A DNA stretch of 64,000 bases. It comes from Barnesiella sp. WM24. GTDB lineage: Bacteria > Bacteroidota > Bacteroidia > Bacteroidales > Muribaculaceae. How positions within the stretch are numbered: position 1 is the first letter of the stretch; every line of letters begins with the position of its first letter. The position numbers and the translations under genes were made by a program. Shown one piece after another: positions 1 through 64,000 of this stretch. The notes beneath the pieces are model-generated. The model searched no databases. It was not told the origin of the DNA and saw nothing but the letters and a program-made list of their open reading frames with translations. The DNA is taken from assembly GCF_004570975.1 (NCBI RefSeq), contig NZ_SPPC01000011.1, forward strand, positions 1-64,000, written 5' to 3'.

Positions 1-12
1 TATAAGAGACAG
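1..12. other. Probable residual Tn5/Nextera mosaic-end adapter
   Basis: The first bases, TATAAGAGACAG, equal the last 12 bases of the 19-bp Tn5 mosaic end used in Nextera libraries. Collinear identity with the paralogous locus at 14769 begins exactly at base 13. It is best read as untrimmed adapter at a contig end, not as genomic sequence. Confidence 0.85.
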
Positions 13-210
13 TTCCTGATAGAACACGATGGCGATGAACCAACAAAGATTCATAATTCTTTTGAGGACTTTCTTCGTACCATAATCGCTTGCTATAAGG
101 GAAAAGTCTATTTTTTGGATGATGACGGGTATCTTGATATGGACTTTGACGAAGAACAACTTATCAGCCAAAAGTATAATCCCGATATTGACTACTGGTT
201 TGAAGATTAA
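13..210 (+). pseudogene. 3' end of a SUKH-like immunity gene (partial copy)
   Basis: The frame reads FLIEHDGDEPTKIH through to NPDIDYWFED and TAA. It is nearly identical to the last 66 codons of the gene at 14418-14966. The 5' part lies beyond the contig end, so whether the complete gene is functional cannot be judged. It belongs to a 297-bp collinear duplication (13-309 against 14769-15065) with only point differences. The acidic C-terminus is typical of SUKH-family immunity proteins; this family call rests on the complete paralog. Confidence 0.7.
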
Positions 211-239
211 GAGCAAAGTAGGTCTCTCCCAAAAAACTG

Positions 240-440
240 ATGAGAATTTATCAACCGAGAGAGTCGATGCGTCCGTAAGTGTGCTATTACCTGGTGCTGG
301 AAAGCGATGTGGACGGTGCCCATGCCTCTCGCTTCCTTGGCAAATTACAGGATGTAATCAACGATGACGAAGGTCTTGCAAATATGCGCAACCTCGGCGA
401 AAACATGGCATGGTTGCTAAAAACATTATCCAATGAGTGA
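240..440 (+). pseudogene. In-frame AraC/CAT-like deletion chimera, broken by a stop
   Basis: The first 23 codons match the start of the AraC regulator at 14996 (MRIYQPRE). After a GATG at 306-309, the same frame continues as the C-terminus of a CAT-like acetyltransferase (VDGAHASRFLGKLQD), resembling the end of the gene at 15778-16452. GATG also occurs in both intact parents (15062-15065 and 16389-16392), so a microhomology deletion of about 1.3 kb explains the join. Codon 13 is TAA (276-278), so the fusion is not translated through. The CAT tail overlaps the next start codon at 433. Confidence 0.75.
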
Positions 441-1212
441 AGTAAGAATCGTTAATTTAAATAGTCATGCTTTGAAAAAGCCTATGGCTTTTTCCATTTA
501 TCTTCCCGATACATACCCACATAAGGGATTGCTGCCTGTACTATATTTCTTTCATGGTAGAAATGGGAATGAGTTATTTCTCAAACAGCTTGATATTCAG
601 AACAAGGCGGACAAACTTATCAAAGAGGGTCTAATAAAACCGATGGCGATAGTCTGTCCTCGTATGGACAATACCAGAGGGCTTAACACTTCGGATAGTT
701 CGGGTAAAATTACCAATGAGGGAATAGCTATTGATACAGGGAGATATGAAGACTATTTTATTCATGAAATCATCCCATATATAGAATCCAACTTTTCAGT
801 ATTATCTGACAAGTCAACAAGATTTGTGGGAGGAGCATCTGCCGGTGGATATGCTTCGGTTCACTACGGGTTAAAGTATCCTGAACTGTTTTCGCGGATT
901 GGTGGACACATGCCTGCAATAGAGAAGCGGCTAGAACTTGACGATCTGCCTTACTATGGAACTGAAGAAGATTTCATTTTGAACGACCCACTTAGATTCA
1001 AGCCGTTCACAAATCTACATAAAGAACAGTCATGGTATCTTGATGCTGGTGATTGTGATGAGGGAGGATTCAACGAATCGGTATGCATCTTATCTCAATT
1101 GTTAAGTAGTCACGGTATATGTTGTGAGAGCCATATATTCAAGGGACATCATAACAAGGAATATATTGATAGCAATCTTGCAAAGTATCTTATCTTTTAT
1201 GGCTCTGTTTAG
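433..1212 (+). CDS. Alpha/beta-hydrolase, putative esterase (PF00756-like)
   Basis: A 259-residue protein without an obvious signal peptide, so probably cytoplasmic. It has an HGR oxyanion-type loop near residue 41 and the nucleophile elbow GGASAGG with Ser136. A late DAGDCDE acidic stretch and a FKGHHNKEY segment can supply Asp and His of the triad. The layout is that of the esterase D/feruloyl-esterase-like family; the substrate is unknown. The ATG lies inside the end of the upstream AraC/CAT chimera (8-nt overlap), suggesting it was once the last gene of an AraC-CAT-esterase unit. Confidence 0.8.
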   Translation: MSEVRIVNLNSHALKKPMAFSIYLPDTYPHKGLLPVLYFFHGRNGNELFLKQLDIQNKADKLIKEGLIKPMAIVCPRMDNTRGLNTSDSSGKITNEGIAIDTGRYEDYFIHEIIPYIESNFSVLSDKSTRFVGGASAGGYASVHYGLKYPELFSRIGGHMPAIEKRLELDDLPYYGTEEDFILNDPLRFKPFTNLHKEQSWYLDAGDCDEGGFNESVCILSQLLSSHGICCESHIFKGHHNKEYIDSNLAKYLIFYGSV

Positions 1213-1240
1213 AAGAAATAAATCTGATACTATTTAATTA

Positions 1241-1513
1241 TTACAGCTTTATATCCAATGCGGTTTTGTGCATTATTTCACTGAGTACAAATGAACTTTG
1301 CATCTTTACGATACCATGGACTTTGGTCAGTTTCTCGAAAACGAACTTATTGTATTCATCTAAATCCTTCAATACAACCTTCAAAAGAAAATCGTAGAAA
1401 CCGCCTGATAACATCAAAGGGACCCGGAACAACTCTTGAATTTGCACTTGTGCCATGTACAGCCTGACGTAATCTGAAGAAGCTGAGAACTCGCCTCGTA
1501 TGGCGGACGCCAT
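1241..1513 (-). pseudogene. Truncated Lrp/AsnC regulator (C-terminal ligand-binding part only)
   Basis: The last 60 or so residues (GGFYDFLLKVV...KVHGIVKMQSSFVLSEI) are the distal half of an Lrp/AsnC RAM domain. The HTH domain and first half of the RAM domain are missing. Upstream of about 1465 the frame runs through antisense of a repeat shared with 6573-6659, so the apparent N-terminus MASAIRGEF is an accident of fusion. Without a DNA-binding domain it cannot act as a regulator by itself. It is read as a rearrangement remnant. Confidence 0.75.
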
Positions 1514-1562
1514 ACCTGCCCTGTGAAATGTAGTTGCGGATATATCATATCTCGATTATTTT
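1476..1562 (+). repeat. 87-bp repeat, copy A (gene 3' end plus flank)
   Basis: It aligns without gaps to 6573-6659 (copy B). Both encode the end of a lost protein on the + strand (SPRMADAI). Copy A has an early TGA, whereas copy B reads on to VVVDIS. Both lie next to rearranged ends: an Lrp stump here and a broken Sel1 gene at copy B. Confidence 0.7.
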
Positions 1563-1682
1563 TTGTAACTTCGTAGTGCAAAATTAGATGATTATCAGCG
1601 TGGAATCAATGACTTACCTAAGGGCTTGACCCTTACCGAAAAGTTTGCATTGCTCTTAATCAGTCTTTTTGCAACTCAGGCT

Positions 1683-2033
1683 ATGGCTAAAAAACTTGAC
1701 TACGAATATTGCAAGGCTGCTCCGATGCTTGAATGGCTCGGCAACAAGTGGGCACTGGTTGTTCTCGTAAAGATTTCAGAGAACGGGCCGGTACGCTTCA
1801 ACGAGCTGTACCGCAATATCCCGTCGGTCTCGGAGAAAGTGCTTTCGCAGGTGCTTCGTCAGCTTACAACCGACGGCATTATCCGCCGCGAACTCTTTCC
1901 GGATGTTCCTCCACGCACCGAATATTCGGTGACAGACTTTGGCAAGACACTGCTGCCTCATGTCGAGGCTCTGCTCAGCTGGGGGCGCGAGAACTTTGAA
2001 CAGATAATTAAAAACCGACAAAATACAAAATAA
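1683..2033 (+). CDS. HxlR-family winged-helix regulator
   Basis: A 116-residue HxlR protein with the conserved early Cys (EYCKAAPMLEWLGNKWALVVL). The winged-helix core is RFNELYRNIPSVSEKVLSQVLRQL, followed by the wing PPRTEYSVTDFGKTLLPH. I chose ATG 1683 (MAKKLDYEYCK) rather than an upstream in-frame TTG because family similarity begins here. HxlR proteins usually sense redox or electrophilic compounds and control an adjacent enzyme. The YciI gene follows after 3 nt, so the two are probably co-transcribed. Confidence 0.88.
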   Translation: MAKKLDYEYCKAAPMLEWLGNKWALVVLVKISENGPVRFNELYRNIPSVSEKVLSQVLRQLTTDGIIRRELFPDVPPRTEYSVTDFGKTLLPHVEALLSWGRENFEQIIKNRQNTK

Positions 2034-2036
2034 ACT

Positions 2037-2327
2037 ATGTTTATCGCAATTCTGACCTACAAAAAGCCGCTTGAAGACGTTGACCGCTTTCTTCAGGCAC
2101 ATCGTGAATATCTTGCCGAGCATTATGACGCAGGCGACTTCATTGCATCCGGTCCGCAGACTCCCCGCGTGGGCGGCGTAATATTGATGAAGGCCGAAAG
2201 TCGTGCGGTTGTTGATTCTATCATCGAGCAAGATCCGTTCAACATCAATGGCATTGCTGACTACCGGATTGTTGAGTTTACACCGACAATGTTTGTAGAA
2301 CCGAGCCTTTCCGACATTTTAAAATAA
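2037..2327 (+). CDS. YciI-like protein
   Basis: A 96-residue single-domain YCII-related protein. It shows the usual opening (FIAILTYKKPLEDVDRFLQAHREYL), a central ASGPQTPRVGGVIL strand-loop and the closing DPFNINGIADYRIVEFTPT. The ferredoxin-like fold carries a His/Asp pair in most members. Its cellular reaction is not established, though it is often associated with small-molecule stress modules. It sits directly behind the HxlR gene. A decayed copy of its last 35 codons is at 7669-7774. Confidence 0.88.
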   Translation: MFIAILTYKKPLEDVDRFLQAHREYLAEHYDAGDFIASGPQTPRVGGVILMKAESRAVVDSIIEQDPFNINGIADYRIVEFTPTMFVEPSLSDILK

Positions 2328-2338
2328 GGATTATACTA

Positions 2339-2971
2339 ATGGAGAATAAAAGAGCTATAATTATTTGGCTGTCAGCCACCATCATTGTGATGCTTGCATT
2401 GCCTTTTGCTGTTGCCGGGCTTGCGTCTGAATGTTCCGGAATGGCACTGTGCATGATGCTTTTCTTCATTGTGAATCCAATTTATTCTGCGATTCTTGGT
2501 TATCGCTGCGGGAAAGACATAAAGAAAATGTGGAACCTTCCATTGGTGTCAGCCTTAGCGTTTCTTGCCGGCACATGGATTTTCTTTGATATACATGAAT
2601 TGTGGTTTATCGTCTATGCAACAATATATCTTGCAATAGGCTGGACTGCAATGGCTATAAGCAAGCATATAAACAGTCCCAATAAGGGTAATGATATTTT
2701 CCCGTTTTCAGACGCTCCAAATACGGCTGTTTTCATATGCAGTCATATCCTGGATGGTAGAGAAAATATATTATTTGTTTCACACGATGCGGATGATGGA
2801 GCATGGCAATTCCTTTGTGGTAAAGAACACGACGAAAGCGATGCAAGGATAGTTTCATTAAAGTATGTATTGGATTTAGACCCGACTATCGTCAAGCTGA
2901 AAGATTTACCTCTTGGCTATTGTGCAGAAAGGAAATCCAAGAATGACAAGTGGGTGCTTGTAAAGAGTTAA
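2339..2971 (+). CDS. Membrane-anchored protein with DUF2185/Imm33-like C-terminal domain
   Basis: A 210-residue protein. The N-terminal half has about four hydrophobic segments (roughly residues 8-28, 33-55, 67-86 and 88-106). The C-terminal half is soluble (FICSHILDGRENILFVSHD...GAWQFLCGKEHDESDA...DLPLGYCAERK). The GxWQFLxGxEHxxxDA pattern resembles the DUF2185/Imm33 group of putative immunity proteins; that assignment is from memory of the family and is tentative. It lies 11 nt after yciI in the same direction. Confidence 0.55.
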   Translation: MENKRAIIIWLSATIIVMLALPFAVAGLASECSGMALCMMLFFIVNPIYSAILGYRCGKDIKKMWNLPLVSALAFLAGTWIFFDIHELWFIVYATIYLAIGWTAMAISKHINSPNKGNDIFPFSDAPNTAVFICSHILDGRENILFVSHDADDGAWQFLCGKEHDESDARIVSLKYVLDLDPTIVKLKDLPLGYCAERKSKNDKWVLVKS

Positions 2972-2974
2972 ACA

Positions 2975-3037
2975 ATGTCATACATATCAATCGAAAGCAT
3001 CAGACTGACTGATGAACATAAAAACACAGCTAATTGA
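2975..3037 (+). pseudogene. 5' fragment of a 4-oxalocrotonate-tautomerase-like gene
   Basis: A 20-codon frame (MSYISIESIRLTDEHKNTAN then TGA) matches the start of the tautomerase at 8297 (MPYISIESGKLTAEQKK). The catalytic Pro2 is replaced by Ser and the rest of the gene is absent. It is a remnant between the membrane protein and the next gene. Confidence 0.7.
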
Positions 3038-3039
3038 AA

Positions 3040-3828
3040 ATGAGCAACGAATCACACAGTATATTCCCGGGAATTAAAGCTCGTAAGCCGCAATATGTGC
3101 TGGGGACAGAGAATGGGACCAAACGCACATCAAACGTGACCGAGGCAAAAATTGTTGATGCCGTGTCTGACATAGAAGACAATGTGGCGATATACCTTGA
3201 AAAATGCGTACCGGTGGTATTGGTCCGCTATGCCGAAGCATATTCTATTGATTATTATAAGGACTGCAGCATTGCGGTGTGTTTCAGAGTCAACGGACAT
3301 ATGCTGCGCATGTGGCGGTCGGATGTAGATTGTGATATGGCGGCGGATATTATGTGTAACTTCTTCCGCACTGCCTCGCTTCCCGATATGACAGGCTGGC
3401 ACTGTCAGAAAATCTATCCGGAGCAAGAGGAGCCGGAGACGAAACTATGTGTGGACGGCGAGGATTTCCGATACTTTGACATGGCTGACGTGTTCTGTGC
3501 ATTGGAAAATATCATAGAGGGCAAATCGCTATGGATGCTTTATGATTTCATTAAAGGCGATGGCGGATATGTCAACATCCGCAGGCGCGACAATGATGCG
3601 GCTCCGACCGCCGTATATAAAGTTGAATATGTCAGATGGACTAAACCGACTCCGACCGGCTTCAGAGGTGTCGTTTCTGATGACGGACTTATGCGAAGCT
3701 GGCTGTGGAGTCTGATTGACAGCGAGAGGTTGCCCGATCCTTTGGATGATTGGGAGGAGTTTGACGTAAACAACCACTTTGAAAGACTGATGTTCAGATT
3801 TTTAGACGAAGAAAAAGATGAAAGGTAA
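3040..3828 (+). CDS. Hypothetical protein, possibly immunity-type
   Basis: A 262-residue soluble acidic protein that I do not recognise. Features seen are a long central alpha/beta region, a WRSDVDCDMAADIMCNFF segment, and a strongly acidic tail (DDWEEFDVNNHFERLMFRFLDEEKDE). ATG 3040 is preferred over an upstream TTG. Its stop lies 11 nt inside the following Sel1/DUF4303 gene, so the two are translationally coupled. The context of acidic, immunity-like proteins suggests a similar role, but nothing in the sequence proves it. Confidence 0.6.
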   Translation: MSNESHSIFPGIKARKPQYVLGTENGTKRTSNVTEAKIVDAVSDIEDNVAIYLEKCVPVVLVRYAEAYSIDYYKDCSIAVCFRVNGHMLRMWRSDVDCDMAADIMCNFFRTASLPDMTGWHCQKIYPEQEEPETKLCVDGEDFRYFDMADVFCALENIIEGKSLWMLYDFIKGDGGYVNIRRRDNDAAPTAVYKVEYVRWTKPTPTGFRGVVSDDGLMRSWLWSLIDSERLPDPLDDWEEFDVNNHFERLMFRFLDEEKDER

Positions 3829-5602
3829 ATATAGCAAGCCGGTGAAAACGGCTGTCAAACTGATTTGGTCGAGTTTCGACCGTGAGAAAATACGCCAGGG
3901 CTATGCGATGCTCATGCAGGCAGCGCAACAGGGCGATGCCGATGCTCTGGCATTCATAGCCCGTTGCTTCATGGGCGAGGAATATGTGTGGGCACAGGCA
4001 GGCTTCACAGTTGACGATGCCAATGCATCGAAGCTAATGCAGAAGAGCGCGATGATGGGCAGTGCCACCGGCGTTCTATGTGCTGTGCGAAGCGCAAACC
4101 TCACACCCTCGGTGGAAAGGGCAATGCCGTTTGCTTCGTTTAAGGAAGCATTTGAGGAGATTCTCGGTCAGGCTGAGCGTGGCGACGCTTTCTGCTGCTA
4201 CATGGTCGCCAACGTGTATTTCTGGGGCGACTATCTGCGTGTCGAGCCCGACTATGCCAAGCAATTCAAAGATGAAAGAGATTATAACGCATGGGCGTGG
4301 CCGATAGCAAAGGTGTGGTACGAACGTAGCTTCGACGGCGGACTTTGTGCCGGTTGGGGCAATTACTGCGACATACGCAAATCAGGTCTGGGCGACATCA
4401 GCCCGGATGTCTATGAGAGATACTATCAGATGCTGGCTGACATCTCGCCGATAATCTGCACTAACTACGGCTATTATCTTCGCAAAGAGAAGGGTGATGC
4501 ATATGCCGGTCTGCTGCGTTATGTGGAAGCTGCCCGCAAGGGCGACCCTCAGGGCGCATACAATGCCGGGCACATCTATGAGGCAGGCGAGGAAGTTGAT
4601 GAGAATATAAGCCTTGCCTGTCAGCTCTTTGAAATGGCAGCCAACGGAGGACTTGCTCAAGGGCAATTCGAGATGGGATATTACCATTTTGAAGGCTGTG
4701 GCGACTTAGAGCAGGACTATGCCCAGGCTGTGGACTGGTTTGAAAAGGCCTACTGGAATCCGAAGTGCTCTGAGGTTACCAAGGCGCAGTGTGCCGCCTA
4801 TCTCGGCATCTGCTATCAGGAGGGGCTGGGAACGGTGCAGGACGACGATGTGGCGTTCGAGTATCTTCATGAAGCCGGCGATGGTGTCGATCATCTTTGG
4901 GATTCAATAATCGTCAGAGTACTCACCGCACTCGGCGTGGCTTATGCTTTCGGGCGTGGCACCGAGGCGGATATTGAGTTGGGATACCAGTATTTTGAAG
5001 ATGCAGTAAAACTCGGTTCGGAAGAAGCCAAAGAGTATATCAGCTACATCAACTCGCCCGACTTTGAAGCCCGCGAGCGGAAAAAAGAAGAACCGACGAC
5101 TCCCGTGGCTCCGTTCTGGCAGGGAGTGGCTGCAATGATCAGTGATGCGGTTGAAGCGGATCTGCGCGAAATTCTTGACCGCATAGACGATGAGCGCATT
5201 TACACAGTCGCTTTGGTCACCGACAGGTATTGTTGCTCGCTATTTCTTGCAGTGAACACCCTGGAGTATCTTGAAAGTGAAGACGAAGAGCCTGATGACG
5301 AAAGCAGATGGCATCCTGATGAATGGGGATATTCCGACGGGCATGACAGCGAACTGGTGAAACTCAGCAAAACTCTGTGGGAAAACCACAATACTTTGCC
5401 GGGAGAAGCCTTTTTCTTCAATGCAATGATTTCAGCGATGAAGCAGGTCAAAGATTCCGGAATATTAGGAGAACGCACCGATGAAATCACACTATTCATC
5501 TCGATATCAGACGATGAAGATGCTGAAAACCTCGAAGACTCGTCGGCTATGACGCTGAACAGCCCCGAACTGGCTGCCGCTTTCCTGGATAGAAACAGAT
5601 AA
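3818..5602 (+). CDS. Sel1-repeat protein with C-terminal DUF4303 domain
   Basis: A 594-residue protein. Residues about 20-420 hold Sel1/TPR-like repeats (for example AYNAGHIYEAGEE, AQGQFEMGYYHFEG, AAYLGICYQEGLG), forming a helical protein-binding solenoid. Residues about 450-590 match DUF4303 (ALVTDRYCCSLFLAVNTLEYL, RWHPDEWGY, LFISISDDEDAE). That domain is known from putative immunity proteins of polymorphic toxin systems. No signal peptide is seen. It overlaps the upstream gene by 11 nt and is followed by another hypothetical after 9 nt, making an operon. Confidence 0.82.
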   Translation: MKGKYSKPVKTAVKLIWSSFDREKIRQGYAMLMQAAQQGDADALAFIARCFMGEEYVWAQAGFTVDDANASKLMQKSAMMGSATGVLCAVRSANLTPSVERAMPFASFKEAFEEILGQAERGDAFCCYMVANVYFWGDYLRVEPDYAKQFKDERDYNAWAWPIAKVWYERSFDGGLCAGWGNYCDIRKSGLGDISPDVYERYYQMLADISPIICTNYGYYLRKEKGDAYAGLLRYVEAARKGDPQGAYNAGHIYEAGEEVDENISLACQLFEMAANGGLAQGQFEMGYYHFEGCGDLEQDYAQAVDWFEKAYWNPKCSEVTKAQCAAYLGICYQEGLGTVQDDDVAFEYLHEAGDGVDHLWDSIIVRVLTALGVAYAFGRGTEADIELGYQYFEDAVKLGSEEAKEYISYINSPDFEARERKKEEPTTPVAPFWQGVAAMISDAVEADLREILDRIDDERIYTVALVTDRYCCSLFLAVNTLEYLESEDEEPDDESRWHPDEWGYSDGHDSELVKLSKTLWENHNTLPGEAFFFNAMISAMKQVKDSGILGERTDEITLFISISDDEDAENLEDSSAMTLNSPELAAAFLDRNR

Positions 5603-5611
5603 CATCATATT

Positions 5612-6244
5612 ATGGCATATTATACTGTTTACTGGCCTCATGACTGGTTGGACGAACTAAGAAAATCAGATGACAACGGGCCTATAAAAGTAGTGTTTGG
5701 CAGCATCCACTCAAGGATGCCGTCAATAGCATCGATAAAAGTGGGTGATGTCGTATTCCCGGTCTCCCTTCTTGACAGGCACCTCTATATAATGGCAAGA
5801 CTGGAAGTGACTCATAAGGAAAGAGCCTTCGACTATTGCATAAGAGAACTTGGGTCTCCTTACAGGTCTCTTATTCCAGAAGGCGTTGTCGTTAAGGCAT
5901 CTGACACATTCTTTTGTGCAAAAGACGCTTCTTATAAAAGTCTCAAGAGTGTGCCTGAGAATCTCACGATGATTATTCCCGTTGACAAGCCCCATTGTAA
6001 GCATCAGGAACCGTTTAACTGCTGTGCCGAATGGGCAGTATGGGGAGACAATGGCAGCGTTATCCAACCGCGCCTCATTCCTGATGAAGTTGTGCCGCTT
6101 CTTAGATTCGGCTATCCAAAGAGTAAAGAAATGCCATTACGAATCAATTCAAAAGGAGTCGTGTTGGCTCAAAGCATTGCTGCAACCCGTCGTCTGTCGG
6201 AGGAATCCGCAATGGTTTTTGAAGAAATCATTAAAAAATCATGA
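5612..6244 (+). CDS. Hypothetical protein
   Basis: A 210-residue soluble protein of unknown family, beginning MAYYTVYWPHDWLDELRKSDD. It has clustered Cys and His residues in the middle (DKPHCKHQEPFNCCAEWAVWGD), which might bind metal. It ends with an ATGA overlap onto the next Sel1 gene, so it is translated in the same operon as the neighbouring Sel1 genes. No function can be assigned. Confidence 0.65.
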   Translation: MAYYTVYWPHDWLDELRKSDDNGPIKVVFGSIHSRMPSIASIKVGDVVFPVSLLDRHLYIMARLEVTHKERAFDYCIRELGSPYRSLIPEGVVVKASDTFFCAKDASYKSLKSVPENLTMIIPVDKPHCKHQEPFNCCAEWAVWGDNGSVIQPRLIPDEVVPLLRFGYPKSKEMPLRINSKGVVLAQSIAATRRLSEESAMVFEEIIKKS

Positions 6245-6531
6245 TAAAGTACACGAATAAATATACCGACACATCGTTCGATATCGCCAAATGTCGTGAA
6301 TCGGCTGAATCGGGCTCTGTTCCCGCACAATATCAATTCGGTCAATGCTATGCCGATGGACATGGCGTGGAGCAGGATATGACCGAGGCTGTACGCCTGT
6401 ACAAGAAAGCGGCGACCAACATAAATGAGAATACCGGATACAACGGACACGCCGGAGCCATGCGCTGCCTTGCCGACTGCTATGCCAACGGCGATGGCGT
6501 CAGAAAAAACGCGAAACAGGCCGCCGCATAG
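6241..6531 (+). pseudogene. Sel1-repeat protein truncated by a nonsense codon
   Basis: The 96-residue frame contains two Sel1 units (AQYQFGQCYADGHGVEQD and AMRCLADCYANGDGVRKN) and stops in the middle of the second. The stop codon TAG (6529-6531) sits where Sel1 repeats have Trp (NAKQAAA-W-YARADSANG). The repeat continues in frame after it for nine codons and then meets TGA. A TGG to TAG change is the simplest reading. The short product may still be made. The start overlaps the upstream stop (ATGA). Confidence 0.7.
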
Positions 6532-6572
6532 TATGCAAGAGCGGATTCCGCGAATGGCTGATGAACTGTCGT

Positions 6573-6659
6573 GAAGAAGCTGCAAAGTCGCCTCGTATGG
6601 CAGACGCCATATCTGCCCTGCGAAATGTCGTTGTTGATATATCATGTCTCGACTATTTT
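6573..6659 (+). repeat. 87-bp repeat, copy B
   Basis: Gap-free match to 1476-1562. The + strand reading frame is longer here (EEAAKSPRMADAISALRNVVVDISCLDYFH then TAA), so this is the better-preserved 3' end of the lost gene. The TAAATTTG of the next promoter-like repeat begins 4 bp later. Confidence 0.7.
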
Positions 6660-6662
6660 CAT

Positions 6663-6721
6663 TAAATTTGCGGTGAGTCAGAGCGCTTTGCACCGGCTGC
6701 GCCGACATGCGCTCTAAGCTC
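6663..6721 (+). repeat. Promoter-containing repeat, copy B
   Basis: It begins with TAAATTTGCGGTGAGTC, where TAAATTTG fits the Bacteroidetes -7 box. After a variable middle it contains CACCGGCTGCGCCGACATGC and ends in AAGCTC. The same two blocks occur at 16889-16957 ahead of the second DJ-1 gene. The -33 box here is weak. Confidence 0.55.
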
Positions 6722-6766
6722 AATTGGGGCGTGAGAATTTTAAACAGATGGAAAACCAACAAAATA
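6716..6766 (+). pseudogene. 3' stump of an HxlR gene
   Basis: The frame reads LNWGRENFKQMENQQN and closely matches the end of the HxlR protein at 1683-2033 (LLSWGRENFEQIIKNRQN). The rest of that gene is missing. The frame runs directly into the zinc-ribbon gene, so the N-terminus of that protein may derive from this stump. Confidence 0.6.
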
Positions 6767-7047
6767 TTACTAACTATATGGATATGAAATTTTGTCAGAG
6801 CTGCGGAATGCCGCTCACAAATGATGTCATCGGCACGAATACCGATGGTACACCAAATGAGGATTACTGCATTTACTGCTACAAAGACGGCAAGTTCACG
6901 CAGGACATGACAATGGAGCAGATGATTGACCACTGCGCTCAGTTTACCGATGAGATAAACAGGAACTCGGGGCAGAATCTCACCGTCGAACAGATGAAAG
7001 AGCAGATGCGCCGGTTCTTCCCGCATCTCAAACGTTGGAAAAAGTAA
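6748..7047 (+). CDS. Zinc-ribbon protein (PF12674-like)
   Basis: A 99-residue protein with a Cys4 zinc ribbon: FCQSCGMPL followed by EDYCIYCYKDG, and then a short helical tail (FTQDMTMEQMIDHCAQF). This is the arrangement of the putative zinc-ribbon family PF12674, often found beside GNAT or GyrI-like proteins. Start options are ATG 6748 (within HxlR-derived sequence) and ATG 6778, which is where family similarity begins. The DJ-1 gene follows after 9 nt. Confidence 0.8.
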   Translation: MENQQNITNYMDMKFCQSCGMPLTNDVIGTNTDGTPNEDYCIYCYKDGKFTQDMTMEQMIDHCAQFTDEINRNSGQNLTVEQMKEQMRRFFPHLKRWKK

Positions 7048-7056
7048 CAGACGATT

Positions 7057-7668
7057 ATGAGTAACGAAGTTCTATATATACTCCTGCCGGACTATGCGGC
7101 GCATGAGGCGGTGTTTCTTTCGCAGGCCATTGCCTCTGATGAATATGCGATGAAGAAAAATCCGAAGTATGTCAATAAGGTGGTCGCCCCTACATTGGAG
7201 CCGGTGAAATCAATCGGCGGGTTCCGCACAATGCCCGATTATTCGTTTGATACGATGCCCGACGATTATGCTGCGCTGGTGCTGATTGGTGGTTTCGGAT
7301 GGAGTACGCCTGTTGCTGAACGGGTTGTGCCAATTGTCAAAAAAGCAGTTGAAGGAGGAAAGATTGTAGGTGCGATATGCAATGCAGCATCGTTTATGGC
7401 AAAGCATGGTTTCCTCAATGCGGTGAAACATACCGGCAATGGTTTGGACCAACTGAAAATTTGGGGTGGAGAGAACTACACTAATCCCGACGGGTATATC
7501 CACGCGCAAGCCATAAGCGATGGCATCATGGTGACAGCCAACGGTTCTGCAACCCTTGAATTTGCAAAAGAGTTACTTACGTTGCTCGAAAACGATACAC
7601 CGGAACGAATTGAAATGTACTATCAGTTCAACAAGCAGGGTTTCTGCAACCTTTTCTCGATCGAATGA
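7057..7668 (+). CDS. DJ-1/PfpI (class I glutamine amidotransferase-like) protein
   Basis: A 203-residue protein with the DJ-1/PfpI flavodoxin-like fold. LVLIGGFGW forms the first loop and GAICNAASF carries the nucleophile-elbow Cys. A late HAQAISDGIMVTANGSATLEFA segment completes the fold. Members act as chaperones, glyoxalases or proteases on damaged molecules; the reaction here is unknown. It is in one direction with the zinc-ribbon gene and followed by a YciI fragment. A second, diverged DJ-1 gene is at 17041. Confidence 0.87.
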   Translation: MSNEVLYILLPDYAAHEAVFLSQAIASDEYAMKKNPKYVNKVVAPTLEPVKSIGGFRTMPDYSFDTMPDDYAALVLIGGFGWSTPVAERVVPIVKKAVEGGKIVGAICNAASFMAKHGFLNAVKHTGNGLDQLKIWGGENYTNPDGYIHAQAISDGIMVTANGSATLEFAKELLTLLENDTPERIEMYYQFNKQGFCNLFSIE

Positions 7669-7774
7669 ATTATCGCGCAAGACCCGTTATATCAACGGCA
7701 TTGCCGATTATCAGATTGTGGAGTTTACTCCGACAATGTTTCTAAATGATGATTTGAAAAATATACTTTCATAA
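7669..7774 (+). pseudogene. Decayed 3' fragment of a YciI gene
   Basis: It begins ATTATCGCGCAAGACCCG and, after a frame change, reads NGIADYQIVEFTPTMF...DDLKNILS. This matches the last 35 codons of the YciI gene ending at 2327. The 5' part is missing and the frame is broken near 7690. Its TAA overlaps the next ATG at 7774. Confidence 0.75.
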
Positions 7775-8337
7775 TGGACACTTACAGATTGATATTGAGA
7801 CCTTGGCAGGAATCCGATGCCGAATCACTTTACAGATATGCGAGTGATCCCGACATCGGACCGATTGCCGGATGGCCTCCGCATGCCAGTGTTAGTGATA
7901 GCCTTGAAATCATACGCACTGTTTTTGCCGCTCCCGAAGTCTACGCCGTTGTGTTGAAAGACACCAACGAGCCGGTTGGCAGTTGCGGAATCATGTTTTC
8001 CAACGGTCTTCACTCGGCCAACATGACGCAGCGTGAAGCCGAGATAGGCTACTGGATTGGCAAGCCTTATTGGGGTCAAGGCCTTATTCCTGAAGCAGTC
8101 AACGCTTTGCTTTCACGATGCTTCAATGAGCTGGATCTTGATGCTGTGTGGTGTGGTCACTACGATGGCAACGACAAGTCTAAACGCGTCATCGAGAAAA
8201 GTGGATTCAAGTACCATCATACTGAGCATGATGTCGTTTCACCTCTTGGAGACAAGCGCACCGAACACTTTTACCGCATGACAAAAGAAGACTACAATGC
8301 CCTACATATCAATCGAGAGCGGCAAACTGACCGCTGA
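7774..8337 (+). CDS. GNAT acetyltransferase, RimJ/RimL type
   Basis: A 187-residue GNAT of the RimJ/RimL subgroup: RLILRPWQESDAESLY at the start, the YWIGKPYWGQGLIPEAVNALL acetyl-CoA loop near residues 93-113, and NDKSKRVIEKSGFKY. Members acetylate protein N-termini, antibiotics or small amines; the substrate is unknown. The start overlaps the YciI remnant stop by 1 nt and the end overlaps the tautomerase by 41 nt. Confidence 0.88.
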   Translation: MDTYRLILRPWQESDAESLYRYASDPDIGPIAGWPPHASVSDSLEIIRTVFAAPEVYAVVLKDTNEPVGSCGIMFSNGLHSANMTQREAEIGYWIGKPYWGQGLIPEAVNALLSRCFNELDLDAVWCGHYDGNDKSKRVIEKSGFKYHHTEHDVVSPLGDKRTEHFYRMTKEDYNALHINRERQTDR

Positions 8338-8548
8338 ACAGAAGAAGCAACTTATTGAACGACTGACTGCAACAGCCTCCGAGATAACCCATATCCCGGA
8401 GCAGTTCTTTACCGTTACGATCAAAGAACTGCCCGATGAAAAGTTCTTTGCAAAGCAAAGCGCTAAAGCGATGATGGTATCGGCGGCAAGTCAATCGACG
8501 AGATTAAACAGAATTATAACGGTAAAAAAGTTTAGGAATGGCGTTTGA
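8297..8548 (+). CDS. 4-oxalocrotonate tautomerase family protein, probable frameshift
   Basis: The start MPYISIESGKLTAEQKKQL is a classic tautomerase N-terminus with catalytic Pro2. After IKELPDEK the frame runs into an unrelated tail. In another frame from about 8475 the sequence reads DDGIGGKSIDEIKQNYNGKKV and stops at 8535, the usual family ending, 2 nt before the next ATG. One small indel near 8450-8478 therefore separates two halves of one gene. It could be a true mutation or a sequencing error. The listed end is that of the uncorrected frame. Confidence 0.75.
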   Translation: MPYISIESGKLTAEQKKQLIERLTATASEITHIPEQFFTVTIKELPDEKFFAKQSAKAMMVSAASQSTRLNRIITVKKFRNGV

Positions 8549-9173
8549 CTACAAGAAAGAATACAAGAGTCTGTATATGCCCAAGGTTAATCCGACTATT
8601 GTGGAAGTGCCTAAGATGAAGTTTATCTCTGTCAATGGCTGTGGAAATCCTAATGAGCCGGACGGAGAATACCAGCAGGCTTTGGGCATTCTTTACCCGG
8701 TTGCTTATGCTTTGAAAATGAGCTATAAGACAGATTACCGTATCAATGGTTTCTTTGAATATGTTGTGCCGCCGCTTGAAGGTCTATGGTGGACCGACAA
8801 TGCTATTTCAGATGATTTCACAGATAAGTCTGCTTTCCGATGGACTGCAATGATTCGCGTTCCAGATTTTGTGGATGAAGTTGACGTGGAATGGGCAAAA
8901 AGAGAGGTGTTCCGTAAGAAAGGGCTTGATTGCTCCTCTATTTACCATATGAGTTTTGAAGAAGGCCTATGCTCACAAATCATGCATATCGGGTCGTATG
9001 ACACAGAGTCGGTGTCTCTTGACATTATCGACAAGTATATTGAATCAAACGGATACATGAAGGATATAACAGCTGCCCGCCGTCACCACGAGATATATCT
9101 TTCTGATCCGAGGAAATGCACTCCCGATAAAATGAAAACAGTTCTTAGAATCCCTGTTGCCAAACGCAAATGA
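8538..9173 (+). CDS. GyrI-like small-molecule-binding protein
   Basis: A 211-residue standalone GyrI-like domain: KVNPTIVEVPKMKFISVNGCGNPNEP, then YALKMSYKTD, PPLEGLWWTDN and QIMHIGSYDTE. This is the SHS2-type ligand-binding fold related to the effector domain of BmrR, with no DNA-binding domain. Related proteins bind or hydrolyse xenobiotics. It is followed by an ATGA overlap with the double-GNAT gene, implying coupled translation. Confidence 0.85.
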   Translation: MAFDYKKEYKSLYMPKVNPTIVEVPKMKFISVNGCGNPNEPDGEYQQALGILYPVAYALKMSYKTDYRINGFFEYVVPPLEGLWWTDNAISDDFTDKSAFRWTAMIRVPDFVDEVDVEWAKREVFRKKGLDCSSIYHMSFEEGLCSQIMHIGSYDTESVSLDIIDKYIESNGYMKDITAARRHHEIYLSDPRKCTPDKMKTVLRIPVAKRK

Positions 9174-10162
9174 GCCTCACATTACGCCCATATAAGCCGA
9201 CGGATGCTGTGATAATCACATCTTGGCTGAAAAGCGAATACCTTATGCGCCAATGGTGTGCGGACAGGTATGAGCATTATCCCGTAACGCCCGAAGATAT
9301 GAATTCATATCACGAGCGGTATATTGACGGCCAACGCTCGTGTGCCCTGACAATGACGGATGTCGACGAGGTTGTCGGTTACATCACATTGCGAACTCCG
9401 GCAGACGATACGACAGAACAGCGACTTGGATTTGTCATTGTAGATGATTCAAAGCGTGGTCGCGGTTTAGGGAAAGCTCTTGTCTCAATGGCGGTAAAAT
9501 ATGCTTTTGAAACGCTTGGAGCCACAAAAGTGTCGCTTGGTGTCTTTGAAAATAATCCGTCCGCCATCCATTGCTATGAAGCGGCGGGATTTCATCGTGT
9601 TTCACGGCAGGACACTGAGAGCTACCCATGTCTTGGTGAAACGTGGAACTGCATTGAAATGGAACAATATACAGATGCCATAATTCGCGATATTAAGTCA
9701 GACGAGATACCTCTGCTTACCGAGTTTCTTTATGAGGCGATATTCCAACCGCAGGACGCACCGAAAGTTTCGAGAATAGTTCTTCAGGAACCAATGATAT
9801 GGGCTTATGTGAATGGATTCGGATTGCTCACCGGCGATTTCTGCCGTGTGGCAATAATCGGCGGTGTCATTGTCGGTGCGGCATGGTCAAGACTTGGGTG
9901 TTCATACGGTAAAGTGGATGCCTCCATTCCGGAATTGGCAATTTCACTATATCCGGAATATCGTGGAAGAGGTATAGGCAGCCGACTATTGGAATCCTTA
10001 TTGAACACGCTTTGCGAGAATGGATATAAAAAGGTTTCATTGTCAGTCGATAAGACCAATTATGCAGTAAGTATGTACCGCAGATTCGGATTTGAGACTA
10101 TCGTAGAGCGAGAGCATGATTATTTAATGGTCAAACATTTGAATCGCAAGTGTATAGACTGA
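9170..10162 (+). CDS. Tandem GNAT-GNAT acetyltransferase
   Basis: A 330-residue fusion of two GNAT domains. The first (about 1-165) has the acetyl-CoA loop DDSKRGRGLGKALVSMA and NPSAIHCYEAAGF. The second (about 168-325) has LYPEYRGRGIGSRLLESLL and NYAVSMYRRFGFE. Both keep the R/Q-x-x-G-x-G/A motif, so both may be active. Substrates are unknown. The ATGA overlap with the GyrI-like gene links the two functionally. Confidence 0.88.
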   Translation: MSLTLRPYKPTDAVIITSWLKSEYLMRQWCADRYEHYPVTPEDMNSYHERYIDGQRSCALTMTDVDEVVGYITLRTPADDTTEQRLGFVIVDDSKRGRGLGKALVSMAVKYAFETLGATKVSLGVFENNPSAIHCYEAAGFHRVSRQDTESYPCLGETWNCIEMEQYTDAIIRDIKSDEIPLLTEFLYEAIFQPQDAPKVSRIVLQEPMIWAYVNGFGLLTGDFCRVAIIGGVIVGAAWSRLGCSYGKVDASIPELAISLYPEYRGRGIGSRLLESLLNTLCENGYKKVSLSVDKTNYAVSMYRRFGFETIVEREHDYLMVKHLNRKCID

Positions 10163-10188
10163 TAAATAACAATAGAAAGTGATCTTCC

Positions 10189-10806
10189 ATGGGTGTCATT
10201 ACGAAAGAAGCCGTTTTAGACCTGATAGACAGGATGCGTACCCCCGACCCGGAGGCAAAGGGATTTTATGAGGAGACAGTACAATGGTCAGCGTGGCAAG
10301 AAGCCCGGAATCTGACGGATATGTCGCTTATGCCGGTGCTGGAAGATATTATCCGTGAACATCCCGGCGATGAAGGGAGAGATGTACGTAAAACGGCTTA
10401 TTTCATTTATCAGAAACTCCTTGGGCATCGGTTTGACGAGGCGGGATTCGTTTTCCTGCTTGGACGACTCGACAAGGAAATCACAAAAGGAAATGCCATC
10501 TGGTGGGTTGACTATCTCGAAGATATAGACGTTCAACCGGAAACATCCGTGCATACTTTGCTTTCGATAGCTATGCGCGGAGACAGAGATGACCTGAAAT
10601 GGATAAGCCGCATCATCGAGGAATATGCCGGAAAAGGCAATATCGAAGCACGCAATGCACTGCCTGATTTGAAAGAGCGGATAAAGGCGGCATCTAAAAC
10701 AGCGCGTCAGGCGACAGCCGATATTCTGAAAGAACACGGAGTTGTGTCGAAAGCCGATATGCAGCGGTTGCGGACGAGGATGGAGCTGTGCTTTATGAGG
10801 CATTGA
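10189..10806 (+). CDS. Helical (HEAT-like) hypothetical protein, probable 3' frameshift
   Basis: A 205-residue all-helical protein resembling HEAT-type repeats, with no recognised family. After QRLRTRM the frame ends at TGA 10806. In another frame DEDGAVLYEALKAGVMEEYGISHKRLDKLIGEILK follows and stops at 10880. A single missing base near 10771 would restore a protein of about 230 residues. The lesion resembles that in the tautomerase gene. Confidence 0.6.
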   Translation: MGVITKEAVLDLIDRMRTPDPEAKGFYEETVQWSAWQEARNLTDMSLMPVLEDIIREHPGDEGRDVRKTAYFIYQKLLGHRFDEAGFVFLLGRLDKEITKGNAIWWVDYLEDIDVQPETSVHTLLSIAMRGDRDDLKWISRIIEEYAGKGNIEARNALPDLKERIKAASKTARQATADILKEHGVVSKADMQRLRTRMELCFMRH

Positions 10807-10917
10807 AAGCAGGCGTCATGGAGGAATACGGCATCAGCCACAAACGGCTGGACAAGCTCATCGGAGAGATTCTAAAGTAAGTATTGGCTTAATTTTGAAT
10901 GAAGAACTGATTACAGT

Positions 10918-11982
10918 ATGGCTATTACACCTGACGACATTCTGAAATATTGCCTTGACAACTTTGAAGGGCTTGTAGAGGTAAACAGCTGGGGCGAGCG
11001 TGGGATTTTCTACAATCCCGGTGGTGTGCTTAAACGTGGTGTATATGTGTTGACAATCAAAGAAAAGGATGGTGACAATGACCGGGCTTCCCGCCTTGAC
11101 CGCGAGGATGTGTGGCGTGTGAATATAGGAGTCAGAAAACAGACATTCCGCATTTTATTCGCCGAATTGCCACGACGCCCGGATAAAGGTTGTATTGTGG
11201 ATATGCCGTATGACTTTACTGCAAAGGATGTCATTATGCCGCATCCGGTCTATGCATGGATGGGGTGGATTTGCGCTTTGACTCCATCTGAAACGACATT
11301 TGAATCATTGAAGCCTTACATCCTTGAATCTTACGAATACGCGAAAGAGAAATTCAGTAAAAAGATGACCGGGACAGTGAACCGGTTATCTGAGGACAAT
11401 GACAGAACCTCTACCATTAAAGAAGCGATAAGGCGCTACAACGAAACTATTGAAAGCAACGAGCCTTTCTGTATGAAGGATGAGGCTTGGTATATGATGG
11501 GGCTTGCCTATCAGGAACTGTTCGACTATAAAAAAGCCTTTGCTTGCTTCAAGAAAGCCTCAGAGATGAATTATGACGAAGCCTTTGTCAAGATAGGAGA
11601 TGCCTATATGGATGGGCTGGGAGTGAAGCAGAATCCGGTCATGGCTTACCGCTGGTATCGCAAAGGTGCTGACATGGGAGAGATGAACGCCATGCTGAAG
11701 TTGGCAGACTGTTATAAGCACGGTACAGGCTGCAAGGTCAATTATTCAAAGGCGATGGAGCAATACCTCTATCTGGCGGAACGCACCGGCCGCTATTGGC
11801 AGAAATACGCCGACGGCATAGGCACAGCGTTGTATGAAATCGGCAACATGTATCTTGAAGGCTTAGGCGTGCCGGTTGATTTGAAAAAAGCCTCCAAATA
11901 TTTCCGACTTGCCGCCAAGAAAGGCAACCGAGATGCCGAAAGTATCCTTAATACCGAAAAATTTAATTACTTTGAAAAATAA
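10918..11982 (+). CDS. DUF6194 domain plus Sel1-repeat protein
   Basis: A 354-residue two-part protein. Residues about 1-140 match DUF6194 (DDILKYCLDNF, VWRVNIGVRKQTFRILF, IMPHPVYAWMGWICALTPSETTFE). Residues about 170-350 are Sel1 repeats (EAFVKIGDAYMDGLGVKQNP, GTALYEIGNMYLEGLGVPVD). The joining of a small DUF to a Sel1 solenoid repeats the design of the 3818 gene. No signal peptide. The next Sel1 gene follows after 11 nt. Confidence 0.82.
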   Translation: MAITPDDILKYCLDNFEGLVEVNSWGERGIFYNPGGVLKRGVYVLTIKEKDGDNDRASRLDREDVWRVNIGVRKQTFRILFAELPRRPDKGCIVDMPYDFTAKDVIMPHPVYAWMGWICALTPSETTFESLKPYILESYEYAKEKFSKKMTGTVNRLSEDNDRTSTIKEAIRRYNETIESNEPFCMKDEAWYMMGLAYQELFDYKKAFACFKKASEMNYDEAFVKIGDAYMDGLGVKQNPVMAYRWYRKGADMGEMNAMLKLADCYKHGTGCKVNYSKAMEQYLYLAERTGRYWQKYADGIGTALYEIGNMYLEGLGVPVDLKKASKYFRLAAKKGNRDAESILNTEKFNYFEK

Positions 11983-11993
11983 AACATACTGCA

Positions 11994-13172
11994 ATGAACC
12001 AACTGACAGAATATTATAAAATCTTACAACGCTTCTCCAGTCTGTACGCCGGGGAGGGCGACGACGAACTGGCGCTGCAGGCCGTCAATGCCATCACACC
12101 CTTAGCCGAAAAGGGCAACACCAAGGCGCAATATATGCTCGGACGGTATTACTCGTGGGGTTATCATCATCAATGTGATAATCAGAAAGCGATTTACTGG
12201 TTTGAAAAAGCTGCCGACAAAGGGAGCGACAAGGCTGCCGAGGCGTTGGCAAATCTCTATCGCTACGATTTTGGCGACGATGAGACGATCAGTGCGCAGG
12301 CTAAAAAAGACTTTACACACAAATGGCATTACCGCTGGATTGAGATACTGGAGGTAAAAGCCGTCAAGGGTGTGGCAAGCGCGGCTCAGGCTCTGATGAA
12401 ACTCTATGCCTATGACTGTCCCGCTGACATCGACCGCGAAGAGGGAGTGAAGATTGCCTGCAAATGGTACTACTGCTGGGTTGAAATCCTGAAAGCGCGA
12501 GCCGACAAAGGCGATATGGCGACCAAGAAGCGTATTGCCGATATTCTGTCATGGGGTACAGGTGTTCCCGATGAAGTGTTGGAGATTGTCGAATATGATG
12601 ATAATTACGAAGATACCGCCGCTGAGTTGTATACCGAAGTGGCTGAAGAAGAGAAGGATGCCGACGCATGGTTTAACCTCGGAATGATATATTACAGTGA
12701 GGCGACTGAAGAAGCTCTTCGGAAGTCATTTGACTGCTTTATGAAAGCCGCCGAAATGGGCTACAAAGACGCTTACCACTGCATCGGCGGCGCATACTTT
12801 GACGGGCGCGGTGTTGAAAAGGACTGGGGCAAGGCACTCGAGTGGTATCAAAAAGGAGCCGAAGCGGGCGATGTAATGTCGAAACTACATCTTGCCCAGT
12901 GTTATAAAAGCGGTATCGGCGGAGAAAAAGACTATGCCGAGGCTATGAAGCTCTATCGGCAGATTGCCTCCCGCCGCAACTTATACGGAAAATACAACCA
13001 TGAAGTCAGCGTGGCACAGTACGAAATCGGCAACATGTATATGAAAGGGGTTGGCGTGGAAACCGACTTCCGCCAGGCTTTCGACTGGATTCGGCTTGCC
13101 GCTGAAAACGGCAACATCGCCGCCGAGAATGCGTTGAACAACAAGAAATTCAGAGATTTCAAAAGATCATAG
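11994..13172 (+). CDS. Sel1-repeat protein
   Basis: A 392-residue Sel1 solenoid without signal peptide. Repeat units include AQYMLGRYYSWGYH, AYHCIGGAYFDGRGVEKDWG and VAQYEIGNMYMKGVGVETDF. Its last two repeats closely resemble those of the preceding gene (ALYEIGNMYLEGLG), suggesting duplication. A Sel1 scaffold normally mediates protein-protein contacts; the partner is unknown. Confidence 0.85.
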   Translation: MNQLTEYYKILQRFSSLYAGEGDDELALQAVNAITPLAEKGNTKAQYMLGRYYSWGYHHQCDNQKAIYWFEKAADKGSDKAAEALANLYRYDFGDDETISAQAKKDFTHKWHYRWIEILEVKAVKGVASAAQALMKLYAYDCPADIDREEGVKIACKWYYCWVEILKARADKGDMATKKRIADILSWGTGVPDEVLEIVEYDDNYEDTAAELYTEVAEEEKDADAWFNLGMIYYSEATEEALRKSFDCFMKAAEMGYKDAYHCIGGAYFDGRGVEKDWGKALEWYQKGAEAGDVMSKLHLAQCYKSGIGGEKDYAEAMKLYRQIASRRNLYGKYNHEVSVAQYEIGNMYMKGVGVETDFRQAFDWIRLAAENGNIAAENALNNKKFRDFKRS

Positions 13173-13242
13173 CTGACGCTTTCAAGGGCAACATCAAAAG
13201 TCTGTTAGGTGAATTACATCATGTGCCACAAAAAAAAAGGAT

Positions 13243-13776
13243 ATGGAAAAAGAATTTGAAGGTTTTGATTTTACAAACTTCTGGGATGATAATTACTATG
13301 CTCGTGAAGAGTATATAAGTGATGCCCCCACTGATGAACTGATAGCCGATGTAGAGAAAGAATTAGGATACAAGTTGCCGGCGTCCTATATATGGCTGAT
13401 GAAGCAGCATAATGGAGGCATCCCTTTCAATACTTGCTTCCCTACTGATTCACCCACAAATTGGGCTAAAGACCATATTGCTATAACCGGCATTTATGGT
13501 ATAGGTAGGGAAAAGGACTATTCACTATGTGGTGAAATTGGCAGTCAGTTTATGATTGATGAATGGGGGTATCCTGCTATTGGAGTTGTTATTTGTGATT
13601 GTCCGAGTGCCGGGCATGATATGGTTTTCTTAGATTATCGAGAATGTGGTTCCCTCGGAGAACCCAAAGTTGTGCATATCGACCAAGAATCTGATTTCAA
13701 AATAACTCCTTTAGCAGAAAATTTTGAGGACTTCATACGAGGCCTTAAAAGTGCTGAAGAATACGAAGCAGAATGA
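13243..13776 (+). CDS. SMI1/KNR4 (SUKH) family protein
   Basis: A 177-residue SUKH-superfamily protein. It has the N-terminal helix and signature ELIADVEKELGYKLPASYIWLMKQHNGG, a central IYGIGREKDYS turn, GYPAIGVVICDCPSAGHDMVFLDY, and FEDFIRGL at the end. SUKH proteins are typical immunity proteins against polymorphic or contact-dependent toxins, often kept as orphan arrays. No toxin gene is adjacent. Confidence 0.88.
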   Translation: MEKEFEGFDFTNFWDDNYYAREEYISDAPTDELIADVEKELGYKLPASYIWLMKQHNGGIPFNTCFPTDSPTNWAKDHIAITGIYGIGREKDYSLCGEIGSQFMIDEWGYPAIGVVICDCPSAGHDMVFLDYRECGSLGEPKVVHIDQESDFKITPLAENFEDFIRGLKSAEEYEAE

Positions 13777-13855
13777 TAAATAAGGCACATAACAAGCGGA
13801 TAAATCTCCCCAAAAGGTCGATTATCCGCCGGATATTATCGACCACTTCAAAAAT

Positions 13856-14362
13856 ATGGAAATGAGAAAAGAAAAGGTAATCAAATTATTAAGAAAAAGC
13901 GATGTTGGTTGGAGATTCTTCAATCAACATCAAGTTATTATTGATGAATATAGTCTTGAAAAAATCTTCATCAACAATAAAAACGACTCAATAAGAAAAT
14001 GGACTGAAATAACAAATTCTAAGAAAGGTCACTTATTTAGATTGCCTGATTCGTTTTGGGATGGTCTGAATAAAATATCAACTCTATCTGTTGACTGGGA
14101 CAAAATCAATTATCCTATAAGTTTATCCCCTTTTTTAGAAGCCAATGATAAGATTATATTGTTTTGGGGTAGTAACTGTTCGATTATCACTTTTGGTGAT
14201 GTTTTTCTCACGTATTGGACTGATTTCTGCTACCCAGATGATGATAATATATTGATTGCTGTTCCTGCAAAAAATGTTTTAATTACTTTTGTAGAAGAGA
14301 ATTTTGCATTTTATAATAAAAAGTCAAATGAGGTAGATAACAAGCTGCTCAACATCCCATAA
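13856..14362 (+). CDS. Hypothetical protein, DUF2947-like
   Basis: A 168-residue protein. GWRFFNQHQVI, FWDGLNKIS, DKIILFWGSNCSIITFGDVFLTYWTDFCYPDDDNILI and FVEENFAFYNK follow the pattern I associate with DUF2947 (W/H-rich, late strand pair). That assignment is tentative. It is more AT-rich than neighbouring genes, suggesting separate acquisition. ATG 13862 is an alternative start. Confidence 0.6.
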   Translation: MEMRKEKVIKLLRKSDVGWRFFNQHQVIIDEYSLEKIFINNKNDSIRKWTEITNSKKGHLFRLPDSFWDGLNKISTLSVDWDKINYPISLSPFLEANDKIILFWGSNCSIITFGDVFLTYWTDFCYPDDDNILIAVPAKNVLITFVEENFAFYNKKSNEVDNKLLNIP

Positions 14363-14417
14363 GGAGTAGTTGGCTTCCGAACATTTGCATCATGTTGTAT
14401 CACGAAATAAAAATTGA

Positions 14418-14966
14418 ATGGAAAAAGAAATATCTTGTTTGATAGATGAATTTATTAGTCTATCTGATGAATTAAGGCCGGGTTATTCCTTGAGTATTGT
14501 AAAGAACAACGAGTTGCCCTTAATCCTTCCGGAATCATTAAATATATTGTACTCTAAAGTAAGTGGTACATATTACGAGAATGAAGATCAACGACTGATG
14601 GATTTCTTACCCGGTTATCTTCTAATCAGGGATGCTGAATACGAAAGTTTTATGCAGACTATAAAGGAAATGATTCCTAATGGAGAAGACAAGTATTATC
14701 CAATCCTTGTGAATTATTCCTCAGACTTTTACGCATTGAAAGTATCGGGAGGTAAAGAAGTTGGAATATTCCTGATAGATCACGATGGCGATGAACCAAC
14801 AAAGATTCATAATTCTTTTGAAGACTTTCTTCGTACTGTAATCGCTTGCTATAAGGGAAAAATCTATTTTTTGGATGATGACGGGTATCTTGATATGGAC
14901 TTTGACGAAGAACAACTTATCGGCCAAAAGTATAATCCCGATATTGACTACTGGTTTGAAGATTAA
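14418..14966 (+). CDS. SUKH-like immunity protein
   Basis: A 182-residue acidic protein. LPESLNILYSKVSGTYYENED and FLPGYLLIRDAEY resemble the SUKH core, and GIFLIDHDGDEPTKIHNSFEDFL its late strand-helix pair. The tail is highly acidic (FLDDDGYLDMDFDEEQLIG). A second copy of its last 66 codons opens the window (13-210). It lies 29 nt before the AraC gene, an arrangement repeated at the left end. Confidence 0.68.
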   Translation: MEKEISCLIDEFISLSDELRPGYSLSIVKNNELPLILPESLNILYSKVSGTYYENEDQRLMDFLPGYLLIRDAEYESFMQTIKEMIPNGEDKYYPILVNYSSDFYALKVSGGKEVGIFLIDHDGDEPTKIHNSFEDFLRTVIACYKGKIYFLDDDGYLDMDFDEEQLIGQKYNPDIDYWFED

Positions 14967-15065
14967 GAGCAAAGTAGGTCTCTCCCAAAAAACTGATGAG
15001 AATTTATCAACCGAGAGAGGAGTTGCGACCTTATGTGCGCTATTACTGGGTGCTGGAGAGCGATG
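14769..15065 (+). repeat. 297-bp collinear duplicate of 13-309
   Basis: It covers the 3' end of the SUKH-like gene, the 29-bp spacer and the first 23 codons of the AraC gene. It aligns without any indel to 13-309 at a constant offset of 14,756. The left copy has diverged mainly in the AraC part, including a TAA at codon 13. Confidence 0.85.
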
Positions 15066-15778
15066 AGCCTTTCAGCGTCCTGACATTTCCGATCGGTTGT
15101 CAGCAGATAATCTTTCATAAGAGAACTCCGCTTTATATTCCGGAACTCGACAAAAGCCAGTCGCAGTTTACGATTAGCGGTCAGGTGAATTTTCCTGCGC
15201 ATATTCAATCCGGCGGAAGGCTGGAAATGATAGTGGCGGTCTTCTACCCGCATACCATCGGGATGTTTATCGACACTCCGCCCTCGACATTCTACAATCT
15301 TGAAATCTCCGGCTATGATATTGAGAATCGACAACTAAACGAAATAGCGCAAAGGATTTTCAACTGTGAGGATGACAGGGAGTGCATAGCTATTCTTGAA
15401 CGGTTCTTGATGTCAAAGATAAATCCGTCATTGAATATCAAGAGGATAGGGAAATCAATAGGCACAATGCTTCGCAATCCCTCTACGCGTGTTGACGCTC
15501 TTGCCGGCAGAGCCTGTCTTGGCAGACGGCAATATGAGCGTGTATTTCGCGAAACGGTCGGGATGAATCCTAAGGAATATGCCCGCATCGTGAAATTTCA
15601 AAAGGCACTGTGGCTGATGCAACGAGGAGAAAGCAACTATGCCGGAATCGCTGCCGAATGTGGTTACTCCGACCAGTCACACTTTATAAGGAATTTCAAA
15701 GAACTGAGCGGTTATACTCCTGAGGCGCTTATAAAGCACTGCGCACCATACTCCGACCTGTTTACCAATCCGGTATAA
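14996..15778 (+). CDS. AraC-family transcriptional regulator with DUF6597-like N-domain
   Basis: A 260-residue regulator. Residues about 1-120 form the DUF6597-type sensory domain (YQPREELRPYVRYYWVLESDE). Residues about 150-250 carry two HTH motifs (RVDALAGRACLGRRQYERVFRETVG and YAGIAAECGYSDQSHFIRNFKELSGYTP). It probably controls the adjacent CAT-like gene, whose upstream frame overlaps its stop (TAATG). The same pair was deleted into a chimera at 240-440. Confidence 0.88.
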   Translation: MRIYQPREELRPYVRYYWVLESDEPFSVLTFPIGCQQIIFHKRTPLYIPELDKSQSQFTISGQVNFPAHIQSGGRLEMIVAVFYPHTIGMFIDTPPSTFYNLEISGYDIENRQLNEIAQRIFNCEDDRECIAILERFLMSKINPSLNIKRIGKSIGTMLRNPSTRVDALAGRACLGRRQYERVFRETVGMNPKEYARIVKFQKALWLMQRGESNYAGIAAECGYSDQSHFIRNFKELSGYTPEALIKHCAPYSDLFTNPV

Positions 15779-15815
15779 TGTCGCATTTATTCTATCGGGA
15801 GCGAGCCATGAGGTG

Positions 15816-15823
15816 TAATTTTG
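15816..15823 (+). promoter_or_regulatory. -7 box for the CAT-like gene
   Basis: TAATTTTG fits TAnnTTTG and lies 8 bp before ATG 15832. It argues that the acetyltransferase has its own promoter and starts at 15832 or 15838, not at the ATG overlapping araC. No good -33 box is seen. Confidence 0.45.
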
Positions 15824-15831
15824 CATCAAAA

Positions 15832-16452
15832 ATGATTATGCAAGAAGTAAATCCGGCAGCGACAACTCGCGCCTACGCCTATGAAATGTGGATGAATGCC
15901 CCGATGCCGATGGTGACACTGATAAAAACCCTTGATGTCACACGATTGCGTGCTATTAGCAGAAAGCGCGGTATGAAATTCAATATGCTGATGTGTTGGT
16001 GCATCTGTCGTGCCGCAACGCAAGTAAAGGAGTTCTATATGCTGCCTGTAGGTGATAAGCTAATCAAGTATGACGCGATTGCTGTCAACACAATTGTTGC
16101 CAACTCGGAGGGAGAGGTAAGCTCATGTGACATCCCGTTCTGTGATGACCTCAATAGGTTTAATGCCGATTATCTCCGCCTGACACGCGAAGTTGCCGAT
16201 ACATGTGAGAATCATGACATCACTGACAGTATGGTAATCGGCACATCAGCGTTGGCTCAATACGACATAGACGGTGCAGTCGGGATGTATAGCGGCATAT
16301 TCAACAATCCCTTCATGATATGGGGTGCATACCGTCGCCGGTGGCTCAAGACGCGACTGACCGTATCATTCCAGTTTCACCACACCCAGATGGATGGAGC
16401 ACACGCCGCCAGATTTCTTGGCAAATTGCAAGATGCCATTAACTCCCTTTAG
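15832..16452 (+). CDS. Chloramphenicol acetyltransferase-like protein
   Basis: About 206 residues, CAT trimer family. The active-site signature is FQFHHTQMDGAHAARFLGKLQ, with the catalytic His in HHxxxDG near the C-terminus. MRxISRKRGMKFNMLMCWCI is a typical early helix. The product would acetylate a hydroxyl of an unknown substrate in the cytoplasm; chloramphenicol resistance is not implied. An upstream in-frame ATG at 15778 exists but precedes the -7 box. The end overlaps the convergent HxlR gene by 14 nt. The C-terminus is shorter than in the remnant at 310-440. Confidence 0.8.
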   Translation: MIMQEVNPAATTRAYAYEMWMNAPMPMVTLIKTLDVTRLRAISRKRGMKFNMLMCWCICRAATQVKEFYMLPVGDKLIKYDAIAVNTIVANSEGEVSSCDIPFCDDLNRFNADYLRLTREVADTCENHDITDSMVIGTSALAQYDIDGAVGMYSGIFNNPFMIWGAYRRRWLKTRLTVSFQFHHTQMDGAHAARFLGKLQDAINSL

Positions 16453-16807
16453 TCAAATTGCGTTTGACCTCCTTCAAGTTATTGCGTCCCCATTCCGAGA
16501 GTTGATTGAGTATCGGGATTAGAGTCTTTCCTAAATCCGTCAACTCGTATTCCGTGCGAGGGGGAACTTCGGCATATAGAATACGCGTTACCAGCCCGAC
16601 TGATTCGAGAGTCTTCAGATGTCCTGACAATACCTTCGGTGATATGTCGGGGATTGCCCTCGACAATTCGTTGAAACGCATTACGCCGAACTCGTCAAGT
16701 ATGACAAGCAGGAGCATCGACCACTTGTTGGCGAAGTGAGCAATCACGTTTCTCATCGGGCATGATGCGATACAAGAATATTTTTCTGAAATTTTTTCTG
16801 CTTTCAT
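16439..16807 (-). CDS. HxlR-family winged-helix regulator
   Basis: A 122-residue HxlR protein: conserved CPMRNVIAHFANKWSMLLL, RFNELSRAIPDISPKVLSGHLKTLE and the wing VPPRTEYELTDLGKTLIPIL. Cysteines 12 and 16 in the N-terminal arm could sense oxidants. It is divergent from the DJ-1 gene at 17041, so it probably regulates that gene across the 233-bp spacer. It is not a close duplicate of the HxlR at 1683. Confidence 0.88.
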   Translation of the reverse strand: MKAEKISEKYSCIASCPMRNVIAHFANKWSMLLLVILDEFGVMRFNELSRAIPDISPKVLSGHLKTLESVGLVTRILYAEVPPRTEYELTDLGKTLIPILNQLSEWGRNNLKEVKRNLTKGS

Positions 16808-16888
16808 ATTGCTGATACTGACTAAAAGTGAGTTTAAAGTAAGTGGCTACTATTGAAGTAACCTCTTGTATGGTAATGTTTTGATACT

Positions 16889-16957
16889 TAAATTTGCGGT
16901 GAGTCTTGATGGCTTACGCCACCGCACACCGGCTTCGCCGACATGCGCTTCAAGCTC
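16889..16957 (+). repeat. Promoter-containing repeat, copy C
   Basis: TAAATTTGCGGTGAGTC followed by CACCGGCTTCGCCGACATGC and CAAGCTC repeats the blocks of 6663-6721. Here a CTTG lies 20 bp upstream of TAAATTTG, giving a plausible -33/-7 promoter for the DJ-1 gene at 17041, about 145 nt downstream. Confidence 0.55.
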
Positions 16958-17040
16958 CCTCGCGAATGGGTATTTGCACTATCCGAAGGGTAGCTGTTAT
17001 CCTTTGTAAAGTTAACAAAAAAGTAATAAATCTACAAATT

Positions 17041-17643
17041 ATGACTGAAAACATTATCAGTATTCCGGTATCGGCAAAGCCTAAGGGAAAGGCTTCATTC
17101 GTGATGCTCGGAACTGGCTTCGATGAAATCGAAGCCCTTGCGCCCGTTGATGTAATGCGACGTGCGGGTATGGACGTATTCACTGTCTCCATGACCGACA
17201 ACCGTCTTGTAAAAGGCGCTACCGGCAATAGTATTGTAGCCGACATGTGTGTCTCCGATTTAGACCCCGGACAGATTGACTGGCTCATATTTCCGGGGGC
17301 TGACAGTGAAGAGGCTGCCGTTAATCTTAGCGATAGCCTTATAATGCTTGTAAAAGAGCATTGGAATTGCGGTGGAAATATCGCGGCTATCTGTGCGGCT
17401 CCGGCACTTGTACTTGGACCGCTCGGGATTATCAGCGGAATAAAAGCGACAGGTTATCCGTTTCTGAAAGAAGAATTCAGGAATCACGGCGGTATCTATT
17501 CCGACGAGCCGGTAGTCGTCACTGACCGTCTGATTACATCAAAAGGGCCTGGCACTACTCTTGATTTTGCCCTCGCTATTGTCCGCAAGACAAAAGGAGA
17601 AGAGACAGAAATGGCACTCCGCGAAGGAATGGTGATACCATAA
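17041..17643 (+). CDS. DJ-1/PfpI family protein (YajL/ThiJ-like)
   Basis: A 200-residue DJ-1 protein: VMLGTGFDEIEALAPVDVMRRAG at the start, LIFPGADSEE, and the nucleophile-elbow AAICAAPALVLGPLG with the active Cys. The Glu of GFDEIEA is the conserved partner that tunes the Cys. Expected roles are glyoxalase/deglycase or redox chaperone. ATG 17041 is chosen because family similarity starts there; the open frame upstream runs through repeat sequence. It is divergent from an HxlR regulator. Confidence 0.88.
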   Translation: MTENIISIPVSAKPKGKASFVMLGTGFDEIEALAPVDVMRRAGMDVFTVSMTDNRLVKGATGNSIVADMCVSDLDPGQIDWLIFPGADSEEAAVNLSDSLIMLVKEHWNCGGNIAAICAAPALVLGPLGIISGIKATGYPFLKEEFRNHGGIYSDEPVVVTDRLITSKGPGTTLDFALAIVRKTKGEETEMALREGMVIP

Positions 17644-17691
17644 GCCGGATTGTAGCGACAAAGTATAAGCACTGCCTGCTGCTTAATAAAA

Positions 17692-17735
17692 GTTGCTGTG
17701 TCGCAAAAGATTAATTTAGATTGCGACACAGCAAC
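17692..17735 (-). terminator. Terminator of the ferredoxin transcript
   Basis: A perfect 14-bp stem (GTTGCTGTGTCGCA with TGCGACACAGCAAC) and a 16-nt loop. On the - strand it is followed by TTTTATT. It lies between two converging genes and may serve both. Confidence 0.75.
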
Positions 17736-17757
17736 TTCCCGGTATTTTCCCTGACAA

Positions 17758-17961
17758 TTAATCCTTTTTCTCAAAGCATCCATTTGGACAGACAGAGACA
17801 CATCTGTTGCACCCGACGCAACTGTAATAAAGTGGTTTTGCGTGTCTGTGCCACAGAAAGCGAATGCGAATTATAGCTTCATTAGGACAGATATCCACAC
17901 ATTTCCAGCACGCAGTGCAATTGCGGGACGAGAATTTAGGATGTTTTACTTCTTTTCTCAT
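17758..17961 (-). CDS. 2x[4Fe-4S] ferredoxin-type protein
   Basis: A 67-residue protein with two complete cluster motifs: CTACWKCVDICP and CVGCNRCVSVCP. This is the bacterial-type ferredoxin fold, carrying low-potential electrons in the cytoplasm. It lies 44 nt downstream of the sigma-factor gene in the same direction. The redox partner cannot be seen. Confidence 0.88.
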   Translation of the reverse strand: MRKEVKHPKFSSRNCTACWKCVDICPNEAIIRIRFLWHRHAKPLYYSCVGCNRCVSVCPNGCFEKKD

Positions 17962-18005
17962 AAACTACAATGCTCACATAAAATTGTCTAAGCATGCAGG
18001 TGGAA

Positions 18006-18551
18006 TTATTTATACGAAATCAATGCGTCATACAGCTCATGGAGTCTCTTGCGCAAGAACTTGACAGCATAGTGTTTTCTTGAAAGCAAAGTTGCTACAG
18101 ATATGCCGGTTGCCTTTGAAATATCCTTTACCGGTATTCTGTCGAATACGGTCATGCAAAATACCTCGCTCTGCTCTGACGGAAGTTCAGACAGGGCGGC
18201 ATCAAGCTCTTGCCACACCAGACTGCGCAAATATACTGTCTCCGGTGAATCCTGCAGCGGAGAGAAAAGAGTATGGGCTATCTCTTCACACAGGATGTCC
18301 TCCGTGTCAAGAGAGATTTCCCGCTTTTTCCTCCAGAAGTTCAATATTGAATTATGAGTCACGCGATAAAGCCACGATGACATACGCTCGATATCGGAGC
18401 CTTGCTCTGCCGATGCCCTGGCAAGCTGATAAAACACATCCTGAAGAATATCTTCCGCATCTTCAGGAGTGTTGACCTGCGAGCGGATGTAGTTGAACAG
18501 ACGCGGAGTATATTTGACAACTATCTCGCCGATTTCATCATTCGGTCGCAT
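18006..18551 (-). CDS. ECF-type RNA polymerase sigma factor
   Basis: A 181-residue sigma-70 family protein. Region 2 (about 10-80) contains LFNYIRSQVNTPEDAEDILQDVF and SWLYRVTHNSILNFWRKK. Region 4 (about 120-175) contains ALSELPSEQSEVFCMTVFDRIPVKDISKATGIS. No classical anti-sigma is adjacent. The upstream membrane-protein gene overlaps it by 14 nt and could play a sensing part. Confidence 0.88.
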   Translation of the reverse strand: MRPNDEIGEIVVKYTPRLFNYIRSQVNTPEDAEDILQDVFYQLARASAEQGSDIERMSSWLYRVTHNSILNFWRKKREISLDTEDILCEEIAHTLFSPLQDSPETVYLRSLVWQELDAALSELPSEQSEVFCMTVFDRIPVKDISKATGISVATLLSRKHYAVKFLRKRLHELYDALISYK

Positions 18552-18903
18552 CGGAATCAGCCGTCTTATGATTGCGCAATCCGAAATGCTCTCTTCGACG
18601 GCGCTCTATAAACTCGCGTTTCTGTTCCAGGGTCATGTTATGCCAGTGGGAATGCCAGTCGTCGGTATGATAATGGATTTTATGCATGATTCCGCCAACG
18701 AATAAAAACAGGAATATAAATCCTCCGGTCATGATTTGTCCAAGCAGAAACAATCCTGTACCTTGCCAGAAACATATTTCGGAAAAGCCGCATGTAGTGG
18801 CTATTATTGAATTCCAAAGCGGTGTTATTGCAAGCCCGGCAAGCGATGGTATAACTGCGATAACCACAAGAAGTGCTATGATTGTCTTAATTACTTTTTT
18901 CAT
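18538..18903 (-). CDS. Small membrane protein co-transcribed with the ECF sigma factor
   Basis: A 121-residue protein with two hydrophobic segments (about 5-35 and 48-72), then HKIHYHTDDWHSHWHN, a His-rich stretch that could bind metal, and a charged tail (MTLEQKREFIERRRREHFG). The stop lies inside the sigma gene, so expression is coupled. A role as sensor or anti-sigma partner is inference from position only. Confidence 0.65.
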   Translation of the reverse strand: MKKVIKTIIALLVVIAVIPSLAGLAITPLWNSIIATTCGFSEICFWQGTGLFLLGQIMTGGFIFLFLFVGGIMHKIHYHTDDWHSHWHNMTLEQKREFIERRRREHFGLRNHKTADSDATE

Positions 18904-19079
18904 AATTACTGCGTTAATTTATTTTGAGCGCTCTATTTATTAAGACACACAACGCTTAAAAATATTTTATCGCCTATGAAAAATTTCATTTTCGTTTCTG
19001 CTATCCTTTTCTTGGAATCTTGGAAACTATCTTATATTGCCAAATTTATGAAGTTGTGTCCATAAAATGTATTGCATAT

Positions 19080-19124
19080 TTTGTGGAATCGTAAAATATA
19101 TATAATTTTGCGTAATTAATTACG
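19080..19124 (+). promoter_or_regulatory. Promoter and palindromic operator of the MarR-GNAT gene
   Basis: TTTG at 19080-19083, a 19-bp spacer and TAATTTTG at 19103-19110 form a good Bacteroidetes promoter. Immediately after lies a perfect 14-bp palindrome, CGTAATTAATTACG (19111-19124), at the expected transcription start. A dimeric MarR protein binding there would block its own promoter. Confidence 0.75.
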
Positions 19125-19139
19125 TAAATACATACATAT

Positions 19140-20093
19140 ATGGTCTTGTTTGAGAAATCAGGAATATTGACTATAGGCAGCAGGTTGCGCTGGCTTGCCG
19201 ATGTGATTACTCACGATGCGGCAGAGATATATCAGCTCTACGGCATTGATATAAAGCCGAAATGGTTTCCGGTGCTTTATATGCTTTTCCATGGTGATGA
19301 CGCTTCGGTCACCGGTATTGCAAAGGCAATCGGTCAGTCTCATCCATCAGTCAGTACGATTGTGAAGGAGTTGAAAGCAGCATCTCTTGTCGTGTACGGC
19401 AAATCGGATGATGACCGCCGCGCAACAGTAGTTAGACTTACTGACGACGGAGCAAAACTAAAGGAAAGGCTGCATGATGTATGTGAAGATGTCGAAAGGG
19501 TAGTGACGGCTATTGATTCTAAGGCGCCCAATAAGCTTTGGGCAGCACTCGACTGCTGGGAGAATGCATTGTCGGAGAAATCCTTGCTTAGACGAGTGAA
19601 AGACGTTAAATCATCTCGTGAAGAACAGAATGTCGAGATTGTAGATTATGAGCCCAAATATCTCATGACATTCAAAAGGTTGAATATAATGTGGATAAAC
19701 AGCCATTGGTCACTTGAGCCCCATGACCTTGAAGTGCTGAATGACCCTGAGACATCTATCCTGTCTAATGGAGGACATATATTTGTGGCTCTCGTCAATG
19801 GCAAGCCGATGGGCGTAGTTGCCCTTTGCCCGATGGAAAATACGGAATATGATTTTGAACTCGCAAAACTCGCTGTCGACCCTGAATCACGCGGCAACGG
19901 AGTAGGGGAAAAGATATGTCGCACAGCGCTTGAATATGCACGGCGCAAAGGTGCGAAAAAGATTTTTCTTGAAAGCAACACCCTGCTTAAACCGGCGATA
20001 GGACTATATCGGAAACTTGGCTTCATGGAATTGAAAGAATATCATCCGGCATATGAACGCGGAGATATACAGATGGAATTAACCTTAAAATAA
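19140..20093 (+). CDS. MarR-type regulator fused to GNAT acetyltransferase
   Basis: 317 residues. The N-terminal half (about 1-145) is a MarR winged helix (IAKAIGQSHPSVSTIVKELKAASLV with wing KSDDDRRATVVRLTDDG). The C-terminal half (about 165-317) is a GNAT domain (LAVDPESRGNGVGEKICRTALEYA and LKPAIGLYRKLGF). This fusion is a known class; the acetylation target is unknown. A palindromic operator lies at its transcription start. A cupin gene follows after 6 nt. Confidence 0.9.
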   Translation: MVLFEKSGILTIGSRLRWLADVITHDAAEIYQLYGIDIKPKWFPVLYMLFHGDDASVTGIAKAIGQSHPSVSTIVKELKAASLVVYGKSDDDRRATVVRLTDDGAKLKERLHDVCEDVERVVTAIDSKAPNKLWAALDCWENALSEKSLLRRVKDVKSSREEQNVEIVDYEPKYLMTFKRLNIMWINSHWSLEPHDLEVLNDPETSILSNGGHIFVALVNGKPMGVVALCPMENTEYDFELAKLAVDPESRGNGVGEKICRTALEYARRKGAKKIFLESNTLLKPAIGLYRKLGFMELKEYHPAYERGDIQMELTLK

Positions 20094-20099
20094 ATTGAT

Positions 20100-20435
20100 A
20101 TGCAGAAGATTGTAGTAAAGAAAGAAGACGCATTAAACCGTGTGTTCAAAGGCGTTAATCTTGATTCGCTCGCTGTCGGCGAAAAATCAATGGTAACAAA
20201 AATGAATTACGTCAAAGGTAATTTCGCCACACTTCACAGTCATCCTCATGAACAATGCGGATATGTGATTTCAGGCAGCTACCGCCTTATAGTAGAAGCT
20301 GAACCGAGAATAGATGTGATACTTGCCGCGGGGGATTCCTATGCAATTCCCGGCAATGTGTCTCATTCGTTTGAGGTGCTTGAAGGGGGAGAGGTTGTCG
20401 ATGTGTTCACCCCACAGCGAGAAGATTACCTATAG
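20100..20435 (+). CDS. Cupin-domain protein
   Basis: A 111-residue single cupin. Motif 1 is TLHSHPHEQCGYVISGSYRL, with metal-ligand His residues, and motif 2 is GDSYAIPGNVSHSFEVLEGG. Small cupins of this kind bind metals and ligands or act as simple isomerases. It is in an operon with the MarR-GNAT gene. Confidence 0.88.
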   Translation: MQKIVVKKEDALNRVFKGVNLDSLAVGEKSMVTKMNYVKGNFATLHSHPHEQCGYVISGSYRLIVEAEPRIDVILAAGDSYAIPGNVSHSFEVLEGGEVVDVFTPQREDYL

Positions 20436-20452
20436 AAGGCGTCCGTTTCTGA

Positions 20453-21217
20453 TCAGATTAACTCCATTGACTTTGCCAGACGGCAAGCTTCAATGGAGTT
20501 TTTTACTTGGAGTTTGGCAAGGATTTCTTGACGATGGCGATTTACCGTGTGCCTGCTGATGATGAGACGATCAGCGATTTCCACGCTCGTCAATCCTTCA
20601 TCAATAAGCGACAGCACCTGACACTCGCGTTTGCTCAGTACAGTATTGTTGGTCGATGAAGTCAATTCCTCGGTAGTCCCGGTAAGCATATTGACAATGA
20701 GGCTTTTTCCCGTGAAGTCAAAAGGAAGCGGACCATAGAGGCATATCGCATACAAGACGTTTTCCTTCTCATCGTCATAGATGTAATACATGCGATGTAA
20801 CACATTGACTCTTTTACCACCGGGCAGGCAGAATCGTAATTTGCCGATTAGACAAAAGTCACTTCGTTTCATCTTCGGCACATGACGCAGGAAATGGAAA
20901 AACCGTAACTCTGCAATGATTTTTAATTCTTGTTCTTCCTGTGACATCATGGAGAATATTCGGTTCTCCCATATTGAATCTTCATGAATATAGTCTTCAA
21001 GCCCGAGCATAGATGCAAAACCGCCGGCAATTATCCGGCTTCTTCCTTTAGACATATCGCTGACCACGGCTATGACGTTTTCCACGTTTGCTATTGCCTG
21101 AGCATAGCCGATTGCTTCTGAAAAGCGGCTGTCATCGCCGGCAGAATCACGCGACAAGAGCAGACTATCCAGCTTTTTTCGGTTCTTTATTGTCGATAAA
21201 TGGTTATTTTTAGCCAT
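20453..21217 (-). CDS. LuxR-type transcriptional regulator with PAS-like sensory part
   Basis: 254 residues. The C-terminal HTH is LSKRECQVLSLIDEGLTSVEIADRLIISRHTVNRHRQEILAKL (about 195-240), a typical LuxR/GerE domain. The N-terminal 180 residues look like a PAS-type domain (GFASMLGLEDY, YYIYDDEKENVLYAICLYGPL). No receiver domain. It is divergent from the DUF1349 protein gene and probably regulates it. Confidence 0.87.
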   Translation of the reverse strand: MAKNNHLSTIKNRKKLDSLLLSRDSAGDDSRFSEAIGYAQAIANVENVIAVVSDMSKGRSRIIAGGFASMLGLEDYIHEDSIWENRIFSMMSQEEQELKIIAELRFFHFLRHVPKMKRSDFCLIGKLRFCLPGGKRVNVLHRMYYIYDDEKENVLYAICLYGPLPFDFTGKSLIVNMLTGTTEELTSSTNNTVLSKRECQVLSLIDEGLTSVEIADRLIISRHTVNRHRQEILAKLQVKNSIEACRLAKSMELI

Positions 21218-21256
21218 TGCAGATTATATTACAGGTAATTAACTTTGCAAAGTTAA
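21216..21256. promoter_or_regulatory. Divergent promoter on an 18-bp palindrome
   Basis: TTAACTTTGCAAAGTTAA (21239-21256) is a perfect palindrome that contains a TAACTTTG -7 box on each strand. For the + strand, ATTG at 21216-21219 with a 20-bp spacer serves as -33. Polymerases on the two strands would compete for the same site between the luxR and DUF1349 genes. Confidence 0.6.
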
Positions 21257-21326
21257 AACAAAAAGTGGTTATTAGCCCCATGTATGTAATTGATTAAGAC
21301 AACCTGTAAAATCAAATTATAAAATA

Positions 21327-21965
21327 ATGAAAACAATACTTCTCACATCTCTGTCAATGATTGCATGCATTTGTGTGTCAGCACAGACGAATTGGTTTAA
21401 TGAACCGTCGGATTGGACCATATCTGACGGGAAACTCACAATGTCGGTAACACCCAAAAGTGATTATTGGCGTATATCACACTATGGATTTACCGTTGAT
21501 GACGCTCCATTCTACTATGCTGAATATGGCGGAGAGTTTGAGGCAAAAGTAAAAATCTCGGGTGACTATAAAGTGCGTTTTGACCAGGCGGGCTTGATGA
21601 TACGTATAGACCATGAAAATTACATAAAGACAGGAATAGAATATGTAGACGGGAAATATAATCTAAGTACGGTTGTGACACATAACACGTCAGACTGGAG
21701 TGTGATAGCACTGGACCGTCCCGTACAATCATTATGGATTAAGGCTGTGCGTCGTCTTGACGCTATTGAAATCTTTTATTCTTTCGATGACAAGGAGTAC
21801 ACGATGATGCGTAACGCATGGATGGAAGCAAATCGCCCCGTCAAAATAGGAATGTTTGCCGCCTGTCCTGACGGTGACGGATTCAAGGTCAACTTCTCTG
21901 ATTTTAAGGTCACGCATCTCCCTGATAAGATAAGAACCGAATGGTTGAAAAGCAATTCAGATTAA
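21327..21965 (+). CDS. Secreted DUF1349 family protein
   Basis: 212 residues with a Sec signal peptide (about 1-20, MIACICVSAQ). The mature part is a concanavalin-like beta sandwich of the DUF1349 type (WFNEPSDWTISDGKLTMSV, RFDQAGLMIRIDHENYIKTGIEYVDG, FKVNFSDFKV). Related domains occur with glycoside hydrolases. It is probably periplasmic, and the ligand is unknown. Confidence 0.85.
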   Translation: MKTILLTSLSMIACICVSAQTNWFNEPSDWTISDGKLTMSVTPKSDYWRISHYGFTVDDAPFYYAEYGGEFEAKVKISGDYKVRFDQAGLMIRIDHENYIKTGIEYVDGKYNLSTVVTHNTSDWSVIALDRPVQSLWIKAVRRLDAIEIFYSFDDKEYTMMRNAWMEANRPVKIGMFAACPDGDGFKVNFSDFKVTHLPDKIRTEWLKSNSD

Positions 21966-21970
21966 TCGCA

Positions 21971-22002
21971 GTTGCATAGCCGGCAATTTATCACTAAATT
22001 TG
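21971..22002 (+). promoter_or_regulatory. Promoter of the MATE gene
   Basis: GTTG (21971-21974), a 20-bp spacer and TAAATTTG (21995-22002). It implies a leader of about 125 nt before the ATG at 22136. Confidence 0.6.
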
Positions 22003-22009
22003 CACCGCC

Positions 22010-22135
22010 GATTATAAGCAGTAGTGTTTTGTAATCCTCATCGGAGGGCATCATACAATGCCGGATAAGATGACCGGGTAAAACCTCGATTCTTATTCGG
22101 CAATAATTATGTTTAACCCTTGATGTTGAGACAAA
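22010..22135 (+). promoter_or_regulatory. Structured 5' leader of the MATE gene
   Basis: Within the leader, TCATC (about 22038) can pair with GATGA (about 22070), enclosing an inner GGCAT/ATGCC hairpin. A GGGTAAAACC segment follows. It matches no riboswitch class I can recognise. It may be an attenuator or ligand-sensing leader for the exporter. Confidence 0.35.
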
Positions 22136-23482
22136 ATGCAACGTGATTCAATTGACTTGGGGACAGTAAGGATTCCCCGGCTTTTCAGGATTTATTTTAT
22201 ACCTACATTACTTGGGATGCTGTCGCTATGTGCCGTAACAGCAACCGATGGCATTTTTGTAGGTCGTGGTGTCGGCAGTGACGGGCTTGCGGCGGTCAAT
22301 ATCTGTATTGCTCCTACAATGGTGATAATAGGCATCAGCCTTATGCTCGGAGTGGGAGCGTCGGTAGTGTCATCAATACATCTCGCCAACAATAACGTCA
22401 AGGCGGCGCGGCTAAATATCACGCAGGCTTTGATTGTCGCTACGATTATCGTGACTTTGTTCTTGATTGTGACATTATCGTCGCCTGCGGCAACAGGCAG
22501 ACTGCTTGGCAGCTCAGAATCGCTTCTGCCGTTGGTAGAGAACTATATGCCTTGGATATTTGCCTCGTGTATGTTTCAGGCATGGTGTGGAATCGGTCTG
22601 TTTGTCGTCCGTCTTGACGGAGCACCAGGATATGCCATGTGGTGTAATGTCTTGCCGGGACTACTTAATGTGCTGCTTGATTACATTTTTATTTTTCCTC
22701 TTCAGATGGGGGTGAAAGGTGCCGCGATTGCCAGCTGTATAAGCTGCGCTGTTGGCGGTATAATGGTCATGTGCTATCTTGGCATTTTAGCAAGAAATCT
22801 GAAACTGATAAAGATTAAGCTGAGCCGTAAAAGCCTTCGGCTTACAGCAAGAAATATCGGCTATCAATGCAAGATAGGTATATCCGCTCTATTGGGAGAA
22901 GCGACAATGGGTATGTTGATGCTTATGGGTAATCTTACATTCATGCGTTATATGGGAAATGACGGAGTAGGGGCCTTTAGTATAGCTTGCTACTACTGTC
23001 CGTTTGTTTTCATGATCGGTAATGCGATAGCCCAGTCGGCGCAGCCGATAATAAGCTACAACTATGGACTTGGTCAAAAAGGCAGAGTTGCAATAACCGA
23101 GCGACTTGCTATTTTATCGGCAATCATATGTGGACTTACAGTCACAGCCGCATTTGTATTTGCCCCTGCCGCTATGGTGCGCCTGTTTCTTGACGGGGAT
23201 GTAGCTGCCGCAACGATAGCCATCGGCGGATTCCCCATGTTTTCAACTGCATTTGTATTCTTTATATTTAACCTCACGGCTATCGGATATTTCCAAAGTA
23301 TTGAGAAGGTTGTACCCTCAATTGTTTTCGCTCTGCTGCGAGGTGTAATATTTCTTGTGCCGGCGTTTATTTTCATGCCGCTATTAATTGGCGATTGTGG
23401 TATATGGCTTGCGCTATTTGTGTCAGAATTGCTCACATCGCTATGTATAGCAGGATATTATCTATATAACCGGCGGAGATAA
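22136..23482 (+). CDS. MATE-family multidrug/cation antiporter
   Basis: 448 residues with about 12 hydrophobic helices. Two homologous halves start at LFRIYFIPTLLGMLSLCAVTATDGIFVGRGVGSDGLAAVNI and GISALLGEATMGMLMLMGNLTFMRYMGNDGVGAFSIA. AQSAQPIISYNYG is the typical second-half motif. It exports cationic drugs or metabolites across the inner membrane using Na+ or H+. It has its own promoter and a strong terminator. Confidence 0.92.
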   Translation: MQRDSIDLGTVRIPRLFRIYFIPTLLGMLSLCAVTATDGIFVGRGVGSDGLAAVNICIAPTMVIIGISLMLGVGASVVSSIHLANNNVKAARLNITQALIVATIIVTLFLIVTLSSPAATGRLLGSSESLLPLVENYMPWIFASCMFQAWCGIGLFVVRLDGAPGYAMWCNVLPGLLNVLLDYIFIFPLQMGVKGAAIASCISCAVGGIMVMCYLGILARNLKLIKIKLSRKSLRLTARNIGYQCKIGISALLGEATMGMLMLMGNLTFMRYMGNDGVGAFSIACYYCPFVFMIGNAIAQSAQPIISYNYGLGQKGRVAITERLAILSAIICGLTVTAAFVFAPAAMVRLFLDGDVAAATIAIGGFPMFSTAFVFFIFNLTAIGYFQSIEKVVPSIVFALLRGVIFLVPAFIFMPLLIGDCGIWLALFVSELLTSLCIAGYYLYNRRR

Positions 23483-23491
23483 GACAGTAAA

Positions 23492-23535
23492 AAAAATAAA
23501 TGTCAGCTGCCGAAATGCAGCTGACATTTATTTTT
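23492..23535. terminator. Bidirectional terminator between MATE and mutB
   Basis: A 19-bp near-perfect stem, AAATAAATGTCAGCTGC paired with GCAGCTGACATTTATTT, loop CGAAAT. T-runs flank both ends, so it can end the MATE (+) and mutA-mutB (-) transcripts. Confidence 0.9.
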
Positions 23536-23550
23536 ACATGTAACGGGGAA

Positions 23551-25686
23551 TTAGTCTTCTCCGTTTAGAATCTCAAGCATCTTTATTGCAGATACCGGGA
23601 TACGGGTACCGGGACCGAATATTGCCGCAACACCTGCTTTATAAAGGAAATCATAATCCTGGGCGGGAATAACACCTCCGGCAGTGACAATTATATCCTC
23701 GCGTCCGAGCTTTTTAAGCTCTTCGATAACTTGAGGCACAAGAGTCTTGTGGCCTGCTGCCAGCGATGACACACCGAGAATGTGTACGTCATTCTCCACA
23801 GCCTGACGGGCGGCTTCAGCGGGGGTCTGGAACAATGGTCCCATATCCACGTCAAAACCACAGTCGGCATAACCTGTGGCAACAACTTTTGCACCACGGT
23901 CATGACCGTCCTGACCCATCTTCGCAATCATGATACGGGGCTGACGGCCTTCTTTCTTCGCAAATTCCTCACACATCTGCTGAGCGCGGATGAAGTCAGG
24001 GTCTTGCTTGGTTTCGTTGCTATACACGCCTGAAATAGTTCTGATTACTGCTTTATATCGACCGACAACCTCTTCACAGGCATCGGAAATCTCTCCAAGA
24101 GTAGCTCTCAATCCGGCTGCTTTGACAGCAAGGTCAAGCAGATTGCCCTTCTTGGTGCGAACACACTCGGTGATGTCGGCAAGCGCTTTCTTGACAGCCT
24201 CCTCGTCACGATGAGCCTTCACGTCGTTAAGACGCTCAATCTGCTCTTTACGCACTTCAGTGTTGTCAATTTCAAGGATGTCGATGGGGTCTTCATGCTC
24301 AAGACGGTACTTATTGATACCGACGATTGTCTGGCGACCTGAGTCAATACGGGCCTGGGTACGTGCCGAAGCCTCTTCTATACGCAGCTTGGGAAGACCG
24401 GTCTCGATTGCCTTTGCCATTCCGCCGAGCTTTTCGATTTCCTGAATATGCTCCCACGCACGGTGAGCTATTTCATTGGTCAAAGACTCAATATAGTAAG
24501 AACCGCCCCAGGGGTCAACCTGCTTGGTGACATAAGTCTCCTCCTGAATGTATATCTGAGTATTGCGGGCAATACGTGCAGAGAAGTCGGTAGGCAACGC
24601 AATAGCCTCGTCGAGAGCATTGGTGTGGAGTGACTGGGTGTGACCTAATGCAGCGCCCATCGCCTCGATACAGGTTCTGCCGACGTTGTTGAACGGATCC
24701 TGCTCGGTAAGAGACCAGCCTGAAGTCTGGCTGTGGGTACGAAGGGCAAGTGATTTGGGATTCTTCGGATTGAACTGGCTTACAATCTTCGCCCAAAGCA
24801 TACGCGCAGCACGCATCTTTGCAATTTCCATGAAGAAATTCATGCCGATTGCCCAGAAGAATGACAGACGCGGAGCAAAAGAGTCTATGTCCATGCCGGC
24901 GTTTACACCTGCGCGAAGATATTCAAGACCGTCGGCAAGAGTGTAGGCAAGCTCGATGTCACAGGTAGCACCCGCCTCCTGCATGTGATAGCCGGAGATT
25001 GAAATCGAGTTGAACTTGGGCATGTTCTGCGATGTGTATTCAAAGATGTCAGCGATTATGCGCATTGAGAATTCCGGCGGGTATATATAGGTGTTACGCA
25101 CCATGAACTCTTTAAGGATGTCATTCTGAATTGTACCTGCCATTTCTTCCAGTTTGGCACCCTGTTCGAGACCGGCATTGATGTAGAATGCGAGCACGGG
25201 AAGTACCGCTCCGTTCATGGTCATGGAGACTGACATCTTGTTCAAAGGTATACCATCGAAAAGCACCTTCATGTCTTCGAGCGAGCAGATAGATACGCCG
25301 GCTTTACCGACATCACCGACAACGCGCTCATGGTCAGCGTCATATCCGCGGTGAGTGGCAAGGTCAAACGCTACCGACAGACCCTTCTGTCCTGAAGCGA
25401 GGTTGCGGCGGTAGAACGCATTGGATTCAGCTGCGGTAGAAAATCCGGCATACTGACGGATAGTCCAGGGGCGTAGCGGATACATGGCGCTGTACGGACC
25501 GCGCAGGAAAGGAGGAATACCTGACATATAATTAAGGTGTTCCATGCCTTCAAGATCCTCTTTTGTATATATAGGCTTAACGGGAATCAACTCCGGAGTG
25601 AGCCAATCTTCACCGTTGGCAACGGCACCATGCTGAGCGCCGAAAGCATCTTTTGTTATATCAATTGTTTTAAAATCGGGTCGCAT
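23551..25686 (-). CDS. mutB: Methylmalonyl-CoA mutase, large (alpha) subunit
   Basis: 711 residues, usual length. The TIM-barrel catalytic part contains [20 protein letters not shown] and [20 protein letters not shown]. The C-terminal cobalamin domain (about 580-705) has the DxHxxG base-off motif in [18 protein letters not shown]. With MutA it interconverts methylmalonyl-CoA and succinyl-CoA using adenosylcobalamin, the core of Bacteroidales propionate production. It starts 8 nt after mutA ends. Confidence 0.97.
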
Positions 25687-25694
25687 TGTGTTTC

Positions 25695-27545
25695 TTATTT
25701 AAGAAGTTTGGCATTGAATGATTGAAGAGTTTCGAGTACATTGCAGCGTACATGGATGAAGTCATTTATGCCGACGGCTTTAAGGTCATCCATGCAAGCA
25801 GGAGCACCGGCAACGACAAACATTGCACGTCCGTCGAGATATTTGTATGCTTCCGGAGCAAGAGCCGCATACTCATCATCACTTGAGCAGAGTACAATGA
25901 CATCGGCGTTCTTCTCAAGAGCTGCATCAACGCCTTCCTCTACGGTGTTAAAACCGAGATTGTCGATAATTTCATAACCTGCGCAACCGAAGAAGTTGGT
26001 TGAGAACTGAGCGCGTGCAAGACGCATTGCGAGATTACCGATGGTAAGCATAAACACCTTGGGACGGTGAGATGACGCTTCTGTCGCAAGACGAAGAGCC
26101 TCGAAGTCGCTTGCCGCGCGCTTTGATGACAGTCCCTTGTTTTCTGACTCTCCTTCACCGTGATGACAACCGCAGGAGCAGCCTGTGGTCTCAATCTTTT
26201 GGGCAGCGGTCTCGTTGATGTTAGGATACTGGTTTGTTCCGAGAAGAATCTCTTTACGGCGAGCCACGTCGACGTGACGCTTTTCAGCAGTGGCATTAAC
26301 CGCATCCTGGATGGAATTGTCGTTGATGCAGGCAAGGAAACCGCCCTTTTCTTCAACGTCAAGGAATAGCTTCCATGCTTCCTTGGCAAGCGACACGGTA
26401 AGAGTCTCCACATAATAAGAACCGCCGGCAGGGTCAACCACCTTGTCAAGATGGCTCTCCTCTTTAAGAAGGAACTGCTGGTTGCGGGCTATGCGCTCCG
26501 AGAATGCATCGGGCTTCTTGTAAGGCACGTCAAAAGGAACGGTGGTTATTGAATCAACACCGGCAAGAGCCGCCGACATAGTCTCTGTCTGAGAGCGTAG
26601 CAGGTTTACGTGAGCGTCGTAGATAGTCTGGTTAAAGCGCGATGTGACAGCGTGGCAGAGCATCTTTGACGAAAGCTTTGATTCAGGCTTGTACTGCTCT
26701 ACAATCTGCGCCCATACCATGCGTGCCGCACGGAATTTTGCGATTTCCATGAAATAGTTGGACGATACACCCATGTTGAACTTGATGCGGCGAGCCACAT
26801 CATCAGCCTTCACGCCGGCGTCGGTAAGCATAGATAGCCATTCAGCCCCCCAGGCAAGGGCATATCCGAGTTCCTGGAAAATATAGGCTCCTGCATCACA
26901 GAACATGAAAGAGTCTACGGCAAACACTCGAAGTTCAGGCACAATCTTTACTACGTCAAGAAGCTCAAGAGACAGAGCCTTGATGTCGCCGGGGAACTCA
27001 GTGCCATGTTTCAATGCACGACGCATCGGGTTGAAGTCGATTGAACCGTGGAAATCATTGAGAAGACCGTTATTGCGGAGATAATCGACAAGCACCTTTG
27101 CGAGGCTTACCGCCTTGCGGGGGCAGCACTTGAAGTTTAATTCAAATTTCTTTATGTCAATGCCGTCAAGAAGAGCCTTTACGTCAGCCTCCGACTCAAG
27201 AGCGACATTGAACCCGAGAGAGGTGATGCCTTTGGTGATAATCTCCTTTGCTATAGCATTGGCTTCTGCCGGGGTGTCGGCAAGGACTTCCTGACGGATA
27301 AGCCAGTCATTGTCAGTGCGTGTTCCGCGCACGTAGGGATACTCTCCGGGGAGTGTATCGACCGTCTTGAAGTCAGCAATGTTTTCAGCGCGGTAAACCG
27401 GCTCTACATTGAAGCCCTCATTTGTTCTCCATACTAATTTCTTGTTAAAGTCGGCACCTTTCAAATCGGCTTCGACTTTGGCTCTCCACTCTTCGTAAGA
27501 GCACTCAGGAAACATGTCGAACAATTTTTCTTTTTTTTCTGCCAT
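25695..27545 (-). CDS. mutA: Methylmalonyl-CoA mutase, small (beta) subunit
   Basis: 616 residues. It has the mutase barrel ([49 protein letters not shown]) and a cobalamin-like C-domain lacking the DxHxxG His, as expected for the non-catalytic subunit. The linker before that domain contains a Cys/His-rich stretch ([14 protein letters not shown]) that could bind a metal. It is first in the mutA-mutB operon. Confidence 0.96.
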
Positions 27546-27638
27546 GATCTTGGTATTAATTGGTATAAACTTTTAGTTTTTTAGTAAAGATGGTCTTGAT
27601 TGTTTGGTTAAGACGGTAAATATCAGTCTACCGTCATA

Positions 27639-27671
27639 CAAAGGTACAAAAACCGTGGCGATTAAAACAAA
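27639..27671 (-). promoter_or_regulatory. Promoter of mutA-mutB
   Basis: On the - strand: TTTG (27671-27668), a 21-bp spacer, TACCTTTG (27646-27639). The leader to the mutA ATG is about 90 nt and shows no recognisable cobalamin riboswitch. Confidence 0.75.
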
Positions 27672-27750
27672 TTTTTATAAGATAATAAATCCGAAATACC
27701 GAAAAAATTCCATAAATGCGCGTCGACTTAACGACACACACGCATGGTTG

Positions 27751-29952
27751 TCATTTTCTCGGATTAATTATGCGCTCGCCAAGGTATTTTGCAAACTCTC
27801 CGCGCAAGCGTTGCAGTCTCACATGAGCTTCCATAAGAGCGCGTATTTCCTGAGGATCGGCCCCGGGAGAAGAGGCAACGCGTTTCAGGTCGTCATGCAG
27901 TTTTCTTATGCGACATTCAAGTATCGCGTCTTTGTATTCAAATATAGCCCTGGGCACCAATTCGCCAAGGCGTTCTTCATCGGTCTCTATATGAGCGTAT
28001 TTTGTATGCACTTTGCTTAACACATGCTTGTCGGCGACCAGTTCGAGCGTAAGATTCCGGATTGCGGAGTCGGGATGTGACGACAAAGACTTTTCTATGT
28101 ACAGCATGGCAAAGTTATCCATGCCCTCCTGATACATGCTGTCGGCTGTCTCCATCAGCAACTTTTCTTTTCGCTCTATTGTGGCTATATCAGTCTCGCT
28201 TTCACGCAGGTGAGCCACGCCCTCCGCTATATATTGAGCACGCTTTTCTGTCAAGATTGCTTCGTTACGGCTTCTGTCGCTTTCCCAGTCCTCTTTGCTT
28301 GTCTTTATCGCCTCGTTAAATGTCGACAACACATCGGGGTTAGTGAACGTGAGGTCGTCCATGCGAAGCTCGTCACATATATAGTCGATCACCTTGACAG
28401 GGGAGATATTTCCGTCGTCATCCACGCTGTCACAGAGGTCAAGCATCCCGTAACGCAGCACATAACGCAAAAGCCCTTTCTCGAATTTTCTCAAAAACGC
28501 ACTCGGACCGGAGGAGTCTTCGGCATTTCGCAGAGCGGTCTCGATATCCTTTTCTCTACGCGAGGTCTCTTCCTCCTCCTTTTCTTCAAGTCGGTCAAGC
28601 GACTCCTCAGCCGATTTTTTAAGACGTTTCTCCGCCGCTTTTTCTATAAGCGACTTTACCTGCTTGTTTACCTCGGCGCTTACAATGCGCTCGTCTATAT
28701 CAAATCGGCGGGCACATTCGGTGATATATATATTACGGGTGACCGGCTCGGGAATCACAGCAATTGACCTGACTATGTCGGCAATCACTTTCGACCTGGC
28801 AATCGGGTCGTTTTCAACTCCTTGAAGCAATATGCCTATCTTGAACTGGATAAAGTCCACTTCATTGTTTTTGATATATGCTTCAAGTTCTGAAGATGTA
28901 TGTTTCCTTGAAAAGGAGTCGGGGTCGTCGCCGTCAGGCAGCAACAGCACTTTTATGTTAAGACCTTCGGCAAGCAGCATGTCAATGCCTCGCAGCGACG
29001 CCTTGATACCGGCGGCATCACCGTCATAGATGACAGTTACATTCTCCGTAAACCGGTGAATCATCCTTATCTGACCTTCTGTGAGAGAAGTACCCGATGA
29101 AGCAACGACATTCTCCACGCCTGACTGGCTCATTGAAATCACATCCATGTAGCCTTCAACCAAAATGCATTTGTCATGCTTTACAATCGAAGGTTTTGCC
29201 TGATACATTCCGTAAAGCTGATTGCTTTTATGGTAAATAAGCGACTCGGGAGAGTTGACATATTTAGCCATGTCCTTTTTCAGGGTTCTGCCGCCAAAAG
29301 CTATGACTTTGCCGGATACAGAGAACACAGGAAATATCACTCGACCTTTAAACCGGTCATATACGCGCCCTTGGTCGGTGCGGATACACAACCCGGTGTC
29401 AACAAGGTATTTCACATTATAGCCTTTTCCGGTGGCAGCACGCAGGAGGTCGTCGCTCTGTTCCATCGCATATCCGAGATGAAACTTCTTGATGGAGGCG
29501 TCGGTAAGCCCACGGTCATAAAAATAGGAGAGACCTATCTCTTTTCCGTCGGAGGTGTCATAAAGATTGCTTTCAAAATGAGACAAGGCAAATTCATTCA
29601 CGGCAAAGAGACTGGCACGCTCTGATTCACGTTCGCGCTCTTCATCGCTCATCTCATGCTCCTTAATCTCGATATTATACTTCTTGGCAAGGTAGCGTAG
29701 AGCCTCGCTATAGCTTATCTGCTCAATCTCCATCACGAAATTGACAGGCGACCCGCCTTTTCCGCAACTGAAGCATTTACATATATTCTTTGACTTGGAT
29801 ACCGAGAAAGAGGGTGTGCGCTCATTATGAAAAGGACACAATCCGAGATAACTCGACCCGCGTCGTTTCAGATTGACGTAATCGCTTACTACATCAACTA
29901 TCTCAGCGGTGTCAAGAATGCGTTGGACTGTTTCTCTATCTATCTTTTTCAC
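27751..29952 (-). CDS. dnaG: DNA primase
   Basis: 733 residues. The N-terminal CHC2 zinc finger has ligands at C39, H42, C60 and C63 (CPFHNERTPSF, CKCFSCGKGG). The catalytic core has Toprim elements (ILVEGYMDVISM, VIYDGDAAG). A long C-terminal helicase-interacting region includes an acidic coiled coil (EEKEEEETSRREKDIE). It synthesises primers at the replication fork. The start fits other Bacteroidales DnaG proteins. Confidence 0.96.
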   Translation of the reverse strand: MKKIDRETVQRILDTAEIVDVVSDYVNLKRRGSSYLGLCPFHNERTPSFSVSKSKNICKCFSCGKGGSPVNFVMEIEQISYSEALRYLAKKYNIEIKEHEMSDEERERESERASLFAVNEFALSHFESNLYDTSDGKEIGLSYFYDRGLTDASIKKFHLGYAMEQSDDLLRAATGKGYNVKYLVDTGLCIRTDQGRVYDRFKGRVIFPVFSVSGKVIAFGGRTLKKDMAKYVNSPESLIYHKSNQLYGMYQAKPSIVKHDKCILVEGYMDVISMSQSGVENVVASSGTSLTEGQIRMIHRFTENVTVIYDGDAAGIKASLRGIDMLLAEGLNIKVLLLPDGDDPDSFSRKHTSSELEAYIKNNEVDFIQFKIGILLQGVENDPIARSKVIADIVRSIAVIPEPVTRNIYITECARRFDIDERIVSAEVNKQVKSLIEKAAEKRLKKSAEESLDRLEEKEEEETSRREKDIETALRNAEDSSGPSAFLRKFEKGLLRYVLRYGMLDLCDSVDDDGNISPVKVIDYICDELRMDDLTFTNPDVLSTFNEAIKTSKEDWESDRSRNEAILTEKRAQYIAEGVAHLRESETDIATIERKEKLLMETADSMYQEGMDNFAMLYIEKSLSSHPDSAIRNLTLELVADKHVLSKVHTKYAHIETDEERLGELVPRAIFEYKDAILECRIRKLHDDLKRVASSPGADPQEIRALMEAHVRLQRLRGEFAKYLGERIINPRK

Positions 29953-29970
29953 ATTACAAAATTAGCAAAA

Positions 29971-30004
29971 AAAAATAAGACAGCCTCACGGCTCCCTTAT
30001 TTTT
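29971..30004 (-). terminator. Terminator upstream of dnaG
   Basis: AATAAG and AGCC pair with GGCT and CTTATT, with a short TCAC/GTGA loop. A run of nine T follows on the - strand and five T on the +. No protein gene ends here, so it fits best as the end of the candidate small RNA at 30152-29971. Confidence 0.75.
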
Positions 30005-30164
30005 CGCTTGTTGCTTGTTGAATATCTATTCTGTCTTTTATTGGAAAGTTACGTATGAAAAAGTATTCTATTATTACCTTTTTAGTTTGTGTCGGTCATG
30101 ATATAAATTCAGATTAGCTAAGAAGTCTAACGGGCGGTTGTTCATCAACCGCATTACAAAGTTA
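29971..30164 (-). ncRNA. Candidate small RNA
   Basis: On the - strand a -7 box TAACTTTG (30164-30157) is followed at once by a perfect GCGGTTG/CAACCGC hairpin. About 150 nt later comes the strong terminator at 30004-29971. No coding frame fills the interval. The layout is that of an independent transcript of about 180 nt. No -33 box is visible. It might be the 6S or Bacteroidales-1 type RNA, but I cannot confirm this. Confidence 0.45.
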
Positions 30165-30361
30165 GTAAATATTTTCGCAATCTAAATATATAATATTATA
30201 TGTTTTACAACATATGTTGTGCATGTTGCACGAAAACCGCCTTATAAAATTATAATATTTAACATTAACTTAGTATCAAAATATAATAGCTCATAATTGA
30301 CGCTCGGTTGCTTAATAATTTACAATAGTAAAAAGATGTTAAATCAAGTCAGACTATGATT
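30165..30361. other. AT-rich intergenic stretch
   Basis: About 200 bp between the candidate small RNA and the amylase terminator. It is rich in A and T and contains ACAACATATGTTGT-type dyads near 30200-30225. I see no gene or clear promoter in it. Confidence 0.5.
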
Positions 30362-30419
30362 ATAATGCAATAAAAAGCGGCGCAAATCAAGTTTACGCCG
30401 CCATATTTGGTTGCATTAT
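30362..30419 (-). terminator. Nested terminator of the amylase gene
   Basis: The inner GCGGCG...CGCCGC hairpin (30377-30402) is followed by TTTTTATT on the - strand. Outer arms ATAATGCAA (30362-30370) and TTGCATTAT (30411-30419) pair perfectly around it. Confidence 0.8.
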
Positions 30420-30424
30420 GTCAA

Positions 30425-31861
30425 TCAATATAAGATATAAGATGTAAGCGGCTGCATCTTGCCTTTTATTACACCATCATTTACTTCAAAAGTCGCACCA
30501 TGAACCTTATCGGTATATTTGCCTTGCTTTAACAAAGTCGGCATATCGATGTCTACCGCTTCCTCGCCAATGTTAATCAAGGCTACACCTTGCTCACCAC
30601 GACACACTTCAATCACTTGACCGTCGCTGCTGACCTCTATTTTCTCCGGTTGTCCATGCATGGCGCTGCGGAACTTGTTGACTGCAACTACCTCCGGATT
30701 GAAGAACTCATCGTTGCCGCGTGCGCCCACACGGTTATTACCCCAATAATTCTCGCGTGTGCTACCGGCCGGACGGCTGAAGAACAGGGGAGTGCCAAAT
30801 TGTCGTGCGGCAAGGAATACATATCCTTCGCGTATCTTCGCGTCGGAAATATCGGCCGATTCATGTTCATTTGCATATGTGTCGTGTGACTCCACCCATG
30901 TGACAAGCTTCTGCGGGTCAGCTGGATGATGCCATGAGGCAAGGCTGTCGGCATAATAATTGCCGGCACGCAGCACGTTGCGCAGTGCATGACCATAGCT
31001 GCTCGCTGTAAGCCCCATATACTCCGAATACTCCTTTTCCTTTACATTCTTGTCTTGAAGCACTTCGCCATATATGAACAGGCTGTCGGCAGGCAAGGCA
31101 AGCTTGAGTCCTTTTACCGCTTCACGACCTGTCGCCACATCCCAGAAGTTGTTGCGCTCTGCCAGAGAGTCAAGCGGGTCTGACGGAAGTCCTATGTGTT
31201 TTGCCGTGTCATAACGGAATCCTCTTGCGCCACAAGCCAGGAGGTCGTTGACATATTGCATGTAGTAATATTGAAAGTCAGGATTCTCTGTGTTTACATC
31301 GGGCAGACCACCCATTTTTCCGGTTGTACACTCATATCGGTCGTTGTAGTCTTTGATGTCTACAAGCCCATTGGCATGAAACAGCTTGTCATGACCGCCT
31401 ACCGCGCTGTCAAGAGCTGCAGTCACGGCTGTGTGGTCTACTGCTGTGTGGTTAGGAAGCACGTCCACAATGACCTTTACGCCATACTTGTTTGCACTGT
31501 CACACATCGCCTTGAACTGGTCACGGTTGCCAAGAAGATAGTTACCTATTTTCCAGTCGATAGGCTGATAGTAGTAATACCACTTGCCTTTAACCGAGTC
31601 ATCGGGAGTGCTGAAAAGTGCCATTCCGCCGCCTTCGCCAACGAAGCATGTGTTGGCAGGCGATGTCTGCACATAATTGAAGCCTGCATCGGCTATCGTC
31701 TTCATGTTTGCCGCGATGGTGTCAAATGACCATGACCAGGCATGCAGAATCACATCGTCATTAGTAGGGGAGGTCACATTCTGTGATTTCTTGTCACCGC
31801 ATCCGCTCAGCACACCGGCAGCAGTTGCAGCCGCAGCCAAAGAGTAAATAAGTTTTTTCAT
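30425..31861 (-). CDS. GH13 alpha-amylase family lipoprotein
   Basis: 478 residues with a lipoprotein signal (LSGCGDKK, lipidated Cys about 21). The GH13 barrel motifs are present: VIVDVLPNHT (region I), GFRYDTAKH (nucleophile Asp), FIYGEVLQ (acid/base Glu) and WVESHDTY (region IV). A beta C-domain ends the protein. It hydrolyses alpha-1,4-glucans at the cell envelope. No sus-type neighbours; it has its own promoter and terminator. Confidence 0.93.
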   Translation of the reverse strand: MKKLIYSLAAAATAAGVLSGCGDKKSQNVTSPTNDDVILHAWSWSFDTIAANMKTIADAGFNYVQTSPANTCFVGEGGGMALFSTPDDSVKGKWYYYYQPIDWKIGNYLLGNRDQFKAMCDSANKYGVKVIVDVLPNHTAVDHTAVTAALDSAVGGHDKLFHANGLVDIKDYNDRYECTTGKMGGLPDVNTENPDFQYYYMQYVNDLLACGARGFRYDTAKHIGLPSDPLDSLAERNNFWDVATGREAVKGLKLALPADSLFIYGEVLQDKNVKEKEYSEYMGLTASSYGHALRNVLRAGNYYADSLASWHHPADPQKLVTWVESHDTYANEHESADISDAKIREGYVFLAARQFGTPLFFSRPAGSTRENYWGNNRVGARGNDEFFNPEVVAVNKFRSAMHGQPEKIEVSSDGQVIEVCRGEQGVALINIGEEAVDIDMPTLLKQGKYTDKVHGATFEVNDGVIKGKMQPLTSYILY

Positions 31862-31899
31862 TTTTTTTGAAATAGGTTAAGAATTATTTTACGCACTGC

Positions 31900-31930
31900 C
31901 AAAGATACAAAATCCTTAAATAATCTCAAA
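31900..31930 (-). promoter_or_regulatory. Promoter of the amylase gene
   Basis: On the - strand: TTTG (31930-31927), a 19-bp spacer, TATCTTTG (31907-31900). The -33 box overlaps the last codons of the upstream ygiQ gene. Leader about 35 nt. Confidence 0.75.
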
Positions 31931-33839
31931 ATTTGCTCTTGCCTCGTCTTGAAGATGCGATATTGGATTTCCCTTTTTTATGAGGATCATGGTAAGCCGG
32001 ATAAAGACGGCGCAGCAAGTCGGGGCGATGTAGTCGGGTGAGCCCCTTTACGATGTCATCGCGGTAAGCGCGGTCATACCAAAAGAAGTAGCGTCGCTGT
32101 GCCAACTTCTCCTCCGGAGTCACTGCGCAATAAACCCGCTCTCCCGTATAAGGATGATAACCGGTGTAGTATATTTCCGTGGCGACGGTCATTGGCGTCG
32201 GTGTAAAGTCCTGCACCTGTTCAAGATGCATGTTAAGGTCTTTGGTCTCGACCGCAAGTTCAGCCATATCCACCTCCCGACAACCCGGATGGGAGGAAAT
32301 GAAGTAGGGGATGAGCTGCTGTTTCATGCCACATGTGCGGTTTACTCTGTCAAATATTTTCTTGAAATCATAAAACATGCCAAATGGCGGCTTACGCATT
32401 ATGTCAAGAACCTTATCGCACGTGTGCTCGGGTGCCACTTTCAATCGTCCGGAAACATGGTGCTCTATCAGCTCTTCGTTATAACGACGGTTAGCAGCGT
32501 CTATGCGTCCGTTGCCTGACTGGTGCATCGAGAGGTCATATCGCACCCCGCTGCCGATAAATGACTTTTTCATGCCCGGAAGATTGTCGACTGCATGATA
32601 CAGGTCAAGCAGCGGCGAGTGGTCATTGTTTAGATTTCGGCAAGGCGACGGGTGCAGGCAAGAAGGGCGCATACATTTCTCGCATATGGATAGGTCTTTG
32701 CCTCCCATGCGGTACATATTTGCCGACGGACCGCCAAGGTCACTTATATATCCCTTGAAATCAGCCATGCCGATTACCTGCCGGGCTTCTCGCAACACAG
32801 ATTCCTTGCTCCTTGAAGCGATGAATTTGCCTTGATGGGCGGAAATAGTGCAGAACGCACATCCTCCGAAACATCCCCTATGTAGATTTATCGAGTGCTT
32901 TATCATCTCCCAGGCGGGAATCGTCTTGCCCTTATATCTCGGATGGGGCAGACGTGTGTAAGGCAGGTCAAATGACGCGTCAATCTGCTCCGTTGTCATC
33001 GGGGGCAGCATAGGGTTGATTTTTACTGTCTTGTCGCCATGTCGCTGCCATATCGTGGCTCCATGCATGCGGTTGGACTGCTGTTCGACATGCTTGAAGT
33101 TAGCCGACTGCTTTTTCTTGTCACGGCGACATTCTTCGTAGGATGACAAGATTATATTATTGTTATCGGCGGCGGGCATTTCATCGGCAGGGAGCAGCAG
33201 TGCCGTCTGTTCAAGATCCCTGATTGACGAAATGTCAACACCGCTGTCAAGCATATCGGCAATTTTCACAATAGGAATCTCACCCATGCCATAGACCACC
33301 ATGTCCACGGGCGAGTCAAGCAATATGGATCTGCGTAGACAGTCTTGCCAGTAATCATAGTGGCTTACTCTGCGTAGAGACGCCTCAATACCTCCTGCAA
33401 TCACCGGGACATCGGGATACAGCTTTTTCAATATCTCGGAATAGACTATGGTAGGATAGTCGGGACGCATGCCGTGCCTTCCTCCGGGAGTGTAGGCGTC
33501 ATCGCTTCTTCTACGTCGTGCGGCGGTGTAATGGTTGACCATCGAGTCCATAGCGCCTGCCGACACCCCGAAAAACAGCCTCGGACGTCCAAGCTTTTTG
33601 AAGTCCCTGAGGTCGTCACGCCAGTTGGGTTGCGGCACTATAGCCACTTTGTAGCCATGAGCCTGTAGCGTCCTGCCGATTACGGCTGCACCAAATGACG
33701 GATGATCAACATATGCATCACCCGAAAATATAATTATATCAAGTTGCTTCCATCCAAGAGCTTCCACTTCTTTAGCTGATGTCGGAAGCCATCTGGAAAA
33801 ATTGTTGTCGTTGTTCATGTCTGTGTGTATTTTCATCAT
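31926..33839 (-). CDS. ygiQ: YgiQ-family radical SAM protein
   Basis: 637 residues, standard length. An N-terminal B12-binding-like fold ([25 protein letters not shown]) is followed by a radical SAM core with the cluster motif [11 protein letters not shown]. The conserved C-terminal DUF3362-type region contains [19 protein letters not shown]. The reaction is unknown. It overlaps the end of uvrB by 4 nt, so the two are co-translated. Confidence 0.93.
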
Positions 33840-35905
33840 TCAATAGAGTTTAGGTGATCCTCCATTTTCATCAGCTCGTCACGCATACGCGCCGCTTCCA
33901 TGAAGTCCATCCTTTTTGCTGCCTCGACCATTTCTCCGCGTAGACGCGTGATGGCACGCTGAAGTTCGTTTTTGTTCATGTAAGGTATTACAGGATCGGC
34001 GGCTATGTTTACCTTATGAGTATATTCCTCGATATAAGGAATATTTTTCTTTGACGCCACACCTTTATTGCGAGAGACGTTATTGTCGCGCATAACAGGT
34101 TCGTCGGTCTCGTCGACTCCGATTATTGCCTGGCGCGCCTTGACGATTGCCTGTGGGGTTATGCCGTGCTCCTCATTGTAGGCAAGCTGGATCGCACGCC
34201 GGCGTTCGGTCTCGTCAATTGTCTGCTGCATGGAGTCGGTAATCTTGTCGGCATACATGATGACCATGCCGTTAAGATTTCGTGCCGCACGTCCAACCGT
34301 CTGCGTCAAAGACCGGTGACTGCGTAAAAATCCCTCTTTGTCGGCATCAAGTATCGCGACAAGCGACACTTCCGGAAGGTCGAGTCCCTCACGAAGCAGA
34401 TTGACGCCTATCAATACGTCATATATGCCTGCGCGCAGGTCGTCAAGAATTTTTATGCGGTCAAGGGTGTCGACATCGCTATGTATATATGCCGCCTTCA
34501 CGCGCAGTTTAAGCATATACTCGTTAAGTTCTTCAGCCATTCGCTTGGTAAGGGTGGTCACAAGCACACGCTCGTCCTTCTCAATACGCAGCTGTATCTC
34601 TTCAAGCAGGTCGTCAATCTGATTTAGTGACGGTCTTACACTGATAATCGGGTCAAGAAGTCCCGTAGGACGGATTATCTGCTCGACTATCACACCGTCG
34701 CTCTTTTCGAGCTCATAATCAGCCGGAGTTGCGCTTACATATATCGTCTGATTTGTGAGTGCTTCAAACTCATTGAATTTCAGAGGGCGGTTGTCAAGTG
34801 CGGCAGGCAGCCGGAATCCATATTCGACAAGATTCATCTTTCGTGACACGTCGCCACCATACATGGCTCTTATCTGCGGTATCGTGACATGGCTCTCGTC
34901 TATGATTGTCAGGAAGTCTTTCGGGAAATAATCCAGCAGGCAGAAAGGACGCATGCCCGGCTGCCTTCCGTCAAAGTAGCGGCTATAGTTCTCGATACCT
35001 GAACAGTGACCGATTTCGCGTATCATTTCTATGTCATAGGTAGTACGCTCATACAGGCGGCTTGCCTCGAGTTCCTTCGCCTCGCGGCGGAAATAGTTGA
35101 CCTGTTCGCCAAGGTCTATCTCCATGCTTGCAATCGCCTGTCCGACACGTTCACGCGAGGTCACAAATATATTTGCGGGATATATGTTAAAGCAATCGTG
35201 CTTGCCGAGCGATGTACCGTCGTCAGGATGCACCGTGGAAATCGACTCGATCTCATCTCCCCAGAATATTACTCGCAAAGTTATTTCCTCATAGGCGAGG
35301 CGTATGTCAACGGTGTCGCCTTTGACACGGAATGTGCCTCTGGAGAGCTCAATCTCGTTGCGGCTATAGAGCGCATCGACGAGCTTGCGCAGAAATACGT
35401 TACGCGCGATTTTCTGTCCGACCTTTATACTGACTACGCCGGCATGGAAATCTTCCGGATTTCCGATACCATAAAGACACGAAACCGACGACACTACAAT
35501 GACGTCCTTTCTGCCGGAGAGGAGTGCCGATGTGGTGGCAAGCCTCAATTTATCAATCTCGTCGTTAATCATCAGATCCTTTTCGATATATTTATCCGAT
35601 GACGGGATATATGCCTCCGGCTGATAATAGTCGTAGTAGCTCACAAAATATTCCACGGCATTGTTCGGGAAAAATTGCTTGAACTCGCCATAGAGCTGCG
35701 CGGCAAGAGTCTTGTTGTGGCTGAGTATCAGGGTAGGGCGGTTAACCTGCGCTATGACATTTGCCATAGTGAAGGTCTTTCCAGAGCCGGTAACACCGAG
35801 AAGCGTCTGTGCCTTGGCTCCGGAGTTTATGCCCTCCACAAGTTCTTCGATAGCCTGTGGCTGGTCGCCGGTGGGCTTATATTGAGATTCCAGTTTGAAA
35901 TCCAT
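33836..35905 (-). CDS. uvrB: Excinuclease ABC subunit B
   Basis: 689 residues. Walker [14 protein letters not shown], the beta-hairpin region [30 protein letters not shown] (Walker B) and helicase motifs [10 protein letters not shown] are all present. A C-terminal UVR motif ([20 protein letters not shown]) binds UvrC. It performs damage verification in nucleotide excision repair. First gene of the uvrB-ygiQ unit. Confidence 0.97.
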
Positions 35906-35973
35906 AGTCAGAGATTGAATTGATTAACCTGCAAAGGTAGTGATTTGCCGCCACAAAACCATGAATAATAATC

Positions 35974-36939
35974 TTAAACGAAGTCAATATAGCCCTGTGG
36001 ATTGATTCCTCGGAGAAAATCAGATGTCGACATTCGGCGTTTTCCTTCAAGTTGCAGTTCTTTAATCTCGTAGCCGCGGTCTCCGCCACATCCGGCATAT
36101 AGCCTGTCTCCGTCAATTTTGAATTTTCCGGTAGCCACATTAACGTTGTCGGCAGGAGTTCCTGCAAATACCTTTAGTTGCAGTTGCTTGCCATCAACAG
36201 TGGTGAGTGATGTCCAGGCGGCGGGATAGGGCGACAATCCCCTGATGAGATTGTGAATCTTTACAGTATCTTCATTCCAGTTGATGCGACAGGTGTCCTT
36301 GAATATCTTTGGTGCCGGAGTCGGCTCTACGCCTTTGGTGAGTTCATCCTGGGAAGTGGTGGTCAATGTGCCGTCAAGAATCTTTGCGACAGTCTCCATC
36401 GTGAGTTCTGCACCCAGCACCATCAGTTTGTCATGAATGTCGCCTACATTTTCATCATCCCTGATTTCGATTTTCTTTTGGTCGATTATGTCTCCGGTGT
36501 CAATGTCATGTTTCAGGAAAAATGTGGTGACACCTGTTTCCTTGTCGCCGTTGATTACAGCCCAGTTGATAGGGGCCGCCCCACGATATTTCGGCAGCAA
36601 TGATGCATGAAGATTGAATGTGCCGAGTCGCGGCATTGACCAAACAACTTCAGGCAACATGCGGAATGCGATGACGATAAACAAGTCGGCTTCAAGGCTG
36701 CGCAATTCATCGACAAACTCTTGATTTTTAAGGTTTGCCGGTTGCATGAGATGCAGTCCGTTGGCAACGGCATATTGTTTAACCGGCGACTGAAGCAATT
36801 TATGACCTCTGCCGGCAGGCTTGTCGGGCATAGTGATTACACCGACGATATTGTAACCACCTTCGTGAAGGCGTGAAAGGCTTTCAACAGCAAATTCAGG
36901 AGTGCCAAGAAACACTATCTTAAGATCTTCTTTCTTCAT
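35974..36939 (-). CDS. fmt: Methionyl-tRNA formyltransferase
   Basis: 321 residues. The formyl-transferase domain carries FLGTPEFAVESL, the catalytic motif FNLHASLLPKYRGAAPINWAVINGDKETGVT and IDTGDII. The C-terminal OB-like domain begins near residue 210. It formylates initiator Met-tRNA. A -7 box (TAACTTTG on the - strand, 36976-36969) precedes it. Confidence 0.96.
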   Translation of the reverse strand: MKKEDLKIVFLGTPEFAVESLSRLHEGGYNIVGVITMPDKPAGRGHKLLQSPVKQYAVANGLHLMQPANLKNQEFVDELRSLEADLFIVIAFRMLPEVVWSMPRLGTFNLHASLLPKYRGAAPINWAVINGDKETGVTTFFLKHDIDTGDIIDQKKIEIRDDENVGDIHDKLMVLGAELTMETVAKILDGTLTTTSQDELTKGVEPTPAPKIFKDTCRINWNEDTVKIHNLIRGLSPYPAAWTSLTTVDGKQLQLKVFAGTPADNVNVATGKFKIDGDRLYAGCGGDRGYEIKELQLEGKRRMSTSDFLRGINPQGYIDFV

Positions 36940-36988
36940 CGCGTAACTAATTTTGAATGTTTATATGGCAAAGTTACGATTATTTGCA

Positions 36989-36996
36989 TAATTTTG
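36989..36996 (+). promoter_or_regulatory. -7 box of the PAP2 gene
   Basis: TAATTTTG ends 7 bp before the ATG at 37004, so the transcript is nearly leaderless. It interleaves with the fmt -7 box on the other strand (36969-36976). Confidence 0.5.
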
Positions 36997-37003
36997 CAGC
37001 GTC

Positions 37004-37795
37004 ATGAATATAAAAACCATTATAACCGGATTGATGCTTATTCCGGCCATCATCACCGGCACCACAGTTTATGCGCAGGCACCGGTTGACTCGGTCGAGA
37101 CAATGACTTGTCAGTATCCCTGTCAGGATAACACAACCCGGTTTAAGCCTACTCAACTCATTTTGCCGGGTGCGCTTATTGCAGTTGGTGCGTTCGGTAT
37201 CGAAAACGGCTGGTTCTGTCACCTGAAACGTGATGTAAGAAACGAGTTTCAACATATGAGCCACGGACATCAGATAAAGGCAGACAAATATCTGCAATAT
37301 CTGCCGGCCGCCGGCTATCTGGCAATGGGAGCGCTTGGCGTAAAGTCAAAGCACAACTTTAAGGAACGCGCCATCGTCACTGTGACTTCGCTGGCATCAT
37401 ATGGTGTCATTGCAGGCGGCATGAAGCTGTGTATCAACGAGCGCAGACCACAAGGCGACGAAAACAATTCATTTCCATCGGGCCACACGACACTTGCATT
37501 CATGGGGGCTGAGCTTATAAGAAGCGAATATCCTCTTGGAGTAGGTATCGGTGCATATGCTGTGGCTTGCGGTGTCGGTTTCATGAGGTTATACAACGAC
37601 CGGCACTGGCTCAACGATGTTATAGCCGGTGCCGGTGTGGGCATTCTATGTGCGCGTATCGGATATTGGATGTTGCCGGTGTGGAAAAAGGTTTTCCGTC
37701 TTGACCGTCCCGGCTGTAACTCCATAGTGGCTGTGGCTCCCTTTTACAATATGGAGTACAGAGTTGCCGGAGCATCGTTTGTAGGTTATTTCTGA
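37004..37795 (+). CDS. PAP2-superfamily membrane phosphatase
   Basis: 263 residues with a signal peptide or first TM helix (about 5-24). The acid-phosphatase motifs are KLCINERRP, FPSGHTTLAF and RLYNDRHWLNDVIAG, in the right order and spacing. It dephosphorylates lipid phosphates, such as undecaprenyl-PP or PGP, on the periplasmic side. It converges with the DUF4450 gene (10-nt overlap). Confidence 0.9.
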   Translation: MNIKTIITGLMLIPAIITGTTVYAQAPVDSVETMTCQYPCQDNTTRFKPTQLILPGALIAVGAFGIENGWFCHLKRDVRNEFQHMSHGHQIKADKYLQYLPAAGYLAMGALGVKSKHNFKERAIVTVTSLASYGVIAGGMKLCINERRPQGDENNSFPSGHTTLAFMGAELIRSEYPLGVGIGAYAVACGVGFMRLYNDRHWLNDVIAGAGVGILCARIGYWMLPVWKKVFRLDRPGCNSIVAVAPFYNMEYRVAGASFVGYF

Positions 37796-40700
37796 TTTGT
37801 CGGATTAATAATACGAGTGACGGCGACGAGACCGGTCACGACATCGTTGGACAAAGTAGTCAGAGTGACACTCCCGATTTCACGGTGACGGTCAACCGGC
37901 ATGCAGAGAATAACACCCGCTCCACCGTCGATGCGTCTGCCATACACTTCTTCAATGCCGAGAAGACCCTCAAGGTCATCGCTCACCTGCATATCCTTTA
38001 ACGTATAGCGCAGTGGGCGAGGAGTGACCACCTTAAACGCATAGTCATCTATATAATAGTCCTGCTCTATCGGACACCAGTTATACGGTGGACGTAGAGG
38101 CAATGTATCATTTGTGCCATCTTTGTATGTGACCGTAATCCTGGCGTTATCCATGTGGCACTGCATGTGATTGGTGCTTCCGGCGAGCATAAAGGCAAGA
38201 GCATCGGCTTTTCCCGAAATATTGACCGTGACACTGTCAGGGTAGTTGTCAAACAGCGATGTGTATATCACATTCTTGCCTGTGATATTGCCTTTAAACG
38301 GGATTCCTTGCGGAGTAGTGAACGTCCCGTCGTTTTCCGCCAGAGCGTGTCGGAGTCCGCTGTCATCGATATTGGCGCTGTCTACCGGGTGACACCACTC
38401 TCCAATACCGTTGACCGGAATCTGTAGCGTAGTCGTTGCGGGGCGTGGTGACAGATACTTGTTGTTGAATATATCAGGAATCTCGGAGTTGTAATAATCT
38501 GTCAGGTCTACAGGCTCGTATATGCTTTCGGGGGTGTTAAGCATCGATATGCCAAATTCCGGTAGCTCTCGGGGACGATATGGCTCGGAATTCACCCACC
38601 ATTTCATGTCACATTGCGCATACTCCGTGAACTTGCCGTGGATTCTCCCCGAGGGGACAGCCTTATCCAACGTGACTTCATCACCGTCCCATGCCACTTC
38701 AATCGCCAGGTCTCCGTCAATCTCAGTGTCGATACAGATAAACGGACGCCCTACGCTGTTGTCGTCAAGGCTCCAGGATACATTTTTGCCATTAACAATG
38801 ACACTTCTGATTTTTTCATGTGTCGCCGGCAATAAAAATGACACACTACCAAAAGCATCTGACTTCAAACCAAGACGATAGGAGTCAATATTGCCGTCGC
38901 GACGAAATGATAATGAAAAATCAGGATGGGTTATTGATGCATGGTTCCAATCCGACGGAAATCCGGGCTTCACCTCAAGCCGGTGATTAATCGCGTCAGG
39001 TCTAAAACCAAACAGTCCTTCTACCACGGCGCGTGACATTACGCCTACGGGATCGGCAAAATCGCGATAACACTCTCCGCGTGCCGCGTCATAATAACTT
39101 ATCTGCCCGATATTGCCGGGACTCGTGCCAAGATACATCCCATCAAGCACCGCGCTTTTAAGTAGGTTATATGCTTTGTCATATCTGCCTGCATTCCAAT
39201 AAGCGAGCGAGGTATGCAACACTTCGGCAAACGCCACATTATTTATGCTCCATGCATATGGCAGCCAATCTGTAGTAGACAGTGTATGATACTCGCCATC
39301 CGGAATGCCATCGGCTTTAATCGGTATGTGAGGAATACAATTGTCTATGTAACTTGTGGCTGAATATTTCTGAAAAGCATCTCCCGTATCGCTGTCAATG
39401 GCATGGTATATGGTCCATAATGCAGGATGGTCATGCAGCCGCTTGTGTCCGAGGCTTTCTTTAAACTCTGCCCACACACCCGCATCGTCCATCCACAGGT
39501 TGCTGTTCATTGCATCCAGTATCAGCTGTGCCTCTTTTTCATATGGCTCAGGATCTTCGCCGATACGTGACGCTATCGCCGCAGCCGATTTGTTGGCAAA
39601 ATAGTTATATGCCGACGAATGGGTCACACCTCCGCCGCTGTAATAAAGAGCGTCACTTGCCCATATACAGCAATATGCGTCATAAAGACCGTCATTGTCA
39701 GGGTCAAAATTGCGTTTTTCCCAGGCAAGATGAGACTTTATCACGCTCCACATCTTGCGGGCATAATCAAGGTCGCCCGTCCACGACAAGTGGCGCATAA
39801 GCTCATCGATGTAACAGAGATTCATGTCGTAATGGTGCATTTGGTTGTTGCGACCCGGATTGCGGCATATGTATCCGTTGCTATACATTTGTGTCCCCCA
39901 GCGCTTTTCCGCGCGGGCAAGTCGCAATGTGCTGTCTTGGGCAGGATGGGGGATTGTCGGCTCTACATCGGTCACCTGGGAAGTGGCATAAGCGTCAAAG
40001 TGAGCCCTGGCTCTGTCATGCCAGCCGAGACAGTCGCCCGTATAGGCTCCTCGCCAGCCGCTTAGAGGCATGCGCCAGCCTACAGCTCCATGTTGCCATG
40101 TCGTGCCGTCCCAAATACCGTCACCGGCAGCTATAAGCGTACTCCCAAGTGTGTTTATATAAGGGTCAGGAGTGTCAACGACCAATCTGTTCATAATGCT
40201 GTCGCGACAAGCCATAGTCTTTTTGTAATAGGCTGCAAGACCACCGGGGGACTCGGCAGAAAGTACACGGTCGTGATATTCCAGATATTTTACGGTCTTA
40301 TTGCCACCGATTTCAAAGCTACAGGAATTAAGCGGTGCCTTATACTGGTCGGCGGCAAAACAGTCCTTAGGGTCCACACCGATGTCACCGCTGCGGCTTA
40401 TCTTCACTTTTTTTGTCTCGCAGCAATTTGCGGTCATTATGGCTCCGGAAGGCATGTTCTCACTTACGATTTCCCATAGACATCCCTCTTTGTCGAAAGT
40501 GGCGACCGCTGTAATCCTTACCTGACCTTTGCCCCAGGAATGATCGGTCAGCACATAGCTCCTTTCACCTCCACGATAATAAGATTTGCAGTCACTGACA
40601 GAATCAAGTCTCACTTCATGTCCATTGCAAGTGATTGAAAAATTGATATTACGATTATCTTTCTTATGATAAGCTGCAAATACAGGCTTGTCGCTCGTCT

Positions 40701-40863
40701 CAATGCGAAACAGTGAGTGACCTCCATATAAAGCACGTGTATAGTTATTGTTGCCGTTATGAGACATTATGTAGCCGTCATCAGTAGGCTTATAGTTTAA
40801 CTGCCGCTGAGCCATAAGCATAACAGGCACAATCGCAGCAACGAGCATCCAGGTTCTTTTCAT
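37786..40863 (-). CDS. DUF4450-type secreted glycan-active protein
   Basis: About 1025 residues starting at ATG 40863 with a signal peptide (MKRTWMLVAAIVPVMLMA). The middle (about 230-640) is an (alpha/alpha)6-like region (WRGAYTGDCLGWHDRA, DNDGLYDAYCCIWASDALYYSGGGVTHSSAYNYFANK). A beta-rich C-terminal half follows. The family is DUF4450, related in shape to GH78/GH63-type hydrolases. Substrate unknown. It lies one gene from the GH10-CE1 enzyme, suggesting plant glycan use. Confidence 0.8.
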   Translation of the reverse strand: MKRTWMLVAAIVPVMLMAQRQLNYKPTDDGYIMSHNGNNNYTRALYGGHSLFRIETSDKPVFAAYHKKDNRNINFSITCNGHEVRLDSVSDCKSYYRGGERSYVLTDHSWGKGQVRITAVATFDKEGCLWEIVSENMPSGAIMTANCCETKKVKISRSGDIGVDPKDCFAADQYKAPLNSCSFEIGGNKTVKYLEYHDRVLSAESPGGLAAYYKKTMACRDSIMNRLVVDTPDPYINTLGSTLIAAGDGIWDGTTWQHGAVGWRMPLSGWRGAYTGDCLGWHDRARAHFDAYATSQVTDVEPTIPHPAQDSTLRLARAEKRWGTQMYSNGYICRNPGRNNQMHHYDMNLCYIDELMRHLSWTGDLDYARKMWSVIKSHLAWEKRNFDPDNDGLYDAYCCIWASDALYYSGGGVTHSSAYNYFANKSAAAIASRIGEDPEPYEKEAQLILDAMNSNLWMDDAGVWAEFKESLGHKRLHDHPALWTIYHAIDSDTGDAFQKYSATSYIDNCIPHIPIKADGIPDGEYHTLSTTDWLPYAWSINNVAFAEVLHTSLAYWNAGRYDKAYNLLKSAVLDGMYLGTSPGNIGQISYYDAARGECYRDFADPVGVMSRAVVEGLFGFRPDAINHRLEVKPGFPSDWNHASITHPDFSLSFRRDGNIDSYRLGLKSDAFGSVSFLLPATHEKIRSVIVNGKNVSWSLDDNSVGRPFICIDTEIDGDLAIEVAWDGDEVTLDKAVPSGRIHGKFTEYAQCDMKWWVNSEPYRPRELPEFGISMLNTPESIYEPVDLTDYYNSEIPDIFNNKYLSPRPATTTLQIPVNGIGEWCHPVDSANIDDSGLRHALAENDGTFTTPQGIPFKGNITGKNVIYTSLFDNYPDSVTVNISGKADALAFMLAGSTNHMQCHMDNARITVTYKDGTNDTLPLRPPYNWCPIEQDYYIDDYAFKVVTPRPLRYTLKDMQVSDDLEGLLGIEEVYGRRIDGGAGVILCMPVDRHREIGSVTLTTLSNDVVTGLVAVTRIINPTNQK

Positions 40864-40961
40864 GAATAAAATCAATTAAGGTTAAAGTCATTTACCATCG
40901 CTTGGTCATTCAATTTTAGCCGGGGCGTGGTGCCGGGCTATCTGCACAACAAAGATAGCTA

Positions 40962-41747
40962 TTATACCATAAACATACCACACACCACTCCGAAAATCAC
41001 CATCGGCACCCACATCACTATCTGTGAAATCAACAGAAACAGGAATATCTTCCATAAAGTTTTCAGACGCGTGGGCTGCGGAAATGCTTTATCAAGCACA
41101 ATACCACCCATCACAAGCTCAAGCAAAACCCACAAGGCTGTGCAAACGTCATTGGACACAAAAGAGACCGGCAGAAGCACAATCTCTGTAATGATTACAA
41201 AATCAGCCATGTAAATCATAGCTACGGTATACTCCGCAATATTGAAGCGACGAGCCCCCGACTTGCGGTAAACCATCATAACCGCAATCATGTAAGGAAT
41301 AAACATTGTCAACGCCTGAAATACCGGAGAGGACGTATAGAAATGCAGTATGGCGTTTATTATTCGTTCACTCATCATCTCGCCGGGCAGCATTGCCGAT
41401 TCGGCATCTAAATAAAACACATTTTGTACCCCGAGGATTTTAGGGATTAAAGTCCCGAAAAGACATAGCACAATCAACATGGGAACCGGCGCGGTATAAA
41501 TCACACGCTTACCATGAATATAATTGCGTATGACCGCCCAGGGTTCATATAGCAGATGATAAGCGGTATAACCGAATCCACGGTTGACACGCAGAAGGCT
41601 CAAAGCGGCATTGGTGAAAAAATCACGGGAAGCAAGGCGCCCCGTTGATATATGTTGACCGCAATTGTGGCAATATGCTCCCTTATATTCAGTATTGCAA
41701 TTTAGACATCTTTTCTCTCCGTCACCGGGAGTCGATTCATTTTCCAT
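40962..41747 (-). CDS. DUF3667 membrane protein with zinc ribbon
   Basis: 261 residues. N-terminal Cys4 ribbon CLNCNTEYKGAYCHNCGQ, then RDFFTNAALSLLRVNRGFGYTAYHLLYEPWAVIRNYIHGKR, the DUF3667 signature. Four or five TM helices follow. Function unknown. Common in Bacteroidetes. Confidence 0.85.
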   Translation of the reverse strand: MENESTPGDGEKRCLNCNTEYKGAYCHNCGQHISTGRLASRDFFTNAALSLLRVNRGFGYTAYHLLYEPWAVIRNYIHGKRVIYTAPVPMLIVLCLFGTLIPKILGVQNVFYLDAESAMLPGEMMSERIINAILHFYTSSPVFQALTMFIPYMIAVMMVYRKSGARRFNIAEYTVAMIYMADFVIITEIVLLPVSFVSNDVCTALWVLLELVMGGIVLDKAFPQPTRLKTLWKIFLFLLISQIVMWVPMVIFGVVCGMFMV

Positions 41748-41948
41748 TCAAGTATATTTATTAAAGTCAATCCGACTTAGCTACATTTAAAATCGGCATC
41801 ACACTATCAAGACGGCATCACAACCATCTTGTCGCTACAAAATTACACCTTTTTATGGCTCACGACAATAACCTTGACTAAAAAATATCTTTACCGTTCC
41901 AAACCAATAAACATATGATTGGCAAATGAGAATGTTAATATAACAATA

Positions 41949-41987
41949 CGGCAGGCATATCACTTAACCGTACTGATATGCCTGCCG
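41949..41987 (-). terminator. Terminator of the xylanase gene
   Basis: A perfect 13-bp stem, CGGCAGGCATATC with GATATGCCTGCCG, and a 13-nt loop. It lies 24 nt after the stop codon. The - strand continues with TATTG, so the T-run is weak. Confidence 0.7.
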
Positions 41988-42010
41988 TTATTGAGTCTTC
42001 TGAAATAGTC

Positions 42011-44161
<2,151 letters not shown>

Positions 44162-44335
44162 TTACTAAGATTTTTAGATTGATTTATTAAAAACTCTGTA
44201 CGTGTTTTCACACTGCATTACGCTCGTTAGACTAATTTCTGTATAAAAGGTTTAATAAAGTCTTATTATTTTTTTCACAATCATGCGAAATTTAAAACAG
44301 TAATTTCGCAACGCGGCAATTGAAACCGCCGATTA

Positions 44336-45310
44336 TCACGCTGCCGATATAAGCGCTGCAACGTAGGCTATATAACATACTGTCAGAATTATACCTTCAG
44401 ACCTGGTGATGGTGCGTTCTTTGAAAAACCAGCCAAACAGCCAGAACAATATTGAAGCACCGGTCAAGACAAGCAAATCAAAGTTGCCTATGCCGTTGAA
44501 TTTTAACGGATGAACCGTAGCCGAACAGCCAAGCACAAGAAATATATTGAAGATATTGCTTCCGATAACATTGCCCACTGCTATGCCGGTCTTGCCCTTG
44601 CGGGCAGCGGTCACTGATGTCGCAAGCTCAGGAAGCGAAGTTCCTGCGGCAACTATGGTAAGGGCTATTATGGCATCACTTACACCGAGACTTGACGCTA
44701 TGCCTGACGCACCGGCGACAAAGCGATCGCCGCCAAATATCAATGCGGCAAGTCCTCCGATCACCCATATGACGGCTTTCCACATAGGCATCTCCTTCTT
44801 TGTCGCAGCTTCTTTCTCGGCAGGATCCACTCCCTGCGTCGATTTAGCCGAGGCAAATGTGTAACGCATGAATATCATGAAAAACAGTAATAAAACGATA
44901 CCGTCTACCCTTGAGAGGACCATAGACTCAGCTCCGTCAAGCAGCGGGGCGTTTCCCATTGCAAGCAGCGCTATTGACGACAGTATCACAAGAGGAATCT
45001 CGTTTGTCATTATACTTCGTTCCACTTTTATCGGCGCCACCATTGCAGTGACTCCGATTATGGCGAGCACATTGAAGATATTGCTTCCCACCACATTTCC
45101 GATGGCAAGCCCGGTATTACCCTGCACGGCAGATATAAGGCTGATAACAAATTCAGGTGCAGATGTGCCAAACGCCACTACGGTAAGTCCGATTATCAGA
45201 TCAGACACGCCCCAACGGCGAGCAACAGATGAAGCGCCGTCAGTAAGTATGTTGGCACCAAAGAGAATAAGCGCTAATCCTAATACAAGAAAGAAAATGT
45301 CAATAATCAT
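44336..45310 (-). CDS. CaCA-family calcium/sodium antiporter (YrbG-like)
   Basis: 324 residues from ATG 45310 (MIIDIFFLVLGLALILFGAN). About ten TM helices with the two alpha-repeats VVAFGTSAPEFVISL and IVAAGTSLPELATS that form the ion path. An acidic loop in the middle is short. It exchanges Ca2+ for Na+ across the inner membrane. A TAACTTTG -7 box lies at 45345-45338 on the - strand. Confidence 0.93.
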   Translation of the reverse strand: MIIDIFFLVLGLALILFGANILTDGASSVARRWGVSDLIIGLTVVAFGTSAPEFVISLISAVQGNTGLAIGNVVGSNIFNVLAIIGVTAMVAPIKVERSIMTNEIPLVILSSIALLAMGNAPLLDGAESMVLSRVDGIVLLLFFMIFMRYTFASAKSTQGVDPAEKEAATKKEMPMWKAVIWVIGGLAALIFGGDRFVAGASGIASSLGVSDAIIALTIVAAGTSLPELATSVTAARKGKTGIAVGNVIGSNIFNIFLVLGCSATVHPLKFNGIGNFDLLVLTGASILFWLFGWFFKERTITRSEGIILTVCYIAYVAALISAA

Positions 45311-45461
45311 AGAGTATATCTGCTTTTTATGTGGATACAAAGTTAACAAATCTCAACGCATTAAGTTAATCCTGATTATAAAATTAAAAGAGTAGGGCGA
45401 TGCTTAGGATGACCGGATTTTTATTGAAAAAATGTAGTTGTAGAAAAGTTTTATTAAGGAA

Positions 45462-45494
45462 TTTGCGAAGTATTAAAATTATTGCTTACCTTTG
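45462..45494 (+). promoter_or_regulatory. Promoter of the tRNA-Ser locus
   Basis: TTTG (45462-45465), a 21-bp spacer and TACCTTTG (45487-45494). The expected start is about 45500, just before the truncated tRNA-Ser. Confidence 0.75.
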
Positions 45495-45510
45495 TACCGC
45501 AAAACCACAA

Positions 45511-45557
45511 GGAGTGGTGCTCGAGTGGTTGAAGAGGCACGCCTGGAAAGCGTGTGA
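45511..45557 (+). pseudogene. 5' half of a tRNA-Ser(GGA) gene
   Basis: GGAGTGGTGCTCGAGTGGTT through CCTGGAAAGCGTGTG gives a complete acceptor 5' strand, D arm and anticodon arm with GGA anticodon. The variable arm, T arm and acceptor 3' strand are missing; unrelated sequence follows to the intact gene at 45579. It is a truncated tandem copy or a scar of an earlier integration. Confidence 0.8.
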
Positions 45558-45578
45558 GCAATTTAGCCGCTACAATAA

Positions 45579-45666
45579 GGAAAGATGCTCGAGTGGCTGA
45601 AGAGGCAGACCTGGAAAGTCTGTAACGGCCGAAAGCCGTTCGCGGGTTCGAATCCCGCTCTTTCCG
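45579..45666 (+). tRNA. tRNA-Ser(GGA)
   Basis: An 88-nt class II tRNA. The acceptor stem GGAAAGA pairs with TCTTTCC, discriminator G, CCA not encoded. The anticodon loop CTGGAAA gives anticodon GGA. The long variable arm is TAACGGCCGAAAGCCGTT and the T loop TTCGAAT. Its 3' end faces the integrase gene, so it is the likely attachment site. Confidence 0.95.
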
Positions 45667-45667
45667 C

Positions 45668-45699
45668 TTAGAAGCCTGGTATTTACCGGGCTTCTTTTT
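45668..45699 (+). terminator. Terminator after tRNA-Ser
   Basis: AGAAGCC pairs with GGGCTTCT around a TGGTATTTACC loop, followed by TTTTTA. Confidence 0.85.
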
Positions 45700-45859
45700 A
45701 TCATTTACGTCTCTGAATGCTATTTTGACGTTCTTTAGGCATTGGGAGTTGGTACTTGATACTCGCGGTATGGTCGTTGTCTCACTATCCGTACTCGTTC
45801 TTAAAAAAAACGGTAAGTTTGCACTTTTTGGGTGTATTCCGATTGCTTTGGATTAAACC

Positions 45860-45880
45860 TACCCGCAAATTACCCGCAAC
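45860..45880 (+). repeat. Tandem TACCCGCAA repeat before the integrase
   Basis: TACCCGCAA occurs at 45860-45868 and 45871-45879, one helical turn apart (11 bp), ending 11 bp before the integrase ATG. This could be an arm-type integrase site or an operator. Confidence 0.4.
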
Positions 45881-45890
45881 TTTGAGAACT

Positions 45891-47096
45891 ATGGTAACCA
45901 CCAAATTGTATCTTGACCGGCGGGCAGTCAAGGATGAAACAAAACCGGCCCCACTGAAGATTGCCATCACGAAACGTGGCTCAACCTCATATATATCTCT
46001 TGGCATATCTTTGTTAGCATCGCAATGGGATTCTAAAGCCAATAAGGTTATAGGGCATCCCAAAAAGCAATTCTACAACACTTATATAAAAAAGCGTAAG
46101 CTTGAGGTCGACGAAATCGTTCTCTCGATGATTGCGAATAAGGATATTGAGGGGACAATAACGGAAATCAAAAACCGAATACTTGCGGTTGTCAATCCGG
46201 AAGAAGCCGAGTCTGTTCCCAAAAACCTTTTTTGCGTATGGCTGGAGAAATTTGCTGATAATAAAGGTGGTCGGACTAGGCAGATTTATCTTGCGACGCT
46301 TGAACGCATAAAAAAATTCAAGCCTAAGGAGTATGCTGCCCTTACGTTCGAGGAAATGACTTTGGAATGGCTTACTAATTTTGACCTTTTCCTTGCTAAG
46401 ACTTCGCCGGCAAAGAATGCTCGCAATATACATTTTCGTAATATTCGTGCCGTTTTCAACTACGCAATCGACAACGAGATTACTGCCGCCTATCCATTCA
46501 GAAAATTCAAGTTGAAATATGAAGAAACAAGAAAGAGGTCTATGTCCGTTGAATCTTTGCGAAAAATAATGACGGCAGGCATAGAACCACATCTTGAGAA
46601 GTACCGGGATTTCTTTATGCTCTCGTTCTACTTGATTGGTATGAATGTTGTAGATATCTGCAATGCTACAGGTATAACAGATGGTCGTCTGCAGTACCGT
46701 CGCGCAAAGACGCATAAACTCTATTCGATTAAATTGGAGCCTGAAGCTGCGGCTATCATAAGCAAATATGCCGGTGAGCGGCACTTGCTTAACTATCTCG
46801 ACCACCATAAAAGTTATCGGACATTCTATAATTGCCTTGTTCGCGGACTCAATAGCGTAAAGGTTGCGCTTAATAGCATAGACGACGGTATCACTTTTCA
46901 AGAGCTTACTACTTATTGGGCCCGTCATACATGGGCTACAATTGCATCGGATCTCGATATTCCAGACGCGACCATTGCGGCTGCTCTCGGACACTCCTAT
47001 GGCAACTCCACCTCTGCAATATACATCAATTTCAATATGCGTAAGGTGGATGAGGCCAACCGACGCGTCATCGACTATGTTCTGGGGCAACTGTAA
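45891..47096 (+). CDS. Tyrosine recombinase / phage integrase
   Basis: 401 residues from ATG 45891 (MVTTKLYLDRRA); upstream in-frame codons run through noncoding sequence. N-terminal arm-binding domain, a SAM-like core-binding domain (about 105-200) and a catalytic domain with Lys in RAKTHKLYSIKL, ARHTWAT, ALGHS and Tyr in AIYINF. The first catalytic Arg position reads SFYLIGMNVVDIC, with Ile where many relatives have Arg; some Bacteroidales phage integrases share this. It integrates at the adjacent tRNA-Ser. Confidence 0.93.
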   Translation: MVTTKLYLDRRAVKDETKPAPLKIAITKRGSTSYISLGISLLASQWDSKANKVIGHPKKQFYNTYIKKRKLEVDEIVLSMIANKDIEGTITEIKNRILAVVNPEEAESVPKNLFCVWLEKFADNKGGRTRQIYLATLERIKKFKPKEYAALTFEEMTLEWLTNFDLFLAKTSPAKNARNIHFRNIRAVFNYAIDNEITAAYPFRKFKLKYEETRKRSMSVESLRKIMTAGIEPHLEKYRDFFMLSFYLIGMNVVDICNATGITDGRLQYRRAKTHKLYSIKLEPEAAAIISKYAGERHLLNYLDHHKSYRTFYNCLVRGLNSVKVALNSIDDGITFQELTTYWARHTWATIASDLDIPDATIAAALGHSYGNSTSAIYINFNMRKVDEANRRVIDYVLGQL

Positions 47097-47182
47097 GGTC
47101 ATCGCACAAAAAGAGCCAGGAGTTTCCTCGTGGCTCTTAAATCTTGCGCCCTCACGGGTTGGGATTGCAAATATGAAGTATC

Positions 47183-47383
47183 TTAAAGCTGGGAATTCCA
47201 AAATCGCAGGATTTCTTTTCCCAGATATATTTTCCTCGCGGTTTCCCGCCTGAAACTGCATTTTATATGACCTTCTTCAGTGTAGCGACGCAGTGTGTTA
47301 CGGTGAATTCCGAGGTGTTCGCACGTCTGCTTCACTGTATATCGCCCGGTTGGGGCTACTTGGGGTTCTGTTGCTGTTACCAT
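47183..47383 (-). CDS. Excisionase-like HTH protein
   Basis: 66 residues with a MerR/excisionase-type winged helix: RYTVKQTCEHLGIHRNTLRRYTEEGHIKC. Small proteins of this type next to an integrase usually direct excision or control int. It is the last gene of the leftward unit from 48754 and converges with the integrase. Confidence 0.8.
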   Translation of the reverse strand: MVTATEPQVAPTGRYTVKQTCEHLGIHRNTLRRYTEEGHIKCSFRRETARKIYLGKEILRFWNSQL

Positions 47384-47395
47384 TACGCTATCTTA

Positions 47396-47617
47396 TTATC
47401 GTTCTGCGAGCTTATATAAAGGAATGTGGTTGATATTCATGCTTTGGGTAATAAGACCATCTTCCACAAGGGATGCGATTGCCTCATCGAAGTCTTTGCA
47501 AATAACGGCCATTATTGCCTGCTTTGTAGCAACGACCGGTGCTACATGAGCATCTTGAACACGTTTTATCTCTTCCTTTATCAGTTCGTAGATATATGGT
47601 TGGAAAAAGTCTGCCAT
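47396..47617 (-). CDS. Small hypothetical phage protein
   Basis: 73 residues, predicted helical with a possible winged-helix-like layout (DEAIASLVEDGLITQSMN). No recognised family. Its ATG abuts the stop of the upstream 164-residue gene. Confidence 0.65.
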   Translation of the reverse strand: MADFFQPYIYELIKEEIKRVQDAHVAPVVATKQAIMAVICKDFDEAIASLVEDGLITQSMNINHIPLYKLAER

Positions 47618-48111
47618 TAGTCGTCGGTTATTGTGAGATGATTCTCAATGTATTTATCTGTTATCGAGTTAACATCATCGATGTAATCCTCATTATTTAC
47701 GATAAAATCAGACAACCCGGCAAAATTAGGATGGCAAACTATGCTGGCAAATTCTTGAGCCCGTTTTTTGATGTCGTCGAGCAGCGGAATTAGATGGTTT
47801 TCCTGAACTCCGAGCTTATCGAATTTATCCTTCAAATCGTAAGCGCAATCTGCGAGATAGTCTGCGGCCAAGTGTACTTTTACAATGGCATTGTTTATGC
47901 CGGACTTATTGAGAGTTTCTTTGTCAAAAAGCTCTGATAGTTTTTTTGGCAAGTAGCTTTCAGCTTCCTCTATTGCGGCTTCGACATCTTGGATTTTACC
48001 CATGGTGATGTTTGCCTGATATAGTTTCCCATTGCGCAACTGCTCGTTTAGTTTAGCGCGCAGTTCAGCTTTTCGTTTTTTGAGCCGGTCTAATTTTGAG
48101 TTTACGCTCAT
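47617..48111 (-). CDS. Coiled-coil hypothetical phage protein
   Basis: 164 residues. The N-terminal third is a basic coiled coil (KLDRLKKRKAELRAKLNEQL) and the rest is mostly helical and acidic. Family not recognised. It lies 64 nt after the candidate DGR target and before the excisionase group. Confidence 0.65.
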   Translation of the reverse strand: MSVNSKLDRLKKRKAELRAKLNEQLRNGKLYQANITMGKIQDVEAAIEEAESYLPKKLSELFDKETLNKSGINNAIVKVHLAADYLADCAYDLKDKFDKLGVQENHLIPLLDDIKKRAQEFASIVCHPNFAGLSDFIVNNEDYIDDVNSITDKYIENHLTITDD

Positions 48112-48175
48112 AAGAATTGGATTTTAGTGTCGGACCGGCATCAATAGCCGATCCGACATGATGGTTGGTTTCTTA

Positions 48176-48754
48176 CTATGCTTTGTTCTTTTCGGGAATG
48201 AAGCAAAAATCTGCGTAAATCTCGATGAATTGTTTGGCTGCATACTCAGCCAGCTTTTCGCTTTTGAAGGCGAGCCGAGAGCCGTAGTTCGAGTACGAAG
48301 AAGCGAAATACGCGTCCGAGTAGACGAGACCGCCACTCGCGTACGCATAGTAGTTCGACCGACCGACGCACCGGCTCTTCTCTTCGTCAGATAGAGCTTC
48401 GTAGTCTTCCTTGCTGATAAGGTCGTACCACCCGTACCAACGGCGCTCGCCATCGACAAACTGAGGTTCCCAGCCCTCATTTAGGGCGGCGGTGATGATG
48501 CGAAGTTGGAAATATGCTTTGATGTCGGGCATTAGATCGCGGAGGCTCCATTCCACGGCACGATAGGCTTTTACTGCTTCGTGTTCTTCGCCAAGTTCTT
48601 CGATGGCATCTTTGATGGTTTTCACACGATCTGTTACGGGGAGTATCTCAGAGAGCTTTTCTCCTATCTGTTCTTTGATGGCCTTTCGACCGACGGCGTT
48701 ACAGTTGCCATATACAGCTACTAACGTCTCTTTGTTTAATTGGATTGCTTCCAT
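48176..48754 (-). CDS. Candidate DGR target protein with Tyr/Asn-rich variable-like segment
   Basis: 192 residues from ATG 48754. Residues 83-112 (QLRIITAALNEGWEPQFVDGERRWYGWYDL) and 159-182 (GSRLAFKSEKLAEYAAKQFIEIYADF) are conserved in a Bacteroidales phage/host family whose middle differs between members. Here residues 131-159 contain seven Tyr and two Asn, on TAC/TAT/AAC codons separated by GCG and TCG codons. All nine differ from AAY at the first base at most, as expected of adenine-directed mutagenesis. The surface-protein role is inference. It is driven by operator-promoter A. Confidence 0.7.
   Translation of the reverse strand: MEAIQLNKETLVAVYGNCNAVGRKAIKEQIGEKLSEILPVTDRVKTIKDAIEELGEEHEAVKAYRAVEWSLRDLMPDIKAYFQLRIITAALNEGWEPQFVDGERRWYGWYDLISKEDYEALSDEEKSRCVGRSNYYAYASGGLVYSDAYFASSYSNYGSRLAFKSEKLAEYAAKQFIEIYADFCFIPEKNKA
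48278..48364 (-). other. Putative variable-repeat (VR-like) segment
   Basis: This stretch codes GRSNYYAYASGGLVYSDAYF and then ASSYSNYGS. Tyr and Asn codons are interspersed with invariant Gly, Ser and Ala codons. It ends in GC-rich GGCTCTCGGCTCGCC, where a DGR would place its homing-initiation site. No template repeat matching it is present in the window. Confidence 0.5.
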
Positions 48755-48796
48755 TTGTTTGAGTTTTTTGATTAGAATGTATCTTATTTGCACTTG

Positions 48797-48860
48797 CAAA
48801 TTTAATCGAAAATAATCATTTACGCAAGTTTTGGGGCGATTATTTTAATCATATACGCAA
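48797..48860 (-). promoter_or_regulatory. Operator-promoter A (double operator)
   Basis: On the - strand: -7 TAAATTTG (48804-48797), 20-bp spacer, -33 CTTG (48828-48825). Operator 1, ATAATCATTTACGCAA (48812-48827), overlaps the -33 box. Operator 2, TTAATCATATACGCAA (48845-48860), is a direct copy 33 bp upstream. A weaker partial copy is near 48872. It drives 48754 to 47183. Confidence 0.82.
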
Positions 48861-48902
48861 TATTTATTAGTGTAATAATCATTGTTACTATGTTTTGCCT
48901 AA

Positions 48903-49115
48903 TTAGAGGGCACCGCATACTGCGATATAATATTCGGCATCTATGGCATCGCAATTTAGCAGTTGAACTCCGATGTGTTTGCAGAGTTTGCTAATAAGCT
49001 CTATTCGATTCTGTTTTCGATTCTCAGACGCAATGCAAGATGAGGTTCTGTAAATCTCGTCAGCTAAAGTGCTGAATACAATTTGAGCCTGGTCGGTTGA
49101 CATTTCTATTTTCAT
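48903..49115 (-). CDS. Small hypothetical phage protein
   Basis: 70 residues, helical (STDQAQIVFSTLADEIYRTSSCIASENRKQNRIELISKLCKHIG). No family recognised. Last gene of the unit from operator-promoter B, 8 nt after the DUF1848 gene. Confidence 0.55.
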   Translation of the reverse strand: MKIEMSTDQAQIVFSTLADEIYRTSSCIASENRKQNRIELISKLCKHIGVQLLNCDAIDAEYYIAVCGAL

Positions 49116-49123
49116 GTTTATTG

Positions 49124-50122
49124 CTAACTAATTAAGGATTCATACTCATTCTTCCTATTGGCTTGTTCGCACCCTTGTTTGCCATATGCAGGCGTAATAT
49201 TGGCGTAGCAATACACGCAGCTATGCCCGCAGGTATTATATGTTCCAATATCTTTGCTGAGGACGCAGCCACATGCAGCTCTTTGTCCGGGGTCTTTGGG
49301 AAAGGATTCTGGAGTACCGAACATATCCGAGTAGCCGAGCCATGACATTAGCCTTTCGTCGTCTTTGAATAGTCGCGTCATTAGTAAGGGGTCAACGCAA
49401 CGATTCTTTGCTACGCCAAACTTACTCAAGTCTATTTGTTCTCCGCAAGTTGCGAGTTCATATCCAAGCGATTCATTAATTTTGGATAATTCAGTTGCAA
49501 AATCACACATGCTTTTTTGTGTGAAATCTACATACTTTATTCCGCCTTGGTTGAGATTGTATTGCACTTTACGATAGCTTGTGATGTCCGCGAAGCTGAA
49601 TACTAGTTTCTCACAATAGTCTTTGAGTTCTCGACCGATCTTCTCTATTCTTTCAAGATGGTCTGTTATCTGAAGATTGTCTGTCAGAATAACTGGGTCA
49701 TATCTCCATATGACAGAACCAACGCCTAAAACATCAACGAGGCGTTTGAATGTATCGATGCGCTGGTTTAGCGGTGGAATGCTCGGTTCAAACCCTTCGG
49801 CTGCATAATCATTGAGAGTAAACTGGATATAGCAGTTTACATTGCGACTGGATAGCTCTAGCATTCGGTCTATGAGTGCTATGGGGTTTTTAGACCAGAA
49901 CACTACCACTCTAGTATTCTGAAACGAAACAAAAGATTGCTTTTGGTTAAATGGATTTACCCACGAGCAATATCCTTTCTTGAGTCGGTTGAAGAACCAA
50001 TCCAAATGAAATGCTGGAATGTCAGTGCTCCGACTTGCCGATATGACGATGGGCGCGATAGCATCCACACACTCTCCAGTTTCGCGAATAATGCTTACCT
50101 TTTCGTGCTTATACATTTTCAT
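49124..50122 (-). CDS. DUF1848 family protein (Cys-rich, radical-SAM-like)
   Basis: 332 residues. The DUF1848 opening is VISASRSTDIPAFHLDWFFNRLKKGYCSWVNPFNQ with VVFWSKNP. The C-terminal Cys-rich end is ACGCVLSKDIGTYNTCGHSCVYCYANITP, whose CxxxCxxC suits an Fe-S cluster. The barrel-like middle (IWRYDPVI, FSFADITSYRKV) fits a radical SAM fold. Function unknown. Unusual as phage cargo. The start overlaps the upstream gene by 4 nt (ATGA). Confidence 0.85.
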   Translation of the reverse strand: MKMYKHEKVSIIRETGECVDAIAPIVISASRSTDIPAFHLDWFFNRLKKGYCSWVNPFNQKQSFVSFQNTRVVVFWSKNPIALIDRMLELSSRNVNCYIQFTLNDYAAEGFEPSIPPLNQRIDTFKRLVDVLGVGSVIWRYDPVILTDNLQITDHLERIEKIGRELKDYCEKLVFSFADITSYRKVQYNLNQGGIKYVDFTQKSMCDFATELSKINESLGYELATCGEQIDLSKFGVAKNRCVDPLLMTRLFKDDERLMSWLGYSDMFGTPESFPKDPGQRAACGCVLSKDIGTYNTCGHSCVYCYANITPAYGKQGCEQANRKNEYESLIS

Positions 50123-50451
50123 TTCACTTCAACAATATATTCAATTCCGGAGCCCAGATATTCACGCAATGAAGTTTTGTCGACTGCATAATACTCTGCA
50201 CATTGTCCATACCGCTTTACTACAAATTTCTTTAAGATATCGTGGAATGTGAAAGCCCAACCCTGCAAAGGAATGGCGTTGTTAAAGTACGAATTGGAGT
50301 TTACTTTGTGAGTAATCCAATTCTTTTGTGCTCTATTGAGTTTGATGCCGGAATTGATAAGTTCCCTTATTTTATAGACAATGCTGTCCTTGAGGGCATC
50401 TATGGGTTTGGTATCCCATGGAACAAATTTAAATACAGTCGCTGTCATCAT
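50119..50451 (-). CDS. Hypothetical phage protein
   Basis: 110 residues (MMTATVFKFVPWDTKP). ATG 50451 overlaps the upstream stop as ATGA, deciding the start over a TTG 9 nt upstream. Helical with a basic middle. Family not recognised. Confidence 0.6.
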   Translation of the reverse strand: MMTATVFKFVPWDTKPIDALKDSIVYKIRELINSGIKLNRAQKNWITHKVNSNSYFNNAIPLQGWAFTFHDILKKFVVKRYGQCAEYYAVDKTSLREYLGSGIEYIVEVK

Positions 50452-50786
50452 TGGAACCAATATAATCTGACGAAGTCGTTATTGGGATCGCTGTTTTCAA
50501 ACCATGTTTCCAAGCTCGATATAAGTTCTTCTACCGAAAACTCTGCTTCGCCCTCTTCGAGGTATCTGGCGTATCTCTCTCGACATTTCTTGACCTTCTT
50601 AATCGCTTGCTCAAATTCGTCTTTAGGTATTTCGAGTGTGTCTGCGCTCTCGATATACTCGCTGTTGCACCACAATCCGGGGCATAGGTCGTTGAGTAAG
50701 CGGTTTATACAATCTTGTTGGTATGACATGAAGCCATGATCATATTTTACGTCGTACTTGGTAGCGACGTGGCATCTGTACCCCAT
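50448..50786 (-). CDS. Hypothetical phage protein
   Basis: 112 residues starting MGYRCHVATKYDVKYDHGFM. A charged coiled segment lies in the middle (KDEFEQAIKKVKKCRERYARYLEEGEAEF). No family recognised; coupled to its downstream neighbour by ATGA. Confidence 0.6.
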   Translation of the reverse strand: MGYRCHVATKYDVKYDHGFMSYQQDCINRLLNDLCPGLWCNSEYIESADTLEIPKDEFEQAIKKVKKCRERYARYLEEGEAEFSVEELISSLETWFENSDPNNDFVRLYWFQ

Positions 50787-50788
50787 AT

Positions 50789-51145
50789 TTATTCAGTTTT
50801 TGTTTCGTTGATTATCTCTTTTTCAATCTCGCAGAGGAATATCTTGAAGTCTTTCTTGTGATGGAGAAAGACCATTTCTATTTGAGCTTGCATTTTAGGA
50901 AGTCTCGCGAGCCCCATGCATTTTAGGAATTCGCTCACTAAAAACTGTTGGTCGTTACGGTTAGTAACTCCAATTCCGGAGCAAAGATCATTGATAGACT
51001 GTCTCGCCCGTCTTTTGAGCTTTTCTTGGTTCGGCCAATAGGTGCCGTCCGTTTGGCTCCTTGGATAACCGCATGCTTCGCCAAGATATTCACCGGTTAT
51101 GGCATCCAATGTACCGTCGAGCATCATTTCTGCTATTTCCCCCAT
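50789..51145 (-). CDS. Hypothetical phage protein
   Basis: 118 residues from ATG 51145 (MGEIAEMMLDGTLDAITGEYLGEACGYPRSQ), which lies 1 nt after the upstream TAA. A longer frame from ATG 51196 would overlap that gene by 50 nt and is less likely. Predicted helical. Function unknown. Confidence 0.6.
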   Translation of the reverse strand: MGEIAEMMLDGTLDAITGEYLGEACGYPRSQTDGTYWPNQEKLKRRARQSINDLCSGIGVTNRNDQQFLVSEFLKCMGLARLPKMQAQIEMVFLHHKKDFKIFLCEIEKEIINETKTE

Positions 51146-51146
51146 T

Positions 51147-51797
51147 TTATATTTGTCTTTTGAATTTGCGTTTGCAGGCAGAAGGGATGATGACATCTAT
51201 CGGCCCATGCACCATTTCTTTAATTGAATCTACGCTTTTTTCATCGCCACGTTCTGTGGCGATATTTATGGCATCCGCTATTGCTCGCTCTTTGTCAAGG
51301 GCACTGTAACCGAATACTTCCTTCCGTCTTTTGTCGGAGAATTCTGGGAAAATGGCGGTTCCACAGCCGTAATATCCAAAGGTGGAGATGCGATAAAATG
51401 GCTCATAACATCTGCGAAAGACTTTCCCATCAACTATCAAGTATTCGCGACTTGTGAGTTTTAGATATGCGACATATTCCGCCTTTGTTGTGTACTCTCC
51501 GTAATTGGGGTATTTTCTGAATACGCTTTCCCAAGGGATGGCATCGAATTCATATTCTTCGGAGCGTTTGCCGTTATAGAATGAGATTCTAGCTTCTTTG
51601 TATAACTGGTTCTTGAACAACCGGACCTCCATCATCCGCTCCCTGAGGCTATGGACAATAAACGCAACCGGGGCCTCGGTTGCAGATGCCTCTCTTATTC
51701 TAACCTTGACCTTTTCTTTATGTCCGATTGGTCGCGGTTTTCGGCATCTTGGAGGAACCTCATTCTCATGGAATTCAATCTCAATCTCAATTACCAT
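51147..51797 (-). CDS. Hypothetical phage protein
   Basis: 216 residues, mixed alpha/beta with basic ends (HENEVPPRCRKPRPIGHKEKVKVRI, IIPSACKRKFKRQI). Aromatic-rich middle (YEPFYRISTFGYYGCGTAIF). No family recognised. Confidence 0.6.
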   Translation of the reverse strand: MVIEIEIEFHENEVPPRCRKPRPIGHKEKVKVRIREASATEAPVAFIVHSLRERMMEVRLFKNQLYKEARISFYNGKRSEEYEFDAIPWESVFRKYPNYGEYTTKAEYVAYLKLTSREYLIVDGKVFRRCYEPFYRISTFGYYGCGTAIFPEFSDKRRKEVFGYSALDKERAIADAINIATERGDEKSVDSIKEMVHGPIDVIIPSACKRKFKRQI

Positions 51798-52230
51798 CGG
51801 TCTCTGATTTTATAAGATTGTCGAAGAAGTCTTTAATTTCAGTGTATAGAACTTCTTTCGGTGTGCTAATTGCCCTCCTACCCTCGAAGAATCTGCCGCC
51901 AATCTTGAAGCAGAATGGGTATAGGTCGTACTGGTAGCATTCTCCGACAAAGAAGGCGTTATGCAACATTCTTGCCGGCGGAAGACAATCCATAACATCG
52001 TAGTAGCGTTCTTCGTCTATTTCCTCGAATGGAGCTTTGTTGAGCATTGCTCGATGCTCGTTGACGAGTTCTGCGACTCTTTCAGGGGTTACGGCTATGA
52101 GATTAGGATTATCTTTGGCCTTTTTCAGAGCTTCGAGAGTTTCGCCTCCATAGTCGCTGTGGATGTCATCACTCATGCTTGTAACGACTGTTCCTTCAAA
52201 GGGGATAGTGGGGTCTATGATATATTTCAT
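51787..52230 (-). CDS. Hypothetical phage protein
   Basis: 147 residues. It contains LPPARMLHNAFFVGECYQYDLYPFCFKIGGRFFEGRRAIST, a compact aromatic segment shared by several phage hypotheticals. Overlaps both neighbours (11 nt and 4 nt). Confidence 0.6.
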   Translation of the reverse strand: MKYIIDPTIPFEGTVVTSMSDDIHSDYGGETLEALKKAKDNPNLIAVTPERVAELVNEHRAMLNKAPFEEIDEERYYDVMDCLPPARMLHNAFFVGECYQYDLYPFCFKIGGRFFEGRRAISTPKEVLYTEIKDFFDNLIKSETDGN

Positions 52231-52430
52231 ATTGCGTTTTCGTAAATTGTGGGTTCTGATGATACATTATATATAAAGGAGCCACAGCGCACGAGAAGAG
52301 CATTTTTACCATAGTAGAGTTTTCTCATACCAGTTACACTTCCGGACGCGCTGAAGTTGGGAAAGCGGTGTATATCCACGCGCTCTCCCTCTTCTATACA
52401 GATTCGTTTTACTCTTGGTGGCCGTGCCAT
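52227..52430 (-). CDS. Small hypothetical phage protein
   Basis: 67 residues, basic start (MARPPRVKRICIEEGERVDIHRF), then short beta strands. It overlaps the 394-residue upstream gene by 22 nt and ends with an ATGA overlap. No family recognised. Confidence 0.55.
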   Translation of the reverse strand: MARPPRVKRICIEEGERVDIHRFPNFSASGSVTGMRKLYYGKNALLVRCGSFIYNVSSEPTIYENAI

Positions 52431-53593
52431 AGCTTCTGTCCTAATTTTGACACTTCACTGACATCGTAAGTTCCGTTGGGACCACCGAGAATGACGCGGG
52501 CTGCACTATAGCATGCATTCTGCGTAAGCTGACGTTGCCAGCATGCATTGTTTCTAGACCATCGCCAGGCTTCTTTCTTGAGCAGGCTGATGACCTCTGG
52601 TGCCGGCTTTCCTTCGTGGAAGATTTGCAGGCGGTCTTCTTCGTAGTTCTTGACGATAGTGCAAGAATACATTTCGAACACTTCGTTTTCGCGGTTCGCG
52701 TTCTCGGTTTGCTTGGCAAGGGTTTCCTCTGCCTTCTCTACGAGTTTCCAGAACTTGTGGCGATCAGTGAATATCGGTTTGCCACCGGCGCTTTTGAACT
52801 TCGCATTGAGTTCTTTGATGAACTCGCCGGCTCTGCGGAGCATTTCGACTTTACCATTCTTCGCAAGGGTTTCCATTCGGTTGTAGAGGTTCGACACAAA
52901 AAGTGTTCGGTTATACGGCTCATTACGGGTGTCAATCCCGAAGATACTTCTCGCAGTATCCATTATTCGTGCCTTTACCGCTTGCCACTCTTCCTCTTCT
53001 CTTTGGTCTTGTGGCTTCGCGGCTTCCATGCGACGCTGGACTCCTTTGAAGAATCGGTCACGCCACTCTCGGAAGTTTCTGTAGGCTGTGTCGTAGGCGT
53101 CGCTGGCACTTTTGTTTCTTTTAGTCGGGAACTTCGCCGGCCCGACAATCATTGCGCTCATAACACGAGAGTGCTTGCTGAACAGCGTGGCAACCCATTC
53201 GCGGTATTTCTCGATGTAGGCTTCGTGTTCTGCCTCGGGGAGTTCCTTCAAGTCTTCCACAATTTCTTTCTCATAGTCACGAATGTACTGGACCGCCCTG
53301 TCTTCGGGAGTATGGCTTGTTCCGGAGAACGCTCTCACACCTGCATCGTAGAGATTTTCGAGGCTGACTTCGTAAAGCCAACTTGTGACTGCCCATTCTT
53401 TGAGATTGTAGTTGGAAATTTCGATTTCTTCGCCTGAAGGTGATGTAACTTTGTGGGCGTAGTTACAATACATGAATCCTTGGTGCTTGGCAATTGCCCG
53501 ATAGTCGAAAGTGTAGTCGGGAGAGTCTGGCTGATTGACCGGGCGAACTGTCTTTGCTCTATGGCAGTTCTTGATTGATAAAATTGTTTCCAT
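52409..53593 (-). CDS. Large hypothetical phage protein with nucleic-acid-protein-like C-terminus
   Basis: 394 residues. The body is helical and highly charged (EKEIVEDLKELPEAEHEAYIEKYREW). The C-terminal 70 residues (RLQIFHEGKPAPEVISLLKKEAWRWSRNNACWQRQLTQNACYSA) match a motif seen at the ends of many plasmid and phage proteins, often helicase- or DUF3560-associated. Two leader motifs (GCAAATAAGATA) precede its ATG. Confidence 0.68.
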   Translation of the reverse strand: METILSIKNCHRAKTVRPVNQPDSPDYTFDYRAIAKHQGFMYCNYAHKVTSPSGEEIEISNYNLKEWAVTSWLYEVSLENLYDAGVRAFSGTSHTPEDRAVQYIRDYEKEIVEDLKELPEAEHEAYIEKYREWVATLFSKHSRVMSAMIVGPAKFPTKRNKSASDAYDTAYRNFREWRDRFFKGVQRRMEAAKPQDQREEEEWQAVKARIMDTARSIFGIDTRNEPYNRTLFVSNLYNRMETLAKNGKVEMLRRAGEFIKELNAKFKSAGGKPIFTDRHKFWKLVEKAEETLAKQTENANRENEVFEMYSCTIVKNYEEDRLQIFHEGKPAPEVISLLKKEAWRWSRNNACWQRQLTQNACYSAARVILGGPNGTYDVSEVSKLGQKLWHGHQE

Positions 53594-53630
53594 TAGGTAT
53601 CTTATTTGCGTTTGTCTATCTTATTTGCAT

Positions 53631-54065
53631 TTAAGCGAGTTTGTAAGTATTGATTTGGCCTAACCAGCGGCCTAATTGTTGAGCAACGATTTTCTCGCTG
53701 ATTGCCACGCTGTACGTGAGCCATTTATCGTTGCCCCATTGCACATTTATATGGTAGTCGCAGTCGCCTCTTCCGAAGTGAGAGCCGTCAGTATTCAAGG
53801 CTTTTTCGTAGTGAATCTCAAATCTCCTTCCGGCAGAATCAATGATTACTACGCATGGTTCGGCACTGGGGAGTTTAGATTTATCTATTTTGAAAGAGCC
53901 TATTCCCAATAATTGGGATAACGTGTCTTTGAATGTTTCATAGGCGTGTTTCGCGTTTTCCTGACGCTTCGAGCGTTGTCTTTTTTGGGCTTCTTTTTCT
54001 CGGACGTCTTTGTCGATGACTTCCTTGCGAGAGGCATTAGCGATGCTTAGTAGGTCTTGGCTCAT
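53631..54065 (-). CDS. Hypothetical phage protein
   Basis: 144 residues. Basic coiled-coil N-terminus (REKEAQKRQRSKRQENAKHAYETFK), then a beta-rich domain (CVVIIDSAGRRFEIHYEKAL). No family recognised. Confidence 0.6.
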   Translation of the reverse strand: MSQDLLSIANASRKEVIDKDVREKEAQKRQRSKRQENAKHAYETFKDTLSQLLGIGSFKIDKSKLPSAEPCVVIIDSAGRRFEIHYEKALNTDGSHFGRGDCDYHINVQWGNDKWLTYSVAISEKIVAQQLGRWLGQINTYKLA

Positions 54066-54066
54066 A

Positions 54067-54342
54067 TCACGCGTTTTCTTTTACATCTTCAATATCGAAG
54101 AGTACGGGAACTTCCCCGAAAAATTCCTCAGTAATTTCTTTCATCGCTTTTTCGTTTGTCGATATTGCGATGAAGATGAGTGGGGCCCAACCGGGAACTA
54201 CTGTCTTGCTCTTGTCTCCTTCTCCGGCAAATATAACTCTCCGGTCTTTGGTGGTTTGGCCGAGATCATTCTGATGATCGGCTACATCGTTGGCTTCCTG
54301 TCGGCTTTCGAGTCCTACGATGATTTTCTTGATGTACTTCAT
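54067..54342 (-). CDS. Small hypothetical phage protein
   Basis: 91 residues, alpha/beta, ending in an acidic tail. Adjacent in the operon, with 1 nt to the next gene. No family recognised. Confidence 0.6.
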   Translation of the reverse strand: MKYIKKIIVGLESRQEANDVADHQNDLGQTTKDRRVIFAGEGDKSKTVVPGWAPLIFIAISTNEKAMKEITEEFFGEVPVLFDIEDVKENA

Positions 54343-54353
54343 ATTAATATTGT

Positions 54354-54890
54354 TTAAGCGTTATACTTTGCTACGAGTGCGGCGAGAGCCGAGCGATAAT
54401 CGTGGCTTCCGAGTTCAGCGAGATCGATGAGCTCTTTTTCGCAAGCATCGAAGTTCAGGCTCTGTTCTTTAGAGGGTTCCTCGTAGAGCTTTCGGAGGCC
54501 TTTGCTTCCGTCGAGATATGTGATGAGAACTTTTTGCCCTTTGTTCGTCTTTACCAATTCGTATTTGGCGACTCCGCGGGCCTTGTCTTCAGCCGTTATA
54601 GAACGTCTGATTCGCTGTGCTTCCGTGAGAGCTTTTTCTATTTCGCATTCTTCGGTTTTTGGCTCGGTGTAGTAGAATTCCAAGGTTGCGTTCCAGACGT
54701 CGCACATTGCTTGGTGAAGTTCCTGGTCTGCGAGAGGGCGGATTGTGGAGAAGTAACTTCTCATTTGATTGTCGAACTTTGCATCGTAGCCGTTGTTTTC
54801 GTACCAGACCTGCTCCATGTCGAAGTTGGATTTTTTCTTCACACTTTTCAGGATTTCTATCGCTTTCTTTATGGTTTCTCTTGTATTCAT
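54354..54890 (-). CDS. Hypothetical phage protein
   Basis: 178 residues, helical with a beta insert (YELVKTNKGQKVLITYLDGSKGLRKL). First gene of the unit driven by operator-promoter B. No family recognised. Confidence 0.62.
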   Translation of the reverse strand: MNTRETIKKAIEILKSVKKKSNFDMEQVWYENNGYDAKFDNQMRSYFSTIRPLADQELHQAMCDVWNATLEFYYTEPKTEECEIEKALTEAQRIRRSITAEDKARGVAKYELVKTNKGQKVLITYLDGSKGLRKLYEEPSKEQSLNFDACEKELIDLAELGSHDYRSALAALVAKYNA

Positions 54891-54932
54891 ATTGGTGGTC
54901 TTTTTTGATGTTTTTTATCTCATTTGCATATA

Positions 54933-54996
54933 CAAAGATAATCAAAAATAATCATATATGCAAGTTTTAGGGGTGTTATTTTAATCATATCTGCAA
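54933..54996 (-). promoter_or_regulatory. Operator-promoter B (double operator)
   Basis: On the - strand: -7 TATCTTTG (54940-54933), 20-bp spacer, -33 CTTG (54964-54961). Operator 1 ATAATCATATATGCAA (54948-54963) overlaps the -33 box. Operator 2 TTAATCATATCTGCAA (54981-54996) is a direct copy 33 bp upstream. It drives 54890 to 48903. Confidence 0.85.
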
Positions 54997-55031
54997 TTTA
55001 TTTTGTCAGATATAATCAATATGATAATATT

Positions 55032-55057
55032 AAAGGCAACCCAAGCGGATTGCCTTT
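55032..55057. terminator. Terminator after the lysis genes
   Basis: AAAGGCAA pairs with TTGCCTTT around a 10-nt loop. The T-run is better on the + strand, but position favours ending the leftward lysis transcript just before operator-promoter B. Confidence 0.6.
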
Positions 55058-55074
55058 TTACAATGAAAAAGAGT

Positions 55075-55590
55075 TTAGAAAGTGATTATGTTGTAGGAAA
55101 TTCCTATTCCAATATACGGCTGAACTCTATTCGGTATCATGCCGCAACCGAGTTGGATTCCGATTCCCCACTTTTTATCTTTGGTGGGCGACCTGATATA
55201 GACGGTCTCGGTGCGTTTGAAAATCTCAATGCTATCCAGAGCCGGACGATAACCGCTCACGTAGGCTCTGAAAGTGCTGTCTTCGTATATCTTTTGGGTA
55301 ATAGGAATTACGACTTCTACACTATCCTTCGGGGACTCGTAACTCATCGAATCCACGATCGTTTCAATCGTAGCTGTCGGCGGACTGGGTTGTCTTGCGG
55401 CTGGCAGTCTTTCGGTGACATACCGAAGTATCACGCTATCAACGGGGACTGGCTGGCGATACGGGATTGTGTCGTAGATTGTGATTACCTTTTCTTCTGT
55501 ATCTATGGGACCGGCTCTGGTCCAGAGCATCACATTAGCGAGAACGGATGCAAGCAGCAAGATTAAGAGAATTGTTATTGCCTTTTTCAT
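55075..55590 (-). CDS. DUF6808-like membrane-anchored protein, putative Rz/spanin
   Basis: 171 residues with one N-terminal TM (about 4-22), then DTIPYRQPVPVDSVILRYVTERLP, a pattern shared by DUF6808 proteins in Bacteroides phages. The C-terminus is beta-rich (GIGIQLGCGMIPNRVQPYIGIGISYNI). Its place right after the amidase suggests a part in the last step of lysis; this is inference. Confidence 0.65.
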   Translation of the reverse strand: MKKAITILLILLLASVLANVMLWTRAGPIDTEEKVITIYDTIPYRQPVPVDSVILRYVTERLPAARQPSPPTATIETIVDSMSYESPKDSVEVVIPITQKIYEDSTFRAYVSGYRPALDSIEIFKRTETVYIRSPTKDKKWGIGIQLGCGMIPNRVQPYIGIGISYNIITF

Positions 55591-55601
55591 ACTGTTGGAA
55601 T

Positions 55602-56210
55602 TTAGAGACTCTTGTATTCGGTGAGAGCATCAAATGACGGGCAAGCCTTGTTCGCAAACTCTCTATGACCGTGAATTGTTGACTTGGGATATTTCGCCTT
55701 TAACCCTTTGAGAAGTTTGACGAGAGCTGTTCTCTGCGCCGGCGTGCGTGTATCTTTGGGAACATGGCTACCATCGGCGACTTCACCACCAATATAGCAT
55801 ACCCCGATGGAGTTTGAATTGTGGCCCACGCAGTGTGCGCCAATTTTGGATTCTGCGCGGCCGGCATGAACGCTGCCGTCTCGATATATAACGTAGTGAT
55901 ACCCTATATCTGAGAATCCGCGAGCAAGATGCCACTCTCTGATTTGAGCCGTCGTGAAGTCCTTACCTTCAGGAGTCGCCGAGCAATGCACGATGAGTTC
56001 TGTGATATTCCGGGAATTTGTGGTAATAATGCCTAATTTTGCCCATGTGTTGGTGCCGACAACACCATCGACAGTAAGTTTGTTGGCTTTCTGAAATGCC
56101 CTGACAGCTTCGTCCGTAATCGGGCCGAAGATGCCATCTGCAATGAGATTGAGCCTTGTTTGCAGGGTCTTTACATCATCGCCCCTGCTTCCGAGTCTGA
56201 GTATAGTCAT
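55602..56210 (-). CDS. N-acetylmuramoyl-L-alanine amidase (endolysin)
   Basis: 202 residues. PG_binding_1 domain (about 5-60, LQTRLNLIADGIFGPITDEAVRAFQ), then an Amidase_2 domain (about 68-195) with zinc-ligand and catalytic positions in LIVHCSATPEGKDF, GYHYVIYRDG, GAHCVGHN and HREFANKACPSFD. It cleaves the MurNAc-L-Ala bond. No signal peptide, so it depends on the holin. Confidence 0.93.
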   Translation of the reverse strand: MTILRLGSRGDDVKTLQTRLNLIADGIFGPITDEAVRAFQKANKLTVDGVVGTNTWAKLGIITTNSRNITELIVHCSATPEGKDFTTAQIREWHLARGFSDIGYHYVIYRDGSVHAGRAESKIGAHCVGHNSNSIGVCYIGGEVADGSHVPKDTRTPAQRTALVKLLKGLKAKYPKSTIHGHREFANKACPSFDALTEYKSL

Positions 56211-56221
56211 TTTATCGTTAT

Positions 56222-56767
56222 TTATTCCGTGGTGTCACAGCTTTCTGATCCAAGTATCTGTTCAATTGATTCATAGCAATCCGCTCCAAGTTTCCTGTTA
56301 AGTGCGTCGAGAACACGTTTCTTAGCTAATTCATGGATTGAATCTTTTAAAGCATCATCGCCAATCCATTCGGCTATATCTCGGATTGTCTCAGGAATTT
56401 TTGCTGTACGGCATTTACGGCGTCTAGAGTGTTCAAAAACACTCTTGCCTTCAATCACTATGATGGCGACAGCAATAACCATTGACACATACGGCCATTC
56501 GTACCAAGTAAAGATGGTACCCATCAGTCCTAAGATGAATCCCAAAAGCTGGATTAACCAATACCATGAAATCTTCTCTACGGTCATTCTGAGCTTGCGA
56601 GAACGAAGAGGTTCTCCGAGTTTCTTGGCGGTATATATGCCACTAATAAAATCTATAATACATACAGCTACAGTCGAGAGAAACAGAATGAAGCAGACTA
56701 TTAGGTGGCGGTATAAATGGCCCAAATCGTAGTTGCTGAATGCCATGGAGATTATTTCGTTCATCAC
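56222..56767 (-). CDS. Phage holin-like membrane protein
   Basis: 181 residues with about three TM segments (about 20-48, 68-90 and 92-108) and a charged cytoplasmic tail. ISGIYTAKKLGEPLRSRKLRMTVEKISWYW matches the phage_holin_4 pattern. It sits directly upstream of the amidase in the lysis cassette. Confidence 0.8.
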   Translation of the reverse strand: MMNEIISMAFSNYDLGHLYRHLIVCFILFLSTVAVCIIDFISGIYTAKKLGEPLRSRKLRMTVEKISWYWLIQLLGFILGLMGTIFTWYEWPYVSMVIAVAIIVIEGKSVFEHSRRRKCRTAKIPETIRDIAEWIGDDALKDSIHELAKKRVLDALNRKLGADCYESIEQILGSESCDTTE

Positions 56768-56776
56768 TCTGTTTGT

Positions 56777-58039
56777 TTATTCGAGGTTGAAGACTTTCTT
56801 GAGTTCGTCCACGAGGTCAAGTTTCTCCCATGTGAACAGTTCGACTTGCTTATCTCCTACATTTTCGATTGAAGGGATGCGGCCGAAGTGTCCGTAGGAA
56901 GCTGTTGCTTCGTAAATGGGGTTGCGGAGTTTGAGTCTCTTGTTGATGCCAGCGGGAGTAAGGTCGACAAGCTGGGAAACGATGTTGGCGATTTCCGAGT
57001 CGGCATAAGGAACATGACGGCGGACTGTGCTCACACAAAGACTCACAGGCTGGGCCACGCCTATGGCGTATGCAACCTGCACAAGAACTTGATCCGCCAC
57101 TCCTGCGGCTACAAGATTCTTGGCGATGTGGCGGGCGGCGTAGGCTGCTGAGCGGTCGACCTTGCTGGGATCTTTACCAGAGAACGCGCCACCACCATGT
57201 GCACCATGACCGCCGTAGGTGTCGACAATGATTTTGCGCCCTGTAAGGCCGGTATCTCCGTGGGGGCCGCCGATGACGAACTTGCCGGTGGGATTGACAT
57301 GAAGAACGAGATTGCTGTCAAACAGAGCTGCGACTTCGGGCTGAAGCTGAGAGATAACTCGCGGGAGCAGAATGTTCTTCACGTCTTCACTGATTCTGTT
57401 AAGCATGAGGGTATCGGCTGCAGATTGGGGGAGCCCATGCTCGGCCTTGATGAAGTCGTCGTGCTGTGTTGAGATTACGATGGTGTGGATTCTGTTCGGG
57501 CGGTTGCTCTCGTCATCATATTCCACAGTTACCTGGCTCTTGGAGTCTGGGCGCAGATAGGTCATAACCTTGCCTTCGCGACGGATGCAAGAAAGTTCCT
57601 GGAGAAGCCTGTGGCTGATATAGAGCGACAGCGGCATATAGGTTTCGGTTTCATTGCAGGCGAAGCCAAACATCATACCCTGGTCGCCGGCACCCTGTGC
57701 CTCTTCTGATTCACGCACAACGCCACGGTTAATATCCGGACTCTGACCGTGCATGGCGTTTAGGATGCCGCATGATTCGGCGTCGAACTTGTAGTCGCTC
57801 TTGTTATAACCGATTCGGTTGATGACGCGGCGGGCGATGTCTTGAACATCCACTTTTGCGGTTGAACGATATTCGCCGGCGATGATAACCTGGCCGGTAG
57901 TAACGAGGGTTTCGCATGCAACTTTTGCGTCGCCGTCCTGTGAAAGATGGGCGTCCACGATGGCGTCTGAAATCTGGTCGGCCACCTTGTCGGGATGTCC
58001 CTCTGACACGGACTCCGAAGTAAAAAGGTATTTTCCCAT
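56777..58039 (-). CDS. metK: S-adenosylmethionine synthetase
   Basis: 420 residues, full length. All signatures are present: [19 protein letters not shown], the methionine loop [31 protein letters not shown] and the P-loop-like [19 protein letters not shown]. It makes SAM from ATP and methionine. It stands within the prophage, 9 nt before the holin gene and after a terminator that isolates it from the nucleosidase/dUTPase unit. No inactivating change is seen. Confidence 0.97.
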
Positions 58040-58076
58040 TATTGTGATATTTTTGATTGATTTTCGTTTACTTGCT

Positions 58077-58157
58077 CAAAGTTAGATATATTACGTGCAT
58101 CTACTTAATAAAATGCGCCCGACAAACTGCAAGTGGCTATGCAGTCGTGCCGGGCGC
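58077..58157 (-). promoter_or_regulatory. Hairpin terminator followed by a metK promoter
   Basis: A strong nested hairpin (GCGCCCG 58115-58121 with CGGGCGC 58151-58157; ACTGCA 58126-58131 with TGCAGT 58140-58145), followed by ATTTTATT on the - strand, ends the upstream unit. Then comes a -7 box TAACTTTG (58084-58077), 38 nt before the metK ATG. No SAM riboswitch fits in the short leader. Confidence 0.6.
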
Positions 58158-58193
58158 GGCGAACCTATTGGGAAAACGGTTGTGGTAGGCTTG

Positions 58194-58724
58194 TTATCGT
58201 TGTGAACGTATGCGGGCAATCTCTTCAATGTTTTTTCTTACCTCAGCCCACAGTTCTGCAGATGTTGTATCGATTGTAGTTTCGTATTCGGTTACATCGA
58301 GATTGTCGCTGACTATTTTGACAGAACCGATCAGGTCTATGGGGAACGCGACCATATAATTGAGTTCCATGTCGTATATTACCGGGGAATCGCTGGTGCT
58401 TTCCGTAACGAAGCTATTGCTTGTGTAGCATGGGTACCCGTCCAGGCCAAATTCGTATCCGTTGCGGTAGTCGTCGAATTCAACAGTATTATCTACGAGG
58501 CGGTATGATTTGGATACTTTGGTTACTGTTCCAATTGGTAATCTATTGCTACCGCAGAAACCGACATTGATAAAGCTGTGTTCCTTTGAATACAGCTGCG
58601 TCATCGCGCTCAGCGTCTTTATAACATTTGACGCGCCCACGCCGGTCTTGAATACGGAGTAATTGGTCAAATGCTTCTTTGCCAATTCGTACTCCTCTTT
58701 CGTTGCTGTGAGAATATGTATCAT
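58194..58724 (-). CDS. Compact MTA/SAH-nucleosidase-like (PNP/UDP phosphorylase fold) protein
   Basis: 176 residues against about 230 for cellular MTAN. Family landmarks in order: ATKEE (residues 7-11, catalytic Glu position), KTGVGASNV (26-34), NVGFCGS (53-59), TSNSFVTES (101-109), YDMEL (117-121, ribose-binding Glu120) and IVSDNLD (137-143, catalytic Asp140). MTAN cleaves methylthioadenosine and S-adenosylhomocysteine. It is one operon step from dUTPase and just upstream of metK, which supports a link to SAM. The true substrate is unproven. Confidence 0.75.
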   Translation of the reverse strand: MIHILTATKEEYELAKKHLTNYSVFKTGVGASNVIKTLSAMTQLYSKEHSFINVGFCGSNRLPIGTVTKVSKSYRLVDNTVEFDDYRNGYEFGLDGYPCYTSNSFVTESTSDSPVIYDMELNYMVAFPIDLIGSVKIVSDNLDVTEYETTIDTTSAELWAEVRKNIEEIARIRSQR

Positions 58725-58733
58725 ACTATTGTG

Positions 58734-59375
58734 TTAACTATTGAATATTTTACCCATAAGGGTTGCATCTACTTCCTTCCTTTTTTCGGGAGGAAGGCTC
58801 GCGTAGTATTCGTGGAACGGAATATCCTTTTTTTCGGTTGGAAGTCCAGAGCCGCTACTGCCGAGTCCACCCCCTCGGCTCTCGCAGGAGAGTTTGTCTA
58901 CAATTTCAAACTCTGGTGAAAGAACTTTATAGAATGTCATTTGGGCGATGCGAGTACCACGTTTTATGGTGAACTCTTCGTCGTTATTTTTTACAATGAC
59001 ATTGATATTATCAGTGTATCCGGGGTCAATTTTACCGACAAGTACATCACAATCCCAACGATATATACCGGTTGTGTGCTTCCATGGGAAAAAGATATTT
59101 GGGATAATACCGAACAGCAAATTTGGCTCCTTACGTGTTCCGTGCCCTTCCATACCATACAGCTCAAAGCCGCTCCTTGGCTCAATCTTTCCCTCGATAT
59201 TTTTGGGTAAGTTTATAGCAATGTTAAGAGGTATCTTACATCTTGATCGAGCCGGCACAACGGTATCTTCTGGCACGGTTAGATCAAAGCCGATGCTCCC
59301 AGGCTTGGCTTTTTGCGGAAGTATATAGTGTGCGCCGAAGTGGGCGACTTCTAACACAATTGAATCTCTTTTCAT
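58734..59375 (-). CDS. dUTP diphosphatase-like protein with insert and tail
   Basis: 213 residues. The five trimeric dUTPase motifs are GSIGFDL, EPRSGFEL, GKIDPGYTDNINVIVKN, GTRIAQMTF and RGGGLGSSGSG. An insertion of about 40 residues lies between motifs 2 and 3, and about 35 residues (FHEYYASLPPEKRKEVDATLM) follow motif 5. It keeps uracil out of phage DNA. It is 9 nt from the nucleosidase-like gene. Confidence 0.9.
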   Translation of the reverse strand: MKRDSIVLEVAHFGAHYILPQKAKPGSIGFDLTVPEDTVVPARSRCKIPLNIAINLPKNIEGKIEPRSGFELYGMEGHGTRKEPNLLFGIIPNIFFPWKHTTGIYRWDCDVLVGKIDPGYTDNINVIVKNNDEEFTIKRGTRIAQMTFYKVLSPEFEIVDKLSCESRGGGLGSSGSGLPTEKKDIPFHEYYASLPPEKRKEVDATLMGKIFNS

Positions 59376-59388
59376 TTGTCAGTACGGT

Positions 59389-59421
59389 GGCTGCGCCAAC
59401 ACTTTGCATGCCGACGCAGCC
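59389..59421. other. Intercistronic stem-loop
   Basis: GGCTGCG (59389-59395) pairs perfectly with CGCAGCC (59415-59421). No T-run follows on the - strand, so it may be an mRNA-processing or stability element ahead of dUTPase. Confidence 0.45.
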
Positions 59422-59427
59422 TTTGTT

Positions 59428-59916
59428 TTATTTTGCGAATGTTACTTTTACGGTTGTGGTCGATGTTTTGGCCGGTGCATAAATGGTCGAAACTTCTCCG
59501 GTATCTTCGTCTACGATAGTTTGCTTACCGGGGATTCCTCGGAGGAATGTTTCGCGGGCTTTGAGTTTGGCATCCAGTTCGGCCTTTCGCTTTGCAAGGT
59601 CGTTCCACTCCGGGTCGTTGCAGGTGCTGAAGTCGTACTTAACGCCCGCCTCCGCTATGCAAAGATTAGCCCCGTTGTAGTTGGCTCCGTTTTTGCCATA
59701 CTTTTCGCATGCGCTGATGGTTGCATCGACAACCTCTTTGCTTTTGAGGAAGATAGATAGGCACTCTACCATTGCTTTTATGGTTGAGAATACTGTAATG
59801 GGGTCGGCATCGCCACCGACGACTTTCGCGACGAGGTTCTGAGCCGTCGTCTTTTGATTTTCTTTCGTAAAGGGTATCGCCTTTCCGAAGATTTGGACTA
59901 AAGCATTTTCGCTCAT
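59428..59916 (-). CDS. Hypothetical phage protein
   Basis: 162 residues. Helical N-terminal part; a charged helix (WNDLAKRKAELDAKLKARETFL) leads to a Thr/Ser-rich beta tail (TIYAPAKTSTTTVKVTFAK). Family not recognised, though the layout recurs in Bacteroidales phages. Confidence 0.62.
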   Translation of the reverse strand: MSENALVQIFGKAIPFTKENQKTTAQNLVAKVVGGDADPITVFSTIKAMVECLSIFLKSKEVVDATISACEKYGKNGANYNGANLCIAEAGVKYDFSTCNDPEWNDLAKRKAELDAKLKARETFLRGIPGKQTIVDEDTGEVSTIYAPAKTSTTTVKVTFAK

Positions 59917-59923
59917 ATTGATA

Positions 59924-60157
59924 TTATTTTGAGTTTGGGGTTTGAACTTTCTTGAAGTCGTTGCGTAAATCTATCCATGCGAGCCGCCACAGGTATATTG
60001 ATACGGCAAGCATTGCGATTGAAAAGATGGCACCGTATGTATTCATTGTTCCTTTAATGATGTGCGCTACGGGCCACATGATGGCTATGATGAGCATGAT
60101 TGCTCCATAGACTGCTTGCTGAACCGAGAAGAATCTCGAAATTGAATTTGCTGTCAT
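59924..60157 (-). CDS. Small two-TM membrane protein
   Basis: 77 residues with TM segments at about 13-33 and 41-60 and a basic tail. Function unknown. A GCAAATAAGATA leader motif lies 12 nt before its ATG. Confidence 0.6.
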   Translation of the reverse strand: MTANSISRFFSVQQAVYGAIMLIIAIMWPVAHIIKGTMNTYGAIFSIAMLAVSIYLWRLAWIDLRNDFKKVQTPNSK

Positions 60158-60204
60158 TTTTTATTTGATATCTTATTTGCATTCAGGTGGGTTAAACCTG
60201 GTTC

Positions 60205-60567
60205 TTAATAGTATATTTCAGGGAATCCTTGGTTTGGGTCGGATTTGGGCGGTTGCCCTCCGCAGTACCATCCCTTTTGCCTTGTCAGCGACGGATGTAA
60301 TATATTTGGATTGTCGCCTTCGGGATATTTGCTATGTCCATCTGACTCCAAACCAAAGGCAAGATTTATTCCGGCATCGCGATTACTACCCATACCATTC
60401 ATTTCGGCAAGGAGTTCGTAATAGTCCTTCCCTCCGAATTTCCCATATCCTTCGTAGCAATTCTCTTCGTATGAAGAGCCATGGTTATCGGTCATATAGA
60501 CTGTTTTATATTCTCCAGCCACAATTCTCTCGCCGGTATCCTGGCAGCACCATGAAAATTGTCCCAT
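60205..60567 (-). CDS. Hypothetical phage protein
   Basis: 120 residues starting MGQFSWCCQDTGERIVAGEYKTVYMTD, an opening seen in many phage hypotheticals. Rich in Gly, Tyr and Cys (GKFGGKDYYELLAEMNG, GWYCGGQPP). Soluble; function unknown. Confidence 0.65.
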   Translation of the reverse strand: MGQFSWCCQDTGERIVAGEYKTVYMTDNHGSSYEENCYEGYGKFGGKDYYELLAEMNGMGSNRDAGINLAFGLESDGHSKYPEGDNPNILHPSLTRQKGWYCGGQPPKSDPNQGFPEIYY

Positions 60568-60585
60568 ACTTTTTATTTATTTGAT

Positions 60586-60924
60586 TTAGTATCCGAGAAC
60601 TTTCTTTGCGTTGGCCTCGATTTCTGCGAGAGACTGCTCAGGAAATTGCTGGTCGAGGATTTCGCCGGCTCTCTTGATAAAGTATTTGAACCTTAACTCA
60701 ACTTCAGCTTTCTGTTCCTCATCGTTCATGTTCGCATACTCTTGAGTATTCTCGTTGTCAGGGCAGAATCCACCAAGTTCAAGCGCGCCGGTCATTTCGG
60801 GGCCAGTCGCAAACTCGCAATAACAGTGTTCGGCGAATGATAGTCCAGCTTCTTTCGTTTCTTCGTTGTAGAAGTCCCAGAGTTCCTTGACGTATGGTTC
60901 GTAGATGTCGAGTTCTTTTTTCAT
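60586..60924 (-). CDS. Hypothetical phage protein
   Basis: 112 residues from ATG 60924 (MKKELDIYEPYVKELWDFYNEE). The frame continues upstream through the promoter but the -7 box at 60976-60969 excludes that start. Acidic, helical. First gene of the unit driven by operator-promoter C. Confidence 0.65.
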   Translation of the reverse strand: MKKELDIYEPYVKELWDFYNEETKEAGLSFAEHCYCEFATGPEMTGALELGGFCPDNENTQEYANMNDEEQKAEVELRFKYFIKRAGEILDQQFPEQSLAEIEANAKKVLGY

Positions 60925-60968
60925 TTCTTTGTGGTAGTTTTGGATTATTTTTATCTTATTTGCATACG

Positions 60969-61032
60969 CAAAGATAATCAAAAATAATCATTTATGCAAG
61001 TTTTAGAGTGATTATTTTAATCATATCTGCAA
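60969..61032 (-). promoter_or_regulatory. Operator-promoter C (double operator)
   Basis: On the - strand: -7 TATCTTTG (60976-60969), 20-bp spacer, -33 CTTG (61000-60997). Operator 1 ATAATCATTTATGCAA (60984-60999) overlaps the -33 box. Operator 2 TTAATCATATCTGCAA (61017-61032) is 33 bp upstream. It drives the unit from 60924 through dUTPase and the nucleosidase. Confidence 0.85.
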
Positions 61033-61121
61033 ATTATCGTCATTATGATTAGAAATGACTGTGCGCTGAAATGTATTCTGCACCTCTTTTTGCATATTTG
61101 ATTAAATGGACTGGCAAAAAA

Positions 61122-61149
61122 TAGACCCCACCATTATATTGGCAGGGTC
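61122..61149 (-). terminator. Terminator of higBA
   Basis: GACCCTGCC pairs with GGTGGGGTC (one wobble, one mismatch), followed by TATTTTTTG on the - strand. Confidence 0.7.
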
Positions 61150-61178
61150 AGAATTAGTTATATGAAATTACCGGAGTT

Positions 61179-61544
61179 TTATACTCCAAGTACGATAGAC
61201 GGAGATATATTCAGTTTCTGGCTGATTGCGCGCGCTTGCCGGAGGGTAGGCTCTTTTTCTCCTGAAAGATATGCACATATTTTCGTTGGAGCTATACCGA
61301 GAAGTTTGGATAGGGACGCTTGTGTAAGCCCCATTTCCTGCATTCTTATTTTGATGACATCGACTAACGATGGCTCTCCAATTGAAAAATGTGAATCAGA
61401 ATAATCCGCCACCAATCCAGACAGCAACTCCAACTCCATGCTGTGCGGGTCTGTCAGAGGCGTGTCGTCTTTTACATACGGCAAGAGTTCCTCTACTCTT
61501 TGGAGGGCCCAGCGATATTGAGCTTCATTCTCTATCTTTGTCAT
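61179..61544 (-). CDS. higA: HigA-type antitoxin, XRE HTH
   Basis: 121 residues. The N-terminal half is the HigA helical region (MTKIENEAQYRWALQRVEELL, PLTDPHSMELELLSGLVADY). The C-terminal HTH is LTQASLSKLLGIAPTKICAYLSGEKEPTLRQARAISQKL. It neutralises HigB and represses its own promoter. As a DNA-binding protein with operator D in front, it is a candidate for binding the four repeated operators. Confidence 0.88.
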   Translation of the reverse strand: MTKIENEAQYRWALQRVEELLPYVKDDTPLTDPHSMELELLSGLVADYSDSHFSIGEPSLVDVIKIRMQEMGLTQASLSKLLGIAPTKICAYLSGEKEPTLRQARAISQKLNISPSIVLGV

Positions 61545-61554
61545 ATATAAAATA

Positions 61555-61848
61555 TTAGATGGTTGAACAATCTATTTTATCATATTCTGCATGAGTACCG
61601 ATAAATCGGATGTAAACCCACTTTATTGTAAATTTGATAACAACGACAAGTCGGTGGTGGTTGCCTTTGATGTTGAATACATAGTGCTGGTTTCCCACGT
61701 TATCAACGCTATTGAAGTCTCTTTTGACATCGGCGAAATTTTCCCAACGGGCAGCCTTGACAATTTTCAGCCACTCTTGTAATGGTGTCTTGGTGTCAGG
61801 GTGCCTGGAGATATATTCTTTCAGAGGCTCTTCCGTGATAACTCTCAT
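61555..61848 (-). CDS. higB: HigB-type mRNA interferase toxin
   Basis: 97 residues from ATG 61848 (MRVITEEPLKEYISRHPDTKTPLQEWLKIV). HigB signatures are VGNQHYVFNIKGNHHRLVVVIKF and VYIRFIGTHAEYDKID. It cleaves mRNA on ribosomes. The frame extends upstream to a TTG that lies inside the -7 box, so that start is rejected. Toxin precedes antitoxin, as usual for higBA. Confidence 0.9.
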   Translation of the reverse strand: MRVITEEPLKEYISRHPDTKTPLQEWLKIVKAARWENFADVKRDFNSVDNVGNQHYVFNIKGNHHRLVVVIKFTIKWVYIRFIGTHAEYDKIDCSTI

Positions 61849-61872
61849 ATCATTGTAATCATTTGTGTTATG

Positions 61873-61935
61873 CAAAGTTACAAATAAATAATCATATACG
61901 CAAATTAAGGGAGGATTATTTAATCATAACTGCAA
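61873..61935 (-). promoter_or_regulatory. Operator-promoter D (double operator) of higBA
   Basis: On the - strand: -7 TAACTTTG (61880-61873), 20-bp spacer, -33 TTTG (61904-61901). Operator 1 ATAATCATATACGCAA (61888-61903) overlaps the -33 box. Operator 2 TTAATCATAACTGCAA (61920-61935) is 32 bp upstream. Confidence 0.85.
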
Positions 61936-61998
61936 GATTTACAAATTAAAAGGAGCGCCATTACTGACGCTCCCGAACATTGAACGCTCTTTCGACGC

Positions 61999-62490
61999 TC
62001 ACGCGCCTGAGGAACTGCAAATATGAAGTAGTACAAATAAATTCACATAGATGTCGACGAGAATACCGGCTTCGAGCCAGAAGACAAATTTGCGCCTGAG
62101 CACAACCCCGATGATAACACCCAAAATAGTTGCATAGGGTATTCCTGATGCAATTATAATCCAAGTCAGTGCAGACAAACCGAGAATTACGACCGCTCCG
62201 GTATGGACTTTTCCTACGAGTTCATCTTTGAACGCTGGGGAGGCGGCTACGAAAACAATGGAGCCACAAATCAGGAAAGCGAGATACTGGATGTTTTCCG
62301 GAGTAACTCGTAAGAGTGGCACCCATGCCAATGCCGCGCAGAGTGCAATCACGGCGGGGAAAAGGAATTTCGATTCTGTGTGGTAGTATGTCACGCTGAT
62401 AGAGGTTGGTAGTCCTCTTGAGATAACATATGCAATCAGGTATATGACGATGATTGCGAAAGAAATAATTGCGAGTATTGTTTCAGTCAT
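61999..62490 (-). CDS. Multi-TM phage membrane protein
   Basis: 163 residues from ATG 62490 (MTETILAIISFAIIVIYLIAYVIS). About five TM helices. Family not recognised. The longer frame upstream is out of place, overlapping the preceding gene. Confidence 0.62.
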   Translation of the reverse strand: MTETILAIISFAIIVIYLIAYVISRGLPTSISVTYYHTESKFLFPAVIALCAALAWVPLLRVTPENIQYLAFLICGSIVFVAASPAFKDELVGKVHTGAVVILGLSALTWIIIASGIPYATILGVIIGVVLRRKFVFWLEAGILVDIYVNLFVLLHICSSSGA

Positions 62491-62528
62491 AACGATTGGT
62501 GTTAAGGCAGCCTGCGGCCGCTGTGATT

Positions 62529-62846
62529 TTAATAAAGGAGTTTGATGGCAATGTCGTACCAAGTGTAGTAGTTTGCGAGGAACGCAACAACCGATCCGCC
62601 GAGACAGCCCACCTGGTCCCATGCAAGGTCCCAAATACAGAAATGGTTTCCCTTCTTCTTGCTATCCTTTATCTCTTTCCAAATACCGAAGGCAAGAGCC
62701 ACGGCATAGGCGATGCCAGCCGCTATCCATGCTGATGGAAAGTGCATGAATGATACAAGCACACCAATGATGGTGGCGATAACGAATTCACAGAAGACGT
62801 GGAGCTTCTTATCGGCACCAGTCTTGTCATTACAAATCTTTGTCAT
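62529..62846 (-). CDS. Small membrane protein of the DKxxH/KExxD type
   Basis: 105 residues from ATG 62846. TGADKKLHVFCEFVIATIIG, GIAYAVALAFGIWKEIKDS and CIWDLAWDQVGCLGGSVVAFL resemble the DUF2279-like membrane group (DKxxH, KExxD and DLxxDxxG motifs). Two or three TM helices. Role unknown. Confidence 0.62.
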   Translation of the reverse strand: MTKICNDKTGADKKLHVFCEFVIATIIGVLVSFMHFPSAWIAAGIAYAVALAFGIWKEIKDSKKKGNHFCIWDLAWDQVGCLGGSVVAFLANYYTWYDIAIKLLY

Positions 62847-62863
62847 ATAGGCGTATTTAGTAT

Positions 62864-63361
62864 TTATTGACTTTCCGAGTATTCCTCCATGCTGCCGAGA
62901 GCCTGGATAGCCATCCATTCCTCTTTACTAACTTGCGCACGATGGGCGGCGATACCTGCTGACACCGCTCCGAGTTCTTCAAAACTAGTGAATGAATGTA
63001 TCTGCGGAGTACCGTCAGGCTTGCTTCCAAGATTTACCTCTACCGGGAACTGCATAATGCCTCCCTGGATAGCAACGAGCATACCAGTTAGGTCTGTTTT
63101 CAGAGCTTCGGAGTATTCCACGGTCATGCCGCCCCATTGGTAGCCGTAACGAAGTTTAAAGTCGCTCTCAGCTTTGATCTCTGCTACAATGTCAGCCTTG
63201 ATTTCGTCAAGTGTCGGCCGATGGTCGTAGGTCTGATACCAATTGTAGCCGGTTTCGTCGTCTTCGGAGTCTTTGCCGAAACCATAGAAAACAGCCCACT
63301 TCTTTGTGCCTATTTTCTCCAGGCCATTCTGCGGGCCTGACGCGCCGTATCTTTTTTCCAT
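62864..63361 (-). CDS. DUF4376-like phage protein
   Basis: 165 residues. LDEIKADIVAEIKAESDFKLRYGYQWGGMTVEYSEALKTDL and FPVEVNLGSKPDGTPQIHSFTSFEELGAVSAGIAAH fit the DUF4376 pattern, commonly found in tail-fibre assembly or virion-associated proteins. It lies between the reverse transcriptase and the small membrane genes, with 10 nt to the former. Confidence 0.68.
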   Translation of the reverse strand: MEKRYGASGPQNGLEKIGTKKWAVFYGFGKDSEDDETGYNWYQTYDHRPTLDEIKADIVAEIKAESDFKLRYGYQWGGMTVEYSEALKTDLTGMLVAIQGGIMQFPVEVNLGSKPDGTPQIHSFTSFEELGAVSAGIAAHRAQVSKEEWMAIQALGSMEEYSESQ

Positions 63362-63371
63362 ATTAGAAGTA

Positions 63372-64000
63372 TTATGAGAATGAATAAATTCTTAGTGCGC
63401 CGGTGCCCTGCTTCTGCACGATTGTTGTCTCTACCGTACCAGGGAGAAGCCCACGTTCTTTCATCTGGTCGAGTAAAGACTTCATTTCTTCGCTGTCTGT
63501 GAAGAATTTATACTCTGTTACATCACCTACAAAGTGGAACAGCACGACATATCGGGATTCTCCCCAACGTGTCTTGATGTCTTTCTCGTAGTCCAGAAGT
63601 TCGATAGGTCTGTTGGTTATCAAGCCAAGCGACATGTGCTGGCAATTGAACCGCTTCTTGCCGTCTGCTGGAGTATATTTCAACCCTAATTCGCTGAATT
63701 TTGCCATATGTTGTCCTGTTAATTTGAAGTATAGATGTTTGCAATCGGCATGGCAGGCCATGCCCTTGAATGAGCCTATGATCTGCTGTCGCCGCTTTCG
63801 GGATTTTACTCGATGTAATGCTCTTGCCGCTTTAACTTTTATTCTTTTTCGGATGAGCGAATAGATTTCTCCAGTTTCTGCATCATAGAATGTTCTATAG
63901 CCGAGAAAATCTACCCCCTCTGTAATGGGGCGTATAGCAAAAGAAACTTTAATAGTCAGTTTGAGGTTTTTTGCCTCAGCAACAAGGACTTCATATATTG
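63372..64000 (-). CDS. Reverse transcriptase C-terminus, DGR type (5' part outside the window)
   Basis: The frame is open from the right edge to 63372 (about 208 codons). It begins YEVLVAEAKNLKLTIKVSFAIRP, then ITEGVDFLGYRTF, LIRKRIKVKAARALHRVKSRKRRQQIIGSFKGMACHADCKHL. This G(V/I)DFLGY...R...SxKGxxxHxD order is the thumb end of DGR reverse transcriptases. A 110-residue extension follows (MAKFSELGLKYTPADGKKRF...TTIVQKQGTGALRIYSF), as in other Bacteroidales phage DGRs. The YxDD catalytic part lies beyond 64000. Confidence 0.75.
   Translation of the reverse strand, partial: IYEVLVAEAKNLKLTIKVSFAIRPITEGVDFLGYRTFYDAETGEIYSLIRKRIKVKAARALHRVKSRKRRQQIIGSFKGMACHADCKHLYFKLTGQHMAKFSELGLKYTPADGKKRFNCQHMSLGLITNRPIELLDYEKDIKTRWGESRYVVLFHFVGDVTEYKFFTDSEEMKSLLDQMKERGLLPGTVETTIVQKQGTGALRIYSFS

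Follow-up and report, generated by a model that had tools for sequence, protein, structure and literature searches.

Tandem sites at the promoters of a Bacteroidales prophage: a probable lysogeny regulon with a CI-like protein as candidate repressor

Four leftward promoters between positions 48,797 and 61,935 of the window, by which we mean the whole 64,000-nucleotide stretch of Barnesiella sp. WM24 analysed here (contig NZ_SPPC01000011.1), carry the same pair of direct repeats, which raises the question of what binds there and how many genes it controls. A sequence-only reading of this DNA had placed the -33 box of each promoter in a 16-bp site, with a second direct copy 33, 33, 33 and 32 bp upstream, and had assigned all four a common 20-bp promoter spacer. 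Each of these features was reproduced. The 16-mer TTGCRDWWATGATTAW, which is the reverse complement of the consensus in that reading, opens with the -33 TTG and matches 8/8 window sites with 0 mismatches; the downstream copies (O2) start at 48827, 54963, 60999 and 61903 and the upstream copies (O1) at 48860, 54996, 61032 and 61935, and all four minus-strand promoters have the form TTG-N20-TAnnTTTG (Table 1).

The sites are carried by a Bacteroidales prophage of ~87 kb that is split across two contigs, C2 (the larger piece) and C39. Its attachment core is a 19-bp identity between the C2 side and the C39 side, and the start given for the integrase in Table 1 is the first in-frame ATG, which is common to the integrase of the related locus L052. 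No near-identical match to window positions 46000-64000 was present in the phage collection, and a search of the genus matched 1 of 14 genomes, namely the genome of origin.

Table 1. Promoter-linked sites, leader elements and neighbouring prophage genes (window positions).
Feature	Position	Strand	Remark
Split host tRNA-Ser, 5' part (attR side)	45511..45555	+	last 18-19 bases = attachment core
Complete tRNA-Ser (GGA), just within prophage	45579..45667	+	ARAGORN
Tyrosine-recombinase integrase	45891..47096	+	Pfam Phage_int_SAM_5, Arm-DNA-bind_5
Leader element TGCAAATAAGATA, promoter 1	48780..48792	-	exact match
-7 box TAnnTTTG, promoter 1	48797..48804	-	20-bp spacer
O2, promoter 1, includes -33 TTG	48812..48827	-	exact consensus match
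O1, promoter 1 (upstream operator)	48845..48860	-	exact consensus match
Two tandem promoterless leader elements	53598..53629	-	just before gene 52409-53593
Leader element, promoter 2	54916..54928	-	1 mismatch
-7 box, promoter 2	54933..54940	-	20-bp spacer
O2, promoter 2, includes -33 TTG	54948..54963	-	exact consensus match
O1, promoter 2	54981..54996	-	exact consensus match
Promoterless leader element	60169..60181	-	exact match; before gene 59924-60157
Leader element, promoter 3	60952..60964	-	exact match
-7 box, promoter 3	60969..60976	-	20-bp spacer
O2, promoter 3, includes -33 TTG	60984..60999	-	exact consensus match
O1, promoter 3	61017..61032	-	exact consensus match
Extra operator-like site, reverse orientation	61090..61105	+	1 mismatch; 58 bp from promoter 3 O1
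HigA-type antitoxin gene, accessory cargo	61179..61544	-	Pfam HTH_3 4.3e-9
HigB-type toxin gene, cargo under promoter 4	61555..61875	-	Pfam HigB_toxin 7.3e-33; first ATG 61848
-7 box, promoter 4	61873..61880	-	20-bp spacer
O2, promoter 4, includes -33 TTG	61888..61903	-	exact consensus match
O1, promoter 4 (HigBA)	61920..61935	-	exact consensus match

The number of promoters is larger than was first thought. Scanning the full element with the consensus showed the four double operators to be real but their total to be too low, because the element extends past the window: the C2 piece holds nine double-operator promoters, all on one strand and each with the 20-bp spacer, so that nine or more leftward transcripts are concerned rather than four. 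C39 adds a three-site array and one promoter-linked site, at a tenth promoter, which faces outward beside the attachment site; the integrase would lie downstream of it in the circular form, and in L052 the outward operator-promoter, the attachment sequence and the integrase follow one another consecutively. On the leftward strand of C2, 18/22 sites scoring 9 or more belong to promoter pairs, and sites scoring 13 or more in its prophage part number 20 on the leftward and 4 on the opposite strand. Counting as a pair two same-strand sites with no more than 2 mismatches each and a spacing of 30-36, the window contains six, as against two summed over 40 dinucleotide shuffles. With the spacing fixed at 33 and up to 3 mismatches, the whole genome of origin (3,494,878 bases, 40 contigs) yielded 8 matches, all within the prophage and on one strand (seven O1-O2 pairs, and one O2 with a chance downstream match), and the reversed-pattern control over the same genome gave 0. 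Under a strict pattern, the operator accompanies 8/10 promoter-like matches on the leftward strand of the C2 prophage, 0/3 on the other strand and 0/8 in the flanking host DNA, which comprises C2 1-45480 plus 13,280 bases of C39 and totals 58.8 kb.

A candidate for the binding protein is encoded on C39. This CI-like protein of 165 aa is divergently transcribed from the early operon, and three operators sit between the two, the third overlapping the -7 box. The same arrangement is seen in G015, G028, L052, L013 and L016, so that with C39 it occurs in six of the nine stretches with a CI gene that were inspected (L013 and L016 do not differ in this region); the immunity regions of G018 and G021 hold weak sites only, and that of L126 has no site over the scan threshold despite a near-same CI recognition region. 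Across 13 stretches (12 related records and C39 itself) the CI gene was found in 10 and neither it nor its neighbour, the gene for an early 67-aa protein (early67), in G017 and G019; the G020 contig starts at the early67 gene. The predicted structure has a five-helix HTH within residues 7-76 and a coiled coil at 106-156, with no evident second DNA-binding domain. Structure comparison likens the HTH to those of 434 Cro, P22 C2 and SinR, with no Foldseek match for the model at E 0.001 (best 0.023) and no Pfam family for the protein at E 0.01. An order-wide search found matches in 132/393 genomes; besides the prophage copy these were only weak and XRE-like, the next best being 36% over 72 residues. 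Further conserved DNA-binding proteins of the phage exist, such as an HTH_3 protein near the terminase. The layout, in which operators separate an HTH gene from an early operon transcribed away from it, is that of a CI/Cro-type (XRE) immunity region, and as in lambda the operator cluster adjoins the early promoter. XRE repressors usually bind palindromes, however, and TTGCRDWWATGATTAW is asymmetric; unlike those of lambda, the operators are direct repeats that recur at nine further promoters, and the predicted structure of the 165-aa protein shows no peptidase-type C-terminal domain such as the lambda type has.

We consider it probable that these repeats serve as operators for a lysogeny regulon spanning the prophage and that the CI-like protein binds and represses them. 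In the lysogen this repressor, with its XRE/434-Cro-type HTH and coiled-coil tail, would bind an asymmetric operator of ~15 bp; at the main leftward promoters this operator overlaps the -33 box together with the spacer. The host sigma factor would thereby be blocked, and nine transcription units, among them those with replication, packaging and HigBA cargo genes, would be switched off together; the upstream operator would strengthen occupancy. The three-site array that separates the repressor gene from the early operon would constitute the immunity region and probably autoregulate the repressor too, and the outward operator-promoter at the attachment site would drive the integrase only in the circular phage. 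The proposal of an element-wide regulon that a single protein could silence is supported by the overlap of the sites with the -33 box and spacer, by the confinement of spacing-33 pairs to the prophage and by the sites beside the divergent CI-like gene.

Among related elements, G015 and G028 have kept the sites, and 83/84 operator-promoters in related phages have the 20-bp spacer. The operators remain while the proteins diverge, TerL being 65-68% identical in G018, G020, G019 and G017. Spacing was counted on the strand that carries the arrays (for C39, on both), leaving out G027, G029, G030, G422 and G423 as well as G014, which is the prophage of the window itself, and G016, a 94-kb record with a single promoter array at spacing 35 and homologues mostly within its last ~14 kb; the scan of G020 stopped 1,963 bases short of its end. 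The counts are not independent, since array sequences are common to G023 and G024; G022-G025 are fragments. In one phage group the upstream site stands 32-33 bp away in 42/42 promoter-linked cases from seven records, which include our own prophage and are not all independent. In a second group it stands 47 or 56-58 bp away in 21/24, which puts it out of phase by about half a turn of the helix, and in G017 and G021 it is missing at 16/17 promoters. Cooperative binding on one DNA face, as had been proposed, may accordingly apply to the first group but is not general. The fixed-spacing pattern matched 12/17 records, with no match in G016, G017, G019, G021 and G026, and the matches in G018 and G020 are formed by O2 with the leader element described below. 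Five promoters in G422 and G423, whose CI is 34-36% identical, carry the variant TTGYNNNWATGATAA (GATAA for GATTA); in raw counts it lies on 4/4 promoter-like matches of one strand and 0/3 of the other in G423, and on 1/3 and 0/1 in G422. Two copies of CATAAATGATWA, 32 bp apart, lie beside CI in G422 and G424.

A different phage protein might bind the sites instead, such as early67, the HTH_3 protein or a Cro-like factor, and activate or time the lytic promoters rather than silence them in the lysogen. This is a minority possibility that we think unlikely: early67 co-occurs with CI in the same 10/13 stretches, the HTH_3 protein near TerL is matched in 8/13 (29-83% identity) and a site adjoining the -33 box might suit an activator, but O2 covers the -33 of otherwise complete host-type promoters, as would befit a repressor, and the divergent region of CI holds a three-site array whose third site lies over the -7 box. 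It is very improbable that the repeats lack an operator role and are merely promoter cassettes that were copied, or an extended -33 element. Three copies do share 72-86% identity with the reference over 110 nt and the 20-bp spacer is near-invariant, yet no -7 box follows the upstream copies, the 16-mer stays constant while the spacing varies (32/33, 47, 56-58), the immunity-region copies are placed differently relative to the promoter, none of the eight host promoter-like matches has the site and a variant form persists in diverged phages. Control by HigA, which had been suggested as a binder, or by a host regulator can practically be dismissed: HigBA does lie under one of the four promoters and HigA has an HTH_3 domain, but tblastn searches (E 1e-3) of 12 related records and of the C39 stretch matched neither HigA nor HigB, G015 (which like G028 retains the sites) has a double operator between the same neighbour genes without HigBA, and spacing-33 double sites occur nowhere else in the host genome. 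HigBA was likewise rejected as the source of the regulon, HigA being unmatched in 0/12 related records, which include G015 and G028 with their sites, as was Bacteroidetes LexA, for which the motifs reported in PMC8565304 are palindromes of other sequence.

Alongside the operators a second element recurs that the sequence-only reading had overlooked. By inspection, the leader element TGCAAATAAGATA (0-1 mismatch) directly follows the -7 box in 8/9 C2 arrays, the HigBA promoter being without it, and an extended form, CTCGCTTAAATGCAAATAAG, is found at 53620-53639. Its distance from O2 is 33-34 bp, and it is partly similar to the operator; we treat it as separate, and not as a third operator, because it also occurs without promoters and because its core is retained in L126, where the immunity region shows no scored operator. 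Tentatively, there could be two family-wide layers of control, namely tandem operators bound by CI and a transcribed element (CTCGCTYAAATGCAAATAAG, or GCAAATAAGATA at operator-promoter transcript starts) whose core outlasts operator change and which might act at the RNA level, for instance as a nut-like antitermination or a translation/processing signal of Bacteroidales phages, with the addition of an integrase promoter that only circularization of the phage brings together with its gene.

The closest known systems are those of SPbeta and of the mycobacteriophage L5. In SPbeta of Bacillus subtilis, MrpR is described as acting through one 15-bp motif (SPBRE) at ten promoter regions of a large prophage in lysogeny (PMC10516654), a likeness to the single motif at nine double-operator promoters on C2. 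MrpR has a tyrosine-recombinase fold, however, whereas the modelled candidate here, which we infer to be the binder, consists of an HTH and a coiled coil, and the present sites come as tandem pairs in which one copy always provides the -33 box. The repressor sites of L5 and TipsytheTRex (cluster A) are reported as asymmetric, many per genome and in one orientation to transcription, with a motif that drifts with the repressor (PMC9283540, PMC6550527). Asymmetry and orientation are shared here; but most L5 sites are described as lying away from promoters, while 18/22 of ours are promoter pairs, because of which a main role as stoperators, sites outside promoters that stop elongation, was rejected, and the CI model shows no evident second DNA-binding domain. 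In the Bacteroides hankyphage, RepC_HP is likewise reported as a CI-like master repressor, whose silencing raises most phage genes (PMC12135933), although that phage is described as Mu-like and transposable; the main text of that paper uses the word 'operator' once, for lac, and gives no operators of the phage that we could find. Searches of the open PMC literature turned up no set of operators described as controlling lysogeny in phages of the Bacteroidales. The present analysis provides concrete operators that can be tested, names a candidate gene for the repressor and supplies a signature by which this switch can be located in diverged phages; these could predict immunity groups, and silent gut prophages could be inducible by silencing one gene.

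Two minor observations concern the sites themselves. The double-site pattern search returned 18 stretches, 3 of which are contigs of unrelated bacteria (two Pseudomonadota/Zetaproteobacteria bins and Staphylococcus equorum) and are probably chance matches. The distance of the extra, reversed site from O1 of promoter 3 recurs in two relatives.

The four leftward promoters of the window are of the Bacteroidetes type, with a -33 TTG followed after 20 bp by a -7 TAnnTTTG, a form quoted as the B. fragilis consensus in PMC7366714. In each, a 16-bp site, TTGCRDWWATGATTAW, starts with the -33 TTG (this copy is termed O2), and a second copy (O1) lies 33, 33, 33 and 32 bp upstream. Each of the eight sites is an exact match, confirming the double operator and shared spacer that the sequence-only reading had described. 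Allowing up to two mismatches per site and a spacing of 30-36, the window holds six same-strand site pairs, against two in total over 40 dinucleotide shuffles. The sites extend well beyond these four promoters. With one promoter as DNA query, seven places (including the query itself) were found, all on a single strand of C2, the 126,189-bp contig of our own genome that begins with the window. Scanning the element with the 16-bp site, as the earlier reading had asked, gave nine double-operator promoters on C2, a count obtained with a position matrix derived from the C2 sites themselves, so that independent evidence comes only from relatives. The O1-O2 spacing is 33 in seven pairs and 32 in two, and all nine promoters have a 20-bp spacer. 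Genome-wide, a double-site search with spacing fixed at 33 and up to three mismatches returned eight matches, all within the prophage (seven O1-O2 pairs and one O2 with a chance downstream match), and none with a reversed-pattern control.

The scan for promoter-linked sites covered the array strand of fifteen stretches, that is, the strand of the promoters with operators. Thirteen yielded 84 promoter-linked sites, with a 20-bp spacer in 83 and 19 bp in one; the same scan gave none in the host part of C2 or on the forward strand of C39, a second contig of our genome. In one group of seven records (our own, G015, G028 and G022-G025) all 42 promoters have O1 32-33 bp upstream. Of the 24 promoters in G018, G020 and G019 (TerL, the large terminase, 65% identical), 21 have it at 47 or 56-58 bp, and the other three at 35, at 33 or not at all; O1 is lacking from 12 of 13 promoters in G017 and four of four in G021. 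Sites 33 bp apart are separated by about three helical turns, whereas separations of 47 and 57 bp put them about half a turn out of step. The cooperative same-face binding proposed earlier therefore fits one group but does not hold generally as a design rule. We favour repression in the lysogen, because a protein on O2 would occlude the -33 box and keep sigma from binding; O1 may raise occupancy.

The C2 prophage appears to continue on C39. We infer that the contigs join as one prophage because they have a 19-bp attachment core in common and each carry half of one tRNA gene, and because the related records G015 and G028 have the same gene order. It would then span about 80.6 kb of C2 and about 6 kb of C39, together with any gap that separates the two. 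On C39 it starts inside a tRNA-Ser gene and runs through an outward operator-promoter, a 96-aa gene, a gene for a 165-aa CI-like protein, a weak reverse site and three operators to the early operon; this end is 100% identical, over the 1,400 bases compared, to L025, an IMG/VR contig that carries the same sites. The outward site, which has no O1 partner, is also present in G027, G028 and L016, and in L052 an operator-promoter is followed by an attachment sequence with a tRNA-Ser 3' half and then by the integrase. Such a promoter would face and drive the integrase only after excision, in the circular phage. At the anticodon stem-loop a host tRNA-Ser(GGA) is interrupted by the prophage, which has an intact tRNA-Ser(GGA) just within its end; a tRNA-Ser adjoins the integrase in G028 also.

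Operators and associated features (L119 coordinates refer to the prophage-bearing stretch of C39)
Feature	Position	Strand	Remark
O2, first base	48827	minus	position matrix
O2, first base	54963	minus	position matrix
O2, first base	60999	minus	position matrix
O2, first base	61903	minus	position matrix
O2, first base	86627		position matrix
O2, first base	90769		position matrix
O2, first base	99073		position matrix
O2, first base	113953		position matrix
O2, first base	124933		position matrix
Reverse operator-like site	61090-61105	plus	58 bp from the O1 at 61032
Outward operator-promoter, first base	L119 13521	minus	
CI-like gene (165 aa)	L119 13845-14342	minus	
Three operators, CI-like gene to early operon	C39		spacings 39 and 32
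Split and complete tRNA-Ser(GGA)	45511-45667; L119 13286-13370		
DUF1848 protein gene	49124-50122		
SAM synthetase-like gene (putative)	56777-58039		
Leader element	53598-53639; 60169-60181; L119 14540-14559		

Two binders had been suggested, HigA and a CI-like protein. Neither HigA nor its toxin partner HigB has a match in the 12 related records, and G015 keeps a double operator between homologues of the genes flanking HigBA; we therefore reject the pair as controller and regard it as cargo under the regulon.

The dispersed tandem operators most likely form a CI-type lysogeny regulon. At a threshold of E 0.01, the candidate repressor has no Pfam hit. Its AlphaFold2 model (six sequences, mean pLDDT 75) combines a five-helix HTH with a long coiled coil, and the HTH resembles those of 434 Cro, P22 C2 and SinR (target-normalised TM up to about 0.8), but the best hit of the structure search, at E 0.023, does not reach E 0.001. 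The gene lies in divergent orientation to three operators in C39, G015, G028, L052, L013 and L016 (the last two identical there); in this place G018 shows two weak sites, G021 weak ones and L126 none. It was found in 10 of 13 stretches searched (the 12 related records and C39), the same 10 that carry the neighbouring gene for an early 67-aa protein. The G020 record starts at that early gene; G017 and G019 have neither gene and so probably lack this end of the phage. In G422 and G423, where CI is 34-36% identical, promoters bear TTGYNNNWATGATAA, in raw counts at one of three promoter-like matches on one strand and none of one on the other in G422, and at four of four and none of three in G423. 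The correlation suggests that operator and CI persist together while the operator sequence drifts. L126 speaks against a tight link, since the CI recognition region there is nearly the same and no operator was scored beside it. Of the element-wide regulon proposed earlier, the extent holds and grows, with nine double-operator promoters on C2; the interpretation is supported in part, silencing by a CI-type binder being the most likely reading.

The nine units include genes for an SNF2-type helicase, ParB-like proteins, the large terminase (its name taken from relatives with annotation), an amidase and HigBA, together with what we read as a putative S-adenosylmethionine (SAM) synthetase-like gene and, from sequence and position, a putative structural block. 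Six related records keep the synthetase-like gene, with identities of 56-90%. A prophage operon also encodes a DUF1848 protein (E 1.3e-90), with relatives in four related records. The reverse operator-like site near the 61032 pair recurs at equal distance in G015 and G028, and in G028 is followed by a terminator-like hairpin.

One motif at many promoter regions recalls SPbeta, where ten promoter regions contain the 15-bp motif bound by MrpR (PMC10516654), as compared with nine double-operator promoters here. L5-type repressors are described as using asymmetric, oriented sites, mostly not promoter-associated (PMC9283540, PMC6550527), and RepC_HP of the Bacteroides hankyphage as a CI-like master repressor (PMC12135933). 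Searches of the open PMC literature on prophage operators in Bacteroides/Bacteroidales and on prophage repressors in Muribaculaceae found no description of the present operator set.

By inspection, eight of the nine arrays carry TGCAAATAAGATA (0-1 mismatch) after the -7 box, and the element also occurs by itself before other genes. With up to two mismatches, the prophage part of C2 has 18 leftward copies and one on the other strand, and the 45.6-kb host part has one. A long form, CTCGCTYAAATGCAAATAAG, has three copies in our genome with 0-1 mismatch, all inside the prophage, and a fourth match on contig C36 with three mismatches. As CTCGCTYAAATGCAAATAAG or GCAAATAAGATA, this phage-specific leader precedes genes with or without an operator-promoter. 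When nine early leaders from CI-bearing phages are aligned, GCAAATA stands out as an invariant core; the remainder varies, most in G018. Our guess is that the element acts at the RNA level. Its core is retained where the operators have changed.
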